A stretch of DNA of 64,000 bases from assembly GCF_020905345.1 (NCBI RefSeq), contig NZ_JAJJMO010000001.1, positions 4,836,001 through 4,900,000 on the forward strand, given 5' to 3'. The notes beneath the pieces were generated by a model. That model was not told where the DNA came from and ran no database searches. It was given only the letters and a program-made list of their open reading frames with translations. This stretch comes from Flavobacterium pisciphilum (GTDB lineage Bacteria; Bacteroidota; Bacteroidia; Flavobacteriales; Flavobacteriaceae). Position 1 is the first letter of the stretch, and each line of letters begins with the position of its first letter. Shown in pieces: positions 1-64,000 of the stretch. The position numbers were made by a program, and so were the translations under genes.

Positions 1-585
1 ATTAATTCGACATATCTCATTATCGATAACTGACTTTTTATAAGTAGCTTCAAGAGATTTAAAATTTGTTTTAAGTGAGTCTAGATTGGAACTCACCTCA
101 GCAATTTGATCTAAGATTTCATAACGCATTTTCTTGCGCCATACTTTCTCAACTTCGTTTTCCTTCATATATACGGGGAACGATTTTTTATAGAACCGAA
201 TCGTATCTTTTGCAGAATAATCAATAGGATCAGCTAAAATTTTTTGTAAAGCAACTTTATTTCTTATGAGACCATTTCTATATTTAGAAATAATGTCATT
301 CAAGAAAGTGCAATCTTTATTGAGAATGAAATTGTCAATATTCAATCGGTATTTTTTGACAAGAGCATCATATTCTGACTTTAGGAGGATGTTTCTAGAA
401 GAGTCTAGATCATCAATTAAGTTGTCAAAAACAAAAACCGATAGACTATCATCTACCGGTTTAGGTTGAATATGTTCGCTTTGAATAAGCGTATTTATTT
501 TAGTTAAAACTTCACATGTAGAGTCACTATTTTGACCAAACAGAGAGAAACTAAGAAGCAGAAATACTAATGAAAAATTTTTCAT
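1..585 (-). CDS. Tail-specific (C-terminal processing) protease, N-terminal part, cut by window edge
   Basis: The minus strand is open from an ATG at 585 to base 1 (195 codons, no stop). The product starts with a signal peptide (MKNFSLVFLLLSFSLFGQ) and continues into a helical region with HIQPKPVDDSLSVFVFDNLI and a following LDSSRNILL segment. This resembles the N-terminal domain of S41-family tail-specific proteases, which precedes the PDZ and serine protease domains of these periplasmic enzymes. The catalytic part lies outside the window, so the assignment rests on the N-terminal domain only. It reads as a chromosomal host gene, in the same direction as gcvT and outside the mobile element. 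Confidence 0.7.
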   Translation of the reverse strand, partial: MKNFSLVFLLLSFSLFGQNSDSTCEVLTKINTLIQSEHIQPKPVDDSLSVFVFDNLIDDLDSSRNILLKSEYDALVKKYRLNIDNFILNKDCTFLNDIISKYRNGLIRNKVALQKILADPIDYSAKDTIRFYKKSFPVYMKENEVEKVWRKKMRYEILDQIAEVSSNLDSLKTNFKSLEATYKKSVIDNEICRIN

Positions 586-775
586 AAATCGAGTATCAAC
601 ATTTAAACTAAAATTACACTAATTTTTTTGATAAAACGAGTATAATCTCACTAAAATACTGATTCCGAAATAGAATCTAACCACAGATTAAATTGATTTC
701 AATGATAAAACAGAGCTAATCATTTTAAGCTGTGGTATATAAGGTAAGCCTTAGTATAGTGCTTTTAAATATAAA

Positions 776-1858
776 TTATTTTTTGTAGAAAGGTAATTTT
801 GCCACTTTAGCAGGAACATCATTTTTTCTAATTCTAATAAAGATATCACTGTCTACAGCACTATTTGCAATAGTAACGTATCCTAAACCAATTCCAACGT
901 TCATTGATGGAGACATAGTTCCAGAAGTAACAATTCCAATTACATTTCCAGATGCATCTACAATTTCATAACCTTGTCTTGGTACAGCACGTTCCTGCAT
1001 TTCAAAACCAATAAGTTTTTTGGTAACACCAGCTTCTTTTTGCTTTTTAAGGTTTTCAGAGTTAGTAAAATCTTTAGTAAATTTTGTAATCCAACCCAAT
1101 CCAGCTTCAAGTGGAGATGTAGTATCATCAATATCATTTCCGTATAAACAGAAGCCCATTTCTAAACGTAAAGTATCACGAGCCGCTAATCCAATTGGTT
1201 TAATACCAAAAGAGGCACCAGCTTCAAACACCTTATTCCAGATGTGTTCAACCTCATCATTTTTGCAATAAATCTCAAAACCACCAGAACCAGTATAACC
1301 AGTAGCCGAAATAATTACATTTTCAACACCAGCAAAAGTACCAACTTCAAAATGGTAATAAGGAATAGCAGATAAATCTACAGTAGTTAAACTTTGCATC
1401 GCTTCAACCGCTTTAGGACCTTGAATTGCTAATAAAGAGTAATCATCCGATAGGTTTTTCATCTCAGCACCAACATCATTGTGAGAAGAAATCCAATTCC
1501 AATCCTTATCAATATTCGAAGCATTTACAACAAGTAAATACTCTTCCTCTTTCATTTTATAAATAATCAAATCATCTACAATTCCGCCATCATTATTAGG
1601 TAAACAAGAATATTGAGCTCTACCAATAGTTAGTGTAGAAGCATCATTCGAAGTTACTTTCTGAATCAATGCCAAAGCATTTGGACCAGTCAACAAAAAT
1701 TCTCCCATGTGCGAAACGTCAAAAACGCCAACACCAGTACGAACTGTTTCGTGTTCAGCATTTACACCTTCGTATAAAATAGGCATATTATAACCAGCAA
1801 AAGGTAGCATTTTCGCTCCCAAACCCTCATGTATGTGCGTTAGCGCAGTATTTTTCAT
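776..1858 (-). CDS. gcvT: Glycine cleavage system aminomethyltransferase (T protein)
   Basis: 360 aa, the normal full length for GcvT. It transfers the methylene group from aminomethyl-lipoyl H protein to tetrahydrofolate, releasing ammonia. Typical features are [19 protein letters not shown] near residue 45, the folate-binding core with DDLIIYKM and [11 protein letters not shown], and the C-terminal barrel with [10 protein letters not shown] and [11 protein letters not shown]. It starts at the ATG at 1858. It is a housekeeping gene and the last clearly chromosomal gene before the integrase, so the element's left junction lies just upstream of it. Confidence 0.97.
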
Positions 1859-2247
1859 TGTGTGTGTTTATAAAAGTGAATCGCAAATTTATTCAAAAAA
1901 TATTGTAAACAAGTACTCAAAATTATAAAAGTCGCAAAGATTTGGAGCTATTTCCTGTTATTCGCTATATCTTTATGTTTTTAAAGAAAAAAGATTAGTA
2001 AAAAGCAAAGTTAAGCAAAACGATTAAATCCGTTGCTATACAATGTTTTATAAAGAAGTAGTCTTTATTTGGAACTCGGTGTCTGATAGGTTTTGGGTTT
2101 GAAATGACAAAGTTAAGTTACTAATTCGTTACCGATTAATAGAGGTTCCTTATTAGTTTAAACGGTTATATTTCAGTGTTTTGCACTTATTTTTATATTT
2201 CCTTGTAACTCAATGTAAATTAATTTTAAACATTAAACATTTGAGTT
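1859..2247. other. Left junction region between chromosome and ICE
   Basis: No gene is seen in these 389 bases. They hold the gcvT upstream region (about 1859-1920) and the integrase upstream region. The left attachment site of the element should lie here, because gcvT is chromosomal and the integrase belongs to the ICE. I could not identify the att core: no GTAnnTTTGC sequence (the IntDOT core) is present, and the other end of the element is outside the window, so the direct repeat cannot be read. Confidence 0.5.
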
Positions 2248-3498
2248 ATGACGCAGACAAAAAAATCAACGTTCAAACTGCTTTTCTACTTGAAAAAGAA
2301 CGAACTAAAAAAAAATGGTAATGCTCCAATTATGGCACGTATTACCATTGACGGAACACCTAAAACTTTTGGGACAAAGTTAGAAATTGACCCTAGCAAT
2401 TGGGATCTAAAATATGGAAGAGTTGAGGGCAAAAGCGCAACAGCTTTAAATATTAATAAAAAGTTGGATAACATACGTGGGCGTATCGACAAAATTTATG
2501 AAGATATGCTGAAACACGAGGGCTTTGCTACTTCCCAAAAAGTAAAGCTCTCATTCTTGGGTGTTGGTGTAATGGATGATGCAATTCTAAAAGTCTTTAA
2601 CGATAAAAATGAGGATTTTAAAAAATTGGTTGACAAGGAAGAACGTTCACAAAGCACCTACAACAAGTACATCACGGTTTATAATCATCTTACCACTTTT
2701 ATCAAAGAACGCTATCATCGTGATGATATGGCCTTTCGGGAATTGACTGGAGATTTTATTAGGGAATTCGATTTTTATCTTCGGTACGATTTACAATCTA
2801 CACATAATACGGTTTGGGTTTACACGATGCCCGTACTAAGTCTGGTAGAATTGGCTATAAAAAAAGGTTTGATACGTGATAATCCGTTTCAAGATTATGA
2901 AATTAATATGGAAGAAACCGACAGGGGTTATATTCTTAAAGAAGATGTAGAAAAACTGATGATGTGTGCACCGCCCCACCCACGGTATGAGCTTGTAAAA
3001 GATCTTTTTATTTTCAGTTGTTTTACCGGACTTGCTTATGCGGATATTAAAAAACTAACAAGGAACAATATTCAGTCTTTCTTCGATGGCCATCAATGGA
3101 TCATCAGCAGAAGAAAGAAATCTGATATTGCGTCCAATGTTCGGTTAATGGAAATCCCTAAACGCATCATTGAGAAATATCAAGGTACGACAAGGAATGA
3201 ATTTATCTTCCCCGTTCCCACCAATGTAACCTGCAATACTCACGTAGGTAAATTGATTGTCGAAGCGGAAATCATTACGGAGCAAAAGGTAACTTTTCAC
3301 ACGGCAAGACATACTTTCGGAACAATGTTTTTGACCGAGGGCGTACCTCTTGAAAGCCTTAGCAAAATGATGGGGCATAAAAACATTTCCACAACACAGA
3401 TTTATGCTAAAATTACCAGCCAAAAGATTAGTAAGGATATGGATTTGGTAGCTCCTAAATTTAAGGAGATTGAAGAAGCGTTTTTACAGGTTATATAG
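2248..3498 (+). CDS. Tyrosine recombinase (ICE integrase, IntDOT-like)
   Basis: 416 aa. It should integrate and excise the element by site-specific strand exchange. Domains in order: N-terminal arm-binding domain (about 10-90, with FYLKKNELKKNGNAPIMARI, typical of Bacteroidota integrases), SAM-like core-binding domain (about 105-205), and catalytic domain (about 225-405). Catalytic residues can be read in FSCFTGLAYAD (first Arg-box region, where the usual Arg is not obvious, as in IntDOT-type enzymes), HTARHTFGTMF (HxxR) and MMGHKNISTTQIYAKI (His and the Tyr nucleophile). It is the first ICE gene, has its own terminator and points away from gcvT. Confidence 0.95.
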   Translation: MTQTKKSTFKLLFYLKKNELKKNGNAPIMARITIDGTPKTFGTKLEIDPSNWDLKYGRVEGKSATALNINKKLDNIRGRIDKIYEDMLKHEGFATSQKVKLSFLGVGVMDDAILKVFNDKNEDFKKLVDKEERSQSTYNKYITVYNHLTTFIKERYHRDDMAFRELTGDFIREFDFYLRYDLQSTHNTVWVYTMPVLSLVELAIKKGLIRDNPFQDYEINMEETDRGYILKEDVEKLMMCAPPHPRYELVKDLFIFSCFTGLAYADIKKLTRNNIQSFFDGHQWIISRRKKSDIASNVRLMEIPKRIIEKYQGTTRNEFIFPVPTNVTCNTHVGKLIVEAEIITEQKVTFHTARHTFGTMFLTEGVPLESLSKMMGHKNISTTQIYAKITSQKISKDMDLVAPKFKEIEEAFLQVI

Positions 3499-3521
3499 TT
3501 AATCACAATTTGATAATTACG

Positions 3522-3549
3522 AGCAGAACTTAACGGTTCTGCTTTTTTT
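3522..3549 (+). terminator. Intrinsic terminator of the integrase gene
   Basis: Stem GCAGAAC (3523-3529) pairs with GTTCTGC (3536-3542) and is followed directly by seven T residues, 24 bases after the integrase stop codon. This is a classic rho-independent terminator and isolates the integrase from the genes downstream. Confidence 0.85.
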
Positions 3550-4151
3550 ATGCCCATATTTTATAGCCAAAGCACATTTACTTCGCTCTGCTATTCCCTT
3601 TCTGTAAAAGAGCTTTTCGGCTACTTCTGGAACAGAAGATTAAAAAATGTTGCCATCTACGCCTCCCACACAAATACAATTTTTTAATCCTCTATTAGTG
3701 TGGCTTTGATAGCCCCACCGCTTTAAAAAAGTGTTTTAAAAATTCAGCGAATTGGAAGTGTTATTTCAATTCACTGTAAACCATTTCTCAATGCCATCTT
3801 CTTAGCTTCCACATTCATTTTTATCCAAAGACCCGTATGCTTTTTGTCCCATTTCAAGAGCAAAGGTATTTCCGTGTTCTTAACGCATCACAAAGGTCAA
3901 GCAAGTTTGGAAAATAATCTCCACCCGTTGGGTAGTATTTTTTTCCAAAACCTTGGTGATGCTAAACACGAACCTTTTATGCTCGTGAAACGAAACATAG
4001 CATACTCCGGCTCTTTACACGAATAAAAAAAATGTCAGATACGAAAATTAAAAGCATTGAAAATGGTAATGAAACGAAACAGCACCTCCTCTCATTGCCG
4101 AATAAATCAAAAAAAAATCAAATCAAAATCAATCACTAAAAATCAAAGGAT
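3550..4151. other. Noncoding, structured region between integrase and ssb
   Basis: About 600 bases without a convincing gene. A 13-base stem with one mismatch pairs GATTAAAAAATGTTG (about 3639-3653) with CAATTTTTTAATC (about 3678-3690), and a smaller AATTG/CAATT stem sits at about 3752-3773. Such palindromes near an integrase could be recombinase or excisionase arm sites or a small RNA, but nothing here decides it. A 60-codon frame at 3844-4026 has no recognisable content and is not called. Confidence 0.4.
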
Positions 4152-4544
4152 ATGAACATCACAGGCAGACTGACAAGAGATGCGGAAGTACGCACATTGT
4201 CGAACGAAAAACAGGTAGTAAACTTTTCAGTAGCGACCAACGACAGCTACCGTAACAAGCAGGGCGAACGAGTAGAGCAAACAACCTACTTCGATTGTGC
4301 CTATTGGATTTCTGCAAAGGTGGCAAGGCTACTGACCAAAGGCACTTTGGTAGAACTCACAGGACGAGTAAGTACAAGGGCGTGGGTAAGCAAAGACGGA
4401 GAAGCAAGAGCAGGTCTGAATTTCCATACCTCAAACATCAAACTGCACGGAGGTAGCAGGAGAACCGAAACCATACAGGCTACTGCACAAGCCGATAATA
4501 ACAAGGTTACAGCACAGGGAACAGATGACGACCTCCCATTTTAA
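4152..4544 (+). CDS. ssb: Single-stranded DNA-binding protein
   Basis: 130 aa with one OB fold at about 1-100 (MNITGRLTRDAEVRT, VVNFSVATNDSYRNKQGE, TTYFDCAYWI, LVELTGRVSTRAWV). It ends in the acidic tip DDDLPF, the C-terminal peptide by which SSB recruits replication and repair proteins. It probably coats the single strand of the element during conjugative transfer. It heads a series of same-strand plasmid-type genes running to the PRTRC set. Confidence 0.95.
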   Translation: MNITGRLTRDAEVRTLSNEKQVVNFSVATNDSYRNKQGERVEQTTYFDCAYWISAKVARLLTKGTLVELTGRVSTRAWVSKDGEARAGLNFHTSNIKLHGGSRRTETIQATAQADNNKVTAQGTDDDLPF

Positions 4545-4588
4545 CAAAGAGTATTCAATCATTTTTCAACATCAAAATTTTAAGCATT

Positions 4589-5662
4589 ATGGCACATAAT
4601 ATCAATTTCAACGAGAGAACAGGACGTTATTCATTCTTTAGCGTACAACAAAAAGCGTGGCACGGTTTAGGGCAAATCGTGGAGCAATACCCTACAAGCG
4701 AGGAAGCTATCAAACATGCAGGGTTAGATTACGAAGTTGTAAAATCACCACTATTTACCAAAGGTTCGGGTATTATCGAAACGGAAAACGGCATTGAGAT
4801 AGGCAGTAGTGAATTGGAAGTACCTAACTATTTCGCCAACATACGCACCGATAACAATGCAGTATTAGGTGTAGTTGGTAAGGATTACCACATCGTACAA
4901 AACCGTGAAGCTTTTAATTTCTTTGATGCTATTGTAGGCGGTGGCGAGGGTATTCTGTATGAAACCGCAGGAGCGTTAGGTAACGGAGAGCGCATATTTA
5001 TCACAGCCAAATTGCCCGACTATATCCGTGTAGGTAATGGCGATGATGTAACAGAAAAGTACATTTTCCTAACTACTTCGCACGATGGTAGCGGAAGTAT
5101 CACAGCCGCATTTACACCTGTCAGAATTGTTTGCCAAAATACGCTGAATGCTTCGCTACGCAGTATGACCAATGTAGTTCGTATCAAACACACTTCGGGA
5201 GCAAAAGGACGTATCGAGAATGCTCACAAGATTATGGGACTTGCCAACACATTGAGCAACCAATTAGAGGGAATTTTCAATGAATGGGCAAAAGTAAAGG
5301 TAACAGACCGAGAGGTTAAAAAGCTAATTCAATTGGCACTTTGCCCGAATAAGGAAACCTTTGATTTAATCAAAAAAGGTGCGGAAGATGAAATTTCAAC
5401 CGTGTTCAAAAACACCGTTGAAGATGCTTTTGCATACGCAATGATAAGCGACACCCAACAAATGGATACGACAAAAGGAACATTGTTCGGAGCTTATAAT
5501 GCGGTTACAGGTTACTATCAGAACGTAAGAAATTACAAGAATGATGAAGCCAAGTTGCAGAGCATTGTATTGGGTGGCACTGCTCAACTCAAATCACAGA
5601 AAGCATTTGAATTGTGTAATGGTTTTGCTTTAGATGGTGCAGAAACCCTAAACCTTAATTAA
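4589..5662 (+). CDS. DUF932 family phage/plasmid-like protein
   Basis: 357 aa, matching the DUF932 / TIGR03299 'phage/plasmid-like' family by its start (FNERTGRYSFFSVQQKAWHGLG) and the central segments IFITAKLPDYIRVG and TPVRIVCQNTLNASL. The family is common on plasmids, phages and ICEs and its biochemical role is not established. No enzyme motif, signal peptide or membrane segment is visible. It lies 44 bases after ssb, probably in the same transcript, and is followed by a hairpin at 5671. Confidence 0.85.
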   Translation: MAHNINFNERTGRYSFFSVQQKAWHGLGQIVEQYPTSEEAIKHAGLDYEVVKSPLFTKGSGIIETENGIEIGSSELEVPNYFANIRTDNNAVLGVVGKDYHIVQNREAFNFFDAIVGGGEGILYETAGALGNGERIFITAKLPDYIRVGNGDDVTEKYIFLTTSHDGSGSITAAFTPVRIVCQNTLNASLRSMTNVVRIKHTSGAKGRIENAHKIMGLANTLSNQLEGIFNEWAKVKVTDREVKKLIQLALCPNKETFDLIKKGAEDEISTVFKNTVEDAFAYAMISDTQQMDTTKGTLFGAYNAVTGYYQNVRNYKNDEAKLQSIVLGGTAQLKSQKAFELCNGFALDGAETLNLN

Positions 5663-5670
5663 ATAACAAC

Positions 5671-5698
5671 AGGCTACCGCTTTAATCGGTGGTAGCCT
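5671..5698 (+). terminator. Hairpin after the DUF932 gene
   Basis: AGGCTACC (5671-5678) pairs with GGTAGCCT (5691-5698) around a 12-base loop. The following bases (ACTAAAAACAAAAG) are A-rich and not T-rich, so termination may be weak and the hairpin may instead be an mRNA-processing or stability element between this gene and the next. Confidence 0.5.
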
Positions 5699-5714
5699 AC
5701 TAAAAACAAAAGTT

Positions 5715-6197
5715 ATGGCAAATTGGTGCAGTAATACAGTTGTATTCGAGGGGAAACCCGAAACAATCACAGCAATACAGGAACTTTTTCAATCAATGAA
5801 GGAAAAGGAAGAAAAAACCGAAGAAGGGCAACTACCCGAATTTATTTCTAAAAATAATGGTGGTTATTTCTTCAATATCTATTGGAATGAAGGCGATGAA
5901 GGGCAATTTCAGTATGAAACAAAATGGTCGCCCAATATAGAAGTAATTCAAAAGATAGCGGAACATTACGAAGTGAACTTTACACAGGATTATGAAGAAA
6001 TGGGCAATCTTATATATGGTAGGGCAACATTTTATGACAAGCTACTCACAGATATTTATTTGGAAGACGAAGATTTTGAACAATACGGGTTTGATGAAGA
6101 AACGGACACCTACCATTTCGAAGGAGAAATTTACGAAAGTGATTACGAGATATTGGAAACCTTGTTGGAACGAAAAATCAAAAATCAGCAACCTTAA
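5715..6197 (+). CDS. DUF1281 / YubB-like (Api92-like) protein
   Basis: 160 aa beginning MANWCSNTVVFEGKPETI, the start typical of plasmid and ICE proteins with the YubB ferredoxin-like fold (DUF1281). The middle holds FFNIYWNEGDEGQFQYETKWSPN, and the C-terminal half is very acidic (YLEDEDFEQYGFDEETD). The function is unknown; acidic small proteins of mobile elements are sometimes anti-restriction factors, but no evidence beyond charge supports that here. Transcribed with the following small genes. Confidence 0.65.
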   Translation: MANWCSNTVVFEGKPETITAIQELFQSMKEKEEKTEEGQLPEFISKNNGGYFFNIYWNEGDEGQFQYETKWSPNIEVIQKIAEHYEVNFTQDYEEMGNLIYGRATFYDKLLTDIYLEDEDFEQYGFDEETDTYHFEGEIYESDYEILETLLERKIKNQQP

Positions 6198-6208
6198 AAT
6201 CTACCGCA

Positions 6209-6550
6209 ATGGAAATAGTAACAATAATAGCCACAAAGTTTGTACGCCACGATGTACCCGAATTGGCAACCCTGCAAAATGCAAAGGTTTACTTATTAAG
6301 GGAAAAACTGAACAAAGGCGAAAAATTGAACCGAGCCGAAAAAAATTGGCTTGCAGAAGCAGTAAACCGAAACGCCTATTTCAAAAGAGCTGTACCGCTT
6401 ATGGGTTATCGCTTTGGATTTGAGGATGTTTTAAAATCCTATATCGTAAAGCAGTACGGTAGTTGGGCAGAATACAACGCTCCCGATAAAACAAGTCTTA
6501 GAAGTATCATTTATGGCAGGATTGACCAAATAGCGGAAATCAGCAAATAA
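6209..6550 (+). CDS. Hypothetical protein of the PRTRC-linked gene run
   Basis: 113 aa, basic and largely helical by composition, with no family I recognise. It starts 11 bases after the stop of the preceding gene and is followed 18 bases later by another small gene, so it belongs to the same operon as the PRTRC genes. No membrane segment, signal peptide or catalytic motif is visible. Confidence 0.6.
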   Translation: MEIVTIIATKFVRHDVPELATLQNAKVYLLREKLNKGEKLNRAEKNWLAEAVNRNAYFKRAVPLMGYRFGFEDVLKSYIVKQYGSWAEYNAPDKTSLRSIIYGRIDQIAEISK

Positions 6551-6568
6551 CACTTAAAGCCAAGTACG

Positions 6569-6751
6569 ATGAAAATCATAGATAAAAAAGGGAATTGGAT
6601 TGAAGTTACCGACCTCATAAAAGCTATTCAACAAACAGGTTGGTATAAAGAATATCAGCACCACCCACCAACAGAAACAGACAAGGAAAGACAGGAATAT
6701 TGGGCAGATATGCACGAGAAACTTAAAAAAGAAAAAAGTAATAACAATTAA
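6569..6751 (+). CDS. Small hypothetical protein
   Basis: 60 aa (MKIIDKKGNWIEVTDL, then HHPPTETDKERQEYWADMHEKLKKEK). It is soluble and charged, and not recognised. Placement is the main argument for it being a gene: it is tightly packed between the 113-aa gene and PRTRC protein E, with 12-18 base spacers and the same strand. Confidence 0.55.
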   Translation: MKIIDKKGNWIEVTDLIKAIQQTGWYKEYQHHPPTETDKERQEYWADMHEKLKKEKSNNN

Positions 6752-6763
6752 AATTTAAGAACG

Positions 6764-7381
6764 ATGAACACCAATTTTTTCAATCAGATACAGCAGTTGG
6801 ACTTTACAGGAGTATTACAACTGAACATTTCAAAAGGAATAGAAAGCAACCTAATTGTAACAGTATTGCTCAATAACGAACAATGCGGAGATAGTGCAAA
6901 AAATCTAATTCCACCATTGACCTTTAACGCCACACCCCAGGAGTTTGACGAGGGATTTTTTGAGCAGATAACCACACCTATACAAAAGGTATCGGGCTTA
7001 ATGGTGGATATGGAGAAATTTCAAAAGCAACTTGATGAAGCCAAAGCACAATCGGCAATCGAGAAAGCAAAAACCGAAAAAGAGAAAAAAGAAAAAGAAG
7101 TCAAAGACAAGAAGTTTAAAGATGCAATGGCAAAGGCGGACGAGTTGGAGAAAGAGGGCAAATTCCGTGAAGCGTGGATAAAAGTTCCCGATATAACGGA
7201 GTTTCCCGAAAAAGCAGACGAGATACGCAAACGCAAAATAGCATTATCCGACAAATTCGCAACACCGAGCCTTTTCGGAGCAATGGACGAAGCAAAACCC
7301 GAACCACCAATAGAGCAAGAAATTACTGCCGATTATCCTATTGATGAAACAGACGAAGATGAAAAGAATAGTAATCATTAA
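6764..7381 (+). CDS. PRTRC system protein E
   Basis: 205 aa. The N-terminal half (FFNQIQQLDFTGVLQLNISK, then LIVTVLLNNEQCGDSAKNLIPPLTF) is the PRTRC-E domain. From about residue 85 to 130 it becomes a Lys/Glu-rich coiled coil, and it ends in an acidic tail. PRTRC (ParB-related, ThiF-related cassette) sets occur on plasmids and ICEs; their joint function is not established. It is the first of five consecutive PRTRC genes here. Confidence 0.85.
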   Translation: MNTNFFNQIQQLDFTGVLQLNISKGIESNLIVTVLLNNEQCGDSAKNLIPPLTFNATPQEFDEGFFEQITTPIQKVSGLMVDMEKFQKQLDEAKAQSAIEKAKTEKEKKEKEVKDKKFKDAMAKADELEKEGKFREAWIKVPDITEFPEKADEIRKRKIALSDKFATPSLFGAMDEAKPEPPIEQEITADYPIDETDEDEKNSNH

Positions 7382-7392
7382 AACAGAACATT

Positions 7393-7611
7393 ATGTTATT
7401 AGCAACGCAATTAGAAAGAGTTTTTATACTCAAAGATAAAGGACAGGACATAAGACTGACCGACCCCGAACCACGTTGGAGCGTGGAAGCCGTAATGAAT
7501 TTTTACGCCAATATGTACCCGATTTTGACTACGGCAAAAGCATCTGCACCGCAGATAAAAGACGATGCAGTCGAGTACAAATTTGAGAGCGTAATGGGAA
7601 CGAAAGGTTAA
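7393..7611 (+). CDS. PRTRC system protein C
   Basis: 72 aa, matching the short PRTRC protein C by LTDPEPRWSVEAVMNFYANMYPILTTA. No enzymatic motif is visible; the domain is a small fold of unknown function that always travels with the ThiF-like and B proteins. It sits 11 bases after E and 17 before F. Confidence 0.85.
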   Translation: MLLATQLERVFILKDKGQDIRLTDPEPRWSVEAVMNFYANMYPILTTAKASAPQIKDDAVEYKFESVMGTKG

Positions 7612-7628
7612 ACCAAAATTTTAAAACA

Positions 7629-8792
7629 ATGAATTATGCAACGCAACATCATATCGGGAACTATCAGCATACCCGAACAGAAACGACAACGGCAATTGCA
7701 CCGACAGTTGGGCGAGTTCGCCAATTGGCTACAAAGACCAAAGGACGCAAACCAAGTGCAGAAAGACAAGCAGAAATCCGTACCAATAGCAATGCTACCA
7801 ATGGTATTCTAAAGTGTACGTTTCTGCCAAAACTGAAAACAGCAAAATCCGTACAGGCTTGTCAGAAAACGGAGAGGGATTTTTACAAGTCCCTTTCCCA
7901 ACTTGCCGAGCATTACAACATTGAGGCAACACAGACCAAGGATTTTGGTTTTCCCTACAATATCGTATTGGCTATGTGGGATATGGAAACCAAAGTAAAA
8001 CGTACCAACAAAAATTGGGATAGTTTCAAATTGGTACAGGACAGTAAGAAAACCTTTTTCGTAAGCGAGGAAAGGTACAATGTGGGTACGACCTTGTATT
8101 ATATTCCAATTATACCACTATTTCAAATGCTCAAAGACCCGAAGCGTAAAAAGACTGCACCGCTTCTATTATCAGTATGTAGTTATCTGTACCATATTGC
8201 CGATGTGCCGTATTACAGACAGGAAGACAGCTATCTGTATTGGTTATATGAAATGCACAAAGATTGGGTGGAACAGGACGAGAAAACGGACGAAACGGAA
8301 AGTTACAAACGTGAGTTGAGAAATGCCGAATACATTGGCGATAGAATAGAACAAAAGCTATTTAATCGAACTAATCTAAAGGTATTTGAACAGCGTTTGA
8401 ACCGATTTAAAAGTGTTGATATGTTCGACAAGGAATGTTGGCAAGTGGCTTGTAATGCGTTTGCCCTTTGTACAGAATATCCGAACACCACTATTTTCAG
8501 CAACGCAACATTGCCCGAAAAAGACCCTTATGATGATGACGAAAATGAAGTAATCGGAATGGAAAAGTACATTTCATTTATTGCAGATACCAGAGGCTGG
8601 TTATACGAAAGCCTTTCAGATACCATCAACAATGAATTTAACGAGTACGGAGCAATGGAAGAACCTACTATTTCCAAGCGATTTGACGGAAGCGAAATAC
8701 CAACAGCCAATCTTGATTTTGAGAACCGTTTGTTTGGTTTATTGAATGATTTGAGTGGAATATTATACGAATACAAAACGATAGAAAAATGA
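7629..8792 (+). CDS. PRTRC system protein F
   Basis: 387 aa. Residues 1-60 look like a variable, Thr/Arg-rich leader, so the true start may be further in; the recognisable part begins near FLPKLKTAKSVQACQKTERDFYKSLSQL. It is largely helical and rich in aromatic residues, without known catalytic motifs. Its stop overlaps the ATG of protein B (ATGA-type overlap at 8789-8792), indicating translational coupling. Confidence 0.85.
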   Translation: MNYATQHHIGNYQHTRTETTTAIAPTVGRVRQLATKTKGRKPSAERQAEIRTNSNATNGILKCTFLPKLKTAKSVQACQKTERDFYKSLSQLAEHYNIEATQTKDFGFPYNIVLAMWDMETKVKRTNKNWDSFKLVQDSKKTFFVSEERYNVGTTLYYIPIIPLFQMLKDPKRKKTAPLLLSVCSYLYHIADVPYYRQEDSYLYWLYEMHKDWVEQDEKTDETESYKRELRNAEYIGDRIEQKLFNRTNLKVFEQRLNRFKSVDMFDKECWQVACNAFALCTEYPNTTIFSNATLPEKDPYDDDENEVIGMEKYISFIADTRGWLYESLSDTINNEFNEYGAMEEPTISKRFDGSEIPTANLDFENRLFGLLNDLSGILYEYKTIEK

Positions 8793-9511
8793 ATACAACA
8801 ACAGATATAACAGACCATTTTGGCACATTGTACCATCCGAAATCTGCTTTGGTTTTCTATGAAACCAAAGGAACTGAAAACGATATGTATGTTGAGCATT
8901 TTGATATGGACATCAACGGAACGCCTATCAATGCCCATCCATTAACTGTAAAAGAAGCCAATATTTTAGCAAAGTCCTTACAGACCGATGAAGAAAAGAA
9001 CCAAGCTTTTTTAAAACCAAAAGGAATTTTGCCGACCAATATCTTACACATCAATCCAAATGCGGAAAAAGGTACGGTACTTTGGTACACCAAAACACAG
9101 CAACGGAAACTGTATTTTGTGGATAGTTTGGGCATACCCAGCGGAATGGCACAAGTACCGCCAATGCTTTGGTTGGCAAGCAAAAGCAGTCTTACGTTAT
9201 TTGCTTTGGCAAGCGACAGAAGACCCACCGAGAAAACGCCATTGCATTACGCACCTTACTTCAATATCTACGAGAAAGGCAATGTTTGTATGGGTACGGT
9301 GAGTGTTGATATTAAAAATTCGGCTTCGGTTGAGGAATTTCTACAGGCTTGGGAACATTATTTTTTCAAGTCCTATTTCAGTCATTCATTATGCGAAAAC
9401 TTGACGAAAAAAAACATTGTGAACCTTTGGAAAGACCTTATCAATACCGATAAACCCTTTCCTAAAGAAGTATTGAAAAAGAACAACAAAATCCTTAAAA
9501 ATCTATTGTGA
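8789..9511 (+). CDS. PRTRC system protein B
   Basis: 240 aa with the PRTRC-B pattern: an N-terminal beta-rich part (HFGTLYHPKSALVFYETKG), the stretch ILHINPNAEKGTVLWYTKTQ, and a C-terminal region with NVCMGTVSVDI and FLQAWEHYFFKSYFSHSL. Start and stop codons overlap F upstream and the ThiF-like gene downstream by four bases each, so the three are made together. Confidence 0.85.
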   Translation: MNTTTDITDHFGTLYHPKSALVFYETKGTENDMYVEHFDMDINGTPINAHPLTVKEANILAKSLQTDEEKNQAFLKPKGILPTNILHINPNAEKGTVLWYTKTQQRKLYFVDSLGIPSGMAQVPPMLWLASKSSLTLFALASDRRPTEKTPLHYAPYFNIYEKGNVCMGTVSVDIKNSASVEEFLQAWEHYFFKSYFSHSLCENLTKKNIVNLWKDLINTDKPFPKEVLKKNNKILKNLL

Positions 9512-10317
9512 TGAATACAGCAAAAACCGCAGTTCATTTTACAGATAATTACCTGCTCAATCCTACCAATCCGATTTCGGTAAACCTTATCGGGGCAGGT
9601 GGCACAGGCTCAAAAGTATTGACTGCTTTAATGGAAATAAACGAAAGTTTGATTGCGTTGGGACACGCAGGGTTACAAGTCCGCCTTTGGGACGATGATG
9701 TTATCACGAGTGCCAATTTGGGCAGACAGCGTTTTGCAGAAAGTGAAACAGGATTATACAAATCCGTTGCTTTAGTCAATCGTTGTAACCGTTGGGCAGG
9801 AACAAATTGGAAAGCCGAAACGGTAAAATTTGAAAAAGATAATTTTGGCAGACCACCCGAAAAAGCAAGGGTAACCATTACCATTACTTGTGTGGATAAT
9901 GTACAGGCGAGGTTTGGTGTTGCTGAAATTCTTAAAGAAATAAGTTACCGCAGACATTATCAAGACGAACCAAAATATTGGTTAGATTTTGGCAACAGCC
10001 AAGATACAGGACAAGTGCTACTATCTACTATCGGAGAGATAAAACAACCAAATTCTGAAAAGTACGAAACGGTGGCAAGCCTGCCATTTGTTACCGATGA
10101 ATTTGGCGAACTATTGAAGCAATCCGAACAAGAGGACAACACGCCAAGTTGCTCACTTGCCGAAGCGTTGGAACACCAAGATTTGTTTATCAATTCATCA
10201 TTGACACAAATGGGTTGTTCGTTATTGTGGAACTTGTTTCGCAAAGGAATGACCGAATACAGGGGATTTTTTCACAATCTGAAAGATTTCCGCACCCACC
10301 CGATAAAAGTCGCCTGA
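9508..10317 (+). CDS. PRTRC system ThiF/E1-like adenylyltransferase
   Basis: 269 aa. E1-like proteins adenylate a C-terminal Gly of a ubiquitin-like partner. The nucleotide loop NLIGAGGTGSKVLTAL (about 25-40) and the following DDDVITSANLGRQRF (Asp, Asn and Arg of the ATP site) are intact, and ITCVDNVQARF supplies the next conserved Asp. The partner is unknown; no ubiquitin-like protein ending in Gly-Gly is obvious nearby. It is the last gene of the PRTRC run, and no PRTRC ParB, A or D gene is seen in the window. Confidence 0.9.
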   Translation: MMNTAKTAVHFTDNYLLNPTNPISVNLIGAGGTGSKVLTALMEINESLIALGHAGLQVRLWDDDVITSANLGRQRFAESETGLYKSVALVNRCNRWAGTNWKAETVKFEKDNFGRPPEKARVTITITCVDNVQARFGVAEILKEISYRRHYQDEPKYWLDFGNSQDTGQVLLSTIGEIKQPNSEKYETVASLPFVTDEFGELLKQSEQEDNTPSCSLAEALEHQDLFINSSLTQMGCSLLWNLFRKGMTEYRGFFHNLKDFRTHPIKVA

Positions 10318-10744
10318 CCCGAAAATTTGGGTGGCAAAAATGCAATTCCTCGCTACGGTCGGAAACGCATTTTTGCGGTTTAAAGCGGATGCAACCACTT
10401 TGTCAAAATGCACCACTACACAATTGCCTTTCCTTACATTTTACCAAACAGATTGCTAAATTATTACGTGGGATATTCGCTATCCCATTTGCTGTATTTA
10501 GTATTGACTTCTTTTCTTTCCACACAGCGATCAAAGAAAAGCAAAAGAACGTCGCCTGATTAATGATCGCTTATGACCTGTTTTTCGGATAGAAATATTT
10601 CGAAGAAAATTACTATTTAGCAGCTTAGCAGCAATATGAATTTAGTAGACAATTTAAGCTAATAACAAACTTAAACTGACAAAAAGTCTGAACCAAATAA
10701 ATGGGCAACTGTTTGATATATAAAGATGTATAAAAACTAAAATT
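10318..10744. other. Noncoding region between PRTRC and CBASS
   Basis: 427 bases without a supported gene. A frame at 10149-10559 overlaps the ThiF-like gene in another phase and has no protein-like character, so it is not called. Base composition changes from moderate to strongly AT-rich at about 10560, which suggests the point where the CBASS cargo was added. The CBASS promoter probably lies in 10600-10744; I could not define the boxes. Confidence 0.5.
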
Positions 10745-11728
10745 ATGAAGTTATCAAATAAAGATTTACAAAACTTTATTGAGAAGATCAAACTGCAGCC
10801 TGAAAATATGGGTAAATACAGAGATCAAATCAATAATTTGAAAGAAAAATTAGAAAAAAAAATTGCTGAAGATGATAGTCACGGATTAAAAGTTCAAAAG
10901 TACATTATTGCTGGTTCGTGGAAAAAGCATACAATTTTAAAACCTACTGGAGAAAACCCTATAGATATAGATTTGGTACTCTTTATTTCTGGAGATAAAG
11001 AAATTCATAATGATCTACCCAAATTATATGATTATATTGTTTCTTATTTAAAAAGTATATATCCACAAAAGGATATTCAAAGAGATGTTGATGCTAAAGG
11101 AAATACAAAATCAATAACAATTTCCTTTAGTGGAACAGGTTTACAAGTTGACATTGTTCCTGTTGTTCCACTACAAGATATAGCCGAATATGTTTGGCAG
11201 CCAAGTCGACGCGGTGGAAAAAAATATATAACAAGTATCAGTAAACAATTAAGCTTTTCACTAGAAAAAAGGCAAAAAAATCCATCTTACACCTCCATTG
11301 TTAGAACAATAAAATGGTGGAAAAATTATAAAGAATTGCAGCCTACAGACAACGAACCAGGTTTATCATCATTTTCAATTGAATTAATTGTTGCTTATTT
11401 AGATGAGAACTATGGTATAGAAGAAAGTATTGAAGAAGGTGTAATTCGATTCTTTCAATTCGTAAGTAATCCATCATTTCCCATAATTGAATTTAAAGAT
11501 TCAATTAAATCAATTCCTGGCAATTATGACTCACCTATTTACATTGCTGATAATACAAACAAAGAGAACAATATTGTGAAACGTCTTGATAAAAACAAAT
11601 GGGATGAAATTATTGAAGAAGCTGAAGATGCCTTTGATACCTTAAATATTGCCGAATCAAAAAATAATAAAGGAGACACTATTCAAGAATGGAAACGTGT
11701 TTTCGGACCAACTTTTAATTTAGATTAA
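10745..11728 (+). CDS. CBASS cGAS/DncV-like nucleotidyltransferase (CD-NTase)
   Basis: 327 aa. CD-NTases make cyclic oligonucleotide alarm signals when a phage infects. The active site is visible: GSWKKHT (GS motif, about 57-63), PIDIDLVLF (two catalytic Asp, about 74-78) and GLQVDIVPV (third Asp, about 133). The C-terminal half is the helical OAS1-like domain. The stop codon overlaps the next gene by one base. The presence of HORMA and TRIP13-like partners places it in a type III CBASS. The exact CD-NTase clade and its product cannot be told by eye. Confidence 0.9.
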   Translation: MKLSNKDLQNFIEKIKLQPENMGKYRDQINNLKEKLEKKIAEDDSHGLKVQKYIIAGSWKKHTILKPTGENPIDIDLVLFISGDKEIHNDLPKLYDYIVSYLKSIYPQKDIQRDVDAKGNTKSITISFSGTGLQVDIVPVVPLQDIAEYVWQPSRRGGKKYITSISKQLSFSLEKRQKNPSYTSIVRTIKWWKNYKELQPTDNEPGLSSFSIELIVAYLDENYGIEESIEEGVIRFFQFVSNPSFPIIEFKDSIKSIPGNYDSPIYIADNTNKENNIVKRLDKNKWDEIIEEAEDAFDTLNIAESKNNKGDTIQEWKRVFGPTFNLD

Positions 11729-12243
11729 TGCCTATGTACGGAACAACTACAAAAACCAGCACTTATACAGTTTTAGATATAAGAAAAACCTTTGAAGGCT
11801 GTGAAGCTGATATTAGAACAATTGCACGAAGAACTGGAAAATGGACAATGGAATATGTTGATAAACTATTCTATGACATACTTTTATTGGCTGAAAATGA
11901 ATATTTATATTCAGTTGATGTTGTATTACTAAACAGCGAGACAGAAAGAGTAATTCGAGCTTCAAAATTTATTGTGAATTCTCTTGGAACATCTACAGAA
12001 AGTGAAAGAGCAGGTAAGAATAATGATTGGACTGACATTCCAAATACAAGATTATCAGTCATTTTGGCATATACTCAAAAATGGAAAAATTTAAATGCTT
12101 CAGAAAAAGAAAATTTTTCAAAAGGTTTTAAATTATCATGGACGGCATCCTCTATTGATAATTCATTCCCCAGTCTTCAAAGTTCAAATGCTCAATTATA
12201 TGCTAGCAAAGGATATGAATTAAAAAAAACTAATTACAAATAG
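11728..12243 (+). CDS. CBASS HORMA-domain protein (Cap7-like)
   Basis: 171 aa, the size of bacterial HORMA proteins. In type III CBASS, HORMA proteins bind a closure peptide, thought to be of phage origin, and then activate the CD-NTase. The start (TKTSTYTVLDIRKTFEGCEADI) and YSVDVVLLNSETERVIRASKF fit the HORMA core, though this family is divergent. Identification relies partly on its place, fused by overlap to the CD-NTase and two bases before a TRIP13-type ATPase. Confidence 0.8.
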   Translation: MPMYGTTTKTSTYTVLDIRKTFEGCEADIRTIARRTGKWTMEYVDKLFYDILLLAENEYLYSVDVVLLNSETERVIRASKFIVNSLGTSTESERAGKNNDWTDIPNTRLSVILAYTQKWKNLNASEKENFSKGFKLSWTASSIDNSFPSLQSSNAQLYASKGYELKKTNYK

Positions 12244-12245
12244 CT

Positions 12246-13130
12246 ATGAATAATATTTTTGACAATATAGTTGAATTACCTAACAAGGGTATACAAGAAA
12301 GAGCAAAGAACTTAGTTGGTTTTGATTCAAAATTCGATAGAATTTTTTCTAACTTAAAATTATTACTTGATCAAGAAGGATTAAGTGAATGGAGTAAAAA
12401 GTTTCACAAAGTAGAGCTACCGATTATTTCTCAGCTTCAAGAGAAGTATCCGCTAATTATACTGTCTGGAGACGCAGGTACCGGAAAAACAATTTCCGCT
12501 GAAGCAATTGCAGATAGAATGTTACGAGAACTTAAAAAAGACGGTTTTTTTCTCAAACTAAGTACAAGAGTAAGAGGAGAAGGTTTACATGGTCAAATGG
12601 GTAACTTGGTAAATGATGCGTTCAGTGAATTAAAAAATCAAGCGGGAAAAAGAAGAATTGCATTTTTATTGATTGATGAGGCTGATGCTATAGCCTCAAC
12701 TAGGTCAACTATGCAAATGCATCAAGAAGAAAAGGCAGCTGTTAATACATTAATTCAAAAAATTGACGAATTAAGAGAATTAAATGGTAGAGCTATTTTA
12801 TTCATGTCAACAAATAGACTTCATTTTCTGGATGAAGCAATTATTCGAAGAGCTGCAATAATATTAGAATTTGAGAGACCTACTTTTGATGAGAGAAAGC
12901 AATTGTTTGAAAAATCAATTGGAGAAATTGGATTAAACGATAAAGAATTAGAAACTTTAGCAGATTTAACTGGTGAAAAACATAATAATGGTTTAGCTTT
13001 TTCTTTTTCAGACATTCGATTGAGAGTCTTACCTGAAGCAGTATCTAAATGTTTTCCTTCAAAAGCATTGGACTTTGAATCGGTAAAAGAAACAATCATT
13101 CAATTAAATCCAAGTCCAAAAATAATATGA
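12246..13130 (+). CDS. CBASS TRIP13-like AAA+ ATPase (Cap6-like)
   Basis: 294 aa. It should open and release the HORMA protein from the nucleotidyltransferase, resetting or holding off the alarm. It has Walker A GDAGTGKT (about 76-83), Walker B FLLIDEADAIAS (about 138-149), sensor-1 region ILFMSTNRLHFLDEAI and arginine-finger region IIRRAAIILEF. The stop overlaps the effector ATG by four bases, so all four CBASS genes form one operon. Confidence 0.9.
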   Translation: MNNIFDNIVELPNKGIQERAKNLVGFDSKFDRIFSNLKLLLDQEGLSEWSKKFHKVELPIISQLQEKYPLIILSGDAGTGKTISAEAIADRMLRELKKDGFFLKLSTRVRGEGLHGQMGNLVNDAFSELKNQAGKRRIAFLLIDEADAIASTRSTMQMHQEEKAAVNTLIQKIDELRELNGRAILFMSTNRLHFLDEAIIRRAAIILEFERPTFDERKQLFEKSIGEIGLNDKELETLADLTGEKHNNGLAFSFSDIRLRVLPEAVSKCFPSKALDFESVKETIIQLNPSPKII

Positions 13131-13939
13131 AAGATAATCTCATAAAATATACCATACCTATTTTACTTATTATTATTGGATTATTTGACAATGATTTTTG
13201 GCATTCTCCATTTACAAGAGCAGGTATAATTTCTTTAATAACATTGATTTTAGGTTGGTTAATAGATAATTATAAACAACTAATATTAATTATTAATACT
13301 CAAATTTTGCACCGCAAAAAAGATTTTCGTTTATCAATTGCGTATCTGTACAGAATTAAAGTTGACAATGAGTATTTACTAGTAAAAAGTAGAACCAGAA
13401 ATTATTATCAGCCAGTAGGTGGATGTTATAAAACATTACCTAGTAGTAGTGCTATTTTTGAAAAATTAGAAGTAAAACCTGACAGAAAGTTTGAAACAGA
13501 AAAAGGAATAGCTAAAAATGATTTGAGAGTTTATGTTAGGGGAAAAAATGTAATCTCTTTTCTTAAATGGTTCGATTCAAAAAAGGATAGGGAAATTTCT
13601 CCATGGAGAGAGTTTTGTGAAGAATTAATCTCAGAAGACATTTTACCCTGGAGACAATTTCGCTTCATTGATTATGAATTTAAAAAAAAGATTCAATCTC
13701 CAATTATCAAATTAGATAGCGGGGGTAAAGGGATATTTATTTTTGAAATTTTTGATTTGGTTATTAATAATGAACAATTACCAATTCTAGAAAAACTAAA
13801 ATTAGAAAAAGAATCAAACAAATTTATTTGGGTAACTGACGATTTGATACAGACACTTGGACATAGTTTAAATAGTAAGGAGTATATGTTTGAAATCTCA
13901 CCCCATACTAAATATGCTCAAAACTTAAAATGGGAATAA
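13127..13939 (+). CDS. CBASS effector: two transmembrane helices plus SMODS-associated Nudix-like domain
   Basis: 270 aa. Two hydrophobic helices lie at about 7-22 (YTIPILLIIIGLF) and 28-46 (AGIISLITLILGWLI), followed by a cytosolic domain with GGCYKTLP (about 101) and the Nudix-box-like SPWREFCEELI (about 160-170). This fits the SMODS-associated Nudix (Sa_NUDIX) family with an N-terminal membrane anchor. As the fourth gene of the operon it is the likely killing effector, switched on by the cyclic nucleotide and acting at the inner membrane or on a nucleotide. Whether the Nudix box is catalytically complete is uncertain (only part of GX5EX7REUXEEXGU is visible). Confidence 0.75.
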   Translation: MKDNLIKYTIPILLIIIGLFDNDFWHSPFTRAGIISLITLILGWLIDNYKQLILIINTQILHRKKDFRLSIAYLYRIKVDNEYLLVKSRTRNYYQPVGGCYKTLPSSSAIFEKLEVKPDRKFETEKGIAKNDLRVYVRGKNVISFLKWFDSKKDREISPWREFCEELISEDILPWRQFRFIDYEFKKKIQSPIIKLDSGGKGIFIFEIFDLVINNEQLPILEKLKLEKESNKFIWVTDDLIQTLGHSLNSKEYMFEISPHTKYAQNLKWE

Positions 13940-13942
13940 TAT

Positions 13943-14068
13943 ATGAATACTGATAAAAACAAATCAAACGAACAAATTACAATTAAACTTTTAGACCAAA
14001 AAGATTGGAAAATTGTTAAAGAAATAAGTGTTGTTTCAACAAACCAATTTGGTGTTGAAAAGTATTAA
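13943..14068 (+). CDS. Small ORF after the CBASS effector
   Basis: 41 codons from an ATG three bases after the effector stop: MNTDKNKSNEQITIKLLDQK and on to a Val-Glu-Lys-Tyr end. It is AT-rich like the CBASS genes and in the same operon position. It may be a small accessory protein or the stub of a lost gene. I recognise no family. Confidence 0.35.
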   Translation: MNTDKNKSNEQITIKLLDQKDWKIVKEISVVSTNQFGVEKY

Positions 14069-14637
14069 ATCTCATTTTTTTACGGTAAACTGTGATTTTG
14101 AAAGAAGAGAGAGTTTAATCACTGAACTCTATAAAATAATATTCAAGTAAAATAATTGTTATAACATTCATATTATTAGTTAGAGCTATAGACAGCTTGG
14201 TCAATGGCTCTTTTAAAATCATCTGCATCGCTACCAATGAGTAGATAACCTGCAAAACCAATGTCTAAAAGAGGTTTACCGACTTTTTTATCATCAATAT
14301 CACTATGTGCAATCAGTTTTATTGTTGGATATTTTGTTCTTAATTCTTGAAGTTCAACCAAAACATTCTTGTTGTAAAAATCAAGGTCGATAATACAAAT
14401 TTTCGGGAGTTCATTTAATGAAGATAATTGTGATAGTCCATCTTCAATGCTTTCCGAACGAAATAAGACTTCAGTTCCTGAAGCAATGAGGTCTTTACAA
14501 ATGAAATCTAAAATTGGGCTTTTATCATTGATAAAGGCGAGTGTAATTTTTTGTTGTGCTGTACGTATCCGCCCGACGAAGTACATATTTGTGGTGATTT
14601 CTAGTGCTGCTATTTTTGCGTAAAATAAATAAACATT

Positions 14638-14928
14638 ATGAGACGTCATAAAACAGAGCAGCAAAAGCTATTGATCCTATATAGAGCAAGTGGTCTTTCA
14701 ATAGCAGCCTTTTGCAAGAAGCATGATCTTGTAAGAGCGACCTTCGACTATTGGTTAAAGAAGGATAAAGAAAAGTCAAGGGGTAGTTTTGTTGCCATCA
14801 AGCCTCCTGTCATCACCTCGCCAAGTGTGGCCTTACCTTCAATTGAGCTAAGCTTTCCCAATGGGGTTACCTTGAAGACAGCCATAACCAACCCTGATTT
14901 CATTTCCTCACTCATTCGATTAGTCTGA
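14638..14928 (+). CDS. tnpA: IS66 TnpA-like helix-turn-helix protein
   Basis: 96 aa, starting with an HTH of the IS3/IS66 OrfA type (RRHKTEQQKLLILYRASGLS, FCKKHDLVRATFDYWLKK). It is the first of the three IS66 proteins and is needed for transposition. The C-terminal half (PSIELSFPNGVTLKT) is the usual tail of this subfamily. It ends four bases before tnpB. Confidence 0.92.
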   Translation: MRRHKTEQQKLLILYRASGLSIAAFCKKHDLVRATFDYWLKKDKEKSRGSFVAIKPPVITSPSVALPSIELSFPNGVTLKTAITNPDFISSLIRLV

Positions 14929-14932
14929 TTAT

Positions 14933-15274
14933 ATGTTTAGCTTAGGATCCGAGCATCGATACTACCTGTATCGTGGTAGCTGTGATATGCGTCGTTCATT
15001 TAACGGACTTTGCGGTCTGATTAGTAGCGACCTCAACCTTAATCCGCTTAGCGGAGATGTATTTGTTTTCTTGAACAAAGCAGGCACCCATATCAAATTG
15101 CTTCATTGGGAGTCCGGAGGATTTGTGCTCTATTATAAAAGGCTGGAAAAGGGGAGTATATCGGTGCCTACAAATACACTTTCAGACCAGATATCGTACA
15201 GTGATTTGGTATTGATGATCGCAGGAGTAGAGGTGTTGAAAAGTCGTCAAAAAAAACGATATAAATTACACTGA
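14933..15274 (+). CDS. tnpB: IS66 TnpB-like accessory protein
   Basis: 113 aa with the IS66 Orf2 signature YLYRGSCDMRRSFNGLCGLI near residue 12 and VFVFLNKAGTHIKLLHWE after it. This protein is unrelated to the IS200/IS605 TnpB nuclease despite the shared name. It is full length and probably functional. Confidence 0.95.
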   Translation: MFSLGSEHRYYLYRGSCDMRRSFNGLCGLISSDLNLNPLSGDVFVFLNKAGTHIKLLHWESGGFVLYYKRLEKGSISVPTNTLSDQISYSDLVLMIAGVEVLKSRQKKRYKLH

Positions 15275-15324
15275 AAGTGTTGTTATTATTAGGTTGTATG
15301 CGATTGGTTGATTAACTTTACACC

Positions 15325-16887
15325 ATGCAAGCAACGTTCGAAAAACTATCAAAACAAGAGCTTTTGACCCTGGTCAAAGTTCAAAATGATAGAGTGCTTG
15401 AACTGGAAAATAAGAACGGACAAATTGCAAATAACAACCACACCCTTTCTCAGCAATACCATACCCTTTCAGATAAGTGTGATTACCTGCAGTACAAGGT
15501 AGCTTTGCTTACCCGTATGCTATTTGGTCAGCAAACTGAGCGTTTCGCCAAGGCCGAACAACCAGAACTTCCCTTTGCTCCAAGCGCTGAAGAACAAAAG
15601 CAGGTGCAAGAACAAATTGAAGAAAAGATAACCTACACCCGGAAGAAAGCAGCGGGTGGCCATAAAGGCCGTGCAGCTTTACCAGAGCACTTGCCAGTAG
15701 AAGAAATCGAGATCCATCCTGAACAAGACCTGACTGATAGCGTTGTTATCGGCAAGGACATTACAGATGAGCTCGAATTTGAGCCTGCACGCTTTTACAT
15801 CAAACGCTATATCCGCTACAAATACGCTACTAAAGACCGTAGCTCCGTAAGCATAGGTCCATTGCCGGAAAGAGTAATAGATAAAGGGATCCCCGGCCCG
15901 GGACTGCTGGCATCGATCCTAACAGACAAATACATGGATCACCTCCCCCTTTACCGCCAAAAACAAAGGTTTGCCAGGGAGGACATTAAAATAGCCTCCT
16001 CTACCTTAGAAGGCTGGACAAAGGAAGCCCTGCGACTACTGGAGCCACTCTATGATAAATTAGTAGCCGACACCAAAAGCCAAGGTTACCTCCAGGTGGA
16101 TGAAACCACCATTAAAGTTTTGGAAAGTGAAAAGAAAGGAGCCTGTCACAGAGGTTACTATTGGGTATATCATGCCCCATTGGATGGTACTGTGCTATTT
16201 GACTATAGCCCCACACGTGGGGCTGAAGCACCCTATCCCATATTAAAGGATTTTAAGGGGTATCTCCAAAGTGACGGCTATGCCGTTTATGAAAGCTTTG
16301 GCAAAGCAAAGGAGGTTACTCACCTGGCTTGTTGGGCACATGCAAGGAGGGAGTATGAACGCGCTTTGGATAATGATAAAACCAGAGCAGAAACAGCCTT
16401 GGTTATGATCCAAAAGTTATATGCTGTAGAACGACAATGCCGCACAGAAAACTTAAATAAGGCGCAGGTTAAAGAATTACGCCTTGCTACGAGCCTTCCT
16501 GTGCTTAATGAATTAGGCAAATGGATTGCTGAGGATATCAGGAACGTGCCGCCCAAGTCACAAATAGGCAAGGCGATGGCCTACTCTATTAGGCGTTGGA
16601 AGGAACTATGTGCCTATCTCTATGATGGAGACTTGGAAATAGATAACAACCGCGTGGAAAATGCCATAAGACCGGTGGCGCTCGGACGCAAAAACTACCT
16701 CTTTGCCGGAAGTCATGAGGCTGCTCAAAGAGCTGCTATGATCTATTCCTTCTTCGCCATCTGCAAGAAGCATGAGGTCAATCCTTTCAAGTGGCTAAAG
16801 TATACCTTGGAAAATATAAAGACAATAAAGTACAAGGACATCACTAATCTGTATCCGCAGAACTATAAGAAATTACAGAAACTATAA
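15325..16887 (+). CDS. tnpC: IS66 transposase (TnpC, DDE type)
   Basis: 520 aa. An N-terminal coiled coil with Asn/Gln-rich heptads (about 20-65) is followed by the leucine-zipper/zinc-binding part with LLTRMLFGQQTERF, and the DDE catalytic domain from about 230 (GYLQVDETTIKVLE, first Asp; GYLQSDGYAVYE, second Asp; DNNRVENAIRPVALGRKNYLFAGS, Glu motif). All catalytic motifs are present. The stop lies 26 bases inside the right end of the IS. Confidence 0.97.
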   Translation: MQATFEKLSKQELLTLVKVQNDRVLELENKNGQIANNNHTLSQQYHTLSDKCDYLQYKVALLTRMLFGQQTERFAKAEQPELPFAPSAEEQKQVQEQIEEKITYTRKKAAGGHKGRAALPEHLPVEEIEIHPEQDLTDSVVIGKDITDELEFEPARFYIKRYIRYKYATKDRSSVSIGPLPERVIDKGIPGPGLLASILTDKYMDHLPLYRQKQRFAREDIKIASSTLEGWTKEALRLLEPLYDKLVADTKSQGYLQVDETTIKVLESEKKGACHRGYYWVYHAPLDGTVLFDYSPTRGAEAPYPILKDFKGYLQSDGYAVYESFGKAKEVTHLACWAHARREYERALDNDKTRAETALVMIQKLYAVERQCRTENLNKAQVKELRLATSLPVLNELGKWIAEDIRNVPPKSQIGKAMAYSIRRWKELCAYLYDGDLEIDNNRVENAIRPVALGRKNYLFAGSHEAAQRAAMIYSFFAICKKHEVNPFKWLKYTLENIKTIKYKDITNLYPQNYKKLQKL

Positions 16888-16949
16888 AAACACGTACTTC
16901 GTCGGGCGCTTACTGCTGTACCAGTTTCCATATCATCATACTTTTTTAA

Positions 16950-17112
16950 AGTTGATGTAGCCCTGCACAAAAAGAAAGCGCAGGCAACTACACTTACCGC
17001 ACATTGAGGTACTGGTATACCCGACAACGAATAAGCGAGCGCCCACGCCTATGGCATGAGCGTTCTTCCTTATCGTCCCGTTGTCTAAAAATTACCAGTT
17101 TTCAATGTGGGA
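16950..17112. repeat. Two long imperfect palindromes
   Basis: The first hairpin pairs GTAG-CCTGC (about 16957-16967) with GCAGG-CTAC (about 16979-16991). The second is a stem of over 110 bases: ACATTGA (17001-17007) with TCAATGT (17102-17108), ACTGGT (17011-17016) with ACCAGT (17094-17099), GACAACG (17023-17029) with CGTTGTC (17079-17085), then ATAAG with CTTAT. Nothing codes here. It sits beside two excisionase-like genes and could be a recombination site or a structured RNA; the AAC/GTT ends of the cassette palindromes at 58-64 kb are not present. Confidence 0.65.
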
Positions 17113-17202
17113 CTTAAAGCAAAAACACTTTAAGTATTTCTATATTTTACATAGCAAAGATACTAAACTCTTGCTATTAGATGTATTAATGCAACAAAAA
17201 GC

Positions 17203-17508
17203 TTAGCCTGAATTTGTTTTGTGATTGATATAATTCTGCTCCAATATTGTCATCAAATCTGTTTCCTTATAAATAATTTTGCCACCGATCTGAATATACG
17301 GCAGGATATTATCATCACGGTATTGCTGTAAAGTCCGTTTGCTGATATGTAGCAATTTGCATACATCTTCGCCCGACAAATAAATTTCTCCGTTCATTAC
17401 AGGACGATAATTTTTTAATATGCTTTCAATACGGTTTCTCAACTGCATTATCATTTGCTGTTGTTCGATTACTTCTTCAGCTTCATTCGTCAATAAATTC
17501 ATTGTCAT
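17203..17508 (-). CDS. Helix-turn-helix (excisionase-like) protein 2
   Basis: About 101 aa from the ATG at 17508 (a start at 17502 is equally possible; the longer frame from 17550 would overlap the upstream gene widely). The MerR/excisionase-type winged helix is at GEDVCKLLHISKRTLQQYRDDNILPYIQIGGKIIYKETD. An N-terminal helix rich in Gln and Glu precedes it. Proteins of this pattern occur in pairs on Bacteroidota ICEs and include the CTnDOT excision proteins, so a role in excision or its control is likely but unproven. Confidence 0.75.
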   Translation of the reverse strand: MTMNLLTNEAEEVIEQQQMIMQLRNRIESILKNYRPVMNGEIYLSGEDVCKLLHISKRTLQQYRDDNILPYIQIGGKIIYKETDLMTILEQNYINHKTNSG

Positions 17509-17794
17509 TGGTATTGTAGGGGTGTCCAGCTTCGAGCAAAGACAGTACATCCGAGCGTTTATAATAATTTTTGCGGTTCAGTTTGGAATATGGCAATAGC
17601 CCTTTGTCTTTATAGGTCTGCAAAGTCCGTTTGGTAATATCCATCATCAGGCACACTTCCTGGTTATCGAGCCACTTTTCTTCTTTGAAAATTGGAGTAT
17701 ATTTCCGTACAGCATTTTCGGTCATTTCTAAAAGTGCTTTTAGTTCATTCTTCATTCCGTCTAATGTGGATTTTTGTATTGCAATAACTTCCAT
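17483..17794 (-). CDS. Helix-turn-helix (excisionase-like) protein 1
   Basis: 103 aa with the same layout as its neighbour: an N-terminal helix, then NQEVCLMMDITKRTLQTYKDKGLLPYSKLNRKNYYKRSDVLSLLE as the DNA-binding winged helix. The 3' end overlaps the start of the second HTH gene by about 25 bases, so the two are translated together and are probably an ancient tandem duplication. Confidence 0.78.
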   Translation of the reverse strand: MEVIAIQKSTLDGMKNELKALLEMTENAVRKYTPIFKEEKWLDNQEVCLMMDITKRTLQTYKDKGLLPYSKLNRKNYYKRSDVLSLLEAGHPYNTNDNEFIDE

Positions 17795-17963
17795 AATCTG
17801 CTCAATTTTTCTGTGGAAGTGGAATTTATCAAGGATTTGTAAAGGCTTGGAAAATGTTGTATTGATTGGCGTTGAAAGGTAGTATTTGTCGCCACGATAT
17901 AAATTTCAAGATAGTTTATTTTGTAAATTTGAAGAATATAGGTTACTGATAAATTAATTTTAA

Positions 17964-19565
17964 ATGGCAGTATTACAAAAAGGCAATTCAAATTATCCGT
18001 TTTGGGGAGCATCAATAAGTCTAATCACTGGACTTGACCCGTTAGGCCTTCAAACAACCTCAGAAGCGACTTACGCCACTATGTTGCCTGGAATTTCCAA
18101 TTTGACTAATCGTCTCCGTTATTATGGGTTTTATTGTTGGCTTTTAGACTTCTATTTCAAGACCGAGAAGAAAGGCAACTCAAAAGAACAATATCGTTTT
18201 ATCCGCAGAGCTGAATTGATGATTGCCATAATTATGCAAAGCGAGCGTAAAGGAGTTCAACAGATAACAGGAAGTAACTTTGCTTCAAACCTAATAAATA
18301 CAGCTGAGGAAACTTATTTTGACTTAGCCGAAGGAGCAGACAAGGACAATACCGATAAAAATGTTTATTGGAAATATCCATCCGGTGCATTCGGACAATA
18401 TTATTACGGAGCAATGCAGGCACTTTCCTTAATTATTACAGCAATAAATGATGATGGAGATGCTATTTACAACATTAGTAAACCACACCCAAGACAAAAA
18501 GTTTCTGGGAAACAATTAGCCGAGGCTTTTGAAGGATCATTGTCACCACAAATAAAAGAGTTATTTTATATTAATATCAAAAAAGGAAAACTCTACCAAG
18601 ATGATATTTCAGAACTGATAAAGTATTTTGCGATTGATACGGTACAAACAGAAAATGCCGAATGGCAACTATATGTAGAAATGCTTTTGGACAAAGACGA
18701 TCCAAGTCAAGAAATGGAAGAACGTTTTACTTTTCACAGAAGGGAAACAATTTTGTCGCTCTTAAATACAGCTGTTAAAAATGAAAATAATTACGACTGG
18801 TATAGATTTCTATTGGAAAGTTACCGAAAGAAATTGGGAACAAATGGTTATCCTGAAACGGAAACTAATATTGGTTGGTACTGCTATCAATTAAATGAGT
18901 ATTGGCAGTACAGTTGCGGTACGATGTTTTGGGCTGTATTACAACATCTTTACGATTTCCAACAAGACCAATATCTACCATTGTTTGTAAAGAAATTTTC
19001 AAGCAGTATTACAAATGAAATATGCAAAGAGCTAAAGCAAGCTACAGAGCCAACAAGTTCACTTGCAGAAATTTTGGAGTTAATCCCTGACACAGAAGAT
19101 GAGGAAAACATCAAAAAGGAAATTGATGGAACAAACGACCCTGTTATAGTAGCAAAATATGGCTTTATTCTTTTGCTTCAAATATTCAAAAATAATAGAG
19201 AGCAACTTCATCCATTGAAAGAATTTATGAGCAGAAAAAAGATAGAAAGGGATGGGAATATGGTTGATGGTATCTTGACAGTTCACACAGCAGAAAACGA
19301 TACACTTCAAGATTTTGTTGAACAATTTATTTTACGCAAAATTATTTACAGGCACTCAATGGTTGCACTCAGAAAAATGGGCAACGGCTCACAGGCTACT
19401 CACAAATTTTTTATTGAGGAACAATACATCCGTTTCATAGATACATTTCCTCCAAGAAACACATCGCCAAGAATGAACGCCTTGCAAAACATAATGTTTG
19501 ATTTACAGGTAATCAACGACCAAAGGGTTTTATCGCCATTACATAAGAAACTTTTGATTGACTGA
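17964..19565 (+). CDS. Unrecognised 533-aa protein coupled to a PLD-like protein
   Basis: I do not recognise the family. The start GNSNYPFWGASISLITGLDPLGLQTTSE and NRLRYYGFYCWLLDFYF suggest a soluble, helical, aromatic-rich protein without signal peptide or membrane helices. No ATPase, nuclease or DNA-binding motif is visible. Its TGA stop overlaps the ATG of the PLD-like gene (19562-19568), so the two are surely made together. Location in the ICE cargo between CBASS and an abortive-infection-type gene suggests defence, which is an inference. Confidence 0.7.
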   Translation: MAVLQKGNSNYPFWGASISLITGLDPLGLQTTSEATYATMLPGISNLTNRLRYYGFYCWLLDFYFKTEKKGNSKEQYRFIRRAELMIAIIMQSERKGVQQITGSNFASNLINTAEETYFDLAEGADKDNTDKNVYWKYPSGAFGQYYYGAMQALSLIITAINDDGDAIYNISKPHPRQKVSGKQLAEAFEGSLSPQIKELFYINIKKGKLYQDDISELIKYFAIDTVQTENAEWQLYVEMLLDKDDPSQEMEERFTFHRRETILSLLNTAVKNENNYDWYRFLLESYRKKLGTNGYPETETNIGWYCYQLNEYWQYSCGTMFWAVLQHLYDFQQDQYLPLFVKKFSSSITNEICKELKQATEPTSSLAEILELIPDTEDEENIKKEIDGTNDPVIVAKYGFILLLQIFKNNREQLHPLKEFMSRKKIERDGNMVDGILTVHTAENDTLQDFVEQFILRKIIYRHSMVALRKMGNGSQATHKFFIEEQYIRFIDTFPPRNTSPRMNALQNIMFDLQVINDQRVLSPLHKKLLID

Positions 19566-22216
19566 TGATACTAGAAAGAGAAAACATACTAACATTGATA
19601 GGAAGCAGAAGATATCATTCTGCAATTCTTACTACCTTCAGCTTTGACTTTTATTTTTTTGAAATGAAAGCAATGAAATGGTTGCGTTCTTGTGGCGTGA
19701 GAAACATCAACGTTTTTATTGATGGACATTATTATTCAGAGTTAATGCAACAAGCGACAGGAGAAGAAATGCAACTTTCTGCCGGTTATTCACTTTATCC
19801 TGTTTTTCAAAAGTCAGTATTCCATCCAAAAATTTGGATGTTGTTTGGTGAAAAAGAAGGATTGCTTATTGTTGGTTCTGGAAACCTTACAAATTCTGGA
19901 AATGGCAACAATGATGAGATTTGGGGAGCATTTCATTTTGATATTCGTTCAACCGAAAATTCATCAGTCTTTTCGTCAGCTTGGGATTATCTATCAACTC
20001 TTTCATCGTCAGTTAAAGGACAGATGAATGAAAAAACTACAAAATGGATACTTGAACATTCTAAATGGCTGAATGAATTGCCAAAGACAAAACCATTTCA
20101 ATTTTTCGAAACGTCGCAAAAAGAGAAGGTTGCTTTCCTGTTTAATACTGAAACAACTTCTATTTGGAACGAACTTTTAAAACATCTTAGCAATGAGAAA
20201 GTAGTAGAAATAACTACCATTTCTCCATATTATGACAAAAATGGGAAAGTATTGCAAGAACTTAATTCTCTTTTTCCTTCAGCCATAGTAAAAGTCATAT
20301 TGGATGAAAGTGGTTTAATCCCTTCTGCAATGCAAGTGAACAAAGCGTTTACATTTTACGATTGGTGTGATGCAGGCGTAAGCAAAATCCAATATGCAAA
20401 ATCTGGAAACTCAAAATCAAAACTTCACGGGAAGATTATTCATTTCAAGACAAAAAATGGAAAAGAATTTTGCTTGTTCGGTAGTGCCAATATTACACCT
20501 GCAGGATTGGGATTATTGGGCAAAAATTCAAATGCAGAAGTTTCACTTCTTATTCAGTCAGAAAAAGGTGGATTATTAAATCAATTAGGCATAAAACTGA
20601 AAACAAGCAATAGTAAAAGCCTTGATGAATTTACAGCGACTACAAATCAGTCAATTTATGAAACTATAATCAAGAACAATCAATTTAAAGTACAGTTGCT
20701 TTGTGCAGAGTTGATTTATGATGAATTTATACTTCATTCCACTGGAACTTATACCGATGAATTCAAGGTTGTTTTCTTCGATAAACAAAACCGATTTTTG
20801 TATTCCAAAACTTTCTCAAATTATGCGAAAGAGCTAAAAATAACAGTCAATTTAGAATTAGGCAGTTTCCTATATGTGCAATTGACAAATGTTAATGATG
20901 GGATTATCTCAAATAAACTATTAATTTCCGATTATTTCCTTTTGGCGAAAACGCATCCTAACCCAAAAACAGAGGAAATTGAGAAAATTTATAGCGAAAT
21001 TCAAAATGGCGAACTAAGTAAAGTTCTTGACTTGTTGCATTACGCCATCTTTGACGAAACAGAAAATGAGACAGGAGCCAGCTTTTTAGATAGTAGGAGA
21101 AGCACGTTTACAAAGCTGAATGATGACAAAGAACCTGAAAAACTTTACGATCTCTCTTCCTATAAAGCAATAGAAAATTCTGGATTTGAAAAAAACCTTC
21201 TACTCTCTTCTCTTTCCCTACGTGTTTTAGATGTTTTGAAGTTCATCAATTTAAATGGAATTTCAACAAATAAACAAGCTGATATAAGTATTGATGAGCA
21301 AGAAGACGATTTAGGCAACATAAATGGAAATGAGGAAGGAGAAGTGGCAACGGTTCGTAACCTCTCTTTTGTCATTCTTAAATCTGAAAAAAGAAAGTTG
21401 ATGAACTACTTTGATAACCTTTACAATTACCAACAAGAAATTCTCTATGGGAATAGTCGACCAAAAACATATAGGCCTACACTTACAGATTTGACTAAAT
21501 ATTTAATCGCTCTTGAGTTGATAAGTGAATACGGAGGGAAATCTGCAAAGTATGACGAACAAGACACGCACCATTTTTTCAGTTATTTACCATTTGTAGA
21601 CGATTATGACAATAACAATGTAAAGGGTTGTTGTTTAAACTTAATTGGCGACTTTTTGATGCTGGCAAGAAGCGGATTTAAAGCGTATGAATTTGACTAT
21701 ACAAAAAAGAAAATCGAGGAACTAAAAAAAGAGGCACTCATAAATACAATTGTTTGCTTAATTAACAATCGATGGAAAGATGATGAATTACATTACTTTT
21801 TTACTATGGCTTTAAATGCACTTCATTATTTAGGTTGTAGGAATGTAGATGATTTCAATAGCAATTTTGTAGAATTAAAATCCAAAATTAATATTAGAAT
21901 TTCCGAGCTGAAAAACAGAACAAAAGGATTTGAAAAAAACTTAGAGATATTTTACGAAAGACTATGTCCTTCGTTTATAAAAGTGATTGAACAGATTGAA
22001 GATAAGAACTTTGATACATCAGCAGTTAACGGGCAAATTATTTACAAATCGCCTTGGGGTTATAGCTACGTTCAGTACGTAAATAAAACAAACGATTTTA
22101 CTTTAATCAGACCTGGCTTTATGTGGGACTATGATAAAGAAGATTACATAAAACACAGTCCAGACGAAATTTATTTACCTCTAAAACTCTCATCTTTTAT
22201 ATGCACCGATTTGTAA
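19565..22216 (+). CDS. Phospholipase-D-like nuclease-type protein, 883 aa
   Basis: Two PLD half-sites are visible: HPKIWMLFGEKEGLLIVGSGNLTNSG (about 88-113) and KLHGKIIHFKTKNGKEFCLFGSANITPAG (about 282-310), each with the HxK and GSxN elements used by PLD nucleases and phospholipases. Residues from about 400 to 883 form a long region that I cannot assign, with an acidic linker (SIDEQEDDLGNINGNEEG) near 575. There is no helicase domain, unlike DISARM- or restriction-linked PLD proteins. It probably cuts nucleic acid or lipid as the effector of a two-gene system with the upstream gene. Confidence 0.75.
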   Translation: MILERENILTLIGSRRYHSAILTTFSFDFYFFEMKAMKWLRSCGVRNINVFIDGHYYSELMQQATGEEMQLSAGYSLYPVFQKSVFHPKIWMLFGEKEGLLIVGSGNLTNSGNGNNDEIWGAFHFDIRSTENSSVFSSAWDYLSTLSSSVKGQMNEKTTKWILEHSKWLNELPKTKPFQFFETSQKEKVAFLFNTETTSIWNELLKHLSNEKVVEITTISPYYDKNGKVLQELNSLFPSAIVKVILDESGLIPSAMQVNKAFTFYDWCDAGVSKIQYAKSGNSKSKLHGKIIHFKTKNGKEFCLFGSANITPAGLGLLGKNSNAEVSLLIQSEKGGLLNQLGIKLKTSNSKSLDEFTATTNQSIYETIIKNNQFKVQLLCAELIYDEFILHSTGTYTDEFKVVFFDKQNRFLYSKTFSNYAKELKITVNLELGSFLYVQLTNVNDGIISNKLLISDYFLLAKTHPNPKTEEIEKIYSEIQNGELSKVLDLLHYAIFDETENETGASFLDSRRSTFTKLNDDKEPEKLYDLSSYKAIENSGFEKNLLLSSLSLRVLDVLKFINLNGISTNKQADISIDEQEDDLGNINGNEEGEVATVRNLSFVILKSEKRKLMNYFDNLYNYQQEILYGNSRPKTYRPTLTDLTKYLIALELISEYGGKSAKYDEQDTHHFFSYLPFVDDYDNNNVKGCCLNLIGDFLMLARSGFKAYEFDYTKKKIEELKKEALINTIVCLINNRWKDDELHYFFTMALNALHYLGCRNVDDFNSNFVELKSKINIRISELKNRTKGFEKNLEIFYERLCPSFIKVIEQIEDKNFDTSAVNGQIIYKSPWGYSYVQYVNKTNDFTLIRPGFMWDYDKEDYIKHSPDEIYLPLKLSSFICTDL

Positions 22217-22222
22217 GTTAAA

Positions 22223-22252
22223 AAATCGGATAACTTTTGGGTTATCCGATTT
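22223..22252. terminator. Bidirectional terminator between convergent genes
   Basis: A perfect 12-bp stem, AAATCGGATAAC (22223-22234) with GTTATCCGATTT (22241-22252), has A/T runs on both sides and lies between the PLD-like gene (plus) and the TIGR02391-like gene (minus). It can end transcripts from both directions. Confidence 0.88.
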
Positions 22253-22255
22253 GCG

Positions 22256-23056
22256 CTATTTAAGTCCTGTTTTGTAAGTGTTATCAAGTTTGTTATGAAT
22301 AATTGTAGCTACAACCAATACTTCAGTCATTTCTGAAAGTTGAGTGTCTTCTAATATTTTCGGGTTATGCGCTTTTGGATTTCGGTACATAGAAAAAAAT
22401 CCTTTACAGAAGTTGCCGAAACCCTTATGCTCACTTTCTTCGCTTGGATTATTCAGCATATTAAAAGCAAGCATAGGTCTTTTGTCTTTTCCTAAAGCAA
22501 AACAATCATCAACCAGATCTACTCCATCTGAAGTATAGCCACTTTTCTGCCTAAGTCTTTCCGCAACACTTTTTGTGATTTCTAGTATAGAGTGAAAATA
22601 ATTTTCTTTCAGCCATTCGGCTTCGCAGTATGGTAAAATTTCTGAATGAACTCCGATACCGTGTACTTTTTCTTTGATTTTAAGTGACCTGCTTTTAGCT
22701 TCTGAAATGGTTTTAGCCTTTTCAACTAGTCGGGGTTGTCCGGTTTTATCAATTTCTATCCCTTCGTAAACTAATTTTTCATTGATAGTTGTTCTGTCTC
22801 TTTCAAATTCGTCTTCGGAATTATATCTTTTAGGATTTAATAACCTAACTACAAATGCCAATACATTATTTCCACAATTGTCTTGTATTTGCTTTTCTTT
22901 TAATGCATAAAAAAGTCTGTCGGTTTTGTTTGTACCAATTTGCGATTGAGAAATATTAGCACCAGCTAAATGTTCTGTGATTTTTGTATGCGTTAATAGA
23001 TTTGATATAATGTCAGATATATTTCGCAAGGTTATGTCATCAAAGGATTTTGTCAT
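22256..23056 (-). CDS. TIGR02391-family (Ymh-type, abortive-infection-like) protein
   Basis: 266 aa. The C-terminal domain with YFHSILEITKSVAERLRQKSG, DGVDLVDDCFALGKDKRPML and FCKGFFSMYRNPKAHNP matches the TIGR02391 / Hypoth_Ymh family, often found in defence islands and linked to abortive infection; the mechanism is unknown. The His-containing RNPKAH motif resembles the RX4-6H pattern of HEPN ribonucleases, which may be meaningful. It faces the PLD-like gene across a shared terminator. Confidence 0.72.
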   Translation of the reverse strand: MTKSFDDITLRNISDIISNLLTHTKITEHLAGANISQSQIGTNKTDRLFYALKEKQIQDNCGNNVLAFVVRLLNPKRYNSEDEFERDRTTINEKLVYEGIEIDKTGQPRLVEKAKTISEAKSRSLKIKEKVHGIGVHSEILPYCEAEWLKENYFHSILEITKSVAERLRQKSGYTSDGVDLVDDCFALGKDKRPMLAFNMLNNPSEESEHKGFGNFCKGFFSMYRNPKAHNPKILEDTQLSEMTEVLVVATIIHNKLDNTYKTGLK

Positions 23057-23066
23057 TTAAAAATGA

Positions 23067-23339
23067 TTAATTCTGTTTCTGGATTTCCATGTTTTGGATT
23101 TCCCTATCTTTTTTCTCACGAGAATAAACCCAAAGTGATAAAAGTCCAAATATAATCAATCCATAAGCTATCCATTTACCAACCTTTTCAATAAATTTAA
23201 TGAAAACCGAACTTTCATAAGATGAAAAACCTTCGGCTCCCATCGGACCACGCCTGTAAAACTTTCGTCGGTTAAGCCAATAGCGAAGTCCTAAACCTGC
23301 AATCAAAAATATTATTCCTATAACCAATGATGCGACCAT
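23067..23339 (-). CDS. Small membrane protein at the end of the tra operon
   Basis: 90 aa with two hydrophobic helices at about 2-19 (VASLVIGIIFLIAGLGLRYW) and 56-73 (WIAYGLIIFGLLSLWVY), and a basic loop RRKFYRRGPMGAEGF between them. Similar proteins of Bacteroidota are often labelled 'molybdenum ABC transporter permease', which the sequence does not support. It lies ten bases from the TIGR02391-like gene on the same strand and could be co-transcribed with it. Confidence 0.65.
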   Translation of the reverse strand: MVASLVIGIIFLIAGLGLRYWLNRRKFYRRGPMGAEGFSSYESSVFIKFIEKVGKWIAYGLIIFGLLSLWVYSREKKDREIQNMEIQKQN

Positions 23340-23408
23340 AACAAAACACTTAAAATCTACTTTTTAAATTTACAAAAAAAAACAGTTTTAATATCCCTTA
23401 AAAAGAGA

Positions 23409-23434
23409 AATCCTGCTTTTTGTGGCAGGATTTC
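23409..23434 (-). terminator. Terminator of the tra operon
   Basis: AAATCCTGC (23409-23417) pairs with GCAGGATTT (23426-23434) just beyond the traQ stop codon. On the minus strand the stem is followed by TCTCTTTTTAAG, a T-rich tail. It closes the long traA-to-traQ transcription unit. Confidence 0.75.
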
Positions 23435-23441
23435 ATTGTTT

Positions 23442-23891
23442 TTAATCAGCACTATTAAACTGAAAACTTATCTGTTTTTCATTTCCAAAGCTGTCCGAAA
23501 TCCAAACATCAAAGGATTGCGAAACGGCAGATGTTGAAGTATAGTACAACCGAAATTGCTCTGTGGGTAATGGGTATAAATCGTTCGGTAAATATGGTTG
23601 CTCATCGTAATACCGCAATATGCCTTGTCCGTCAAATTGGAAATAGCGAAGAAAATACTGTGTGTTGCTGTAATTGCCTGTTCGCTGTATGTCAATGCGT
23701 ATTTCTACCGTTTGTCCATTGGCTACATCTTTTGGAACTGGCATCACGTTTACCTCGAAAGGAAAATCGTTCTGTATTTCGAGTTCATCATCTTTACTAC
23801 AAGATACTAAAGTTACCGAAGCTGTTAGGATTGCCAGCATTACATATATCGGCACTAATCCTATTCTGAATTTATTAAATATAGCTATCAT
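23442..23891 (-). CDS. traQ: Conjugative transfer protein TraQ (DUF3872)
   Basis: 149 aa lipoprotein-like protein: hydrophobic leader ending in LASVTLVSC-type lipobox (VTLVSCSKDDE, Cys about 31), followed by a beta-rich domain with NDFPFEVNVMPVPKDVANGQ and DVWISDSFGNEKQISFQF. This fits TraQ of CTnDOT-type transfer systems. It is the last tra gene; the order traO-traQ without traP (primase-like) differs from CTnDOT itself. Confidence 0.85.
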   Translation of the reverse strand: MIAIFNKFRIGLVPIYVMLAILTASVTLVSCSKDDELEIQNDFPFEVNVMPVPKDVANGQTVEIRIDIQRTGNYSNTQYFLRYFQFDGQGILRYYDEQPYLPNDLYPLPTEQFRLYYTSTSAVSQSFDVWISDSFGNEKQISFQFNSAD

Positions 23892-23903
23892 TGTTTTAAG
23901 TTT

Positions 23904-24464
23904 TTAAAAATTAAACCTTAATCCCACACCTGCGGATGGTCGGAATTGCTCTAAGTCCGTACCCCAAAATACTTTTGTGCGTCCTTGCAGGATTAACACA
24001 AAACGGTCTGATAGATATGTTTCAAGAGTGAGCCGTCCACCAGCTCCGTAGATGAAGTTATCCTCGCTCAAAATCTTTGCTCCGTCATACAACATCGCTT
24101 CGCCACGATTGATGCTTTCATAACCGACAACACCTGTTATTCCGAAGTTCAGCGTAATGTTTTTACGAGCATCGCCCAAAAGGAAGAAACTGTAGCCGCC
24201 TTCGGAAGTGTAGGTTTCCTGCGGTATGCGGAGGTCTTTGTAGTCGTGGTATTGGTGGGTGTATTCCAATGCCCAAAGCTGATAGTTCCCGTTTTTACCG
24301 TTCACGGTCATTCCAATATTGAGGTAATAATCATTAACAATTTTATCTTTGGATACTACACCTGTACTTACTTCCAGTCCTTTCTGTTTTGGGAGCATTC
24401 TTTGTGCCTGTGTAACCGTGATGGCCATCAAGATGAGCATCACGGTATAGATATACTTTTTCAT
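23904..24464 (-). CDS. traO: Conjugative transfer protein TraO
   Basis: 186 aa, with a signal peptide (MKKYIYTVMLILMAITVTQA) and a beta-strand-rich mature part ending in ...GVGLRFNF, the terminal-Phe pattern of outer-membrane beta barrels. TraO is thought to be part of the envelope-spanning mating apparatus. Position between traN and traQ agrees with the assignment. Confidence 0.88.
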   Translation of the reverse strand: MKKYIYTVMLILMAITVTQAQRMLPKQKGLEVSTGVVSKDKIVNDYYLNIGMTVNGKNGNYQLWALEYTHQYHDYKDLRIPQETYTSEGGYSFFLLGDARKNITLNFGITGVVGYESINRGEAMLYDGAKILSEDNFIYGAGGRLTLETYLSDRFVLILQGRTKVFWGTDLEQFRPSAGVGLRFNF

Positions 24465-24484
24465 ATTATTGGATTAAAATGTTA

Positions 24485-25378
24485 TTAAAATTTTAGGTGC
24501 ATATCGTTTATTAAACGAGCTTTTATCAAATCCGAATTTTCTACCTGCAAAGTTTGATGTCTGCCACCGTTCTTCTCGAAAATCTCAATCAACAGTACCT
24601 TGTCATCGGCAATGGTAAATTGGTCTAACAGGAACACGTTTTGTTCGGTTAGTTTCCCGCCAATCTCGTCCAAAGGCTTGTAAGTTCTGAGGGGTATCAT
24701 CGGGCGTTCTTGTACCACAGTACGTTTGGCTACCTTTTTATCTACTACTTTGAAATTGATAAAATCAATCTGGAAAGGCACATTGGTTTTATTTCTCAAT
24801 TCCGTATGGAAATAGTATTTGCCGTTGTGGATATAAATGCCTTTGAGAATAAACTGAATGCCGAAACTCTTAGCCCCAATGTGCTTTACAATCCGATTAT
24901 CATTTTTGTAAATTGTTTCTAATAGCAAGCCTGCTAGTGAAGGCGAATTATTGCCCAATTCTTCAAAAAGCACATCGTTTCCATTGGCTTTATCCACTGC
25001 CTTTTGCATTGTAAGTAGGTCGTAGCTCATTGCCTCCGGGTAAGAACTGTAATACACATTAAAGCTGTAAAAACGTCCGTCATTCGTAATGACCGAAAAA
25101 TTGGTTTCAGGTTCGAAATCCCTTACCGTTGCTTTTACACGCAACACGTTTTCCGCATCTTCTGCTTTTCCTGCAATTAGATATTCGCTTCCCAAATCCA
25201 CATAACGGATAGCGGTCGGAAAAATCAAGTGCGAAGTTTTATCGTAGGTAACTTCCATTTTATACGGTTCTATCTTGCCTAATGCAAGCGGAGTTCTGAT
25301 GCTGTCTTGTGCAAAAGATTGTACGGCAAAGCCGAGTATCAGGACAATTGCCCAAAAGGTTTTTAAATGATTTTTCAT
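24485..25378 (-). CDS. traN: Conjugative transfer protein TraN (DUF4138)
   Basis: 297 aa secreted protein with a signal peptide (MKNHLKTFWAIVLILGFAVQSFAQ). The DUF4138 domain shows TYDKTSHLIFPTAIRYVDLGSEYLIAG and later YYFHTELRNKTNVPFQIDFINF. By position and fold it is regarded as the VirB9-like component of the mating channel, working next to TraM (VirB10-like). Confidence 0.93.
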   Translation of the reverse strand: MKNHLKTFWAIVLILGFAVQSFAQDSIRTPLALGKIEPYKMEVTYDKTSHLIFPTAIRYVDLGSEYLIAGKAEDAENVLRVKATVRDFEPETNFSVITNDGRFYSFNVYYSSYPEAMSYDLLTMQKAVDKANGNDVLFEELGNNSPSLAGLLLETIYKNDNRIVKHIGAKSFGIQFILKGIYIHNGKYYFHTELRNKTNVPFQIDFINFKVVDKKVAKRTVVQERPMIPLRTYKPLDEIGGKLTEQNVFLLDQFTIADDKVLLIEIFEKNGGRHQTLQVENSDLIKARLINDMHLKF

Positions 25379-25402
25379 TATTAAAATTATTTGAGTTCAA
25401 CA

Positions 25403-26752
25403 TTATTTTTTAGATACCAAGAAGACTTGATATCCTGCTTTCAGCGTAACTTTTGGGGTTCTTACCTTTTTGGCGAAGTAGCCCGAAATTCCCTGTACCA
25501 CGCCACGACTAAGGTCTGCTGCAACCTGCTGTCCAGCATTTTGCGTGAGCATTACGCTTGTTCCGCCTGTCTGGCTTATATTGCCTGCCATTTCGGTAAG
25601 GGCATTCATTTCCGGCGAATATGGAACGTACAAGCCTTGCTGTCCGTCCAAATCGTAAATGGTTATATCTACCGGGATGATATTGCCCTCCAGTTCTATC
25701 GAGGTAACTTTTAGTTGTAAACGCCCTCCCTGAAATTTCGCATTAGCCGTTAAAATCGTTCCTTTTGGAATGGTACGGCTCGGTGTTTTTGCAGGCTCTA
25801 ATAATCGTAAACGCACACCTGTTTCGCCAACTACTGTTTGGGCATCGTGTACACAGGCTTTGATACTGTTTTTGGGTTGTGCCATTTGTTCCACAGAACC
25901 AGCGGTATAAAACCCACGGTTCTTTGTTTCGCTCCAATCCGCTAAAAAAGCACTGTCCGATGGTTCACGGTAAAGGGTTGATACTGTATTTTTTCTTGCT
26001 GATGTGAACGATACAAAATGCTCTTTTTGGTTAGTAGCCATAGCACTAATAGCATCCGGAACAGCACCATTAGCAGGTGTTGAATTTTCGGTATTCGCAT
26101 TTTTTGGCAGATACTTTGCTGCCATTTCATAGGATTTCTCCATTAGCTTCAATTGGTCATCAACTGTGGCCACAGGTGGCACATCCTTTTCTGATAATTT
26201 TTCTTTCAATTCGTCCACCTGCTTACGCAGTTCCATTGTTTCAGCGTTATCATCTTGATAAAAGGAACTCAATGCGCTTTGGCTATTTCGATAGCTGTTC
26301 AAAGCAGGGTTACTGCTTCTTGCCGAATTTCTCCCACTACCGCCAAAGCTGTTGTTTTCCTCTTCTTCATTAAACGGTTCGTCGGTTGGCTCTTCTTTGT
26401 CTTCTGTATTCCAGTAGTCTGAAAGTGTAGCCAATGCATTGCGTTTTTCCTGCTCTTTGCGTTCGAGCATTTCCTGTTCATACGCCTTGCCTTTGTCGGC
26501 AGGCATTCCAGTTCCAGTAGCCTCTGGTACCGCATCGTTCAGCCCTACATTTTCAATTGTCTTTTTGTCTTCGGATGGTTTAAATATGAGGTACATACAA
26601 CCCACGAAAACAATCGCCATTAAGCCGAAAATTAAGGGCTTTTTGAGCTTCTCCTTATTATTCTGTGTGCCGTCTTGCAACACATCAGCAGTTGCTGTCG
26701 AGTTCCCCTCCGTTACCCGAACAACCGATTTTTTGTTCTCATTTTCTTTCAT
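25403..26752 (-). CDS. traM: Conjugative transfer protein TraM (VirB10-like)
   Basis: 449 aa. A cytosolic N-terminus, one transmembrane helix (PLIFGLMAIVFVGCMYLIF, about 39-57), a Glu/Ser/Asn-rich periplasmic linker with coiled-coil propensity (about 150-200), and a C-terminal domain with TILTANAKFQGGRLQLKVTSIELEGNIIPV and VYDLDGQQGLYVPYSPE. This is the TrbI/VirB10 layout that links the inner membrane to the outer-membrane channel. It overlaps traL by 14 bases. Confidence 0.93.
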   Translation of the reverse strand: MKENENKKSVVRVTEGNSTATADVLQDGTQNNKEKLKKPLIFGLMAIVFVGCMYLIFKPSEDKKTIENVGLNDAVPEATGTGMPADKGKAYEQEMLERKEQEKRNALATLSDYWNTEDKEEPTDEPFNEEEENNSFGGSGRNSARSSNPALNSYRNSQSALSSFYQDDNAETMELRKQVDELKEKLSEKDVPPVATVDDQLKLMEKSYEMAAKYLPKNANTENSTPANGAVPDAISAMATNQKEHFVSFTSARKNTVSTLYREPSDSAFLADWSETKNRGFYTAGSVEQMAQPKNSIKACVHDAQTVVGETGVRLRLLEPAKTPSRTIPKGTILTANAKFQGGRLQLKVTSIELEGNIIPVDITIYDLDGQQGLYVPYSPEMNALTEMAGNISQTGGTSVMLTQNAGQQVAADLSRGVVQGISGYFAKKVRTPKVTLKAGYQVFLVSKK

Positions 26753-27026
26753 AAATTTGATTTTTTAAAATTGTTGATACACTATCCTGCAATCTTGCAG
26801 GACTTCCATTTTTTTTGAGGACAGGATTTTCGATATGCTCTATGATCATATCGTTTCCAGACTTTGAGGTATCGTACCAGACTTTGAAAATTACACCTGT
26901 GGTAAGCAGTAGATATCCCACAAAAAAGTACAGGGTATATTGGTGCTGCTTGCGCACTGGCAATGCCTGCCAACGTTCGTCGAGCTTATCAAAATACCTA
27001 TCCATATTTGCTCTTAGTTTTTTCAT
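26739..27026 (-). CDS. traL: Conjugative transfer protein TraL (DUF3989)
   Basis: 95 aa with one transmembrane helix (YTLYFFVGYLLLTTGVIFKVW, about 28-48) after a basic N-terminal region. It matches the small membrane protein TraL of CTnDOT-like systems. The 3' end overlaps traM, which indicates coupled translation. Confidence 0.88.
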   Translation of the reverse strand: MKKLRANMDRYFDKLDERWQALPVRKQHQYTLYFFVGYLLLTTGVIFKVWYDTSKSGNDMIIEHIENPVLKKNGSPARLQDSVSTILKNQIYERK

Positions 27027-27049
27027 ACTCTTAATTTTTTATGATGATG

Positions 27050-27478
27050 TTAGAGCTTGAACCGCTTGGAGATTTTACCCACATTTTGCTTTTGTTCATC
27101 ATTAACCAAAGCAATAACCTCAACTGCATTGGGTACGACTATTAAAGAGAGGTTTGTCAGTTCCGATTTTTTTAGCAATTGCCCAAATTGGTCTTTTCTT
27201 GCCACCTCCATTCTGTTGAGTGAGAATTTGCCGTTCAGATAATTTACCCACATACTGCATTCTACACTTGGCTTGTCTTCTCCCGACCATTGTAGGTAGC
27301 CTGTCAACAACAAGTCTTGTTTAGGCAAAGTATCTGCACCTTTTTGGCAGCTTTCAAGGTAATCGCTGATACTTTCTTTCAGCTTTCCGGCATACGCACC
27401 CTGCGTATGAAAATAGCCGTTATATCCTTTTTCTGTAAGGATTTTTGCGAACGTGTTTAAATCTGATAATGTTTCCAT
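27050..27478 (-). CDS. Hypothetical protein within the tra operon
   Basis: 142 aa, soluble, no signal peptide: METLSDLNTFAKILTEKG at the start, then YLQWSGEDKPSVECSMWVNYLNGKF and a basic end (KQNVGKISKRFKL). It lies between traK and traL, a place where flavobacterial ICEs often have a gene of this size. The function is unknown, but it is clearly part of the transfer operon with 11-23 base spacers. Confidence 0.7.
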   Translation of the reverse strand: METLSDLNTFAKILTEKGYNGYFHTQGAYAGKLKESISDYLESCQKGADTLPKQDLLLTGYLQWSGEDKPSVECSMWVNYLNGKFSLNRMEVARKDQFGQLLKKSELTNLSLIVVPNAVEVIALVNDEQKQNVGKISKRFKL

Positions 27479-27489
27479 AAGATTGTTTT

Positions 27490-28113
27490 TTAGCGTTCGA
27501 TGACTTCTATATCCCTGTTTTCCACGACTGCAAATTTTTCGATATTGAAGCCTTGTGGGTTGTTGTCAGAGCGAACGGAGTTGACTAGGTAGCAGGAAGT
27601 AATTAAGTTACGTCTGGTTACATTGCTTGACCGAATGATGAATTGTTTTGCATAGGTTCGTACCGCATAAGGATGGGTATCGAAATTGCAGACCACACTA
27701 TCTACTTCGATGCGTTGCTGTACGTTTCCTGATATAATACGACTGTAATAGCCTTTTTCTGACAAGTCTTTATAGTAGTCGAAGGCACTTTTGTCGGCAA
27801 GATTGAATGCCCTGCTCATATTGCTTTCTATAGCGTTTTTGTCGGGAGCAAGTGTAAAAAACAGCTCGTGAAAACGTCTGACGTGTTCCCTTGCTTCCAC
27901 AGGTCGGTTGATACTTGCATCTTGCGATAAGGCAAGCATCAAAGATTTGCCGTTATCCAATACATAGATTTTTTGGCGTTGTTCTTCTGCAAAGCGGTAG
28001 GACTGCCATACGGCATATCCTACCACGCCAATACAGAGAACCGCAAACACAATGGCATATAGTCTTATCTGCCTAAAGCTGTTTTCGATATTTCTTAGCG
28101 TTTTAAATTCCAT
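27490..28113 (-). CDS. traK: Conjugative transfer protein TraK (VirB8-like position)
   Basis: 207 aa. The N-terminal helix (LYAIVFAVLCIGVVGYAVWQSY, about 18-39) anchors it in the inner membrane and the rest is periplasmic. MEFKTLRNIENSFRQIRLYAI is the typical TraK start. TraK corresponds to TrbF/VirB8-type scaffold proteins of the mating channel. Confidence 0.92.
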   Translation of the reverse strand: MEFKTLRNIENSFRQIRLYAIVFAVLCIGVVGYAVWQSYRFAEEQRQKIYVLDNGKSLMLALSQDASINRPVEAREHVRRFHELFFTLAPDKNAIESNMSRAFNLADKSAFDYYKDLSEKGYYSRIISGNVQQRIEVDSVVCNFDTHPYAVRTYAKQFIIRSSNVTRRNLITSCYLVNSVRSDNNPQGFNIEKFAVVENRDIEVIER

Positions 28114-28132
28114 TTTTTTGAATGATTTATTG

Positions 28133-29128
28133 TTATTTATTCATCAGTTTACCGCCGATGTTTCCTACTGTAGATCCTGCACCAGCACCCGCAAGGTTTC
28201 CTGCCTTCATCGCTGTTTGATTTACATTACGAGTAAAGTTTCCTGCACCTCCGGCTTGGATTACCCAACCTGTTACTGTTGGAATTGTGAAGTAGCCAAC
28301 GATACCGATAATCATAAAGATGATGTACACCGTATTGCTCGTATCGGGTATGTAGGTCGGGTCGGCAAGCATTGCTATATCCCTTTCCAGTATGAGGGAT
28401 TGTATTCTTGCCAGCATCGAGCTGAACAAATCGGAAACAGGAAGCCAGAGATATACGCTGACATATCTCGTGATCCACTGTGTGAGCGTGGACTGAAATC
28501 CGTCCCAAACGGAAATAGCAAAAGCTATTGGTCCGAGTATCGAAAGGACTATCAGGAAAAATGTTCGTATGGTATCAATAACTAAAGCCGCCGCCTGAAA
28601 GAGTATTTCCAATAAATTGCGAAACCAATCCTTTATTGCTTTCTCTATCTTGTAGGCTTGCCTGTCCATATACATTCCTGCCATTGTACCAACGTCCGAT
28701 GGCGACCAGCCCAATTCATCCAGCTTTTTATCAAACTCTTCGTCTGATGCCATATAGGCGGTTTCGGGATTTCGTACCATTGCTTCGTATTCCAATTGGT
28801 CTTTCTGTTGCTGGAGTTGGTTGAGGTCAAGCACCTGGTCTTCGAGTATGGCGTGAGTTCCTGTAACTACCGGGCTTAATACTGCATTAATGGTTCCCAA
28901 CACGATGGTTGGAAAGAACATTATACAAAGACCCAGAGCGAATGGACGCAGTAACGGAAACACATCGATAGGCTCGGCTCGGCTTAAAGCCTGCCAAACC
29001 TTTAATGCTACATAGAACAACGCACCCAATCCCGCCAATCCTTTAGCCACAGCCGCCATATCACCTGCAAGCGGCATCATATCGTCGTAAAGTGAACGAA
29101 GGAGTTCGTGAAGATTATCCCATTCCAT
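28133..29128 (-). CDS. traJ: Conjugative transfer protein TraJ (VirB6/TrbL-like)
   Basis: 331 aa polytopic membrane protein. Hydrophobic segments lie at about 20-45, 72-95, 172-210, 213-235 and 265-290 (IIFMIIGIVGYFTIPTVTGWVI), and a long loop with coiled-coil character lies at about 100-140. It is the inner-membrane channel subunit of CTnDOT-type systems. The Gly-rich C-terminus (AGNLAGAGAGSTVGNIGGK) is usual for the family. Confidence 0.92.
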   Translation of the reverse strand: MEWDNLHELLRSLYDDMMPLAGDMAAVAKGLAGLGALFYVALKVWQALSRAEPIDVFPLLRPFALGLCIMFFPTIVLGTINAVLSPVVTGTHAILEDQVLDLNQLQQQKDQLEYEAMVRNPETAYMASDEEFDKKLDELGWSPSDVGTMAGMYMDRQAYKIEKAIKDWFRNLLEILFQAAALVIDTIRTFFLIVLSILGPIAFAISVWDGFQSTLTQWITRYVSVYLWLPVSDLFSSMLARIQSLILERDIAMLADPTYIPDTSNTVYIIFMIIGIVGYFTIPTVTGWVIQAGGAGNFTRNVNQTAMKAGNLAGAGAGSTVGNIGGKLMNK

Positions 29129-29130
29129 TT

Positions 29131-29763
29131 TTACCAGTATTTTTGGTTAGAAGTTCCGTAGAGTTCAAGAACTCTCTGTGCGTCGTTTTTCTTTTTCGCT
29201 CTTAGGTAGCTTACAGAAATGTTCTTATTAGTGTAGTAGCGTACAAGGCTGTGGTAATCCTTTACCTCTTTGTACACACGATCAATAATATCCATACGCT
29301 CTTTGTCGTTTAGCGAAAGGCTTGAAGAGGTTATAATTTGCTTCAATTCTTTCAGCAGTTCGGTACTTTCATTGAGCAGTGCCGAATAACCATTGCCGAT
29401 TGCAACCAATTCCTGTGGTGTGAAATTGGGATCGTTCATCATTTTTCCAAAGTTCTGAACATATATTTCGGACACATCGCCTACCAACAATACGGTTTGC
29501 TGTACTTTACGGGCATCTTTCACAAGGTTGTTGATAGCTTTTAGCTTGTCGTAATATTCCTTGCCCTGATCGTACACTTTTTTCACTTCGTTGAAGTTCT
29601 TTACGACATTGCTCACGGTGGAAGAAGTCTGTATGATTTCGTTCGCACTGTTGATAATTCCTGATGCCAGATTTGCAGGGTCAGTTACTACAAATTGAGC
29701 TTTCGCTGACGGTGCTACGGCGAGCATTAGTGCCGTACACACCAGATACAATACTTTTTTCAT
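29131..29763 (-). CDS. traI: Conjugative transfer protein TraI (DUF4141)
   Basis: 210 aa, with a signal peptide (MKKVLYLVCTALMLAVAPSAKA) followed by QFVVTDPANLASGIINSANEIIQTS, the typical start of periplasmic VirB5/TrbJ-like proteins, and long helices to the end. Note that this TraI is not the F-plasmid relaxase of the same name. It lies two bases from traJ. Confidence 0.93.
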   Translation of the reverse strand: MKKVLYLVCTALMLAVAPSAKAQFVVTDPANLASGIINSANEIIQTSSTVSNVVKNFNEVKKVYDQGKEYYDKLKAINNLVKDARKVQQTVLLVGDVSEIYVQNFGKMMNDPNFTPQELVAIGNGYSALLNESTELLKELKQIITSSSLSLNDKERMDIIDRVYKEVKDYHSLVRYYTNKNISVSYLRAKKKNDAQRVLELYGTSNQKYW

Positions 29764-29792
29764 TGTTTCTGAATTTTTAAATTGTTAATTGA

Positions 29793-32297
29793 CTATTGAT
29801 TTACTTTGTCCCGCCTTTGCATTGCGATATGCTTGATGGCGAGTTCTACATTGCCGTCCAGTTCAGCAGCAAGCTGCATCACTTCCATTTTTTCGGTTTC
29901 TTCGGTGGTGTAAGCAAGGTATTCCTCCAAACTAACTTCGGTGGCATAGACTGCCGAGTGCGTACCACCTAAGCCTATCCAAACCTCTTTGTAAAGTCGG
30001 CTTGCATCGTTGTTCATATTGATAGAAAGTACCTGCCCTTTTTCCTTATCTGTAAGCCCCAACATCGCCTGTATATCATCAAACTTGTTCATATACTTGC
30101 GTTGGTCTAAAAGGATTTTACAATCACTGTTGTTAATGATACTTTCCTTAACAATGGGCGACTGGATGATGTCATCCACCTCCTGCGTTACCACGATGGC
30201 TTCACCGAAAAACTTCCTAACCGTTTTAAACAAATACTTTATATATTCTGCCATACCTTCCTTCGCAATCGCTTTCCAGGCTTCTTCAATTAGTATCAGC
30301 TTTCGGATGCCTTTCAACCTCCTCATCTTGTTGATGAAGACTTCCATAATGATGATCGTGACTATGGGAAAGAGGATTTTGTGGTCTTTTATCGCATCAA
30401 TTTCAAAGACAATAAAGCGTTTGGAAAGCAGGTCTAACTGCTTATCGGAATTGAGCAAATAATCATACTCACCGCCCTTGTAGTAGGGTTCGAGTACGTT
30501 AAGGAAATTGGCAATGTCAAAGTCTTTTTCCCTTACCTGTTTTTCTTCGAGTACCTTGCGGTAATCGCCTTTTACATACTCATAGAAGCCATTGAATGAT
30601 GGATAAATATCTTCCTGTTTGATGCGCTCGATATAGCCTGATACAGCATTCGATAATGCTACTTCTTCTGAACGGGTTGGTGGTTCATCATCACGTTTCC
30701 AGAGTGTCAGTATCAAAGTCTTGATACTTTCACGCTTCTCAATATCGAATACGCCATCATCGGTATAGAAAGGATTAAAGGCAATTGGGTTGTCTTCTGT
30801 ATAAGTAAAGTAAACACCGTCTTCGCCTTTGGTTTTACCTTTAATGAGTTCGCACAAACCTTGATAAGAATTTCCGGTGTCCACAAGCAAAACGTGAGCG
30901 CCTTGCTCGTAATACTGTCGTACCATATGGTTTGTGAAGAAAGATTTACCACTTCCCGATGGACCGAGTATGAACTTGTTACGATTGGTAATAATTCCAC
31001 GTTTCATCGGCAAATCCGAAATATCCAAATGGATAGGCTTTCCAGTCAGGCGGTCAGCCATCTTGATACCAAATGGTGATGGCGAATTGTGGTAATTGGT
31101 TTCTTCCGTAAAAAAGCACAATGCAGGCTCAATAAAAGTGTAAAAACTTTCCTCTGCGGGAAAATCACCTGCATTACCCGGCATTCCTGCCCAGTACAAT
31201 GTTGCTACATCCGTAGTGTTGTGTCTGGGTTTACATTCCATCAATGCTAAAGCACTTCCACAATCATTTTTTAGCTGTTTCAGTTCTGCCGGATCATCCG
31301 ACCACGCCATAATGTTGAAGTGAGCACGAACAGAAGATAGCCCAAAACTGTGGGCTTCGTTTAGGTACTTTTCTATCCACTCTTTGTTGATTTGGTTGGC
31401 ACGACTGTAACGAGCCAGTGAGTGCATATTCCTTGCGGACTTCTCAAACTTTTGTAGACTGGCTTCGCTGTTATCCAAAAACAAATATTGGTTGTAAATG
31501 TGGTTGCAGTTTAACAACAAGCCCACAGGTGCGGCGAATGACAAACGGCAATCACTTCGGTCGGTAGATAGCTTTTCAAAACGGGTATCAGCCGATACCA
31601 TTCCGGGTAAATCGTCAGTATCGGACAAGGTGTGCAGGCTCAACCTTTTGTTCCCGATACGAACTTCTTCGGCTCCTAATGCGATGTCCTGCATGGGTGT
31701 CCCTGCATCTCTTGACAAGGTGAGGTACTGTTCTAATAACCCCTGTTTTTCATCTTTACCGATGATATCGTTTTCACTCAGGCGTCGTAGGCTTATGAAA
31801 CCACTATCATTCACGATACGTTCAAACTGCGCAACGGCTTCCATAAAACGGTGGATTGCTTCCTTATCTCTGATTTCCTTTGGTATCAGCGTACCTTTGC
31901 AGAGCGAAGAGAAATTGCTTTGCATCCGCATCCGATCTTTGGTAGTTTTGGTCAGGAATAAATAGCAATAATGGTTCAAGAAAGGGCGTTCGTTGAAATG
32001 TTGTTGGTAGGATTTGCCTAAAAAACTTAAATTCTCACCAGCAATATCTGGTGCATAGTTTTCCTTAATGTACCAGTCTTGTTTATGGATGACCGTATAA
32101 TCGGGCAAGGTCTTGATAGCTTTATGCCAAGCGGAATGAATCGCTTCGTATTCCGCAGAAGCTACTGTGAATAGTTCTGGTAAGCGTACTTCAAAACAAG
32201 CGGTAATATCTGCATCCTTGGACAGGATACAATTATTTTCTACTGCCAACAAAGGAAACTTATTTTCCAACGTAGTGACTTTTGCTACATTTCTCAT
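29793..32297 (-). CDS. traG: Conjugation ATPase TraG (VirB4-like)
   Basis: 834 aa. It powers assembly and transport of the type IV secretion channel from the cytoplasmic face. Walker A is at ILGPSGSGKSFFTNHMV (about 443-459) and Walker B at RKLILIEEAWKAI (about 666-678), with the downstream VTQEVDDI motif. The N-terminal domain (LENKFPLLAVENNCILSKDADI) is typical of Bacteroidota TraG. The 5' end overlaps traF by four bases. Confidence 0.97.
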   Translation of the reverse strand: MRNVAKVTTLENKFPLLAVENNCILSKDADITACFEVRLPELFTVASAEYEAIHSAWHKAIKTLPDYTVIHKQDWYIKENYAPDIAGENLSFLGKSYQQHFNERPFLNHYCYLFLTKTTKDRMRMQSNFSSLCKGTLIPKEIRDKEAIHRFMEAVAQFERIVNDSGFISLRRLSENDIIGKDEKQGLLEQYLTLSRDAGTPMQDIALGAEEVRIGNKRLSLHTLSDTDDLPGMVSADTRFEKLSTDRSDCRLSFAAPVGLLLNCNHIYNQYLFLDNSEASLQKFEKSARNMHSLARYSRANQINKEWIEKYLNEAHSFGLSSVRAHFNIMAWSDDPAELKQLKNDCGSALALMECKPRHNTTDVATLYWAGMPGNAGDFPAEESFYTFIEPALCFFTEETNYHNSPSPFGIKMADRLTGKPIHLDISDLPMKRGIITNRNKFILGPSGSGKSFFTNHMVRQYYEQGAHVLLVDTGNSYQGLCELIKGKTKGEDGVYFTYTEDNPIAFNPFYTDDGVFDIEKRESIKTLILTLWKRDDEPPTRSEEVALSNAVSGYIERIKQEDIYPSFNGFYEYVKGDYRKVLEEKQVREKDFDIANFLNVLEPYYKGGEYDYLLNSDKQLDLLSKRFIVFEIDAIKDHKILFPIVTIIIMEVFINKMRRLKGIRKLILIEEAWKAIAKEGMAEYIKYLFKTVRKFFGEAIVVTQEVDDIIQSPIVKESIINNSDCKILLDQRKYMNKFDDIQAMLGLTDKEKGQVLSINMNNDASRLYKEVWIGLGGTHSAVYATEVSLEEYLAYTTEETEKMEVMQLAAELDGNVELAIKHIAMQRRDKVNQ

Positions 32298-32626
32298 ACG
32301 GCAGTTGATTTAGAGGTGGACTTTAAATAACGATGCACAGGCTTGCGACAGATGATGTAATGGGGATGCCTTTTTATTGCGCCGATTTTCATCAATCCGT
32401 GTTCACCATACTTTTGATTGAGTGAAAAGGTCTGCCATACAATTAGCGAAGCACCACCAATTCCTAAAGACAGACAGATGTAAGAATTAACCCCAGCCAT
32501 GTAAAGTATCATGACCAGGATCAATGTCCCAAGTAATCCGCCGGCGAAGATGAATAGGTACTGCGCTTTCAGTCCCTTAAATTCTACTGTTCTTCCAATG
32601 CCTTTGTTGATGTTGTAATTACTCAT
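32294..32626 (-). CDS. traF: Conjugative transfer protein TraF (DUF4133)
   Basis: 110 aa from the ATG at 32626 (MSNYNINKGIGRTVEFKGLK); a longer frame to 32701 would overlap traE and lacks the family start. There are two hydrophobic helices (about 22-45 and 47-66). It matches the VirB3-like small membrane protein TraF. It is coupled to traG through a four-base overlap. Confidence 0.9.
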   Translation of the reverse strand: MSNYNINKGIGRTVEFKGLKAQYLFIFAGGLLGTLILVMILYMAGVNSYICLSLGIGGASLIVWQTFSLNQKYGEHGLMKIGAIKRHPHYIICRKPVHRYLKSTSKSTAV

Positions 32627-32637
32627 AGGGCAAAGGA

Positions 32638-32943
32638 TTAAAGGAAAAATGAACGAAGAATGGTAGCAGCTACAATAAGGAAGATACAGGCACCGAACCA
32701 CGATGCCGCCGTTTTACTGGTATCGGGGTCGCCCGAACTGAATTTGTTGTACACCTTAACACCTCCGATTAACCCGACTACGGCACCAATAGCGTAGATA
32801 AGCTGTGTGGCGGGATCGAAATAAGAGGTGACCATTTGGGTAGCTTCTGTGATACCTGCTGTACCATTTCCCTGGGCGAATGCACCGATTCCTGAGAGCA
32901 TCAATGTAGCTGCCAGCAAAACTTTTTTTCTTTGTTTTTTCAT
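32638..32943 (-). CDS. traE: Conjugative transfer protein TraE (DUF4134, VirB2-like)
   Basis: 101 aa from the ATG at 32943. It has a signal sequence (KKVLLAATLMLSGIGAFAQ), then GTAGITEATQMVTSYFDPATQLIYAIGAVVGLIGGVKVY and a second hydrophobic helix to the end, as in pilin-like VirB2 proteins. It is now the first tra gene of its transcription unit, because the mercury region separates it from traB/traD. Confidence 0.9.
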   Translation of the reverse strand: MKKQRKKVLLAATLMLSGIGAFAQGNGTAGITEATQMVTSYFDPATQLIYAIGAVVGLIGGVKVYNKFSSGDPDTSKTAASWFGACIFLIVAATILRSFFL

Positions 32944-33259
32944 GATTAAACACATTAATTTGTTATTGTATTCCCACTTCTCGCGGGCTTTCTGAACAAA
33001 GGTGTTTCAGAAATCAAGGCGTTATAATAAAGTGACAGTCAAAGGAATGATTTGGCAGTGAGTGGCGTTATAGTTGATAATGGAGCATGAAAAAATGCCA
33101 AACATTTCGATACAGAATAGCTGATAAAATTTCTCCCTTATGATTTTATAAGTTTTCCATTATCCTAAAAAGACACTGGGTATTTATTTATCACCTTAAC
33201 AAAGTCCCAAGAGACCCACCGCTTAAAAAAAAGATTTATTAAAATTATCATTTAAGTAT
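32944..33259. other. Noncoding region between traE and the mercury operon
   Basis: About 316 bases with no gene. It must hold the promoter for the minus-strand traE-traQ genes. It includes the left copy of a 37-bp diverged direct repeat (33043-33079) whose right copy lies beyond merA. No clear -7 box for traE could be fixed. Confidence 0.5.
33043..33079 (+). repeat. Direct repeat flanking the mercury operon, left copy
   Basis: 37 bases with the shared core TTGGCAGTGAGTG, matching 37367-37403 at 30 of 37 positions in the same orientation. The pair brackets the whole mer operon and marks the probable edges of the inserted segment or of an ancestral traE upstream element. Confidence 0.7.
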
Positions 33260-33291
33260 TTGCTTAAATAAGAAAACTATTTGTATTTTTG
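33260..33291 (+). promoter_or_regulatory. Promoter and operator of the mercury operon
   Basis: TTGCTTAAATAAGAAA (33260-33275) is an imperfect copy of the palindrome found in front of the second mer-type arsR (56553). It includes the -33 TTG, and a TATTTTTG box (33284-33291) fits the Bacteroidota -7 consensus TAnnTTTG 21 bases later. The repressor bound here would block the promoter. Confidence 0.7.
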
Positions 33292-33321
33292 CTGCGTTAT
33301 TAAATCCTAAACAAGGAAATT

Positions 33322-33699
33322 ATGGAAAACAATCAATCGTGTATCCGTGTGTTTGCCGACAAGGTTCAAATAGACAATTGTAGAGTAATACTTCAAACCA
33401 ACGACAAGGCATTCAGCCAACTGAGTGGACTTTTAGCATTGGCAGGAAACGAAGTAAGGTTGAAAATCTTATTTCTCTTAGAAGAAGAAAACGAACTCTG
33501 CCCTTGCGACCTTTCAGACATTCTCGGAATGAGCATTCCTGCCGTTTCGCAACACCTCAGAAAACTAAAAGACGGAAACGTCATTGAAGGGAGAAGAGAA
33601 GGACAAACCATTTTCTACTCTTTGAAACAAGAGCAACTGACTTTACTTCGTCCATTTTTTAAACACATCATAAACAATTCAAAAAAGGAAACAGTATGA
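33322..33699 (+). CDS. ArsR/SmtB-family metal-sensing repressor of the mercury operon
   Basis: 125 aa winged-helix repressor: LAGNEVRLKILFLLEE, then CPCDLSDILGMSIPAVSQHLRKLKDGNVIEGRREGQTIFYSL. The Cys pair CPC in the recognition region and Cys residues at about 7 and 21 could ligate Hg(II). Genes of the same type control mercury operons of Bacteroidota instead of MerR. Its stop overlaps merTP by four bases, so it autoregulates the operon. Confidence 0.9.
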   Translation: MENNQSCIRVFADKVQIDNCRVILQTNDKAFSQLSGLLALAGNEVRLKILFLLEEENELCPCDLSDILGMSIPAVSQHLRKLKDGNVIEGRREGQTIFYSLKQEQLTLLRPFFKHIINNSKKETV

Positions 33700-34301
33700 A
33701 CAAGAAAAACAACAGATTTGTCGGAGCGGGAGTGCTTTCGGCAGTAGCAGCATCACTTTGCTGCATTACACCTGTATTGGCTCTTATTTCAGGAGCGTCA
33801 GGAGTGGCATCTACATTTTCGTGGATGGAACCAGCAAGACCTTATCTAATCGGTATCACTGTTTTGGTGTTGGGTTTTGCTTGGTATCAGAAACTTAAAC
33901 CACGAACAGCCGAAGAAATTCAATGTGATTGCGAAGAAGACGAAAAGAAACCCTTTATGCAGACCAAAACATTCTTGGGAATTGTAACCGTATTTGCAGC
34001 CTTGATGCTCGCTTTTCCGAACTACGCACACATTTTCTATCCTTCAAACGACAACAAGGAAGTTGTAATCGTCAATGCTTCTGACATCCAAACGGTAACT
34101 TTTGATGTAAAAGGAATGACTTGCAATGGTTGTGCTTCACACGTAGAAAATGATGTGAACAAATTGCCAGGCATTGTTAAGGTAGATGCGATTTATGAAG
34201 AAGCGACTGCCAAAGTAGAATTTGACCAAACCAAAGTGAGTCTTGCTCAAATTGAAGAAGCCATCAACGGTACAGGTTACAAAGTGGTTGGCAAGAAATA
34301 G
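33696..34301 (+). CDS. merTP: Mercuric transport protein MerT fused to a MerP-like domain
   Basis: 201 aa. The MerT part has helices at about 9-30 (with the vicinal pair SLCCITPV that accepts Hg), 48-64 and 89-107. An extracytoplasmic stretch leads to a C-terminal heavy-metal-associated domain with GMTCNGCASHVENDV (about 143-157). It imports Hg(II) for reduction by MerA. The acidic Cys pair CDCEEDEKK between helices 2 and 3 is the usual cytosolic metal-passing loop. Confidence 0.92.
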   Translation: MNKKNNRFVGAGVLSAVAASLCCITPVLALISGASGVASTFSWMEPARPYLIGITVLVLGFAWYQKLKPRTAEEIQCDCEEDEKKPFMQTKTFLGIVTVFAALMLAFPNYAHIFYPSNDNKEVVIVNASDIQTVTFDVKGMTCNGCASHVENDVNKLPGIVKVDAIYEEATAKVEFDQTKVSLAQIEEAINGTGYKVVGKK

Positions 34302-34348
34302 TATTTTTTTGCCCCTCGTATTTAAGAACTTAATTAAATAATTATACT

Positions 34349-34696
34349 ATGAAAAAGAATTTAATTCTATTGAGTGCTTTGTTCCTAATTGGAATTGCTC
34401 AGCTTAATGCTCAATGTTGCAAACCGACTGACAGTAAAGCACAAACAGCAAATACAAACCAGCAAGAAGGTAAGACCCTGCAACTGAAAATCACGGGAAT
34501 GACTTGTGCAGGTTGTTCCAACCATATTTCAAATGCCCTCAAAGAAGTGGACGGCATTATTGAACACAAAGTGGAATATCCGGGCGATTTGGCAACTATC
34601 CAGTACGACCCAAGCAAAACAAATCCTGAAGCTATCATAAAAGTAATTGAAAAAACAGGTTATAAAGCCGAAATCATTAAAGAAAATTCTAAATAA
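34349..34696 (+). CDS. Secreted heavy-metal-associated (MerP-like) protein
   Basis: 115 aa: signal peptide (MKKNLILLSALFLIGIAQLNA), a short Cys-Cys segment (QCCKPTD) and one HMA domain with GMTCAGCSNHISNALKEVDG. It probably binds Hg(II) or another soft metal in the periplasm and hands it to MerTP. It is the third gene of the operon. Confidence 0.88.
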   Translation: MKKNLILLSALFLIGIAQLNAQCCKPTDSKAQTANTNQQEGKTLQLKITGMTCAGCSNHISNALKEVDGIIEHKVEYPGDLATIQYDPSKTNPEAIIKVIEKTGYKAEIIKENSK

Positions 34697-34697
34697 T

Positions 34698-34994
34698 ATG
34701 AAAACTGTAAAATTAATTTTAGGCATTGTTACTATCGGGATGATAGTAGCTAGTTGTAATAAAGAAGTACAGGAACCGGAAGTAAAACCAACAAATTCTT
34801 CAACTCCCGGTACTAATTCTTCCACCCCAACAGGTACTTCGACCATTTCTTACACAGATTTGAGTGCGGAACAAAGCACCATTGCGATTGGGGCAACCAC
34901 AAAAGTAACAGCTACAGCAACAGGAGATGGTCTTTCTTATATCTGGAGTGCATCAGATGGCGATATTATAGGAAGTAAAGCATGTTTGCAGTAA
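34698..34994 (+). pseudogene. Truncated Ig-like lipoprotein in the mercury operon
   Basis: 98 codons from the ATG at 34698. It begins with a lipoprotein signal (ILGIVTIGMIVASC) and a Ser/Thr/Pro/Asn-rich linker, then a beta-sandwich start (TDLSAEQSTIAIGATTKVTATATG, YIWSASDGDIIGS) that stops abruptly with Lys-Ala-Cys-Leu-Gln. Bacterial Ig/PKD domains continue well beyond this point, so the gene appears cut, perhaps where merB joined. It could still be exported as a short lipoprotein. Confidence 0.6.
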
Positions 34995-35013
34995 AACCCC
35001 AAATAGAAAACTT

Positions 35014-35625
35014 ATGAAAAATCAACGAAAATATATTGACGGTCAATTAAACGACATTCTTTTTTCTGAATTTAAGATAAAGAATAGCGATTTTATTTTA
35101 CGAATATTTCAAGAATTGATGCAAGGCAGTTCTATATCTAAAAACAGATTTTATAAACTAATAAAAGTGTCCAAAGATAAAGCGGACGCTATTTTGAATA
35201 AACTGGGCGAAACCGATGTACAAGGAAATATTATTGCATTTTCTGGTCTATCTACAGTTCCTACCAAACATCGCTTTATTGTAAATGGTAAGATGTTATA
35301 CACATGGTGTGTAGTAGATGCCATTCTGTTTGCTGAATGGTTAGATGTGGAAGTCAATGTTCATTCGTCCGACCCAATTGATAGTTCTCTCATAGAATTA
35401 CAAATAAACGGAGGTCAGCTATTATGGACAACTCCTTATCCTTTATTTATTTCTTGGGTAGAATCTGTTGACACCTGCAATATTAAAGGGTCGCTATGTA
35501 ATCACGTTTCATTTTTTGCAAGCGAAAGAACAGCAAAACAATGGTTAAAAAATAATCCTGATGGAAAAATATTGACGCTTGAGGATTTCTTTGAGCCTAA
35601 AAACATAGGAATGAAATGTTGTTAA
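35014..35625 (+). CDS. merB: Organomercurial (alkylmercury) lyase
   Basis: 203 aa. MerB breaks the carbon-mercury bond of compounds such as methylmercury, releasing Hg(II) for MerA. The catalytic residues can be read: the first Cys in MLYTWCVVDAILFAEWL (with Asp three residues later) and the second Cys in GSLCNHVSFFAS. The N-terminal winged-helix-like part is present. It ends in Lys-Cys-Cys. With MerB the operon should give broad-spectrum mercury resistance. Confidence 0.92.
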   Translation: MKNQRKYIDGQLNDILFSEFKIKNSDFILRIFQELMQGSSISKNRFYKLIKVSKDKADAILNKLGETDVQGNIIAFSGLSTVPTKHRFIVNGKMLYTWCVVDAILFAEWLDVEVNVHSSDPIDSSLIELQINGGQLLWTTPYPLFISWVESVDTCNIKGSLCNHVSFFASERTAKQWLKNNPDGKILTLEDFFEPKNIGMKCC

Positions 35626-35655
35626 GTATAGTCCTAAATAAATTAAAAAAATAAG

Positions 35656-37308
35656 ATGAAAGAAGAAAAAATAAAATTGGAAATTGCAGGTATGACCTGC
35701 GACCATTGTGCCACAGGAATAAAAAAAATGCTTTCACAAAATGAGGGTGTTAAAGAAGCCAATGTGAGCTACCCAAAAGCTACTTGTGAATGTTCTTTTG
35801 ACCCTACCAAAACAAGTAAAGAAGAAATCATCAATACCATTAACGGCACAAAAAACTATCGTGTAAAAAGTGAAATCCCTGATAATGGAAACAGCGGAAT
35901 TAATCAATTTGATTTAATCATTATCGGTGGCGGTTCGGCTGCATTTTCGGCAGCAATCAAAGCCGAAAGTTTAGGATTATCGACCTTAATGGTAAACGGT
36001 GGTTTGGACTTTGGCGGTACTTGTGTCAACGTGGGTTGTGTGCCTTCTAAAAATCTTATTCGTGCAGGCGAGTCGGCTTATCACGCTACACATTCCAACT
36101 TTGAAGGCATCAAGCCAAAAGGAGTTGATATTGATTTCGCTCAAATCATCAAAGACAAGAAAAAATTAGTAGCCACACTTCAAGAGAAAAAATATATGGA
36201 TGTGGTAAGCGATTTTGAAAACCTGACTATGCTAAAAGGTTGGGCAAAATTCAAAGACAACAAAACCATTTTGGTTGATGGCAAGGAATACAAAGCCTTC
36301 AAATTTTTAATTGCTGCGGGAGCTACGACCAACATTCCGACTATTGAAGGATTGGACAAAATTGACTACTTGACCAACGTTTCCCTTTTCGACTTGGAAG
36401 AAAAACCCGAAAGCTTGACCATTATGGGAGCAGGTTACATAGGTTTGGAAATTGCAATGGCGTACAATCGTTTAGGCGTTAAAGTCCGAATCATTGAATT
36501 TACCGACCGTGTTCTACGGACACAAACCCCAGACATCAGTGAAGCATTGGAAACCCAAATGCGAAAAGAAGGCATTGAAATCTTACCTAATTTCAGAGCC
36601 GTGAAATTCGAGAAACAAGCGAATGAAACCATCATTCACTGTAAATGTCCTGACGGTTCATTTACGCAAATTATAGAAAAAGGTAAGGTAGTAATTGCCA
36701 CAGGCACAAAAGCCAATACAAGCCAATTAGGGTTAGATAACATTGGTTTGGAACTCACCAAAAGCGGACATATCGCTGTGAATGAAAAAATGGAAACCAA
36801 TCTACCTAACATTTACGCAGCAGGTGACGTAACCAACACCCCTGCATTTGTTTATACAGCCGCTTTTGAAGGTAAAATTGCCGTTGAAAATGCGTTCTCA
36901 GGAACAGATAATAAAGCCGATTATTCTTCTTTACCTTGGGTGGTGTTTACTGACCCACAAATTGCAGGGGCAGGTTTAGATGAAGCACAGGCAGAATCAA
37001 AAGGCATTCCATTTGAAGTTTCAAAACTGGAACTTAAAGACGTACCGAGAGCCATTGCAGCAAACGACACAAGGGGTTTTATCAAACTCATTCGCAATAC
37101 CGAAACTGACAAACTGATAGGTGCAAGAGTAGTTGCACCCGAAGGCGGGGAACTTATTCAACTATTAAGTATGGCTATCAAATACGGTATTACAGTAAGG
37201 GAATTGGCTGAGAGTTTCTATCCTTATTTGACATTAGGAGAAGGCATAAAATTAGCAGCCATAACATTTGGAAAGGACGTCTCAAAGTTGAGTTGTTGTG
37301 CGAGTTGA
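35656..37308 (+). CDS. merA: Mercury(II) reductase
   Basis: 550 aa flavoprotein that reduces Hg(II) to volatile Hg(0) with NADPH. Domains: N-terminal HMA domain (GMTCDHCATGIKKML, about 13-27), FAD site GGGSAAFSAAIKAESLG (about 93), redox-active disulfide GGTCVNVGCVPSKN (about 119), NADPH site MGAGYIGLEIA, and the C-terminal vicinal pair SCCAS that binds mercury at the dimer interface. All key Cys are present. It is the last gene of the operon. Confidence 0.97.
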   Translation: MKEEKIKLEIAGMTCDHCATGIKKMLSQNEGVKEANVSYPKATCECSFDPTKTSKEEIINTINGTKNYRVKSEIPDNGNSGINQFDLIIIGGGSAAFSAAIKAESLGLSTLMVNGGLDFGGTCVNVGCVPSKNLIRAGESAYHATHSNFEGIKPKGVDIDFAQIIKDKKKLVATLQEKKYMDVVSDFENLTMLKGWAKFKDNKTILVDGKEYKAFKFLIAAGATTNIPTIEGLDKIDYLTNVSLFDLEEKPESLTIMGAGYIGLEIAMAYNRLGVKVRIIEFTDRVLRTQTPDISEALETQMRKEGIEILPNFRAVKFEKQANETIIHCKCPDGSFTQIIEKGKVVIATGTKANTSQLGLDNIGLELTKSGHIAVNEKMETNLPNIYAAGDVTNTPAFVYTAAFEGKIAVENAFSGTDNKADYSSLPWVVFTDPQIAGAGLDEAQAESKGIPFEVSKLELKDVPRAIAANDTRGFIKLIRNTETDKLIGARVVAPEGGELIQLLSMAIKYGITVRELAESFYPYLTLGEGIKLAAITFGKDVSKLSCCAS

Positions 37309-37366
37309 TGAATAGGTTTGTGCTTTTAGCCCCTAATTTCCACCGTTTTCCAAAATTGATAGTGAG

Positions 37367-37403
37367 AGGAATTACTTGGCAGTGAGTGCCATTTTAATTG
37401 GTA
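37367..37403 (+). repeat. Direct repeat flanking the mercury operon, right copy
   Basis: Same orientation and 30 of 37 bases identical to 33043-33079, including the unbroken TTGGCAGTGAGTG core. It lies 58 bases after the merA stop codon and just before the operon terminator hairpin. Confidence 0.7.
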
Positions 37404-37407
37404 GCTA

Positions 37408-37457
37408 TTAGTAAGAAGCACATCGAACAAAATGATGTTCGACGTGCTTCTTACTAA
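37408..37457. terminator. Strong bidirectional hairpin between merA and the tra genes
   Basis: A 22-bp stem with a single G-T-type mismatch: TTAGTAAGAAGCACATCGAA(CA) at 37408-37429 with its complement at 37436-37457, and a 6-base loop. It separates the convergent merA (plus) and the tra-operon gene at 37474 (minus). Confidence 0.8.
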
Positions 37458-37473
37458 TCCTCTTTTAAAGAGG

Positions 37474-38307
37474 TTACATTTTTCGCCCTTTGCTTCCTTG
37501 CTCTTTTTTTGAAAAGGAAACAGACTTGTTTTGGAGTTTTTTCTTGATCGTTTTTTCTTTCAGCACCATCAGATTTTCTGTTATTATTTGTGGTAGGAAT
37601 GTTTCCTTCCAGGGAATTGTCTTTGCTTCAAAATGAGATTTTAGACCTATACGCTTTAAATCTTCTTTGATATTCCAACCTCCGTTTCGGTTCCAACCAA
37701 TTGGATCAAGATCTCTTTGAAAAGGAAATTGAACGGCGATAAGGTCTTTTGGAAATACCAGAATACTATCATAATCTAACTCTTGAAATTCGCGTGTTTT
37801 AGGGTTGTAGGGAATGATGTAAGCATTCGCTTCCTCGGAGAAATAATGATCTATTTCATCAAAGACAATTCCTTTTGACAAGAAATCATCTTTGGGGCGA
37901 AGCATATCCATGCGTATATCAACATAAAATGTATGACCTTCAATATTGATTGTAGGAAGCATTCCCTTTTGGGTTCTGTCATTGAATGCCGTCTGATCCA
38001 CCATCAAGTCGAAGTCTGTTTTATTTTCTAATTCTTGGGGTGTTAGCTTATACTTTTCTGCCATTCCTGCTGGATCAAGCACAACGAGTTCCGGTATCTT
38101 TACTGAAGTGTCTTCTCCGTTACTTATAAGGTTCGGAATGTTCTTCTCCTGTAGACTATAGTTAAAAGCGTAGCCATCTTCTACATCGCTCATTACGTAA
38201 ATTGAAATGGTATTGACTGGATTGTTTTTTTCCCTTAACTCGACCTTATTTATATCGATCAAGAAATCTGTTCCCTCGATATTTATACTGGGCAATTCTC
38301 TTTCCAT
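37474..38307 (-). CDS. Hypothetical ICE protein with an internal repeat
   Basis: 277 aa, soluble, not recognised. Two copies of a segment are visible: LPSINIEGTDFLIDINKVEL (about 5-24) and LPTINIEGHTFYVDIRMDML (about 117-136), each followed by Arg-x-Lys. The C-terminus is very basic (KEKTIKKKLQNKSVSFSKKEQGSKGRKM), as in nucleic-acid-binding proteins. It lies in the traD position of flavobacterial ICEs, 30 bases after the traD-like gene. Confidence 0.65.
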   Translation of the reverse strand: MERELPSINIEGTDFLIDINKVELREKNNPVNTISIYVMSDVEDGYAFNYSLQEKNIPNLISNGEDTSVKIPELVVLDPAGMAEKYKLTPQELENKTDFDLMVDQTAFNDRTQKGMLPTINIEGHTFYVDIRMDMLRPKDDFLSKGIVFDEIDHYFSEEANAYIIPYNPKTREFQELDYDSILVFPKDLIAVQFPFQRDLDPIGWNRNGGWNIKEDLKRIGLKSHFEAKTIPWKETFLPQIITENLMVLKEKTIKKKLQNKSVSFSKKEQGSKGRKM

Positions 38308-38337
38308 ACTTCGTTGTTTTAAAAGACAAAGGGAAGT

Positions 38338-38973
38338 CTATACAAACTCCCCAATGTCGAAATTTTCCAAATCATTTTTCCGCAAAGTGGAAGAACTGGT
38401 TTCCGTTTCAGAAGAAAGGCTACTATCCAATAGCTCTGCTATTTTACGAGAAGTGCCTTCCATAGAATTTTCCAAAAGGCTGAATAATTCGGTTCCCTGT
38501 ATTTTCTGAACTATAGCTATCGCTGTTTCCTTTTGAGATTGCTCCAGTTTTTCTTTTTGAAGCAGTATCCCCACGGAGCTTAGTTCTTCAAAGGTAACCC
38601 CTTGGGCGAAACCGTTATCGCCATCGGATAATTCGTACCTATTCCATTCTTCCTCCTCTTCCCCAAAATCAGGCATATTACTGAAAACTTCGTCCAGCTC
38701 TTCCTGCGGAATTTGAATGCCGACGTTTTCATTTTCGTCGTATTCTATGTCAAAATTATCAGGATTTATTTCTGGTTTTTCAACTTGGCTTTCGGTGGCA
38801 TTGTTTGGCACCGAAAGGCTTCTCTTAGGTCTAGGTTGCCCCATAATATCGGGCAGTTTAGGGTTGCTTTTTTCCTGTATCGGTTTTCTTTCTGAACTTT
38901 TTTTGATTACAATCTTGTCCTGCACAAGCAGGGCAATCACAATCAGCAGGCATATCACAATTACTATTTCCAT
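38338..38973 (-). CDS. traD: Conjugative transfer protein, TraD-like
   Basis: 211 aa with an N-terminal membrane helix (MEIVIVICLLIVIALLV) and a long, acidic, low-complexity cytosolic part (FDIEYDENENVGIQIPQEELDEVFSNMPDFGEEEEEW). It resembles proteins labelled TraD in CTnDOT-like elements. The function is unknown. It starts two bases after traB, so the two are surely co-translated. Confidence 0.72.
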   Translation of the reverse strand: MEIVIVICLLIVIALLVQDKIVIKKSSERKPIQEKSNPKLPDIMGQPRPKRSLSVPNNATESQVEKPEINPDNFDIEYDENENVGIQIPQEELDEVFSNMPDFGEEEEEWNRYELSDGDNGFAQGVTFEELSSVGILLQKEKLEQSQKETAIAIVQKIQGTELFSLLENSMEGTSRKIAELLDSSLSSETETSSSTLRKNDLENFDIGEFV

Positions 38974-38975
38974 AA

Positions 38976-39380
38976 CTATAAAATGGGTTTAAAACGTTCG
39001 TTGAAATAATCAGTAATATCATCCCCAAACTCCCTAAAGTGGTGTTCAAGGATGTTGTCGATATAAGAATAGAGTGTAGTCTTTTCTTCTCTTGTTAATT
39101 GCACAATGCGGATTAACCTTTCGTGGTATTCGGGACGTATGTAAACGACCTTTCCGTTTCGACCTGAAGGAAACCGATTGACCAGAAATGTCTCCTCATA
39201 ATCCACCTTCTTTGAGGAACTATTGCGGGCTTTTTCTTTTGGTTTTATTTCCTTCTGTATTTCCTGTTGTTGATTGGCTTCGGGTACAGTAAAAGACTGA
39301 TTACCACTCATGATATTCATGATTAATTCTTCATCAACAACAGGTTTATCGAAGTCTTTTCTTCTCTTATCTGTTGACAT
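38976..39380 (-). CDS. traB: Conjugative transfer protein TraB (DUF3408)
   Basis: 134 aa. A variable charged N-terminus (1-60) is followed by the DUF3408 domain (ETFLVNRFPSGRNGKVVYIRPEYHERLIRIVQLT and YSYIDNILEHHFREFGDDITDYF), which has a ribbon-helix-helix look. It probably acts with the ParA-like ATPase encoded 11 bases upstream, as a DNA-binding partner. Confidence 0.88.
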   Translation of the reverse strand: MSTDKRRKDFDKPVVDEELIMNIMSGNQSFTVPEANQQQEIQKEIKPKEKARNSSSKKVDYEETFLVNRFPSGRNGKVVYIRPEYHERLIRIVQLTREEKTTLYSYIDNILEHHFREFGDDITDYFNERFKPIL

Positions 39381-39391
39381 ACTTAACTATT

Positions 39392-40159
39392 TTAGAGGTT
39401 AACAATTTTTAAAAACTCCTCAACAAACAAATCCATTCTAGTTACTTTCATAAGCTGTGGTTCGGCAGGTAGCAAACTTGACCGGAATACACTGTTCAAG
39501 GTATCATCCGTTTCTTTTCTGAAACGTTTACTATCCATGATTTTTGAGGTCATTACAGATAAATCAAGCTCGTTAATGACACTTTGATAAGCCTCGTATA
39601 TTCCTGTCTTTTCCCGGCCATCTACCTGGTTCCAAAACATCCACATTTTCTGATCCTCATTACTCTCAGCAGTTTCGGGTAAGCCAAGGAATGCTTTAGT
39701 AAAGCTCAACGTACTTTCCATAACCAGACGGTCAGCACTGATTGGAGAAAAAATAAAATCCATTGTTCTTAAGGTAGTAAGCACACCTTTTGTATTAGCT
39801 GTGCCGGGAAGGTCAAAAAAAGTTATATCAGGCTCTATTGTAGATTGATTTACGTATTCCAAAGCCTTTGACAAGGCATCCTCCGCTTTACAACTGATAA
39901 TCGGATATGCCTTTTTATTGATGCTTTGATACAATTTCATTGCAGATCTTTTATGGTAATCATTCTGCATAATAGTTTTCAAATCCCTTTCTCTCATATT
40001 GGCTAAGCTGTGTTGTGGAAAATCACAATCCATTACAAGGACATTAAATCCTAAACGATAATGCAATACACTTGAAAGTAGTGCAGTCATAGTAGATTTT
40101 CCAACACCGCCTTTAGGCGTTGAAAAACTGATTTTTAAAGTTTTCTTTTCTGTTTCCAT
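39392..40159 (-). CDS. traA: ParA-family ATPase (TraA)
   Basis: 255 aa with the deviant Walker A FSTPKGGVGKSTMTALLSS (about 12-30), a switch region MDCDFPQHSLANMRE and DITFFDLPGTANTKGV. It resembles Soj/MinD ATPases that position or partition DNA. In ICEs it may stabilise the excised circle or regulate transfer. It starts the left-going tra operon; the three-fold repeat at 40360-40409 in front of it is a candidate centromere or operator. Confidence 0.93.
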   Translation of the reverse strand: METEKKTLKISFSTPKGGVGKSTMTALLSSVLHYRLGFNVLVMDCDFPQHSLANMRERDLKTIMQNDYHKRSAMKLYQSINKKAYPIISCKAEDALSKALEYVNQSTIEPDITFFDLPGTANTKGVLTTLRTMDFIFSPISADRLVMESTLSFTKAFLGLPETAESNEDQKMWMFWNQVDGREKTGIYEAYQSVINELDLSVMTSKIMDSKRFRKETDDTLNSVFRSSLLPAEPQLMKVTRMDLFVEEFLKIVNL

Positions 40160-40359
40160 TATTTAAAGATTTATTGTTACACATTTTATTTGTTTGACAG
40201 GTTTGAATATTGGTGTATTTAAATAGCACCTATTTCCCGTATGCCTGTATTCCCTTTTTGGAAATTTTCTTGATTGTTATTTGCTTTCATTACCGCTTGG
40301 TGGGTAATCATTTTTAGCAACTGGTAAACCTTGTAGCTAGTAAATTGCTTTATCGCTTT

Positions 40360-40409
40360 TATGCTTTTACACTTTTATTGTTTTATGCTTTTAAAACCAT
40401 ATGCTTTTA
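40360..40409 (+). repeat. Three TATGCTTTTA repeats upstream of the ParA gene
   Basis: Exact copies at 40360-40369, 40384-40393 and 40400-40409, with a related TATCGCTTTTA at 40351. The spacing is 24 and 16 bases. They may be binding sites for TraA/TraB (parS-like) or iterons. Confidence 0.6.
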
Positions 40410-40598
40410 TTCCAAAATATTTGTACTAAAACCCAATTTATTTTTTACCCCTAATACATTTTTTATTACCTGCACTAAAACTATACGGCAAATAAAGCGA
40501 TCGAATTGGCTCATTATTGATGTGTGGCAGTGTTTGGCTTCCAAAGGCAGAGTTTGTCCTAGTATCACATTGCAATACTTTTATTAACAGTTGGTTAC

Positions 40599-40620
40599 TT
40601 TGTAAAATGAATTTTACAAA
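40599..40620. promoter_or_regulatory. Perfect 10-2-10 palindrome, candidate operator
   Basis: TTTGTAAAAT (40599-40608) and ATTTTACAAA (40611-40620) are exact reverse complements with a GA spacer. No T-run follows, so a dimeric DNA-binding protein site is more likely than a terminator. Confidence 0.6.
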
Positions 40621-40662
40621 CGGATTTATGCAAAGCATCTTGATAAAATGGACACGAAGCAG

Positions 40663-40684
40663 AACGGCTTCAAGCCGTTTTTTC
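40663..40684 (+). terminator. Terminator-like hairpin
   Basis: ACGGC-TTCAA-GCCGT is followed by TTTTTT. A second GC-rich hairpin (TCCG-tCCCGCAGGG-CGGA type) with TTTTT follows at about 40700-40724. No gene reads into them in this window except possible transcripts starting in the intergenic region. Confidence 0.55.
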
Positions 40685-40736
40685 CTGTTACATTTAATCC
40701 GTCCCGCAGGGCGGATTTTTGTGTTCACCGGAACAC

Positions 40737-40792
40737 GGCAAGTTGTGTTTTGAGCATCTCGGAATGATTTCCGATGCTCAAAACAACTTGCC
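40737..40792 (+). repeat. Long inverted repeat before mobA, candidate oriT
   Basis: Left arm 40737-40764 (GGCAAGTTGTGTTTTGAGCA...) and right arm 40768-40792 (...GATGCTCAAAACAACTTGCC) pair over about 24 bases with one small interruption. It lies about 65 bases upstream of the mob operon, the usual place of the nicking region in Bacteroidota mob systems. The nick site itself is not identified. Confidence 0.6.
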
Positions 40793-40858
40793 CTTTGCAG
40801 GGGGCAGAAAACACCTTCCGAAGTCAGGGTTTTGTATGGATTTTAAAATGGATTAGTG

Positions 40859-41290
40859 ATGAACGATAACAACAGAAAGCAATTGAAAAAGACCGGACGC
40901 CGCCCTAAAGAAGACCCGGCGACAATCCGCTATACAATTTCCTTTAACGAGCAGGAACACGCCCGCTTTCTTGCCCTTTTTGACAAATCTGGTATGCAGG
41001 TAAAAGCGCATTTCATAACGTCCTGCATCTTTGACAAGACCATAAAGACCATTCAGATTGACAAGGGAACGGTTGATTTTTATATGCGGCTAACCTCTTT
41101 TCACAGCCAGTTCCGTTCCATAGGTGTGAACTATAACCAAATTGTAAAGCTGTTGTACAAGAATTTTTCCGAGAAAAAAGCCGCAGCGTTTCTGTACAAA
41201 CTGGAAAAACAGACGGCTGAAATGGCAATGCTGTGTCAGAAAATTATCCAAATAAGCGAAGAATTTGAAGCCAAACACCTGAAAAAATAG
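40859..41290 (+). CDS. mobA: Mobilisation protein MobA (relaxosome accessory)
   Basis: 143 aa from the ATG at 40859 (a GTG three bases upstream is possible). The start with KKTGRRPKEDPATIRYTISFNEQEHARFL is ribbon-helix-helix-like, and the rest is helical with RSIGVNYNQIVKLLYKNFSEKKAAAFLYKLEKQTAEM, as in MobC-type accessory proteins of Pfam. It should bind oriT and load the relaxase encoded next. Confidence 0.92.
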   Translation: MNDNNRKQLKKTGRRPKEDPATIRYTISFNEQEHARFLALFDKSGMQVKAHFITSCIFDKTIKTIQIDKGTVDFYMRLTSFHSQFRSIGVNYNQIVKLLYKNFSEKKAAAFLYKLEKQTAEMAMLCQKIIQISEEFEAKHLKK

Positions 41291-41298
41291 CGGTAGAA

Positions 41299-42585
41299 AT
41301 GATAGCAAAAATTGGAAGAAGCGCAAATTTATACGGGGCATTGGCGTACAATCAGCTTAAAGTGGAGAATGAAAACGGGCAGATTTTGTTTGCCAATAAG
41401 ATGATTGAAACCGCAAGCGGTCATTATTCGGTGGCACAATTAGCCCAGTCTTTTGCCCCTTACCTGATAGCCAACCGCAACACCGAGAAACATACGTTGC
41501 ATATTTCGCTCAATCCTGACCCGAACGATAAGGTTAGCGATGATAAGTTTAGGGAAATGACAGAACAGTATATGCGGGAAATGGGTTACGGCGAACAGCC
41601 TTTTGTGGTGTTCAAACATACCGATATTGACCGCAGCCATATACACATTGTATCGGTTTGCGTGGACGAGCAGGGCAAAAAGATTTCGGACAAATTCGAG
41701 AAAATGCGGTCTATGAATGTATGCCGTGAATTGGAAAAAAAACACGGGGTGATACCCGCCACCGACAAAGAGCGTAACCAGACTGATAAGGTTTTCCGTC
41801 CGGTAGATTATCGGGCAGGCGATGTAAAAAGTCAAATCGCTTCGGTCGTTCGCCACCTGCCGAATTACTACCAATACCAAACTTTAGGCGAATACAATGC
41901 CCTGCTTTCCCTGTTCAAAATTACCACCGAGAAAATCGAGGGCGAATTGCAGGGAAAAATGCAGCAGGGTCTATTATACATTCCCTTAAATGAAAAAGGC
42001 GAAAGAGCCGGGCATCCGTTCAAGGCTTCGCTGTTTGGAAAGAGCGCAGGACTTCCGGCTTTGGAACTGCATTTTGCGAAATGCAAAACGGCTTTGAAAG
42101 ATAGCCCCGCCAAACAGACCCTAAAATCTGCCGTTACCATTGCCCTGAAAACCACAAGCGATGAACAGGCATTTAAAAAGCAATTAGCGGAACAGGGCAT
42201 TAACGTAGTCGTGCGCCGGAATGATACAGGGCGTATTTATGGCATCACATTTATTGACCACAATTCCAAAGCAGTTTGGAACGGTTCACGTTTAGCAACT
42301 GAACTTTCTGCCAACACCTTTAATGATTATTGGAACAGTAACATCAACCCGGATATTAAGGAATCTGCCGTTTTACAACCCAAACTATCCACATCAAATG
42401 ATGCGGATCTTCCTGCGGAAGAACCACACCATTTGTTCGACTTCTTAGCTACCGACAAACACGAAGACGGTTTGATTGAAGCACTGGGTGGCTTACTGCC
42501 CGAAGCCCAGGGCGAAGATTATGAGGAACAAGACTTTGCCAATAAAATGAAGAAGAAGCGCAAACGCCAAAGAGGTCAGAAATAA
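41299..42585 (+). CDS. mobB: Relaxase MobB
   Basis: 428 aa. It nicks oriT and pilots the strand into the recipient. The relaxase/mobilisation domain has the metal-binding histidines in HTDIDRSHIHIVSVCVD (about 113-129) and a likely active-site Tyr in GALAYNQLKVENENGQILFANKM (about 15-37). The C-terminal part is variable and ends in a basic run (KMKKKRKRQRGQK). It starts eight bases after mobA. Confidence 0.95.
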   Translation: MIAKIGRSANLYGALAYNQLKVENENGQILFANKMIETASGHYSVAQLAQSFAPYLIANRNTEKHTLHISLNPDPNDKVSDDKFREMTEQYMREMGYGEQPFVVFKHTDIDRSHIHIVSVCVDEQGKKISDKFEKMRSMNVCRELEKKHGVIPATDKERNQTDKVFRPVDYRAGDVKSQIASVVRHLPNYYQYQTLGEYNALLSLFKITTEKIEGELQGKMQQGLLYIPLNEKGERAGHPFKASLFGKSAGLPALELHFAKCKTALKDSPAKQTLKSAVTIALKTTSDEQAFKKQLAEQGINVVVRRNDTGRIYGITFIDHNSKAVWNGSRLATELSANTFNDYWNSNINPDIKESAVLQPKLSTSNDADLPAEEPHHLFDFLATDKHEDGLIEALGGLLPEAQGEDYEEQDFANKMKKKRKRQRGQK

Positions 42586-42686
42586 TATTTAGCCAAACAC
42601 TGCCACACAACGCCACAGACTGCCACAATCTTATAGCCACTCCACAGAGCCTTTAAATTCACGCCCGAACATTAAAACTTCAAATA

Positions 42687-44687
42687 ATGCAGGGAGAAGA
42701 CGATTTAAGAGGGCTTGCCAAGATAATGGCTTTTATGCGGGCAGTCAGTATTCTTTTGGTGCTGATGCACCTTTATTGGTTCTGTTATGGTTTCTTTTCA
42801 GAACGTGGTTGGACGTTGGAAGTAATCAACAAGATATTAGGCAATTTCGACCGGACGGCGGGTTTGTTTTCACATACTCTTTACACCAAAGCATTCGCTT
42901 TGGTTTTACTGGCTTTGAGTTGCATAGGAACAAAGGGAGTAAAGAACGAGAAGATAACCTGGACTAAAATTTACGTGGCTTTGGGCAATGGCTTTGTGCT
43001 GTTCTTCCTGAATACACCATTACTAAAGTTACCGCTAAATACCGCTACTTTTCTATATATCCTTACCTCAGGTTTGGGCTACATTGCTTTAATGGTTGCT
43101 GGCGTTTGGATGAGCCGATTGCTGCGTACCAACCTGATGGACGATGTTTTCAACAATGAAAATGAGAGTTTCCAACAGGAAACAAAATTGATGGAGAATG
43201 AATACTCCGTCAACCTGCCAACCAAATTTTATTACAAAGGGAAATGGAACAACGGCTGGATAAACATTGTCAATCCTTTCAGGGCATCCATCGTTCTCGG
43301 TACGCCGGGTTCGGGAAAATCTTATGCCATTGTAAACAATTACATTAAACAACAGATTGAAAAAGGTTTCTCAATGTACATTTATGATTTTAAGTTTGAC
43401 GACCTTTCGACAATAGCATACAACCATTTGCTGAAGCATCGTGACAAGTACAAAATTCAGCCGAAATTTTACGTGATAAATTTCGACGACCCACGCAAGA
43501 GCCACCGTTGCAACCCACTCAATCCCGACTTTATGACCGACATTTCAGATGCTTATGAAGCGGCTTATACCATAATGCTAAACCTTAACAGATCGTGGAT
43601 ACAGAAGCAAGGGGATTTTTTCGTGGAAAGCCCAATTATTCTTTTAGCTGCCATTATTTGGTATCTAAAAATCTACGATGACGGCAAGTATTGTACGTTC
43701 CCTCACGCCATTGAATTGCTGAACAAAAAGTATTCAGACGTGTTCACAATTTTAACCTCATACCCCGATTTGGAAAATTATTTGTCGCCCTTTATGGATG
43801 CGTGGCAGGGCGGGGCGCAAGACCAGTTACAAGGTCAGATAGCATCGGCAAAAATCCCACTATCAAGAATGATTAGCCCGCAATTGTACTGGGTAATGAC
43901 AGGCGATGATTTTACGCTTGACATCAATAATCCCAAAGAACCTAAAATTTTGTGCGTCGGCAATAATCCCGACCGTCAAAATATTTATTCTGCAGCTTTG
44001 GGTTTATACAATTCTAGGATTGTAAAACTGATTAATAAAAAGGGGCAGCTAAAGAGTTCCGTTATCATTGATGAGTTACCCACAATTTATTTCAGGGGAC
44101 TGGATAACCTTATTGCAACAGCGAGAAGTAATAAAGTAGCAGTATGTTTGGGCTTTCAGGACTTTTCGCAATTAACGAGGGATTACGGCGACAAAGAAAG
44201 CAAGGTAATACAAAATACAGTTGGTAATATATTCAGTGGTCAGGTAGTTGGCGAAACGGCTAAAAGCCTTTCGGAACGCTTTGGAAAAGTATTGCAGAAA
44301 CGCCAAAGTATGACCATTAACCGCAATGATAAATCTACCTCTATCTCCACACAGTTAGACAGCCTTATACCGGCTTCCAAAATTTCAACGCTTACACAGG
44401 GTATGTTTGTCGGTTCCGTATCAGATAACTTTGATGAACGTATCGAGCAAAAGATATTCCATGCTGAAATTGTGGTAGATAATGAAAAGGTAGCGGCAGA
44501 AATCAAAGCCTATCAGCAAATACCGCAAATCTTATCTTTTGTAAATGAGCAGGGCGTGGATAAAATGAAGCAGGAAATTGAAAACAATTACAAACAGATA
44601 AAATCCGACATCCTGAATATTGTTGTAAGTGAAATGGAGCGCATCAAGAACGACCCGAAGTTGCAGCATTTGTTGCAAGACGGTTAA
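42687..44687 (+). CDS. mobC: Type IV coupling protein MobC (VirD4/TraG-like)
   Basis: 666 aa. It brings the relaxase-DNA complex to the secretion channel. N-terminal membrane helices lie at about 14-35, 60-80, 97-115 and 118-138; Walker A is at LGTPGSGKSYAIVNNYI (about 208) and Walker B at SVIIDELPTIYF (about 456). The conserved CLGFQDFSQLTRDYG follows. It is separated from mobB by 101 bases but is probably in the same operon. Confidence 0.96.
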   Translation: MQGEDDLRGLAKIMAFMRAVSILLVLMHLYWFCYGFFSERGWTLEVINKILGNFDRTAGLFSHTLYTKAFALVLLALSCIGTKGVKNEKITWTKIYVALGNGFVLFFLNTPLLKLPLNTATFLYILTSGLGYIALMVAGVWMSRLLRTNLMDDVFNNENESFQQETKLMENEYSVNLPTKFYYKGKWNNGWINIVNPFRASIVLGTPGSGKSYAIVNNYIKQQIEKGFSMYIYDFKFDDLSTIAYNHLLKHRDKYKIQPKFYVINFDDPRKSHRCNPLNPDFMTDISDAYEAAYTIMLNLNRSWIQKQGDFFVESPIILLAAIIWYLKIYDDGKYCTFPHAIELLNKKYSDVFTILTSYPDLENYLSPFMDAWQGGAQDQLQGQIASAKIPLSRMISPQLYWVMTGDDFTLDINNPKEPKILCVGNNPDRQNIYSAALGLYNSRIVKLINKKGQLKSSVIIDELPTIYFRGLDNLIATARSNKVAVCLGFQDFSQLTRDYGDKESKVIQNTVGNIFSGQVVGETAKSLSERFGKVLQKRQSMTINRNDKSTSISTQLDSLIPASKISTLTQGMFVGSVSDNFDERIEQKIFHAEIVVDNEKVAAEIKAYQQIPQILSFVNEQGVDKMKQEIENNYKQIKSDILNIVVSEMERIKNDPKLQHLLQDG

Positions 44688-44901
44688 TTATATAAAAGAT
44701 TTCTTGTCTTATCAAGATATAAATTCTAAATTTGCAACTTCAATGAAAAAAACAGCAAAAATATCATCTCAAGTTACTCCGCCCTGATAAAAGGTAACTA
44801 GTTGTTTTTTCCCAATTCATCTTATTGGTAGTATTTACGTATCCAAGGTTTTCCTTAATGGGTATGTCCTATTCTTTTACACAATTTTTATTAAATCCCT
44901 T

Positions 44902-46428
44902 ATGCAAAAAATCATCAATCTGTTTGATTTCAAACAAAAAGTAGATTACAAAATCGAAGTATTATCGGGTCTAACTGTAGCCTTGGCTTTAGTGCCAGAA
45001 GCAGTAGCATTTGCGTTAATTGCAGGTCTTTCACCTTTAGTAGGATTATATGCAGCCTTTGTAATGAGTTTGGTTACGTCTATATTGGGCGGTCGTCCCG
45101 GTATGATTTCCGGGGCAACAGGAGCAATCGCAGTTGTCATAATTGCATTAGCGAAAACTCACGGGGTTGAATATGTGTTCGCTACTGTTATTTTAGCAGG
45201 AGCCATTCAAATGTTGGCAGGCTTTTTAAAATTAGGAAAGCTTATCCGTTTAGTGCCGCATCCAGTCATTTTCGGTTTTGTAAATGGTCTGGCAATAATA
45301 ATTTTTATGTCTCAACTTGACCAATTTAAAGACCCTTCCGGAATATGGTTGACAGGAACAAACTTGTATATCCTGTTAGCGTTAGTAGGACTAACGATGT
45401 TAATAATTTGGGGATTGCCAAAACTTACAAAAGCTATACCAGCATCGCTTATTGCAATATTAGTTGTATTTGGTTTGGTTTATCTTTTTAAAATAGATAC
45501 AAAAACTGTTGGGGATATCGCATCAATTAAAGGTGGTTTCCCTCCATTTCATATTCCGCAATTGCCTTTTAGTCTAGGAACGCTCCAGATTATTTTTCCT
45601 TATGCTGCAATCATTGCTGGCGTTGGCCTTATAGAGAGTTTGTTAACTTTAAATATCATTGATGAAATAACAGAGACTAGAGGACAAAGTAATCGTGAAG
45701 CAGTAGCACAGGGTGCCGCAAACATTCTTTCTGGTTTATTTTCAGGTATGGGTGGTTGTGCAATGCTCGGTCAGAGTTTAATAAATGTGTCTGCCGGTGC
45801 AAGAGCTAGGTTATCAGGTATTGTTGCTTCTATCTCGCTGTTAATATTTATAATGTTCGGCAGTGGTTTGATTGAAAAAGTTCCGATGGCAGCATTGACA
45901 GGACTTATGATAATGGTCGCAATAGGAACATTTGAGTGGGCAAGCCTCCGCATCATTAATAAAATGCCAAGACACGATATATTTGTTGGGATGTTAGTTG
46001 CTTTGATTACTGTATTGCTTCACAACCTTGCTTTAGCAGTATTAATTGGAGTTATAATATCTGCATTAGTATTTGCTTGGGAGAGTGCTAAACGTATTCG
46101 CGCAAGAAAGTATGTTGATGAGAATGGTGTTAAGCACTATGAAATATTTGGTCCATTATTCTTTGGCTCAACCACTGCATTCACAGAAAAGTTTGAGGTA
46201 CTTGATGACCCTTCTGAAGTAATTATTGACTTCAAAGAAAGTAAAGTTGTTGATATGTCCGCAATTGAGGCATTGAATGTACTTACACACCGTTATGCCA
46301 AGCAGAACAAGAAAATACATTTAAGGCATTTAAGTGACGATTGTCGCCAACTTCTCAAAAATGCTGAAGCTGTTATTGATGTAAATATCATTGAAGATCC
46401 GACTTATAAAGTAATGCTCGATAAGTAG
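44902..46428 (+). CDS. SulP-family anion transporter with STAS domain
   Basis: 508 aa. About ten to twelve membrane helices (from LTVALALVPEAVAFALIAGLSPLVGLYAAF at about 24) carry the SLC26/SulP signature, and a cytosolic STAS domain lies at about 400-500 (VIIDFKESKVVDMSAIEALNVL). It likely moves sulfate, bicarbonate or a similar anion. As ICE cargo between mobC and rteC it may help the host, but its substrate and its value to the element are unknown. Confidence 0.92.
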   Translation: MQKIINLFDFKQKVDYKIEVLSGLTVALALVPEAVAFALIAGLSPLVGLYAAFVMSLVTSILGGRPGMISGATGAIAVVIIALAKTHGVEYVFATVILAGAIQMLAGFLKLGKLIRLVPHPVIFGFVNGLAIIIFMSQLDQFKDPSGIWLTGTNLYILLALVGLTMLIIWGLPKLTKAIPASLIAILVVFGLVYLFKIDTKTVGDIASIKGGFPPFHIPQLPFSLGTLQIIFPYAAIIAGVGLIESLLTLNIIDEITETRGQSNREAVAQGAANILSGLFSGMGGCAMLGQSLINVSAGARARLSGIVASISLLIFIMFGSGLIEKVPMAALTGLMIMVAIGTFEWASLRIINKMPRHDIFVGMLVALITVLLHNLALAVLIGVIISALVFAWESAKRIRARKYVDENGVKHYEIFGPLFFGSTTAFTEKFEVLDDPSEVIIDFKESKVVDMSAIEALNVLTHRYAKQNKKIHLRHLSDDCRQLLKNAEAVIDVNIIEDPTYKVMLDK

Positions 46429-46497
46429 ATATTGTTGGATAAATAAGTTGTAACACTTGTTTTATCTAATGATGTTTGCGTTGTAAGATGTCAAGTT

Positions 46498-46530
46498 AAG
46501 CCTATAGTATTGCATAGGCTTTCTTGTTTT
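46498..46530 (+). terminator. Terminator-like hairpin before rteC
   Basis: AAGCCTAT (46498-46505) pairs with ATAGGCTT (46514-46521) and is followed by TCTTGTTTT. It may end the SulP transcript or act as an attenuator in the rteC leader, as it lies only 33 bases before the rteC ATG. Confidence 0.6.
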
Positions 46531-46553
46531 ATAATACCCAAATATCTTTTCAA

Positions 46554-47375
46554 ATGGAAAAATATTATAACAAAAAAATTTTAGAACTTGAAGCGGCTTT
46601 AAGTGAGCTAGAAATTGAAAGTGACTACTTAACAGATAAAATTGAGATAGCGATACCAATTGTGATAAAGTGTTTATCCGAATTAAAAGAATTTGTATTA
46701 AATAACGATTTTAAGAGTATACAGGAAGAGATAAATTTTTTCAAATATCAAAAGCCAATTATTGTATCAAAATTAATTTACTACAATACTGTTTATAAAA
46801 TTGAAACTAAAAGACCTTACGGCTATAACCGCTTTAAAAAATATTTCTCCAAAGAGCTTAAAAAGCTTAAAAGATTCTTTAATAGCAACATAGAGTTTTA
46901 TAAATATTATCGAAGCAACAATTCTTTTCTGGATGAAAAATACTTTCTGCGTGGCAAGCACGATATAAGGCTGTGGTTAGACACATTTTATTTTGAAGCA
47001 GACCATCGTTTTTCTACTTCACACGATTATAAGATTGCCAAGATTATTGCCAATGACCTGATACAAGTTTATTTGGAAGACAGGCTCAATAACATCAATG
47101 TGAAAAGGGGTTCGGACAATTCATTGAAATGGACGGCAAGTAAAACAGCACTGACGGAACTCATATATGCACTGTACTCCCACGGTGTATTTAACAATGG
47201 GAATACAGACATAAAATTGATAGCTAAAACTTTTGAAGAAGCCTTTAATATTGAGTTAGGCGATTTTTACCACACGTTTATGGAACTGAAAGCCCGTAAG
47301 ATAAACCGAACCAAATTCCTTGACAGCCTCTGTGAAGCCCTAATAAAAAAAATGGACGAAAAGGACGAAAAGTAA
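46554..47375 (+). CDS. rteC: RteC-family regulator of ICE excision
   Basis: 273 aa from the ATG at 46554. RteC activates the excision operon in CTnDOT. The domain shows SNNSFLDEKYFLRGKHDIRLWLD (about 125-147), and the C-terminal HTH-like part has LKWTASKTALTELIYALYSHGVFN. No tetQ, rteA or rteB is in the window, so the upstream signal that controls this copy is unknown. The stop is seven bases from the convergent methylase-helicase gene. Confidence 0.88.
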   Translation: MEKYYNKKILELEAALSELEIESDYLTDKIEIAIPIVIKCLSELKEFVLNNDFKSIQEEINFFKYQKPIIVSKLIYYNTVYKIETKRPYGYNRFKKYFSKELKKLKRFFNSNIEFYKYYRSNNSFLDEKYFLRGKHDIRLWLDTFYFEADHRFSTSHDYKIAKIIANDLIQVYLEDRLNNINVKRGSDNSLKWTASKTALTELIYALYSHGVFNNGNTDIKLIAKTFEEAFNIELGDFYHTFMELKARKINRTKFLDSLCEALIKKMDEKDEK

Positions 47376-47381
47376 CGACTA

Positions 47382-50300
47382 TTATAATACGCCACGAGGT
47401 GAATGAACGCCTTTTGTCCGTATAATGCTTTCCTGCACCTTTGGGGCTTCATTCTGCTTTTCTGCCTGCTCCGAAGCATCTTGTTTGGTTTCCGGCGTAA
47501 TAGATAGCTGTATCTTTCTTTCTACGGCAGCCAGTTCCGTTTTAAGCTCACTCAATCGACTTTCCTTAGCCCAAGTACCGTTAACCACTTCCTGAAGTAT
47601 CGGCAGGTCTTTTTGTATTTCAGCGATTTTCTCCTGCTCCTGCTTCACAAAGCCCGGCAGTTTTTCCAAAGCCCTTAAAAAATTCATTGCGGCGGTTTCG
47701 GGGTCTTTTGCCATCAGACCGTTATTGTAGGTGTACTTGATATTGCCCTCGCCAGTTATAAAAAATCTATTGACCCTTTCGAGTGTTGAATTATCCTTTG
47801 GAAGTTCTGTTTTAACCAATAATTGAAACCCGTAGAGGTTGCCTATTTCACGATAGTCGCCTGCCGTGCGGGCTTTGTTCGCAATCTCGTTCAGTTTTGC
47901 GCCTATTTGTTTCGGATTTGCATTGGGCGGCAAGCCATCTAACAGCACAGGGTTTTCGATTGTACCGTCCGAACGCTTTTGCAGGCGTTGCTGTAAGTTT
48001 TCCCAGTCGGTACTCATCCGGCTCAAACGGGATTGAGTGCTTTGCAACATTTCCATATAATCCTGTACCTTAAATTTGGCACTGGATTTAGAGCGGTTGA
48101 ACGCCTGCTTTTCGCTTTCCAGTCCGGCAATCTGTTTTTCCAGTTTGGCTTTATCCAACAGGTCTGTATTTCCTGACAGGATTGCCACATATTCCGAAAA
48201 GTTCATTCCCGATTTTTCGTCCATACTTCCCTCGTCAATCGTTCTTTTGGTCAGGTTGTTAGTCTTTAACTGGTCGATGAAAAGCTGCTTATTATACAGC
48301 AGGTTGAATTTGTAACTGTCCAACGATTTTTCAACTGCATAGATAATCACAGCAACTTTATTATCGGCAAAGAATTTGGCAATCTCATTGCCTTTTCTGA
48401 TTGCCCGCCCGTCCCTTTGGGCAAGGTCAGACGGTCGCCACGGTGTATCTAAATGATGAACGGCAACAGCTCTTTTCTGTGCGTTTACGCCAGTTCCGAG
48501 CATACTTGTAGAACCGAACAGTACACGGATTTTGCCCTCGTTCATTCCGTTGATAAGTTCCTTACGTTGCTTATCATTTTTCGCTTCCTGAATAAACCTT
48601 ACTTCGTGCGCAGGTATGCCGTGGTCCTCCACGAGTTTGCGTTTTATTTCGGAGTACACGTTCCATTCGCCGGGCTTGTAAGTTCCCAAATCGGAGAAAA
48701 CGAACTGCGTTCCTTTCTGTGCGTTGAACTGGTTGTAATACTTGGCGATATTTACCGCACAATGCGAAGCCTTGTTGTCGGGATGGTCGTCGTATATACC
48801 ACTTACCATACGCATATCGAGCGACATCTTACGGGCATAGTCCGTCGCAATGAGCATCTTTGCTTTTTCTTCCCTTTGCGATAATGGTTCTCTACCGAGC
48901 AAAGTAGCATCGCCCGTTTTGGCAAACTGCATCAGGCTTTGGATAAAGGCTTCTTGGTCGGGCGTTGGCGGTATGTTGTACAATACCTCGTTCTTAGTGG
49001 GGCGGTCAATACCAATATCCTTAGCCGTTCTGTAATCCGTGATTTCAGAATAGAACTGTGCCAGTTCCGGCACTTTGATAAAGTAGCGGAAACGCTCTTT
49101 TGCTACAATATTGTTAGCTACCGAAAATTCATAATCGGTCGTTTTCCGTGCATAGATAGCTGCCCACGCATCAAAGGAATGAATACCCTGTTTTTCCAAT
49201 GCACGGGGGCGCAGGTATTTAAACAGCAGGTACAATTCCGTTAATGAATTGCTGATGGTTGTACCCGAAAGAAAGGTTGCACCCATATCCGCATTGGTAC
49301 GCTCTTGAATGGTGCGGATTGCAAACAGCAGGTTCAGTGCCTTTTGGCTGCCGTCCACGTTCCCCAGTCCGGCAACCCGTGTATGACGGGTGTTGAACAT
49401 CAGGTTTTTGAACTGGTGGCTTTCGTCCACAAACAAATGGTCTATGCCCATCATCTTAAAGTCCACAATATCATCCTTACGGTTTTCAATATCGTGTTGC
49501 AGCGTTTTCAGCTTTACTTCAAGATTTTCTTTCCGCTTGATTACCCCGGCGAGCATTCCCCTTGTCACTTCCTTGCCCTGCGATTTCAGGGCATCGAGAT
49601 TGCGCTCTACGCTGTCCAGTTCTATTTCGAGGATTTCCTTTTGTATTTCGGGCGATTGCGGTATCATTCCGAACTGGTCGTGCGTAAGTATCACGCAATC
49701 CCAATCATTATTTTTAATATTCCCGAAAATCCGCAGGCGTTTTTTCGGCGTAAAATCATCAATACCCGGATAAAGGATTTTGGCGTGTGGATAGGCTTTA
49801 CGGTAGTCTTCGGCAATGGCAGGTATATTTGCTTTCAGCCCGATAATCATCGGCTTATGGGCTAATCCCAAACGCTTCATTTCCTGCGCTGCGGTACACA
49901 TTATCAGCGTTTTTCCTGCGCCTACTTCGTGGTCGCAGATAGCACCGTTGTTCAGCTTTATCATCCAAACGGTGTCCTTTTGACTTGAATACAGGTCTTC
50001 AATGCCTGCTCCCTTGCGGTCTAATCCCGGAAATTCCTGATGGCTTCCGTCATAGTTTGGGCGAACGAAACAATTAAAGGTATCGTTGTACTGGTCGGTC
50101 AGCCTGTTTTTAAACTCATCGTTCTGTGCGTGTAGCCAGTCGGTAAAGGCGGTACGGATTTCGTCAATCTTGGTGTTCGCCATTTGTATGGCTTCCATAT
50201 CCCGTACTTTAACCTCTTGGTCGCCAACCAGTACTTTTTTGGTAATATCAGGCGTGGTATTGACAAGGGCGTGTTTGAGCAGGGCAATACCGTCAAACGT

Positions 50301-52826
50301 GCGGCTTTCCGCTTTGACGGCATATTTTTCCCAAATGTGCATATTGCCCTGATGACACTTTACAGAAAAGTCGTCGGAGCTTTCGGAATAATGAACCAGT
50401 ACATCCGCATCAAACAGGTGCGAAGCGAAACGGGCATAAATCCCAGTAGGTATCCACCGTTCGCCGAGGTTAAAATCCAATTCCTCAAAGTCAATACGTT
50501 TTGGTCGGGCTTCCTCTAAAGCGTTAAGGCTTTCTTTGGCTTCGGTATCATCGGGATTGTTTTCGAGATAGGCTCTTACGTCGTCGGCTTTCTCAACTAC
50601 GTTACCTGCAATCCAACGTTCAGCTATTTCGTATTCCTGTTGTAGCGGATTGAAGAACAACCGCCCGTGCAGGGCTTCTTTAAGGGTATCGGTAGGCAGG
50701 CTGCTGATTTCGGACATAAAGTCCAAATCCACATTTCCGTATTTGTTCAGCGAGGCGGCTAAAGCCTCTTCGGGATTGTCGGTTGCTAACGTAGTGGTAG
50801 AAAAGCTAACGGGACGGCTGAAAATATCCGCTTTGTGGATTACGCCGCCAATGATACGCTCCAGATAGGGGATTTCTTTGCCTGCGCTGTCGGTCTTTAT
50901 CAGCTTGGCATTGTCGGCAGCATTGAGATTACCGTATTTTTTGACAAAGCCATCGTACAGGAGGTTCAGCGTTTCCCTTTCTTCTTTATGCTCGGTCTGC
51001 TTTTCAGCTTCTTTTTGGTACAGGTTGATATAACTGTCCCTTACGGCTATATAGGCTTCGGCTCTTGCTTTCTGTGAGCTCGGCAATTGCAACGGATGAA
51101 AGGTTGCTGTTGCCTTGTCGTCGTTCCTTTGCACATCTTGCAGATAACCAACCCAACCGTTATCTACCACAAGGCAATCGTTACGGTGGAATGATTGCAG
51201 TTCGCCAGTGTACGGGGCAGGTTCAGGAATAGCATTAATATTGGTAGTGGCAATGGCTGTCTTATCAGACTGGCCATTACCGTTTGTTTGTGAAAACAGG
51301 TCGCCAATAGCTTCCTGTTTTTTGTCGTTTACTTGGTGGCTTCCATTGGCAGCACCATTAGATTTTAGCGGTGTGTAAGACTGCTGCCTTGCACTACTGA
51401 ACAGGTCTGGCTGACGACTTGTTGTACCTCTTCTTTTTTTAGTGCTTTGTCTTTTGGCTTGGGTAGTTCTTTTAGGTGGAGCAAGAACCATTATAGGTTC
51501 GCCCGCACTTTCAAACAGGTCAAAAATACTTAGTTGCTTTAATTCCTGCGGGCTTTCCTGACGGAGTACCGGAGTGGATACAGATTGCGGTTTTTGCTGA
51601 ATGATTACAGGGTCGATAACCGGAGGTGTAACCTTTGGTTCAATCGGAATTTGTATAACAGGCTCATCGCTGCGTTCGCCTCTGTATAAATTCAAATTCA
51701 GGTGCTTTCCAAAATCTTCGGAAAGCATTTGCTTCAAATCTTCGGCAATCCCCTCAACACCGTCTTTATGCGTATAGATTAAGGCAGGTTGCCCGTATGG
51801 GTCGGTATCTAATTTTTGGTCGGTATGGATAATTCTTGCACTATCCTGAAAGAGCGCATTGCCCGGCGTATTGTATTCGGTTGGCTTGCTTTGGCAAAAC
51901 AGATCTTCCCTGTCGGTCAGATTTTTTTTTGCCGTATTTTTTTGTAGGATAATCAGGTCGCTGCCTACTTCCGTACCTGCATATTCGGTAAACAGGTTGT
52001 TGGGCAATCTTACAACCGAAACCAAATTATTATCCTGCATTAACGCCCTGCGTATGGGTTCGTTCTTAGGGCTGTTCAGAATGCCCTGTGAAGTAATATA
52101 AGCCAACAAGCCGCCCTCACGGAGCATATCAGCACCTTTCAGAAAAAAGTAATTGTGTATGCTTCTGGCAGCTTGTTCCTTTGCGCTGTTTCTACTGCGG
52201 GAATAAGAAAGGTCAAATACAGAAGTATCGCCAAAAGGGATATTACTGGCAATTATATCATAGCTGTTTTGTTCCCTTTCGGGGATTTCTTCAAAACCGT
52301 TTATACGGATATTGCTATCGGGGTAAAGCTGCTTTAAAATCTTGCCTGTAAGCAAGTCCTTTTCATAAGCGGTAACACTGGCTGTTTGGTTTTTCGAAAA
52401 GGATTGGATGAATGAACCGATACCTGCGGAGGGTTCGAGGAATTTATCAATGTGCAGACCATTATCCCGCAAGGCAGATGAAATGGCATCTATAACCTTT
52501 GGCGGTGTATAAAAAGCCGTCAGTACGGAACTTTTCATACTGTCCACATACCTGCGGTATTGCTTATCGTCTTCGGAATTTTCTTTGAGTAGTTGGTGGA
52601 GTTCCTGCGTGAGTGGAAAAAGGTCGTGTTCTGTTTTTCTCCAATGATTGATATCTATTTTGTTTTCTATGGGGTTCAGAACGAATTTAAGACCGCCAAA
52701 TCCGCTGTATCGCATCATTAGCAGTCTTTCGCCTACGGTGGCTTGCCGTTTCTCCTTTTCCAGTTTAAAAACAATTCGCAGGGCATCAATATTCTGTTGG
52801 AGATGGAACCGTTTACTGAAGCCCAT
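47382..52826 (-). CDS. N6-DNA methylase / SNF2-type helicase fusion protein
   Basis: 1814 aa from the ATG at 52826. The N-terminal methyltransferase has a SAM site near [15 protein letters not shown] (about 130) and a catalytic SNIPFGD motif in place of NPPY (about 195). The helicase part has [15 protein letters not shown] (Walker A, about 960), DESHQFKNL (DEAH-like), and [37 protein letters not shown] (motifs V-VI, about 1500); a coiled coil follows to the end. Such giant proteins are a standard part of Bacteroidota ICEs and may protect incoming DNA from restriction, by analogy with phage DarB. Overlaps the DUF1896 gene by 14 bases. Confidence 0.88.
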
Positions 52827-53250
52827 TTTCCTCAATCCATATTGAGATGGTTCCAGTCAGTTCGGTGTAGAGTACATCAAACTCATACCCATAGGCGAAA
52901 TCATCGGTTAATTTGTATCCTGCGAAAACAGGCTCACATACAGGGAACATTTTCAGGGCGAACAGTCGCAGTTCCTCGTCTGCCATTATGGTATCAAACT
53001 CATTGCATACCACTTTGAAAACCGTGTCGAACTTGGAGAAGTGCAAGCCCTCAAAAAGTATGTAATTGGCTATTTCGTCGCATTGCTCAACGGCGTTTCC
53101 CGAACGGAAAGCACCTTCGTAAGCATTGGCAGCCCACGAAGACCGTTGGTCTATAAATTTTTGGTCGTGTGCCTTTTCGGGAAAGCTGCTGTTTAATAGT
53201 TCTTGCAGTCGTAATCTGAAAAACGACAGGTCTTTTTGCTGTACATCCAT
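52813..53250 (-). CDS. DUF1896 family protein
   Basis: 145 aa, soluble, matching DUF1896 by [42 protein letters not shown] and [25 protein letters not shown]. The family is found beside the methylase-helicase gene in many Bacteroidota ICEs. Overlapping coding ends suggest the two proteins act together; the function is not known. Confidence 0.88.
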
Positions 53251-53427
53251 ACTTTATTTTGTTTTGAATTTTACTTAAATCCTAAAATTAGAAGCAGGAG
53301 CAAATGCCTTTGATAATGTTGCAGGGTTTGGCTTTGAAAGGCAGGATTTGGCTATTTACAATAGAAATTTGAAATGATAATTTGTACAGAATTGGTGCTT
53401 GGATATATGTTTTTTCACAAACTATTT

Positions 53428-53460
53428 TTGTGGTTTAAATATTTATCGTAATATTGCGAT
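53428..53460 (+). promoter_or_regulatory. Promoter and ArsR operator of the arsenic operon
   Basis: The near-palindrome ATCGTAATATTGCGAT (53445-53460) resembles ArsR operators and covers a TAATATTG (-7-like) box at 53449; a TTG at 53428-53430 fits the -33 element with 18 bases between. The operator lies 18 bases before the arsR ATG. Confidence 0.65.
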
Positions 53461-53477
53461 GTAAAATTAAGTGTATT

Positions 53478-53807
53478 ATGGGCGTAACAAAAACTGAAAT
53501 ATTTACAGAGCAGCAAAACAACTTGGCAACCTCTTTAAAGGCATTGGCTCATCCTGCCCGTATAGCTATCCTACAATACATCATCAAGCAGAATGCTTGC
53601 ATTTGTAATGACTTAGTGGAAGAATTAGGATTGGCGCAGGCTACGATTTCACAACATTTAAAAGAGCTTAAAAACATTGGTATCATCAAAGGCAATATAG
53701 AAGGGACAAGTGTGTGCTACTGTATTGATGAAAATGTTTGGCAGCAGATTAAAAAGGAACTCAATGCTTTCTTTATAGATAATGTAGAGGTTGATAAATG
53801 CTGTTAA
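53478..53807 (+). CDS. arsR: ArsR-family arsenic repressor
   Basis: 109 aa from the ATG at 53478; the upstream ATG-like frame from 53454 would lie inside the operator. It has the winged-helix ALAHPARIAILQYIIKQNACICNDLVEELGLAQATISQHLKELKNIGIIKG with the metal-sensing Cys pair ACIC near the recognition helix, plus a C-terminal Cys-Cys. It should repress this ars operon until As(III) binds. Confidence 0.92.
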   Translation: MGVTKTEIFTEQQNNLATSLKALAHPARIAILQYIIKQNACICNDLVEELGLAQATISQHLKELKNIGIIKGNIEGTSVCYCIDENVWQQIKKELNAFFIDNVEVDKCC

Positions 53808-53866
53808 GCATTTTTTTTAAGCACATTAATCGCAATAAAGCAATATAACAATTAAATAAAAAAATA

Positions 53867-54331
53867 ATGAAACTATCAAACATCAAAGAAATCTTACCAG
53901 CATTGGATAATGTTGAATTTCAATTAGAGAACGGAACATTTGTACCCGAACACTTTCACGTTACCGAGATAGGTGTTATTACAAAACACTTCATTGATTG
54001 TGGCGGAACAATTAGAAACGAAAAAGTTGTCAATTTCCAATTATGGAATGCCAACGATTTTGAACACCGATTAAAGCCAACAAAGCTATTAAACATCATT
54101 AAGCTATCCGAAGAAAAGTTGGGTATTGAAGATGCCGAAATAGAAGTAGAATACCAAAGCGAAACGGTTGGTAAATACGATTTGAATTTTAACGGAAACC
54201 ATTTTGTACTGAAAAACAAGCAAACCGCTTGCCTGGCAAGTGATGCTTGCGGTATTCCTGCCGAAAAGCAAAAGGTAAAATTATCAGAGCTGAATAATGC
54301 TTGCTGTACACCAAATTCGGGATGTTGCTAA
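53867..54331 (+). CDS. DUF6428 family arsenic-operon protein
   Basis: 154 aa: a compact domain (LENGTFVPEHFHVTEIGVITKHFIDCGGTIRNEK) with a cupin-like or beta-rich look and a C-terminal Cys-rich tail (NACCTPNSGCC). Proteins of this family are regularly encoded between arsR and the arsenate reductase in Bacteroidota. The tail may bind As(III) or another thiophilic metal; this is an inference. Confidence 0.8.
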   Translation: MKLSNIKEILPALDNVEFQLENGTFVPEHFHVTEIGVITKHFIDCGGTIRNEKVVNFQLWNANDFEHRLKPTKLLNIIKLSEEKLGIEDAEIEVEYQSETVGKYDLNFNGNHFVLKNKQTACLASDACGIPAEKQKVKLSELNNACCTPNSGCC

Positions 54332-54350
54332 ACACTAAAAACAAAATGCG

Positions 54351-54965
54351 ATGTATCAAAAACTAATCGAAATCATTAACAACAAAATTGATGTACAAAG
54401 CATCAGCGAAGAACGTAAAGCCGTATTACAACCGCTGATTGATTTTATACAGCAAAAAGTAAACGACAGGCAGGATATAAATATCAATTTCATCTGTACC
54501 CACAATTCCCGAAGAAGCCATTTATCACAGGTTTGGGCACAGGTAGCGTCAGCACATTTTAATATACCAAATGTACATTGTTATTCGGGCGGTACGGAAG
54601 AAACGTCACTATTTCCGAAAGTTGCAGAAACATTGACTAATCAGGGGTTTAACATTTTCAAAATCGCAGATACTAATAACCCTGTATATGCCATAAAATA
54701 CAGCGATAATGCTTTGCCTGTTATCGGCTTTTCAAAAAAGTACGATAGTCCTTTCAACCCAGTATCAGCATTTACAGCCATTATGACCTGTTCACAGGCA
54801 GACGGTGGATGTCCATTTATTGCAGGTGCAGAAAAAAGGATACCTATCACATTTGAAGACCCTAAAATTTCAGACAATACACCGGAGCAATCACAGGTAT
54901 ATGCAGAAAGAAGTTTACAGATAGCAACGGAAATGTTTTATGTTTTTTCAAAAGTCAGTCAATAA
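54351..54965 (+). CDS. Arsenate reductase / low-molecular-weight phosphatase-like protein
   Basis: 204 aa with the LMW-PTPase P-loop C-x5-R in INFICTHNSRRSHLSQVW (about 45-62) and the acid-loop region near DDPKISDNTPEQ (EDPKISD at about 175). It probably reduces arsenate to arsenite for efflux by the ACR3 pump, whose gene starts three bases downstream. The gene is usually annotated as protein-tyrosine-phosphatase or ArsC in Bacteroidota. Confidence 0.85.
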   Translation: MYQKLIEIINNKIDVQSISEERKAVLQPLIDFIQQKVNDRQDININFICTHNSRRSHLSQVWAQVASAHFNIPNVHCYSGGTEETSLFPKVAETLTNQGFNIFKIADTNNPVYAIKYSDNALPVIGFSKKYDSPFNPVSAFTAIMTCSQADGGCPFIAGAEKRIPITFEDPKISDNTPEQSQVYAERSLQIATEMFYVFSKVSQ

Positions 54966-54968
54966 CCA

Positions 54969-56000
54969 ATGCAACCAAAACTAAAATTTCTTGACCGTTA
55001 CCTTACCTTATGGATATTCCTTGCAATGGCAGCAGGTATAGGTTTAGGGTATTTCTTTCCGGGAATATCAAAAATTACAAATGCTTTATCCGTAGGCACT
55101 ACAAACGTTCCTTTGGCAATAGGTCTGATACTGATGATGTACCCGCCATTGGCAAAAGTGGATTATTCATTATTGCCCCAAGCATTTAAGGATAAAAAAG
55201 TAATCGGCATATCCTTATTGCTCAATTGGGTTATCGGTACAATATTGATGTTCGGATTAGCCGTTTTGTTTTTACGTAATGAACCCGATTATATGACAGG
55301 CTTGATATTGATAGGTTTGGCAAGATGTATCGCAATGGTAATCGTATGGAGCGATTTAGCTAAAGCAAACAGAGAATACACAGCTATGTTAGTTGCATTA
55401 AACAGCATCTTTCAGATAATTTCTTATAGCTTCTTAGTTTGGTTATTCATTAATGTATTACCAAGCAAATTAGGATTGGCAAATTTCAATGTAAGCGTAT
55501 CAATGAAAGATGTTACAGAAAGCGTATTGATATACTTAGGCATTCCTTTCTTAGCAGGTTTTATAAGCCGTTACGCAATGGTAAAATCAAAAGGTATAGA
55601 ATGGTATAACAGGAAATTTGTACCCCGAATATCGCCCATTACATTATATGCTTTACTTTTTACTATAGTATTAATGTTCAGTCTGAAAGGAGATAAAATA
55701 TTAGAACTGCCAATGGATGTGGTAAAAGTAGCTATACCGTTAATCATCTATTTTGTACTGATGTTTTTCGTCAGCTTCTTTATCAACAAATCCCTTAAAG
55801 TTCCTTACGACAAAAACGCCTCAATCGCATTTACAGCCACAGGAAACAACTTTGAATTGGCAATAGCGGTAGCAATAGCCGTTTTCGGTATTCATTCCCC
55901 ACAAGCGTTTGTAGGCGTTATAGGACCGTTGGTAGAAGTTCCGGTACTAATTCTATTAGTACGTGCAAGTTTATGGTTAAAGAAGAAGTATTACAGTTAG
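54969..56000 (+). CDS. acr3: ACR3-family arsenite efflux transporter
   Basis: 343 aa with ten membrane helices, the usual ACR3 length. The essential Cys of helix 4 is in [17 protein letters not shown], and the family motif [22 protein letters not shown] is intact. It pumps As(III) out of the cell. It is the last gene of the arsR-DUF6428-arsC-acr3 unit. Confidence 0.95.
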
Positions 56001-56087
56001 AAACAAGCAAAAGTTATGAAATGGCAATATGATTTCAACAGATGTACAAAAAATATAAGGTTCAATAATTAAAATAATATCGCGAAA

Positions 56088-56504
56088 ATGATAAAACTAA
56101 TAAAGACCATACCTGCATTTCCTGTTCGGGATATTGAAAAAGCAGTTGCCTTTTATAAAGCCCGATTGGGCTTTGATTGCAGACATATGGAAGAAACCTT
56201 TGCAATATTAATTAGGAATGGTATAGACTTACATTTATGGGCTTCCTGTAATTATAGCTGGAAATGGAAAAGTATTTTTTTATTTCTCAAACCGATTAGT
56301 AGCGGAGCGGAAAGTTTTTTGGCAGGTACACACAGTTGCCGGATTGAAATAAAAGGCATTGACGAACTGTATAAAGAACTAAAAGAAAAGGAAGTATTAC
56401 ACAATGAAAAAACCGAAATAGAAACCACTTACTACGACACAAGAGAATTTGCAACTTTGGACTTATACGGAAATTTACTAACCTTTTACGAAAATATACA
56501 GTAG
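56088..56504 (+). CDS. Bleomycin-resistance-type VOC-fold binding protein
   Basis: 138 aa with one VOC/glyoxalase fold: TIPAFPVRDIEKAVAFYKARLGFDCRHMEETFAIL and SFLAGTHSCRIEIKGIDELYKELK, close to the pattern of Ble proteins that bind and neutralise bleomycin-type glycopeptides. No metal-site triad of true glyoxalases is evident. It stands alone between the ars operon and the second mer-type arsR. Confidence 0.78.
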   Translation: MIKLIKTIPAFPVRDIEKAVAFYKARLGFDCRHMEETFAILIRNGIDLHLWASCNYSWKWKSIFLFLKPISSGAESFLAGTHSCRIEIKGIDELYKELKEKEVLHNEKTEIETTYYDTREFATLDLYGNLLTFYENIQ

Positions 56505-56552
56505 GAACAAACAGTTCAACCAAGCCGGTTTTAACTTTTTGTATTTTAGCAA

Positions 56553-56582
56553 TTGCTTAAATAAGCAAATTAACTATATTTG
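56553..56582 (+). promoter_or_regulatory. Promoter and perfect operator palindrome of the second mer-type arsR
   Basis: TTGCTTAAATAAGCAA (56553-56568) is a perfect 7-2-7 palindrome that includes the -33 TTG, and TATATTTG (56575-56582) is an exact -7 box 19 bases later. The same half-site stands in front of the mer operon at 33260. The ATG at 56587 begins about at the expected start of transcription, so the mRNA may be leaderless. Confidence 0.8.
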
Positions 56583-56586
56583 CAAC

Positions 56587-56991
56587 ATGGATAGTACTTC
56601 TTGTATAAGACAACAGGCGGACATTAAACAAATCAATCGCTGTAAAGAACGAGTTTCAGAACTTCACGGTTCGTTTGACTATTTGTCGAATGGACTTGAA
56701 TTGGCGGGAAACAATGTAAGACTGAAAATCCTGTTTCTGATTTATGAAGAAAAACGACTATGTGTTTGTGATTTAAGCGATATTCTCGGTATGACAATTT
56801 CTGCAATTTCTCAACATTTACGAAAGCTCAAAGACCGTAGACTAATTGAAACGGAAAGAAAAGCACAAACTATTTTTTATTCATTGACAAAAGAGTATGA
56901 AAAAATGTTGACCCCATTTTTTGAAATACTTGATGATAATAAAATTTTATCTGATTCTCCGCAAACACACCTAATATTTTTAGTATATTAG
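56587..56991 (+). CDS. ArsR/SmtB-family repressor, mer type, tail replaced by IS sequence
   Basis: 134 aa from the ATG at 56587. It is closely related to the mer-operon repressor at 33322 (shared LAGN-VRLKILFL, CDLSDILGM and ISQHLRKLKD; a Cys-x-Cys in LCVCDLSD). The last 13 residues (after Asn-Lys-Ile-Leu) are read from the left end of the IS1595 element at 56950, so the native end and whatever gene followed have been lost. The DNA-binding part is whole and may still work. Confidence 0.85.
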   Translation: MDSTSCIRQQADIKQINRCKERVSELHGSFDYLSNGLELAGNNVRLKILFLIYEEKRLCVCDLSDILGMTISAISQHLRKLKDRRLIETERKAQTIFYSLTKEYEKMLTPFFEILDDNKILSDSPQTHLIFLVY

Positions 56992-57932
56992 CGCTCAAAA
57001 AGCAGGGATTATGAACATATTCAGTTTTACGGCTCATTTCGGTTCGGAGGAAGATTGTCGTTTGCATTTCAAGGAGCAGCGTGATAAGGAAGGGGTTGTC
57101 TGCAAGCGATGCGGGGGCACTTCCCATTATTGGTTACAGGGTAAATGGAGTTATGAATGCAAAGGTTGCCGTTTCCGCACCTCGTTGCGCAGCGGTACGA
57201 TCATGGAGAGCTCCAAGCTGCCGTTTCTGGTGTGGTACAAAACGATGTTCCTGATGAGTTGCACAAAAAAGGGATTCTCCACCAACGAACTCCAGAAGCA
57301 ATTAGGATTGAAGCGTTACGAACCGGTATGGGCGATGGTACACAAACTCCGCAGGGCGATGGGCAACCGGGATGCAAGGTATACACTGGAAGGGATGATA
57401 GAACTGGATGAGGGTTACTTTTCGGTGGCCAGTAAGGAAATCGAGCGAGGCAAGGGTACACGTGGCCGGGGAGCCGAGGGAAAGCAGAACGTTGCGGTGA
57501 TGGCCGAAAGCACCCCGTTGGAAGATATCGAAACGGGCAAAAAGGAGAAGCATGTGCGTTATTTCAAGGCCAGGGTACTGGATAGCCATCAAAGTGAAGG
57601 AATCAACGGCGTGGTCAGGGACTGCATGGAGGATGATGCCATCGTATTTTCGGACAAAAGCACTTCTTACGTTGACATCTCCGATCTGGTGGAATTGCAC
57701 GTCACCGAGAAATCAGACGCCAAAACCACCAAGGAAACACTCAAATGGGTGCATATCGCAATCAGTAATGCAAAACGGACATTGCTGGGCAACTACCATA
57801 AAATCAAAAGGAAATACTTACAGTTGTATCTCAACGAGTTTATTTACAAATTAAACAGACGGTATTTTGGAGACAAACTCTTTGACAGACTAGTAATTGC
57901 GAATATAACAGGTGCATAAACGGATAATCAGA
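56950..57932 (+). mobile_element. IS1595-family insertion sequence
   Basis: 983 bp. Ends are imperfect inverted repeats, TCTGATTCTCCG... at 56950-56972 and TCTGATTATCCG... on the reverse strand at 57932-57910, both ending CACCT. It carries one transposase whose stop codon lies inside the right repeat. I see no target duplication: the 8 bases on the two sides differ. It therefore joins two unrelated regions (a metal repressor on the left, a broken exonuclease on the right) and a deletion or recombination probably followed insertion. Confidence 0.85.
57011..57919 (+). CDS. IS1595-family transposase (ISXO2-like DDE)
   Basis: 302 aa. The N-terminal zinc ribbon (CKRCGGTSHYWLQGKWSYECKGCRFRTSLRSGT) is followed by the ISXO2-like DDE/N transposase domain with IELDEGYFSV (first Asp), DKSTSYVDI (second acidic site) and WVHIAISNAKRTLLGNYHKI with YLNEFIYKLNRRYF. 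It is full length. The base composition is more GC-rich than its neighbours. Confidence 0.95.
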   Translation: MNIFSFTAHFGSEEDCRLHFKEQRDKEGVVCKRCGGTSHYWLQGKWSYECKGCRFRTSLRSGTIMESSKLPFLVWYKTMFLMSCTKKGFSTNELQKQLGLKRYEPVWAMVHKLRRAMGNRDARYTLEGMIELDEGYFSVASKEIERGKGTRGRGAEGKQNVAVMAESTPLEDIETGKKEKHVRYFKARVLDSHQSEGINGVVRDCMEDDAIVFSDKSTSYVDISDLVELHVTEKSDAKTTKETLKWVHIAISNAKRTLLGNYHKIKRKYLQLYLNEFIYKLNRRYFGDKLFDRLVIANITGA

Positions 57933-58534
57933 AAAATCTATATGAACATTATAATTTAAAACCATATGTCATAAGTTATATTGACACAATGTTATTTGCA
58001 GATAAACTTGGGATGCCTAAAAAAATAAAAGATTTAGCAGAGAGTTTGGACTTAGAAGTAACAAATCATCACGACCCAGAATTCGATGCAAAACTTTGTG
58101 CTTTAATATTTGGCGAATTGACTGACAAGTATCCAAGTTATCAAGAACTAATAAGAAAAATTGATGACCAGCCTAAAACAAATAATAATTATTTCAATCA
58201 ACCAAGTGAAGATGTTTTAGAAGAAAATGAAGAGCATTTATCAAATTATCAAATAACTCAAAACGAACTTGAAAACATTGATTTAATAGGAAAAGGAATA
58301 GTTATTACGGGCAACTTTTCAATAGAAAGAGAAGAAATAAAAACTTTTCTAATGAAAATTGGTGGACAAATAAAATCAGGAATAACAGGTAAAGTAGATT
58401 TTGTTTTTGCAGGTGAAGATTGTGGTTGGTCAAAAATCCAAAAAATAAACGACTTAAACCAATCAAAAAAAGCAAACATTAGAATTTTAAACGAAGCTGA
58501 CTTAAATTATCTTATCAAAAAATACGGCATATAA
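57933..58534 (+). pseudogene. 3' part of a DEDDh exonuclease with BRCT domain, cut by IS1595
   Basis: The frame is open from the IS end and reads KNLYEHYNLKPYVISYIDTM before the first ATG at 57989. This and NHHDPEFDAKLCALIF (the last catalytic His and Asp motif) are the end of a DnaQ-like 3'-5' exonuclease, followed by a linker and a BRCT domain (IDLIGKGIVITGNFSIEREEIK, GKVDFVFAGEDCG). The first two exonuclease motifs are missing. Its stop codon lies inside the first cassette palindrome, so it was the gene of an upstream cassette. Confidence 0.8.
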
Positions 58535-58725
58535 CATCGCATTGGCAAAATGGCGGGTTAAGTGCCAAACTCAACTTTTGTGCATTTTATTCCGCCGAAT
58601 GTGTTCCACATTCAGCTTTTTTTAATAATTTAGCTTCTGTGGAAACACATCGGCTACGTCACTGCTAAATTGAACTTTTTGTCCAATTTATCCGCCACTT
58701 CGCCAATGCGTTTCCCGTTAGTGGC
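58526..58725 (+). repeat. attC-like cassette site 1 (200 bp)
   Basis: The site starts GGCATATAAC and ends GTTAGTGGC. CGCATTGGC near the left end pairs with GCCAATGCG near the right, TGGCGGgTTAA with TTATCCGCCA, and an inner CCGAATGTGTTCCACA with TGTGGAAACACATCGG. It closes the broken exonuclease-BRCT cassette and opens the OXA cassette, whose first bases GTTAGTGGC match the arm of site 2. Confidence 0.85.
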
Positions 58726-58754
58726 AACAAAAACAAACGATAATTAGACAATAA

Positions 58755-59579
58755 ATGAAAAATATTTTATTTGTAGTTTTTATTTCAATGATATTTTTAT
58801 TTGTTTGCTGTAACACAACAACGAATAAAAACATAATTGAAACAGAAATTTCTGATTTTGACAAAATTTTAGATAGTTTTCAAGTAAATGGTTCAATTCT
58901 AATTTATGATAACGACAAGAATACTTTTTACTCAAATGACTTTGATTGGGCTAAAAACGGAAAATTACCTGCATCAACATTCAAAATTCCAAATTCTATA
59001 ATTGCTGTTGAATTAGGCATTATTGAAAATGATACAACTATTTTAAAATGGAATGGCGAGCAGAGAAAAATGGATATTTGGGAAAAAGATTTATCATTTA
59101 AAGATGCTTTTAGAATTTCCTGTGTTCCTTGCTATCAGGAAATTGCAAGGAAAATCGGAACAATTAAAATGAAAGAATATTTAGAAAAATTTGAGTATAA
59201 AAATATGATTTTTGACAGTTTAACGATTGACAATTTTTGGCTTGAAGGAAATTCAAAAATATCTCAAAAACAACAAATCGACTTTTTAAGGAAATTCTAT
59301 TTTTCAAAATTTCCAATTTCTGATAGGACAATAAAGATTGTCAAAAATATTATGGAAATTGAGCGAACTGAAAATTACATTTTAAGCGGTAAGACTGGAT
59401 TAAGTTCGATAGAAGAAAAATATAATGGTTGGTTTGTTGGTTATGTTGAAACAAAATCTAATGTTTATTTTTTTGCAACAAATGTAATTCCGACAGACGG
59501 ATTGAATGTTGATGATTTTATTTCATCGAGAATTAATGTAACAAAAAATGCGTTAAAGCAAATGAATATAATGAAATGA
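58755..59579 (+). CDS. blaOXA-347: Class D beta-lactamase OXA-347
   Basis: 274 aa, recognised as OXA-347. It hydrolyses penicillins through a serine acyl-enzyme. The lipoprotein-type leader is MKNILFVVFISMIFLFVCC. Class D motifs are STFK (Ser about 76, in PASTFKIPNS), SCV (about 124) and KTG in LSGKTGLS (about 212). Only 29 bases lie between the cassette site and the ATG, too few for a promoter of its own, so expression depends on upstream transcription. Confidence 0.93.
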   Translation: MKNILFVVFISMIFLFVCCNTTTNKNIIETEISDFDKILDSFQVNGSILIYDNDKNTFYSNDFDWAKNGKLPASTFKIPNSIIAVELGIIENDTTILKWNGEQRKMDIWEKDLSFKDAFRISCVPCYQEIARKIGTIKMKEYLEKFEYKNMIFDSLTIDNFWLEGNSKISQKQQIDFLRKFYFSKFPISDRTIKIVKNIMEIERTENYILSGKTGLSSIEEKYNGWFVGYVETKSNVYFFATNVIPTDGLNVDDFISSRINVTKNALKQMNIMK

Positions 59580-59584
59580 TAAAT

Positions 59585-59724
59585 GCCACTAACATATGGT
59601 AGCCGATAATTGCCGGCTTTCGTGCCAACTTGATACTTTGGTGCTTTTAACGAACCGAAGTGCTAAATTGATACGAAAGTGCTGTAAATCCGGCAACTAC
59701 GGCTACCATTTTTCGTTATGCGGC
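59585..59724 (+). repeat. attC-like cassette site 2 (140 bp)
   Basis: Starts GCCACTAAC, the exact complement of GTTAGTGGC that opens the OXA cassette at 58717. Stems: ATGGTAGCCG with CGGCTACCAT and TTGCCGG with CCGGCAA. It ends GTTATGCGGC, which opens the erm(F) cassette. It begins six bases after the OXA stop codon. Confidence 0.9.
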
Positions 59725-59781
59725 AGCTTAAAAGACGACACCAAACCAGAAAAATCATCTTGACAACCACCCGACTTTGAA

Positions 59782-60582
59782 CTACGAAGGATGAAATTTT
59801 TCAGGGACAACTTCCAGCATTTCCAAAAAACAGTTTACCCATTGACTTGGAGACAAACAAACAATTTGAGCATTAAGGTTTAAACCGAATTTTTCCGAAA
59901 TTGACCTGACCTGACTTTTCCTGAAAATCGACTTTAAAGCTGTTTTTACAGATAAATCAGGTTTCTCTAACAGACAGGAAATAAATGCTAAGTATTTGGC
60001 TTTAAACTTAAAATCAAAAAATAACTGTTTTCTTTTAATGTTTAACAGGGCTGATTTGACAGTTGGCGGTGGAAAGAAACTTTCAGGACCTACCTCATAG
60101 ACAAGTTTCAAATCAAAAAAAGTATGATAGAAAACGGTATATGGATTGTAAAGCTTCCTCGAAAATAACTTTTGTGTAGGTTCTAACTGAAGGACAATGG
60201 AACCTCCCAGAAAATTTCCAAGACTCTCAAACATCAGGATTTTGAAAATATCGGAAGTAATGCCATAAGGAATATTTGACACCACTTTGAAAGGAAATTT
60301 CGGAACTGCAAAATTCCTAAAATCACAACCGACAACTTGAACATTTCGGGCATCAGAAAATAATTTTCGTAAATGTTCAACCAAAGCTGTGTCGTTTTCA
60401 ATAGCAACAACATTGTTGGCGATTTTTAATAAATGAACAGTAAGAAACCCCTTGCCTGCCCCAATATCTAAAACCGTATCCTGATTACTTATATTTGCTT
60501 GTCTTATTGCATCTTTTATTAGCACTTTATCAATAGTAAAGTGCTGACCCGTAAAACGAACGGGCAATTTCTTTTTTGTCAT
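59782..60582 (-). CDS. erm(F): 23S rRNA adenine-N6 methyltransferase ErmF
   Basis: 266 aa, recognised as ErmF. It dimethylates A2058 of 23S rRNA and so blocks macrolides, lincosamides and streptogramin B. SAM-binding motifs are visible: VLDIGAGKGFLTVHL (motif I, about 38-52), VAIENDTAL and VVSNIPYGITSDIF (the N-I-P-Y catalytic motif, about 101-114). It is inverted relative to the cassette order and has its own promoter and a leader with an upstream short frame. Confidence 0.97.
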   Translation of the reverse strand: MTKKKLPVRFTGQHFTIDKVLIKDAIRQANISNQDTVLDIGAGKGFLTVHLLKIANNVVAIENDTALVEHLRKLFSDARNVQVVGCDFRNFAVPKFPFKVVSNIPYGITSDIFKILMFESLGNFLGGSIVLQLEPTQKLFSRKLYNPYTVFYHTFFDLKLVYEVGPESFFPPPTVKSALLNIKRKQLFFDFKFKAKYLAFISCLLEKPDLSVKTALKSIFRKSQVRSISEKFGLNLNAQIVCLSPSQWVNCFLEMLEVVPEKFHPS

Positions 60583-60826
60583 TAGTAACTTCTTACAGGT
60601 GAATACTTGAATTCAAATCGTGGAGAAGTGAATAGACAGTATTACCCGACAGAGCAACTATGACAACGTAACGCCTTTACAAAAAAGTCGGTACACGAAA
60701 CCCATAGACTAATTGTCTTGACCTAAAAGAGATTGGAATTTTCAGGACTGCCTATCACTTAGATAGAAGTCCAAGGTCTGCTGAAATACATAATTCAAAA
60801 ATTGAAATTGCTTGACTGCAAATTTA
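60583..60826 (-). promoter_or_regulatory. erm(F) promoter and leader with attenuator-like folds
   Basis: TAAATTTG (minus strand, 60826-60819) fits the -7 box. The roughly 230-base leader holds an upstream frame (60791-60759), a hairpin overlapping its end (60772-60745), and two mutually exclusive stems: AGAC/GTCT (60718-60706) and a terminator-like AGTC-GGT/ACC-GACT with a T6 tail (60710-60681). This is the layout of ribosome-controlled attenuation. Confidence 0.6.
60759..60791 (-). CDS. Leader peptide MYFSRPWTSI upstream of erm(F)
   Basis: A ten-codon frame, ATG at 60791 to TAA at 60759, about 20 bases after the predicted transcription start. Its first seven residues are MYFSRPW; the leader of ere(D) at 63437 reads MYFSKPW. 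Twenty-one of 23 bases around it agree between the two leaders. A macrolide-dependent arrest peptide is the most likely role, but no arrest has been shown. Confidence 0.65.
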   Translation of the reverse strand: MYFSRPWTSI

Positions 60827-60875
60827 GTAACTTTGCTTGACAAATTAACGAGAAAGAAGAGAAAATGAAAACCGA

Positions 60876-61014
60876 CCGCATAACATCACCTATACGCAAG
60901 CAGGGGTTTCGTGCTTCGTAGGACAGTTAAGTGGTAAATTTAAAGTTCAGTTCTTCGTAGGAAGTTCAGTGGTTAAAATCCCTGCCTGCGTATAGCTGAG
61001 AACCGTTGTACGAC
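60876..61014 (+). repeat. attC-like cassette site 3 (139 bp)
   Basis: Starts CCGCATAAC, exact complement of GTTATGCGG that opens the erm(F) cassette at 59715. The main stem pairs TATACGCAAGCAGGG with CCCTGCCTGCGTATA. It ends GTTGTACGAC, opening the aadS cassette. The gene before it is inverted, so the site lies on the promoter side of erm(F). Confidence 0.9.
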
Positions 61015-61037
61015 ATAGTAAAACCGAACCAAACAAA

Positions 61038-61901
61038 ATGAAAGTCAGAGAAGAAAAGTTAAGAACAATTATAGAATGGTCGGAGAAAAACGAAGATGTA
61101 AGAGTTCTTCTTCTGACAAGTTCACTTGTAAATCCTTTAGCACTTGTTGACGAATTTAGTGATTTAGACATTGAATTTGTTTTTGAGGATAATACAAATT
61201 ACATTTCAGACAAAAGCTGGACGCTTAAATTCGGAAATCCAATTGCTATGATTGAAGAAGACGAAAGTTGTTTTAACCATAAACACGCAATGAAAATGCT
61301 ACTTTATGAAGACGGTGTGAAAGTAGATTTTAAACTTTACAGCAAATCAAAATTTATAAAGGAAACGCAAGAGAAAGAATTACCAGAAGATTGGGATATT
61401 GGTTATAAAATTTTAATTGATAAAGATGGTATTACAAAGCAAATGCTGAAACCAACTTATCAAATTTCCATTATCAAAAAACCGTCTGAAAAAGAGTTTC
61501 AAAATCTAATAAACGATTTTTGGTGGGACACAACTTACGTGGCAAAGTGTCTTGTGAGAGATGAAATATTCTATGCGAAATTTATGTCGGAAACCGTTAT
61601 TCGCACAGAATATTTAATTCCTTTAATTGAATGGCACATTGCAAGTGAACACAATTGGAACATAACGACCAATAAATATGGACGGCTTTTCAAAAAGTAT
61701 CTTAACCAGGAAATGTGGGCTAAAACAGAACAAACATTTTCAGGGAGCGATATAAAGGAAAATTGGACTGCTCTATTTTCAATGACTGATTTAGTTTCAG
61801 AAATAGGAACTGAATTGTCAAAAAAATTAGAGTACAAATACCCGGATAAATTAGAAAATGACATACGAAAATATTTAGCTGGACTAAAACCCAAAACATA
61901 A
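61038..61901 (+). CDS. aadS: Aminoglycoside 6-adenylyltransferase AadS
   Basis: 287 aa, recognised as AadS, which adenylates streptomycin. The nucleotidyltransferase motif is LLTSSLVNPLALVDEFSDLDIEFVF (DxD about 43-45) with a later GVKVDFKLY Asp (about 98). The C-terminal helical domain is intact. The ATG is 23 bases from the end of the preceding cassette site, with no promoter in between. Confidence 0.95.
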   Translation: MKVREEKLRTIIEWSEKNEDVRVLLLTSSLVNPLALVDEFSDLDIEFVFEDNTNYISDKSWTLKFGNPIAMIEEDESCFNHKHAMKMLLYEDGVKVDFKLYSKSKFIKETQEKELPEDWDIGYKILIDKDGITKQMLKPTYQISIIKKPSEKEFQNLINDFWWDTTYVAKCLVRDEIFYAKFMSETVIRTEYLIPLIEWHIASEHNWNITTNKYGRLFKKYLNQEMWAKTEQTFSGSDIKENWTALFSMTDLVSEIGTELSKKLEYKYPDKLENDIRKYLAGLKPKT

Positions 61902-61905
61902 CTAC

Positions 61906-62043
61906 GTCGTACAACATCGTATTGGCAATAGGCGGGCTGAACGGCTTCGTATCAACGGAAGTGCAAAATTCAACTTCTGTTCTTCGATTAAAGTTCAGTG
62001 CTAAAAATCCCGCCCATCGCCAATACGCGGCACGTTATGTGAA
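61906..62043 (+). repeat. attC-like cassette site 4 (138 bp)
   Basis: Starts GTCGTACAAC, exact complement of GTTGTACGAC at the start of the aadS cassette (61005). CGTATTGGC pairs with GCCAATACG and GGCGGG with CCCGCC. It ends GTTATGTGAA, opening the ere(D) cassette. It begins four bases after the aadS stop. Confidence 0.9.
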
Positions 62044-62101
62044 AGAATAAAACGGCACCTCCAAAAAGAAAGTGCCGTTTCGAAATTAAATTTATAAATT
62101 C

Positions 62102-63328
62102 TCAATCCACTACTTCTGAAACAGTTGATTTTTCTATTAGAAAAATTCCGTCAAAAGCTTCTTCTATTTCAGTTTTTAGGCACATCGAATCAAATCGAAT
62201 CTTATTACAATTTTTTAATTCCGTACTTCTGTTCATTAGTAAACAGCATTCTTTTCCTCCAAATTCTTGCATAATAAATTCAACAGAATCCGACTCTGGA
62301 AAATCAAGTGGAAATTTATCAACCCTAAAGCCAAATTGATAATCATTATCAGGATACAATGCCGCAGTTTCTCCACGTAGATTAGTTATTGCAAATGCTT
62401 TATATTTTTCTCCAAAAGTCATCGAAAGTCTTTGCCCCATTGGATAACAACTAATAAATCCATCAAAATCTACCGGAGTTTTTTGAATGTGAGCATTGTG
62501 GGCAACCAAAATAATCTTTTTACCAAGTGAATTTTTCAAAAACCAATCAATGCTTTCTGCCATATACTGGTCTTTTGCTCCCATATCTCCTTCAATTCCC
62601 CTTTCAGTAATGAAACTTTCCATAGCATCAGCATTATAATTCATATAAATCAAGCCTTTAACTTGATGAACTATCGATTGAAATTCTAAACTTTCTAATT
62701 TTGGTTGAAGAGTAATCAAACGAATGTAAACTTTTAATAGCAATGCTTTTAATTCATTATGTTCAGCTTCATCAAAAAGCGATAAATTTAACGCAAGCTG
62801 AGAAGTCGAATAGAAATCAAATTTCTCAGCAAGATTTAAAATCTTCTGTAAGACATCAGAAGAAACGATTGAAAGTCTTTGCAAATAATCAGATACAATA
62901 CGAAAGTTTGGAAAATAAGAACCTCCATTTTTAGGAATATCCACACCTAAAAAGGTAATTTGATTATTATTGTCTTGATTATACCGACGAAGCCATAGCA
63001 AAGTATCTTTAAACTCATTTGGATAATAAAAGTGTGACAGTAACTTATCCAAATCGTCGAATGGAATTTGTGATTTTATCCACTTATCAACTTCTAATCC
63101 TTCAGAAAAACCAAACTCAAATGCCAAGGTGTCAAAATCACATTCAGTTACTAAAAACTCAATAACTTGATGCCTGAATGTAAAAAACTCTTTTATGAAA
63201 TGTGCGTTTTCGCCTAAACCAACAATTGTAGAAGAATCAAAATATTCTCGAAATCGAAAAAGACTTTGTTTTATGGATGTATTATTTTCCGAATTAAACG
63301 GAAAAGTTAAGGGTTTTATATTTTTCAT
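62102..63328 (-). CDS. ere(D): Erythromycin esterase EreD
   Basis: 408 aa, recognised as the Ere(D) type. It opens the macrolide ring by hydrolysis of the lactone. Motifs: GLGENAHFIKEFFTFRHQVIEFLV (His of the active site, about 38-61), FEFGFSEGLEVDKWI (Glu) and VAHNAHIQKTP (His-Asn-His, about 276). It is inverted in its cassette and has its own promoter and leader. Confidence 0.95.
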   Translation of the reverse strand: MKNIKPLTFPFNSENNTSIKQSLFRFREYFDSSTIVGLGENAHFIKEFFTFRHQVIEFLVTECDFDTLAFEFGFSEGLEVDKWIKSQIPFDDLDKLLSHFYYPNEFKDTLLWLRRYNQDNNNQITFLGVDIPKNGGSYFPNFRIVSDYLQRLSIVSSDVLQKILNLAEKFDFYSTSQLALNLSLFDEAEHNELKALLLKVYIRLITLQPKLESLEFQSIVHQVKGLIYMNYNADAMESFITERGIEGDMGAKDQYMAESIDWFLKNSLGKKIILVAHNAHIQKTPVDFDGFISCYPMGQRLSMTFGEKYKAFAITNLRGETAALYPDNDYQFGFRVDKFPLDFPESDSVEFIMQEFGGKECCLLMNRSTELKNCNKIRFDSMCLKTEIEEAFDGIFLIEKSTVSEVVD

Positions 63329-63466
63329 TATTACCTTATTTTAAATTAAAAATTAACGTACCAAATAGCAACCGTCTCAAAAAGACGATTTAATAATTTA
63401 CTTTAATTTTTAATTACCAAGGCTTGCTGAAATACATAAAATGTGAATTATTTGAATACAAAGATA
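63329..63466 (-). promoter_or_regulatory. ere(D) promoter and leader
   Basis: TATCTTTG (minus strand, 63466-63459) fits the -7 box. The leader of about 120 bases holds the MYFSKPW frame and a hairpin (CGTCT/AGACG, 63387-63373) between it and the ere(D) start. No clear T-run follows the hairpin, so control could be at translation. Confidence 0.6.
63414..63437 (-). CDS. Leader peptide MYFSKPW upstream of ere(D)
   Basis: Seven codons, ATG at 63437 to TAA at 63414, about 15 bases after the predicted transcription start. The reading frame, codons and position match the erm(F) leader except AAG (Lys) for AGA (Arg) at codon 5. After the leader codons the two leaders do not resemble each other, so the short frame is what is conserved. 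Confidence 0.65.
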   Translation of the reverse strand: MYFSKPW

Positions 63467-63477
63467 CTAAAAATTCC

Positions 63478-63677
63478 TTCACATAACATCGCATTGGCAA
63501 AATGGCAGGTTAAGTGCTAAATTGAAAGTTTCTGCATTTTATTCCGCCGAATGTGTTCCACATTCGCTTTTTATTTGTAAGTTAGCTCTGTGGAAACACA
63601 TCGGCTACGTTCTCGCTAAATTGAACTTTTTGTCCAATTTATCCGCCACTTCGCCAATGCGTTTCCCGTTATGTGCC
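63478..63677 (+). repeat. attC-like cassette site 5 (200 bp)
   Basis: Starts TTCACATAAC, exact complement of GTTATGTGAA at the start of the ere(D) cassette (62034). It is a close relative of site 1 over its full length, with the same outer and inner stems. It ends GTTATGTGCC, opening the tet(X) cassette. Confidence 0.9.
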
Positions 63678-63685
63678 ATTTTTGA

Positions 63686-64000
<315 letters not shown>

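What the first reader, a model, noticed from the sequence alone, without database searches (positions are those of the whole stretch)
58526..63677. Integron-like gene cassettes: five attC-like palindromes whose arms match their own cassette start
Seen in sequence: in four complete cassettes the opening bases are the exact reverse complement of the opening arm of the palindrome that closes the same cassette: GTTAGTGGC/GCCACTAAC (OXA), GTTATGCGG/CCGCATAAC (ermF), GTTGTACGAC/GTCGTACAAC (aadS), GTTATGTGAA/TTCACATAAC (ereD). The arms differ between cassettes but match within each, which is what a circular intermediate would leave, as for integron attC sites (AAC...GTT). The bases beyond AAC/GTT do not obey the classical RYYYAAC/GTTRRRY rule, the complement extends to 9-10 bases, and no integron integrase is in the window. 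Inference: a Bacteroidota cassette-recombination system, mobilised by an unknown or distant recombinase.
Basis: partly seen in the sequence, partly recalled or inferred. Interest (0 to 1): 0.95.

Follow-up and report, generated by a model that had tools for sequence, protein, structure and literature searches.

The report
Second integron system in Bacteroidota
Drug-resistance genes in this genome sit in cassette-like units whose end sites recur in long arrays beside one recombinase family across the Bacteroidota, so they likely belong to a second, integron-like gene-capture system that would explain how genes such as tet(X) and erm(F) spread.

Summary
Confirmed and extended. Six of six cassettes (four inside the window, two closed just outside) open with 9-10 bases exactly complementary to the arm that closes them. 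The palindromes are a family of attC-like sites (17 of 20 outer-stem pairs covary), found in 150 of 296 genomes sampled from the window's phylum, with 45 sites in about 35 kb in one array. At array heads lies a tyrosine recombinase family, often annotated XerD, that lacks the IntI-specific insertion (11 of 11 aligned) and often bears a HARP-like N-terminal domain. Sites lie at 19 of 20 such loci and 0 of 20 XerC/D loci. In 19 of 27 loci the first cassette begins within 150 nt of the recombinase stop, behind an attI-like TATAAAC(A/G)A|GTT. A published homology-free insertion of aph(3')-IVb (PMC13148043) has the boundaries predicted here, to within the GTT. The gene beside tet(X3) in pHH1107 is a truncated member of the family. 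Recombinase activity is inferred. Best reading: a distinct, phylum-wide integron lineage; the window holds a recombinase-less array flanked by IS1595 copies.

The parts
57011..57919 (+). IS1595-family (ISBbi1-like) transposase, left boundary of the array; an identical copy lies beyond the window on the right
   Evidence: NCBIfam NF033547; the two copies 100% identical over the gene; the ISBbi1 name is from the annotation of a related plasmid
57989..58534 (+). 3' part (BRCT end) of the exonuclease cassette, cut off by IS1595; its 5' part follows tet(X) beyond the window
   Evidence: the two parts match different parts of PRK06195, below its cut-off; terminal complement GTTATATGCC/GGCATATAAC. 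The parts were not joined
58526..58726 (+). attC-like site exo/OXA (long type, 187 nt AAC to GTT)
58718..59715 (+). OXA cassette (class D beta-lactamase ORF 58755-59579)
59584..59724 (+). attC-like site OXA/ermF
59716..61005 (+). erm(F) cassette (ORF 59782-60582 on the - strand)
60875..61014 (+). attC-like site ermF/aadS
61006..62034 (+). aadS cassette (ORF 61038-61901)
61906..62043 (+). attC-like site aadS/ereD
62035..63668 (+). ere(D) cassette (ORF 62102-63328 on the - strand)
63478..63677 (+). attC-like site ereD/tetX (long type)
63669..64000 (+). tet(X) cassette, first part; it closes at 64866-65004 outside the window

Best explanation
The array is a recombinase-less run of gene cassettes of a second, Bacteroidota-wide integron lineage, in which a tyrosine recombinase outside the IntI clade likely captures and excises cassettes at the GTT of folded attC-like sites. 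Shown: (1) each cassette of the window ends in a long palindrome whose outer 5' arm complements the cassette's own start, as a circle joined at GTT would leave; (2) for the resistance cassettes the site interior and left arm stay with the upstream gene, while the right arm belongs to whatever cassette follows; (3) the same site family forms long one-way arrays on chromosomes; (4) one recombinase family sits at the head of many of these arrays, often with an attI-like site (TATAAAC(A/G)A|GTT) at which the first cassette begins. Inferred: the recombinase acts on the folded bottom strand, because conserved T.G wobbles pair only there; the N-terminal HARP-like domain, where present, helps hold the folded hairpin in place of the IntI insertion, which is missing; new cassettes enter at the attI-like site and older ones leave as circles; the window's block lost its recombinase and reached its present place by recombination between identical IS1595 copies.
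For: 6 of 6 terminal complements. Covariation: 17 of 20 outer-stem pairs with compensatory change, score 0.571 against 0.152 shuffled, 0 of 500. Site family in 150 of 296 genomes of the phylum sample and 87 of 120 of one family. Linkage: sites at 19 of 20 loci of recombinases with the N-terminal domain (19 of 19 on the gene's strand), 12 of 20 loci of members without it, 0 of 20 XerC/D control loci; 11 of the 20 control genomes do have sites elsewhere. Co-occurrence: 82 of 93 recombinase-positive against 68 of 203 negative genomes, p=2e-19; in one family 66 of 67 against 21 of 53; canonical IntI shows no positive association (34 of 84 against 116 of 212). attI-like start within 150 nt of the stop in 19 of 27 loci with a downstream site, 35 loci examined, control 6.1%. 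One array: 45 same-strand sites, 39 of 43 testable adjacent pairs complementary at 6-7 of 7 free positions (44 pairs, 1 out of register; random pairs 9%), 40 of 44 longest ORFs in one direction. Gene-site linkage. Best Foldseek match of the model is IntI4 2a3v. Published insertion of aph(3')-IVb without homology, 27 bp + CDS + 140 bp, equals the predicted cassette 16531-17486 of L016 to within the GTT.
Against: No activity data for the recombinase. It lacks the IntI-specific domain said to be necessary for integron recombination (PMC9668308, passages). 68 of 203 genomes without it still have sites (could be recombinase-less clusters, missed genes or model noise). 11 of 93 genomes with it have no R1 match. 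8 of the 20 loci without the N-terminal domain, and about 6 of 30 named loci with 3 kb or more of room, show no R1 site. 24 of 65 adjacent pairs in mixed chromosomal loci, 13 of 28 in plasmids and 13 of 23 in G368 fall below 6 of 7; missed intervening sites and IS insertions are likely but not shown. In one search, 7 of 15 site groups have fewer left than right arms and 8 of 15 have equal numbers (none has more left arms). 8 of 27 loci lack the attI match. The stem finder gives 1 hit in 399 kb of XerC/D loci, against 126 in 1145 kb of array and recombinase loci. The new recombinases join as one group with support 81/94 only. In R. anatipestifer, where insertion was observed, I did not identify the recombinase gene. 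tet(X3) in pHH1107 starts at the cassette box, but the tet(X)-type closing arm and site were not found behind it.
Confidence: 0.87

Rival explanations
1. These are ordinary integron cassettes with unusual attC sites, mobilised in trans by a canonical IntI integrase.
For: Canonical IntI exists in 84 of 296 genomes of the phylum sample, and IntI1 is known to accept diverse attC sites (PMC8618304, passages).
Against: The sites do not associate positively with canonical IntI (34 of 84 against 116 of 212); 0 R1 matches in 20 canonical-IntI loci (73 kb, short flanks); boxes do not obey GTTRRRY.
Confidence: 0.05
2. Host XerC/XerD act on the palindromes, as in dif-like modules of plasmids.
For: The array gene is annotated XerD in many records; Xer modules with resistance genes exist in Acinetobacter (recalled).
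Against: 0 of 20 XerC/D loci have R1 sites; sites are mostly 120-190-nt covarying hairpins; the array-linked recombinases are separated from XerC/D by a fully supported branch.
Confidence: 0.04
3. The palindromes are static repeats or IS targets, and the genes move only by IS1595, IS4351 or IS91/ISCR elements.
For: IS elements abound around the arrays; IS91-type units abut some sites.
Against: Exact self-complementary ends, exchangeable right arms, attI-like starts and the published single-cassette insertion are not explained.
Confidence: 0.03

Closest known systems
Integrons (IntI, attI, attC; class 1 and chromosomal superintegrons)
   Same: Tyrosine recombinase gene at the head of a one-way array; attI-like first site; cassettes of about one ORF plus a hairpin site; AAC/GTT ends; circle rule
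   Different: Recombinase outside the IntI clade and without the IntI-specific insertion (about 40 residues in two stretches); many members with an N-terminal HARP-like domain; arms 9-10 bases and not RYYYAAC/GTTRRRY; mostly wobble pairs (A.C on top, T.G on the bottom strand) where classical sites are known for extrahelical bases (recalled)
attC-like 3' segment of aph(3')-IVb in Riemerella anatipestifer (PMC13148043, passages and section 11 read)
   Same: Same kind of site; homology-free, site-specific insertion by natural transformation; attC likeness noted by the authors; strain RCAD0416 named there carries the plasmid read here as L016
   Different: No recombinase, attI, self-complement rule or phylum-wide system in the text seen; a scan of the recipient region that covered integrons found no mobile element. 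The donor there was RCAD1101, not RCAD0416; the 140-bp segment is reported identical across isolates
xerD-tet(X) units of Acinetobacter and Empedobacter (PMC7473080, passages)
   Same: In pHH1107 tet(X3) begins at the cassette box GTTATGTGCC, behind a truncated recombinase gene
   Different: The papers seen treat xerD as a Xer recombinase or a mobility suspect; here the pHH1107 copy (tpnF) is 68.6% identical over 226 residues to an array recombinase, against 34-37% to Xer or IntI. The tet(X)-type closing arm is absent there

Membership tests
Integron (IntI/attI/attC) | Integrase of the IntI clade with the IntI-specific additional domain around patch III | tested here: not met
   Insertion present in 7 of 7 canonical IntI and absent in 11 of 11 new recombinases aligned; TIGR02249 below cut-off for the one protein scanned, 210.6 against 265 bits; separate branches
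Integron (IntI/attI/attC) | Tandem one-way array of cassettes, each with its own 3' recombination site | tested here: met
   45 sites on one strand, 40 of 44 longest ORFs in one direction; window array
Integron (IntI/attI/attC) | attI site next to the integrase at which the first cassette begins | tested here: met
   19 of 27 loci within 150 nt, control 6.1%, conserved TATAAAC(A/G)A before GTT
Integron (IntI/attI/attC) | attC boxes RYYYAAC/GTTRRRY | tested here: not met
   9 of 174 boxes fit GTTRRRY, about chance; AAC/GTT kept by construction of the finder
Integron (IntI/attI/attC) | Cassette start complements the arm that closes the same cassette | tested here: met
   6 of 6 in and beside the window; 39 of 43 in G395; 41 of 65 in mixed chromosomal loci, 15 of 28 in plasmids; 10 of 23 in G368
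Integron (IntI/attI/attC) | Recombination of the folded bottom strand, with extrahelical bases | tested here: inconclusive
   Bottom strand more stable in 60 of 87 sites, Wilcoxon p=4e-6; bottom-strand wobbles 158 against 56; 22 bulges counted, but the finder penalises bulges
Integron (IntI/attI/attC) | Integrase catalyses cassette excision and integration | not testable with these tools
   Needs an assay; the R, K, H, R, H, Y of tyrosine recombinases are invariant in 16 aligned members (roles recalled)
Pfam HARP (PF07443) | Score above the gathering cut-off | tested here: not met
   18.1 against 25 bits in 1 of 7 proteins; 5 of 22 N-terminal domains hit at E<=1, best 1.8e-4, and DUF5710 also in 5 of 22; not among the 25 families shown for 40 full-length members; profile finds the SMARCAL1 HARP domain 4o66 at 3e-5: HARP-like only
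XerC/XerD-dif modules | Sites linked to host xerC/xerD genes | tested here: not met
   0 of 20 XerC/D loci carry R1 sites
XerC/XerD-dif modules | 28-bp dif motif | not tested
   No scan for dif motifs was run

The most novel reading that the evidence does not exclude
A second integron superfamily: a HARP-type annealing domain on a non-IntI recombinase grips wobble-marked, folded single-stranded cassette ends in place of the IntI insertion; chromosomal superintegrons of this kind across the Bacteroidota are the source from which tet(X), erm(F), ere(D), aadS and OXA resistance genes escaped as cassettes, with the xerD of xerD-tet(X3) as the stump of the parent recombinase.
Probability: 0.5. Interest if true: 0.97.

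Novelty: new variant of a known kind. Interest (0 to 1): 0.93.

Why it matters
Integrons are the best-known gene-capture platform of bacteria, and their recombinase is defined by a special insertion. A lineage without it, with the recombinase in 93 and sites in 150 of 296 sampled genomes, would mean that cassette capture arose or persisted in a second form whose enzyme is often annotated XerD. It would give one mechanism for the shuffled resistance islands of Riemerella, Empedobacter, Myroides and relatives, account for a homology-free insertion seen in Riemerella, and explain the pairing of xerD with tet(X). It also makes chromosomal cassette arrays of Bacteroidota searchable with the site model and recombinase profile used here.

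Tried and rejected
Rfam gathering-level scan of the window: 0 matches. The first finder (ungapped) missed two window sites and gave both strands; replaced. The filter used drops the ermF/aadS site (unusual spacers), so 5 of the 6 array sites are in that set. Canonical IntI as mobiliser: no positive association. XerC/D: 0 of 20 loci. The tyrosine recombinase inside IS91-type units was considered as mobiliser; the three tested score 228-234 bits against 362 (tpnF) and 498 (Chryseobacterium plasmid) and match best a separate lineage, so the units look like ISs that use the sites as targets. Viral contigs: of the 80 relatives kept, the best segment is at most 48% identical and none was matched over residues 1-81; sites there were not searched. 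The VIA comparison covers mainly residues 96-358 and does not test the N-terminal domain.

Selection. The 20 loci with the N-terminal domain (18 genomes, some near-identical) came from the top of the ranking, leaving out those fetched before; the 20 controls were listed Xer-level hits of the same call; the 20 others were listed members without the domain. The locus sets overlap in some contigs (L109 is L170), so they are not independent. The 'room' figures use approximate gene ends. The recombinase-positive set was read off the tables at E<=1e-65.

Literature. Ten searches found no description of the system in the listings (open-licence PMC only, no preprints; one search returned none), so prior art elsewhere is possible; the nearest is PMC13148043. 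Passages only were seen of PMC4481100, PMC8618304, PMC9668308, PMC7473080, PMC11194056, PMC13358208 and PMC9366087. On re-check I lowered the novel-case probability from 0.55 to 0.5, because HARP was not among the families shown and tet(X3) of pHH1107 lacks the tet(X)-type closing arm.
Full report
What the window holds. The window is 4836001-4900000 of a 5.46-Mb, two-contig genome. Its last 6 kb carry OXA, erm(F), aadS, ere(D) and the start of tet(X). The five palindromes of the finding are real, and a sixth closes tet(X) at 64866-65004, just outside. In 6 of 6 cassettes the opening GTT box is the exact reverse complement, over 9-10 bases, of the arm that closes the same cassette. The sixth cassette encodes an exonuclease-like protein with a BRCT-like end. 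Its start follows tet(X) and its end precedes OXA, each cut by an identical IS1595 copy. So the block was probably once closed on itself, as a circle or tandem repeat, and entered by recombination between IS1595 copies (inference).

The sites are a family. Thirteen diverse short sites from the window's genome and related plasmids align with a 20-pair outer stem. 17 of the 20 pairs show compensatory change, and the covariation score is 0.571 against 0.152 in shuffles (0 of 500; slid versions 0.057-0.125). One stem column is unpaired on the top strand in 13 of 13 sequences, mostly A against C, which is T.G on the bottom strand (alignment). In 87 sites with distinct stems, bottom-strand wobbles outnumber top-strand ones 158 to 56, a wobble sits at stem position 12 or 13 in 82 of 87, and the bottom strand folds more stably in 60 of 87 (p=4e-6). 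Boxes are GTT plus about seven bases, with G at position 8 in 119 of 174; only 9 of 174 fit GTTRRRY.

The sites behave as cassette ends. Plasmids of Riemerella, Empedobacter, Myroides, Bacteroides, Sphingobacterium and one Salmonella carry the same kinds of site, and those read here have other genes and orders. In 10 copies the tet(X) site has one left arm and seven right arms; OXA has 1 and 3 in 5 copies; aadS 2 and 6 in 6 copies. Of 15 site groups with three or more copies, 7 have fewer left than right arms and 8 have equal numbers; the latter are mostly chromosomal, where different cassettes share near-identical sites (interpretation). Where the aadS left arm differs, an IS91-type unit lies beside it.

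The system is phylum-wide. A covariance model of the 13 sites (R1) matches 150 of 296 genomes of the window's phylum at E<=0.01 (85 of 139 genera), 87 of 120 genomes of one family at E<=0.001, and 12 places in the window's own genome at E<=1 (11 of them below 1e-5), including a second cluster at 2678007-2681633. In G395 a 40-kb stretch has 45 sites on one strand, median spacing 710 bases; 39 of 43 testable adjacent pairs obey the complement rule at 6-7 of 7 free positions (9% of random pairs in the same array), and 40 of 44 longest ORFs point one way. In mixed chromosomal loci 41 of 65 pairs do, in plasmids 15 of 28, and in G368 10 of 23, where sites are probably missed.

The recombinase. Partial TIGR02249 matches lay at the heads of arrays. 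They belong to one family: a SAM-like domain plus Phage_integrase, named XerD or 'site-specific tyrosine recombinase/integron integrase' where sources name it. 35 of the 57 members put in the tree are long forms, with one to three extra N-terminal domains of about 70 residues by eye. Sites were found at 19 of 20 loci of such members, on the gene's strand in 19 of 19 (the miss, L117, ends at a contig edge); at 12 of 20 loci of members without the domain (10 of 12 on the opposite strand); and at 0 of 20 XerC/D loci, 11 of them from genomes that have sites elsewhere. In one family, members with the domain lie divergent from the array in the cases I looked at. Among loci fetched by title, 39 of 80 have sites, for example Flavobacterium limicola, F. 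psychrophilum, Algoriphagus ornithinivorans and Winogradskyella epiphytica. By genome, 82 of 93 recombinase-positive against 68 of 203 negative genomes have sites (p=2e-19); in one family 66 of 67 against 21 of 53; for canonical IntI it is 34 of 84 against 116 of 212. R1 finds nothing in 20 canonical-IntI loci.

attI. In 19 of 27 loci with a downstream site (35 examined), a GTT box matching the closing arm of the first site (at most one mismatch) lies within 150 nt of the recombinase stop; arms drawn from other loci match in 6.1%. In the 21 loci with at most two mismatches the bases before it read TATAAAC(A/G)A (A at -8 in 20 of 21, T at -7 and A at -6 in 19 of 21). Two Chryseobacterium plasmid recombinases are followed by TATAAACAA|GTT.

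Independent evidence. PMC13148043 (section 11 read) reports natural transformation of R. anatipestifer ATCC 11845 by aph(3')-IVb without flanking homology; 27 bp before and 140 bp after the gene always came along, and the authors noted an attC-like fold. In L016 (plasmid of strain RCAD0416, which the paper names as carrying the gene; not the donor) that unit is 16531-17486, which is the cassette predicted from GTT to GTT. No recombinase is named in the section. In pHH1107, tet(X3) begins at box GTTATGTGCC behind a truncated gene, tpnF, that is 68.6% identical over 226 residues to an array recombinase; the tet(X)-type closing arm was not found behind tet(X3) there.

Verdict. What it works like: an integron. 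Whether it is one: it fails two sequence criteria tested here (IntI-specific domain, GTTRRRY boxes) and meets three (array, attI-like site, circle rule). I therefore call it a distinct integron lineage. Catalysis, bottom-strand use and the role of the HARP-like domain are inferred.

Noticed in passing
G000:C1:2678007-2681633 (L088): A second small cluster of the same sites in the window's own genome (5 R1 matches, one weak), without a recombinase of the family; a single further match at 601059-601197.
   Followed up: partly
L015 (Myroides odoratimimus p63039) 7582-9437, 10906-12884, 14250-16228, 20309-22287; L250 13969-15911: IS91-type transposase plus tyrosine recombinase units; in L015 four sites have the left arm TTAGTTCAAC instead of their usual one, as if these ISs use the AAC/GTT junction as target.
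   Followed up: partly
L011 8442-8645; L014 3247-3450; L012 and L017 2801-2984: Sites with both ends shaped like a left arm (AACAT...ATGTT), a fuller palindrome, as expected of an inverted or aberrant recombination product.
   Followed up: no
L080 (G057) 9712-15884; L250 16681-23475: Regions next to the recombinase carry a retron-type reverse transcriptase, type II and III restriction-modification genes and a UvrD-type helicase like those of Gabija or DRT systems.
   Followed up: partly
L249 (Chryseobacterium sp. SNU WT5 plasmid) 18299-19300 and 20765-22081: An IS110 transposase and a group II intron sit among the genes after the recombinase, as such elements do in classical integrons (recalled).
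   Followed up: no
phylum sample: Canonical IntI above cut-off in 84 of 296 genomes, so both recombinase types occur in the phylum.
   Followed up: partly
L008 8645-9962: Right of the second IS1595 copy lies another resistance-type gene by eye (dihydropteroate-synthase-like, not tested) and a partial third IS1595 copy.
   Followed up: no
L089 and L104 (G034, G131): Recombinases of 582 and 566 residues with three HARP-like repeats, by eye, before the catalytic part.
   Followed up: partly
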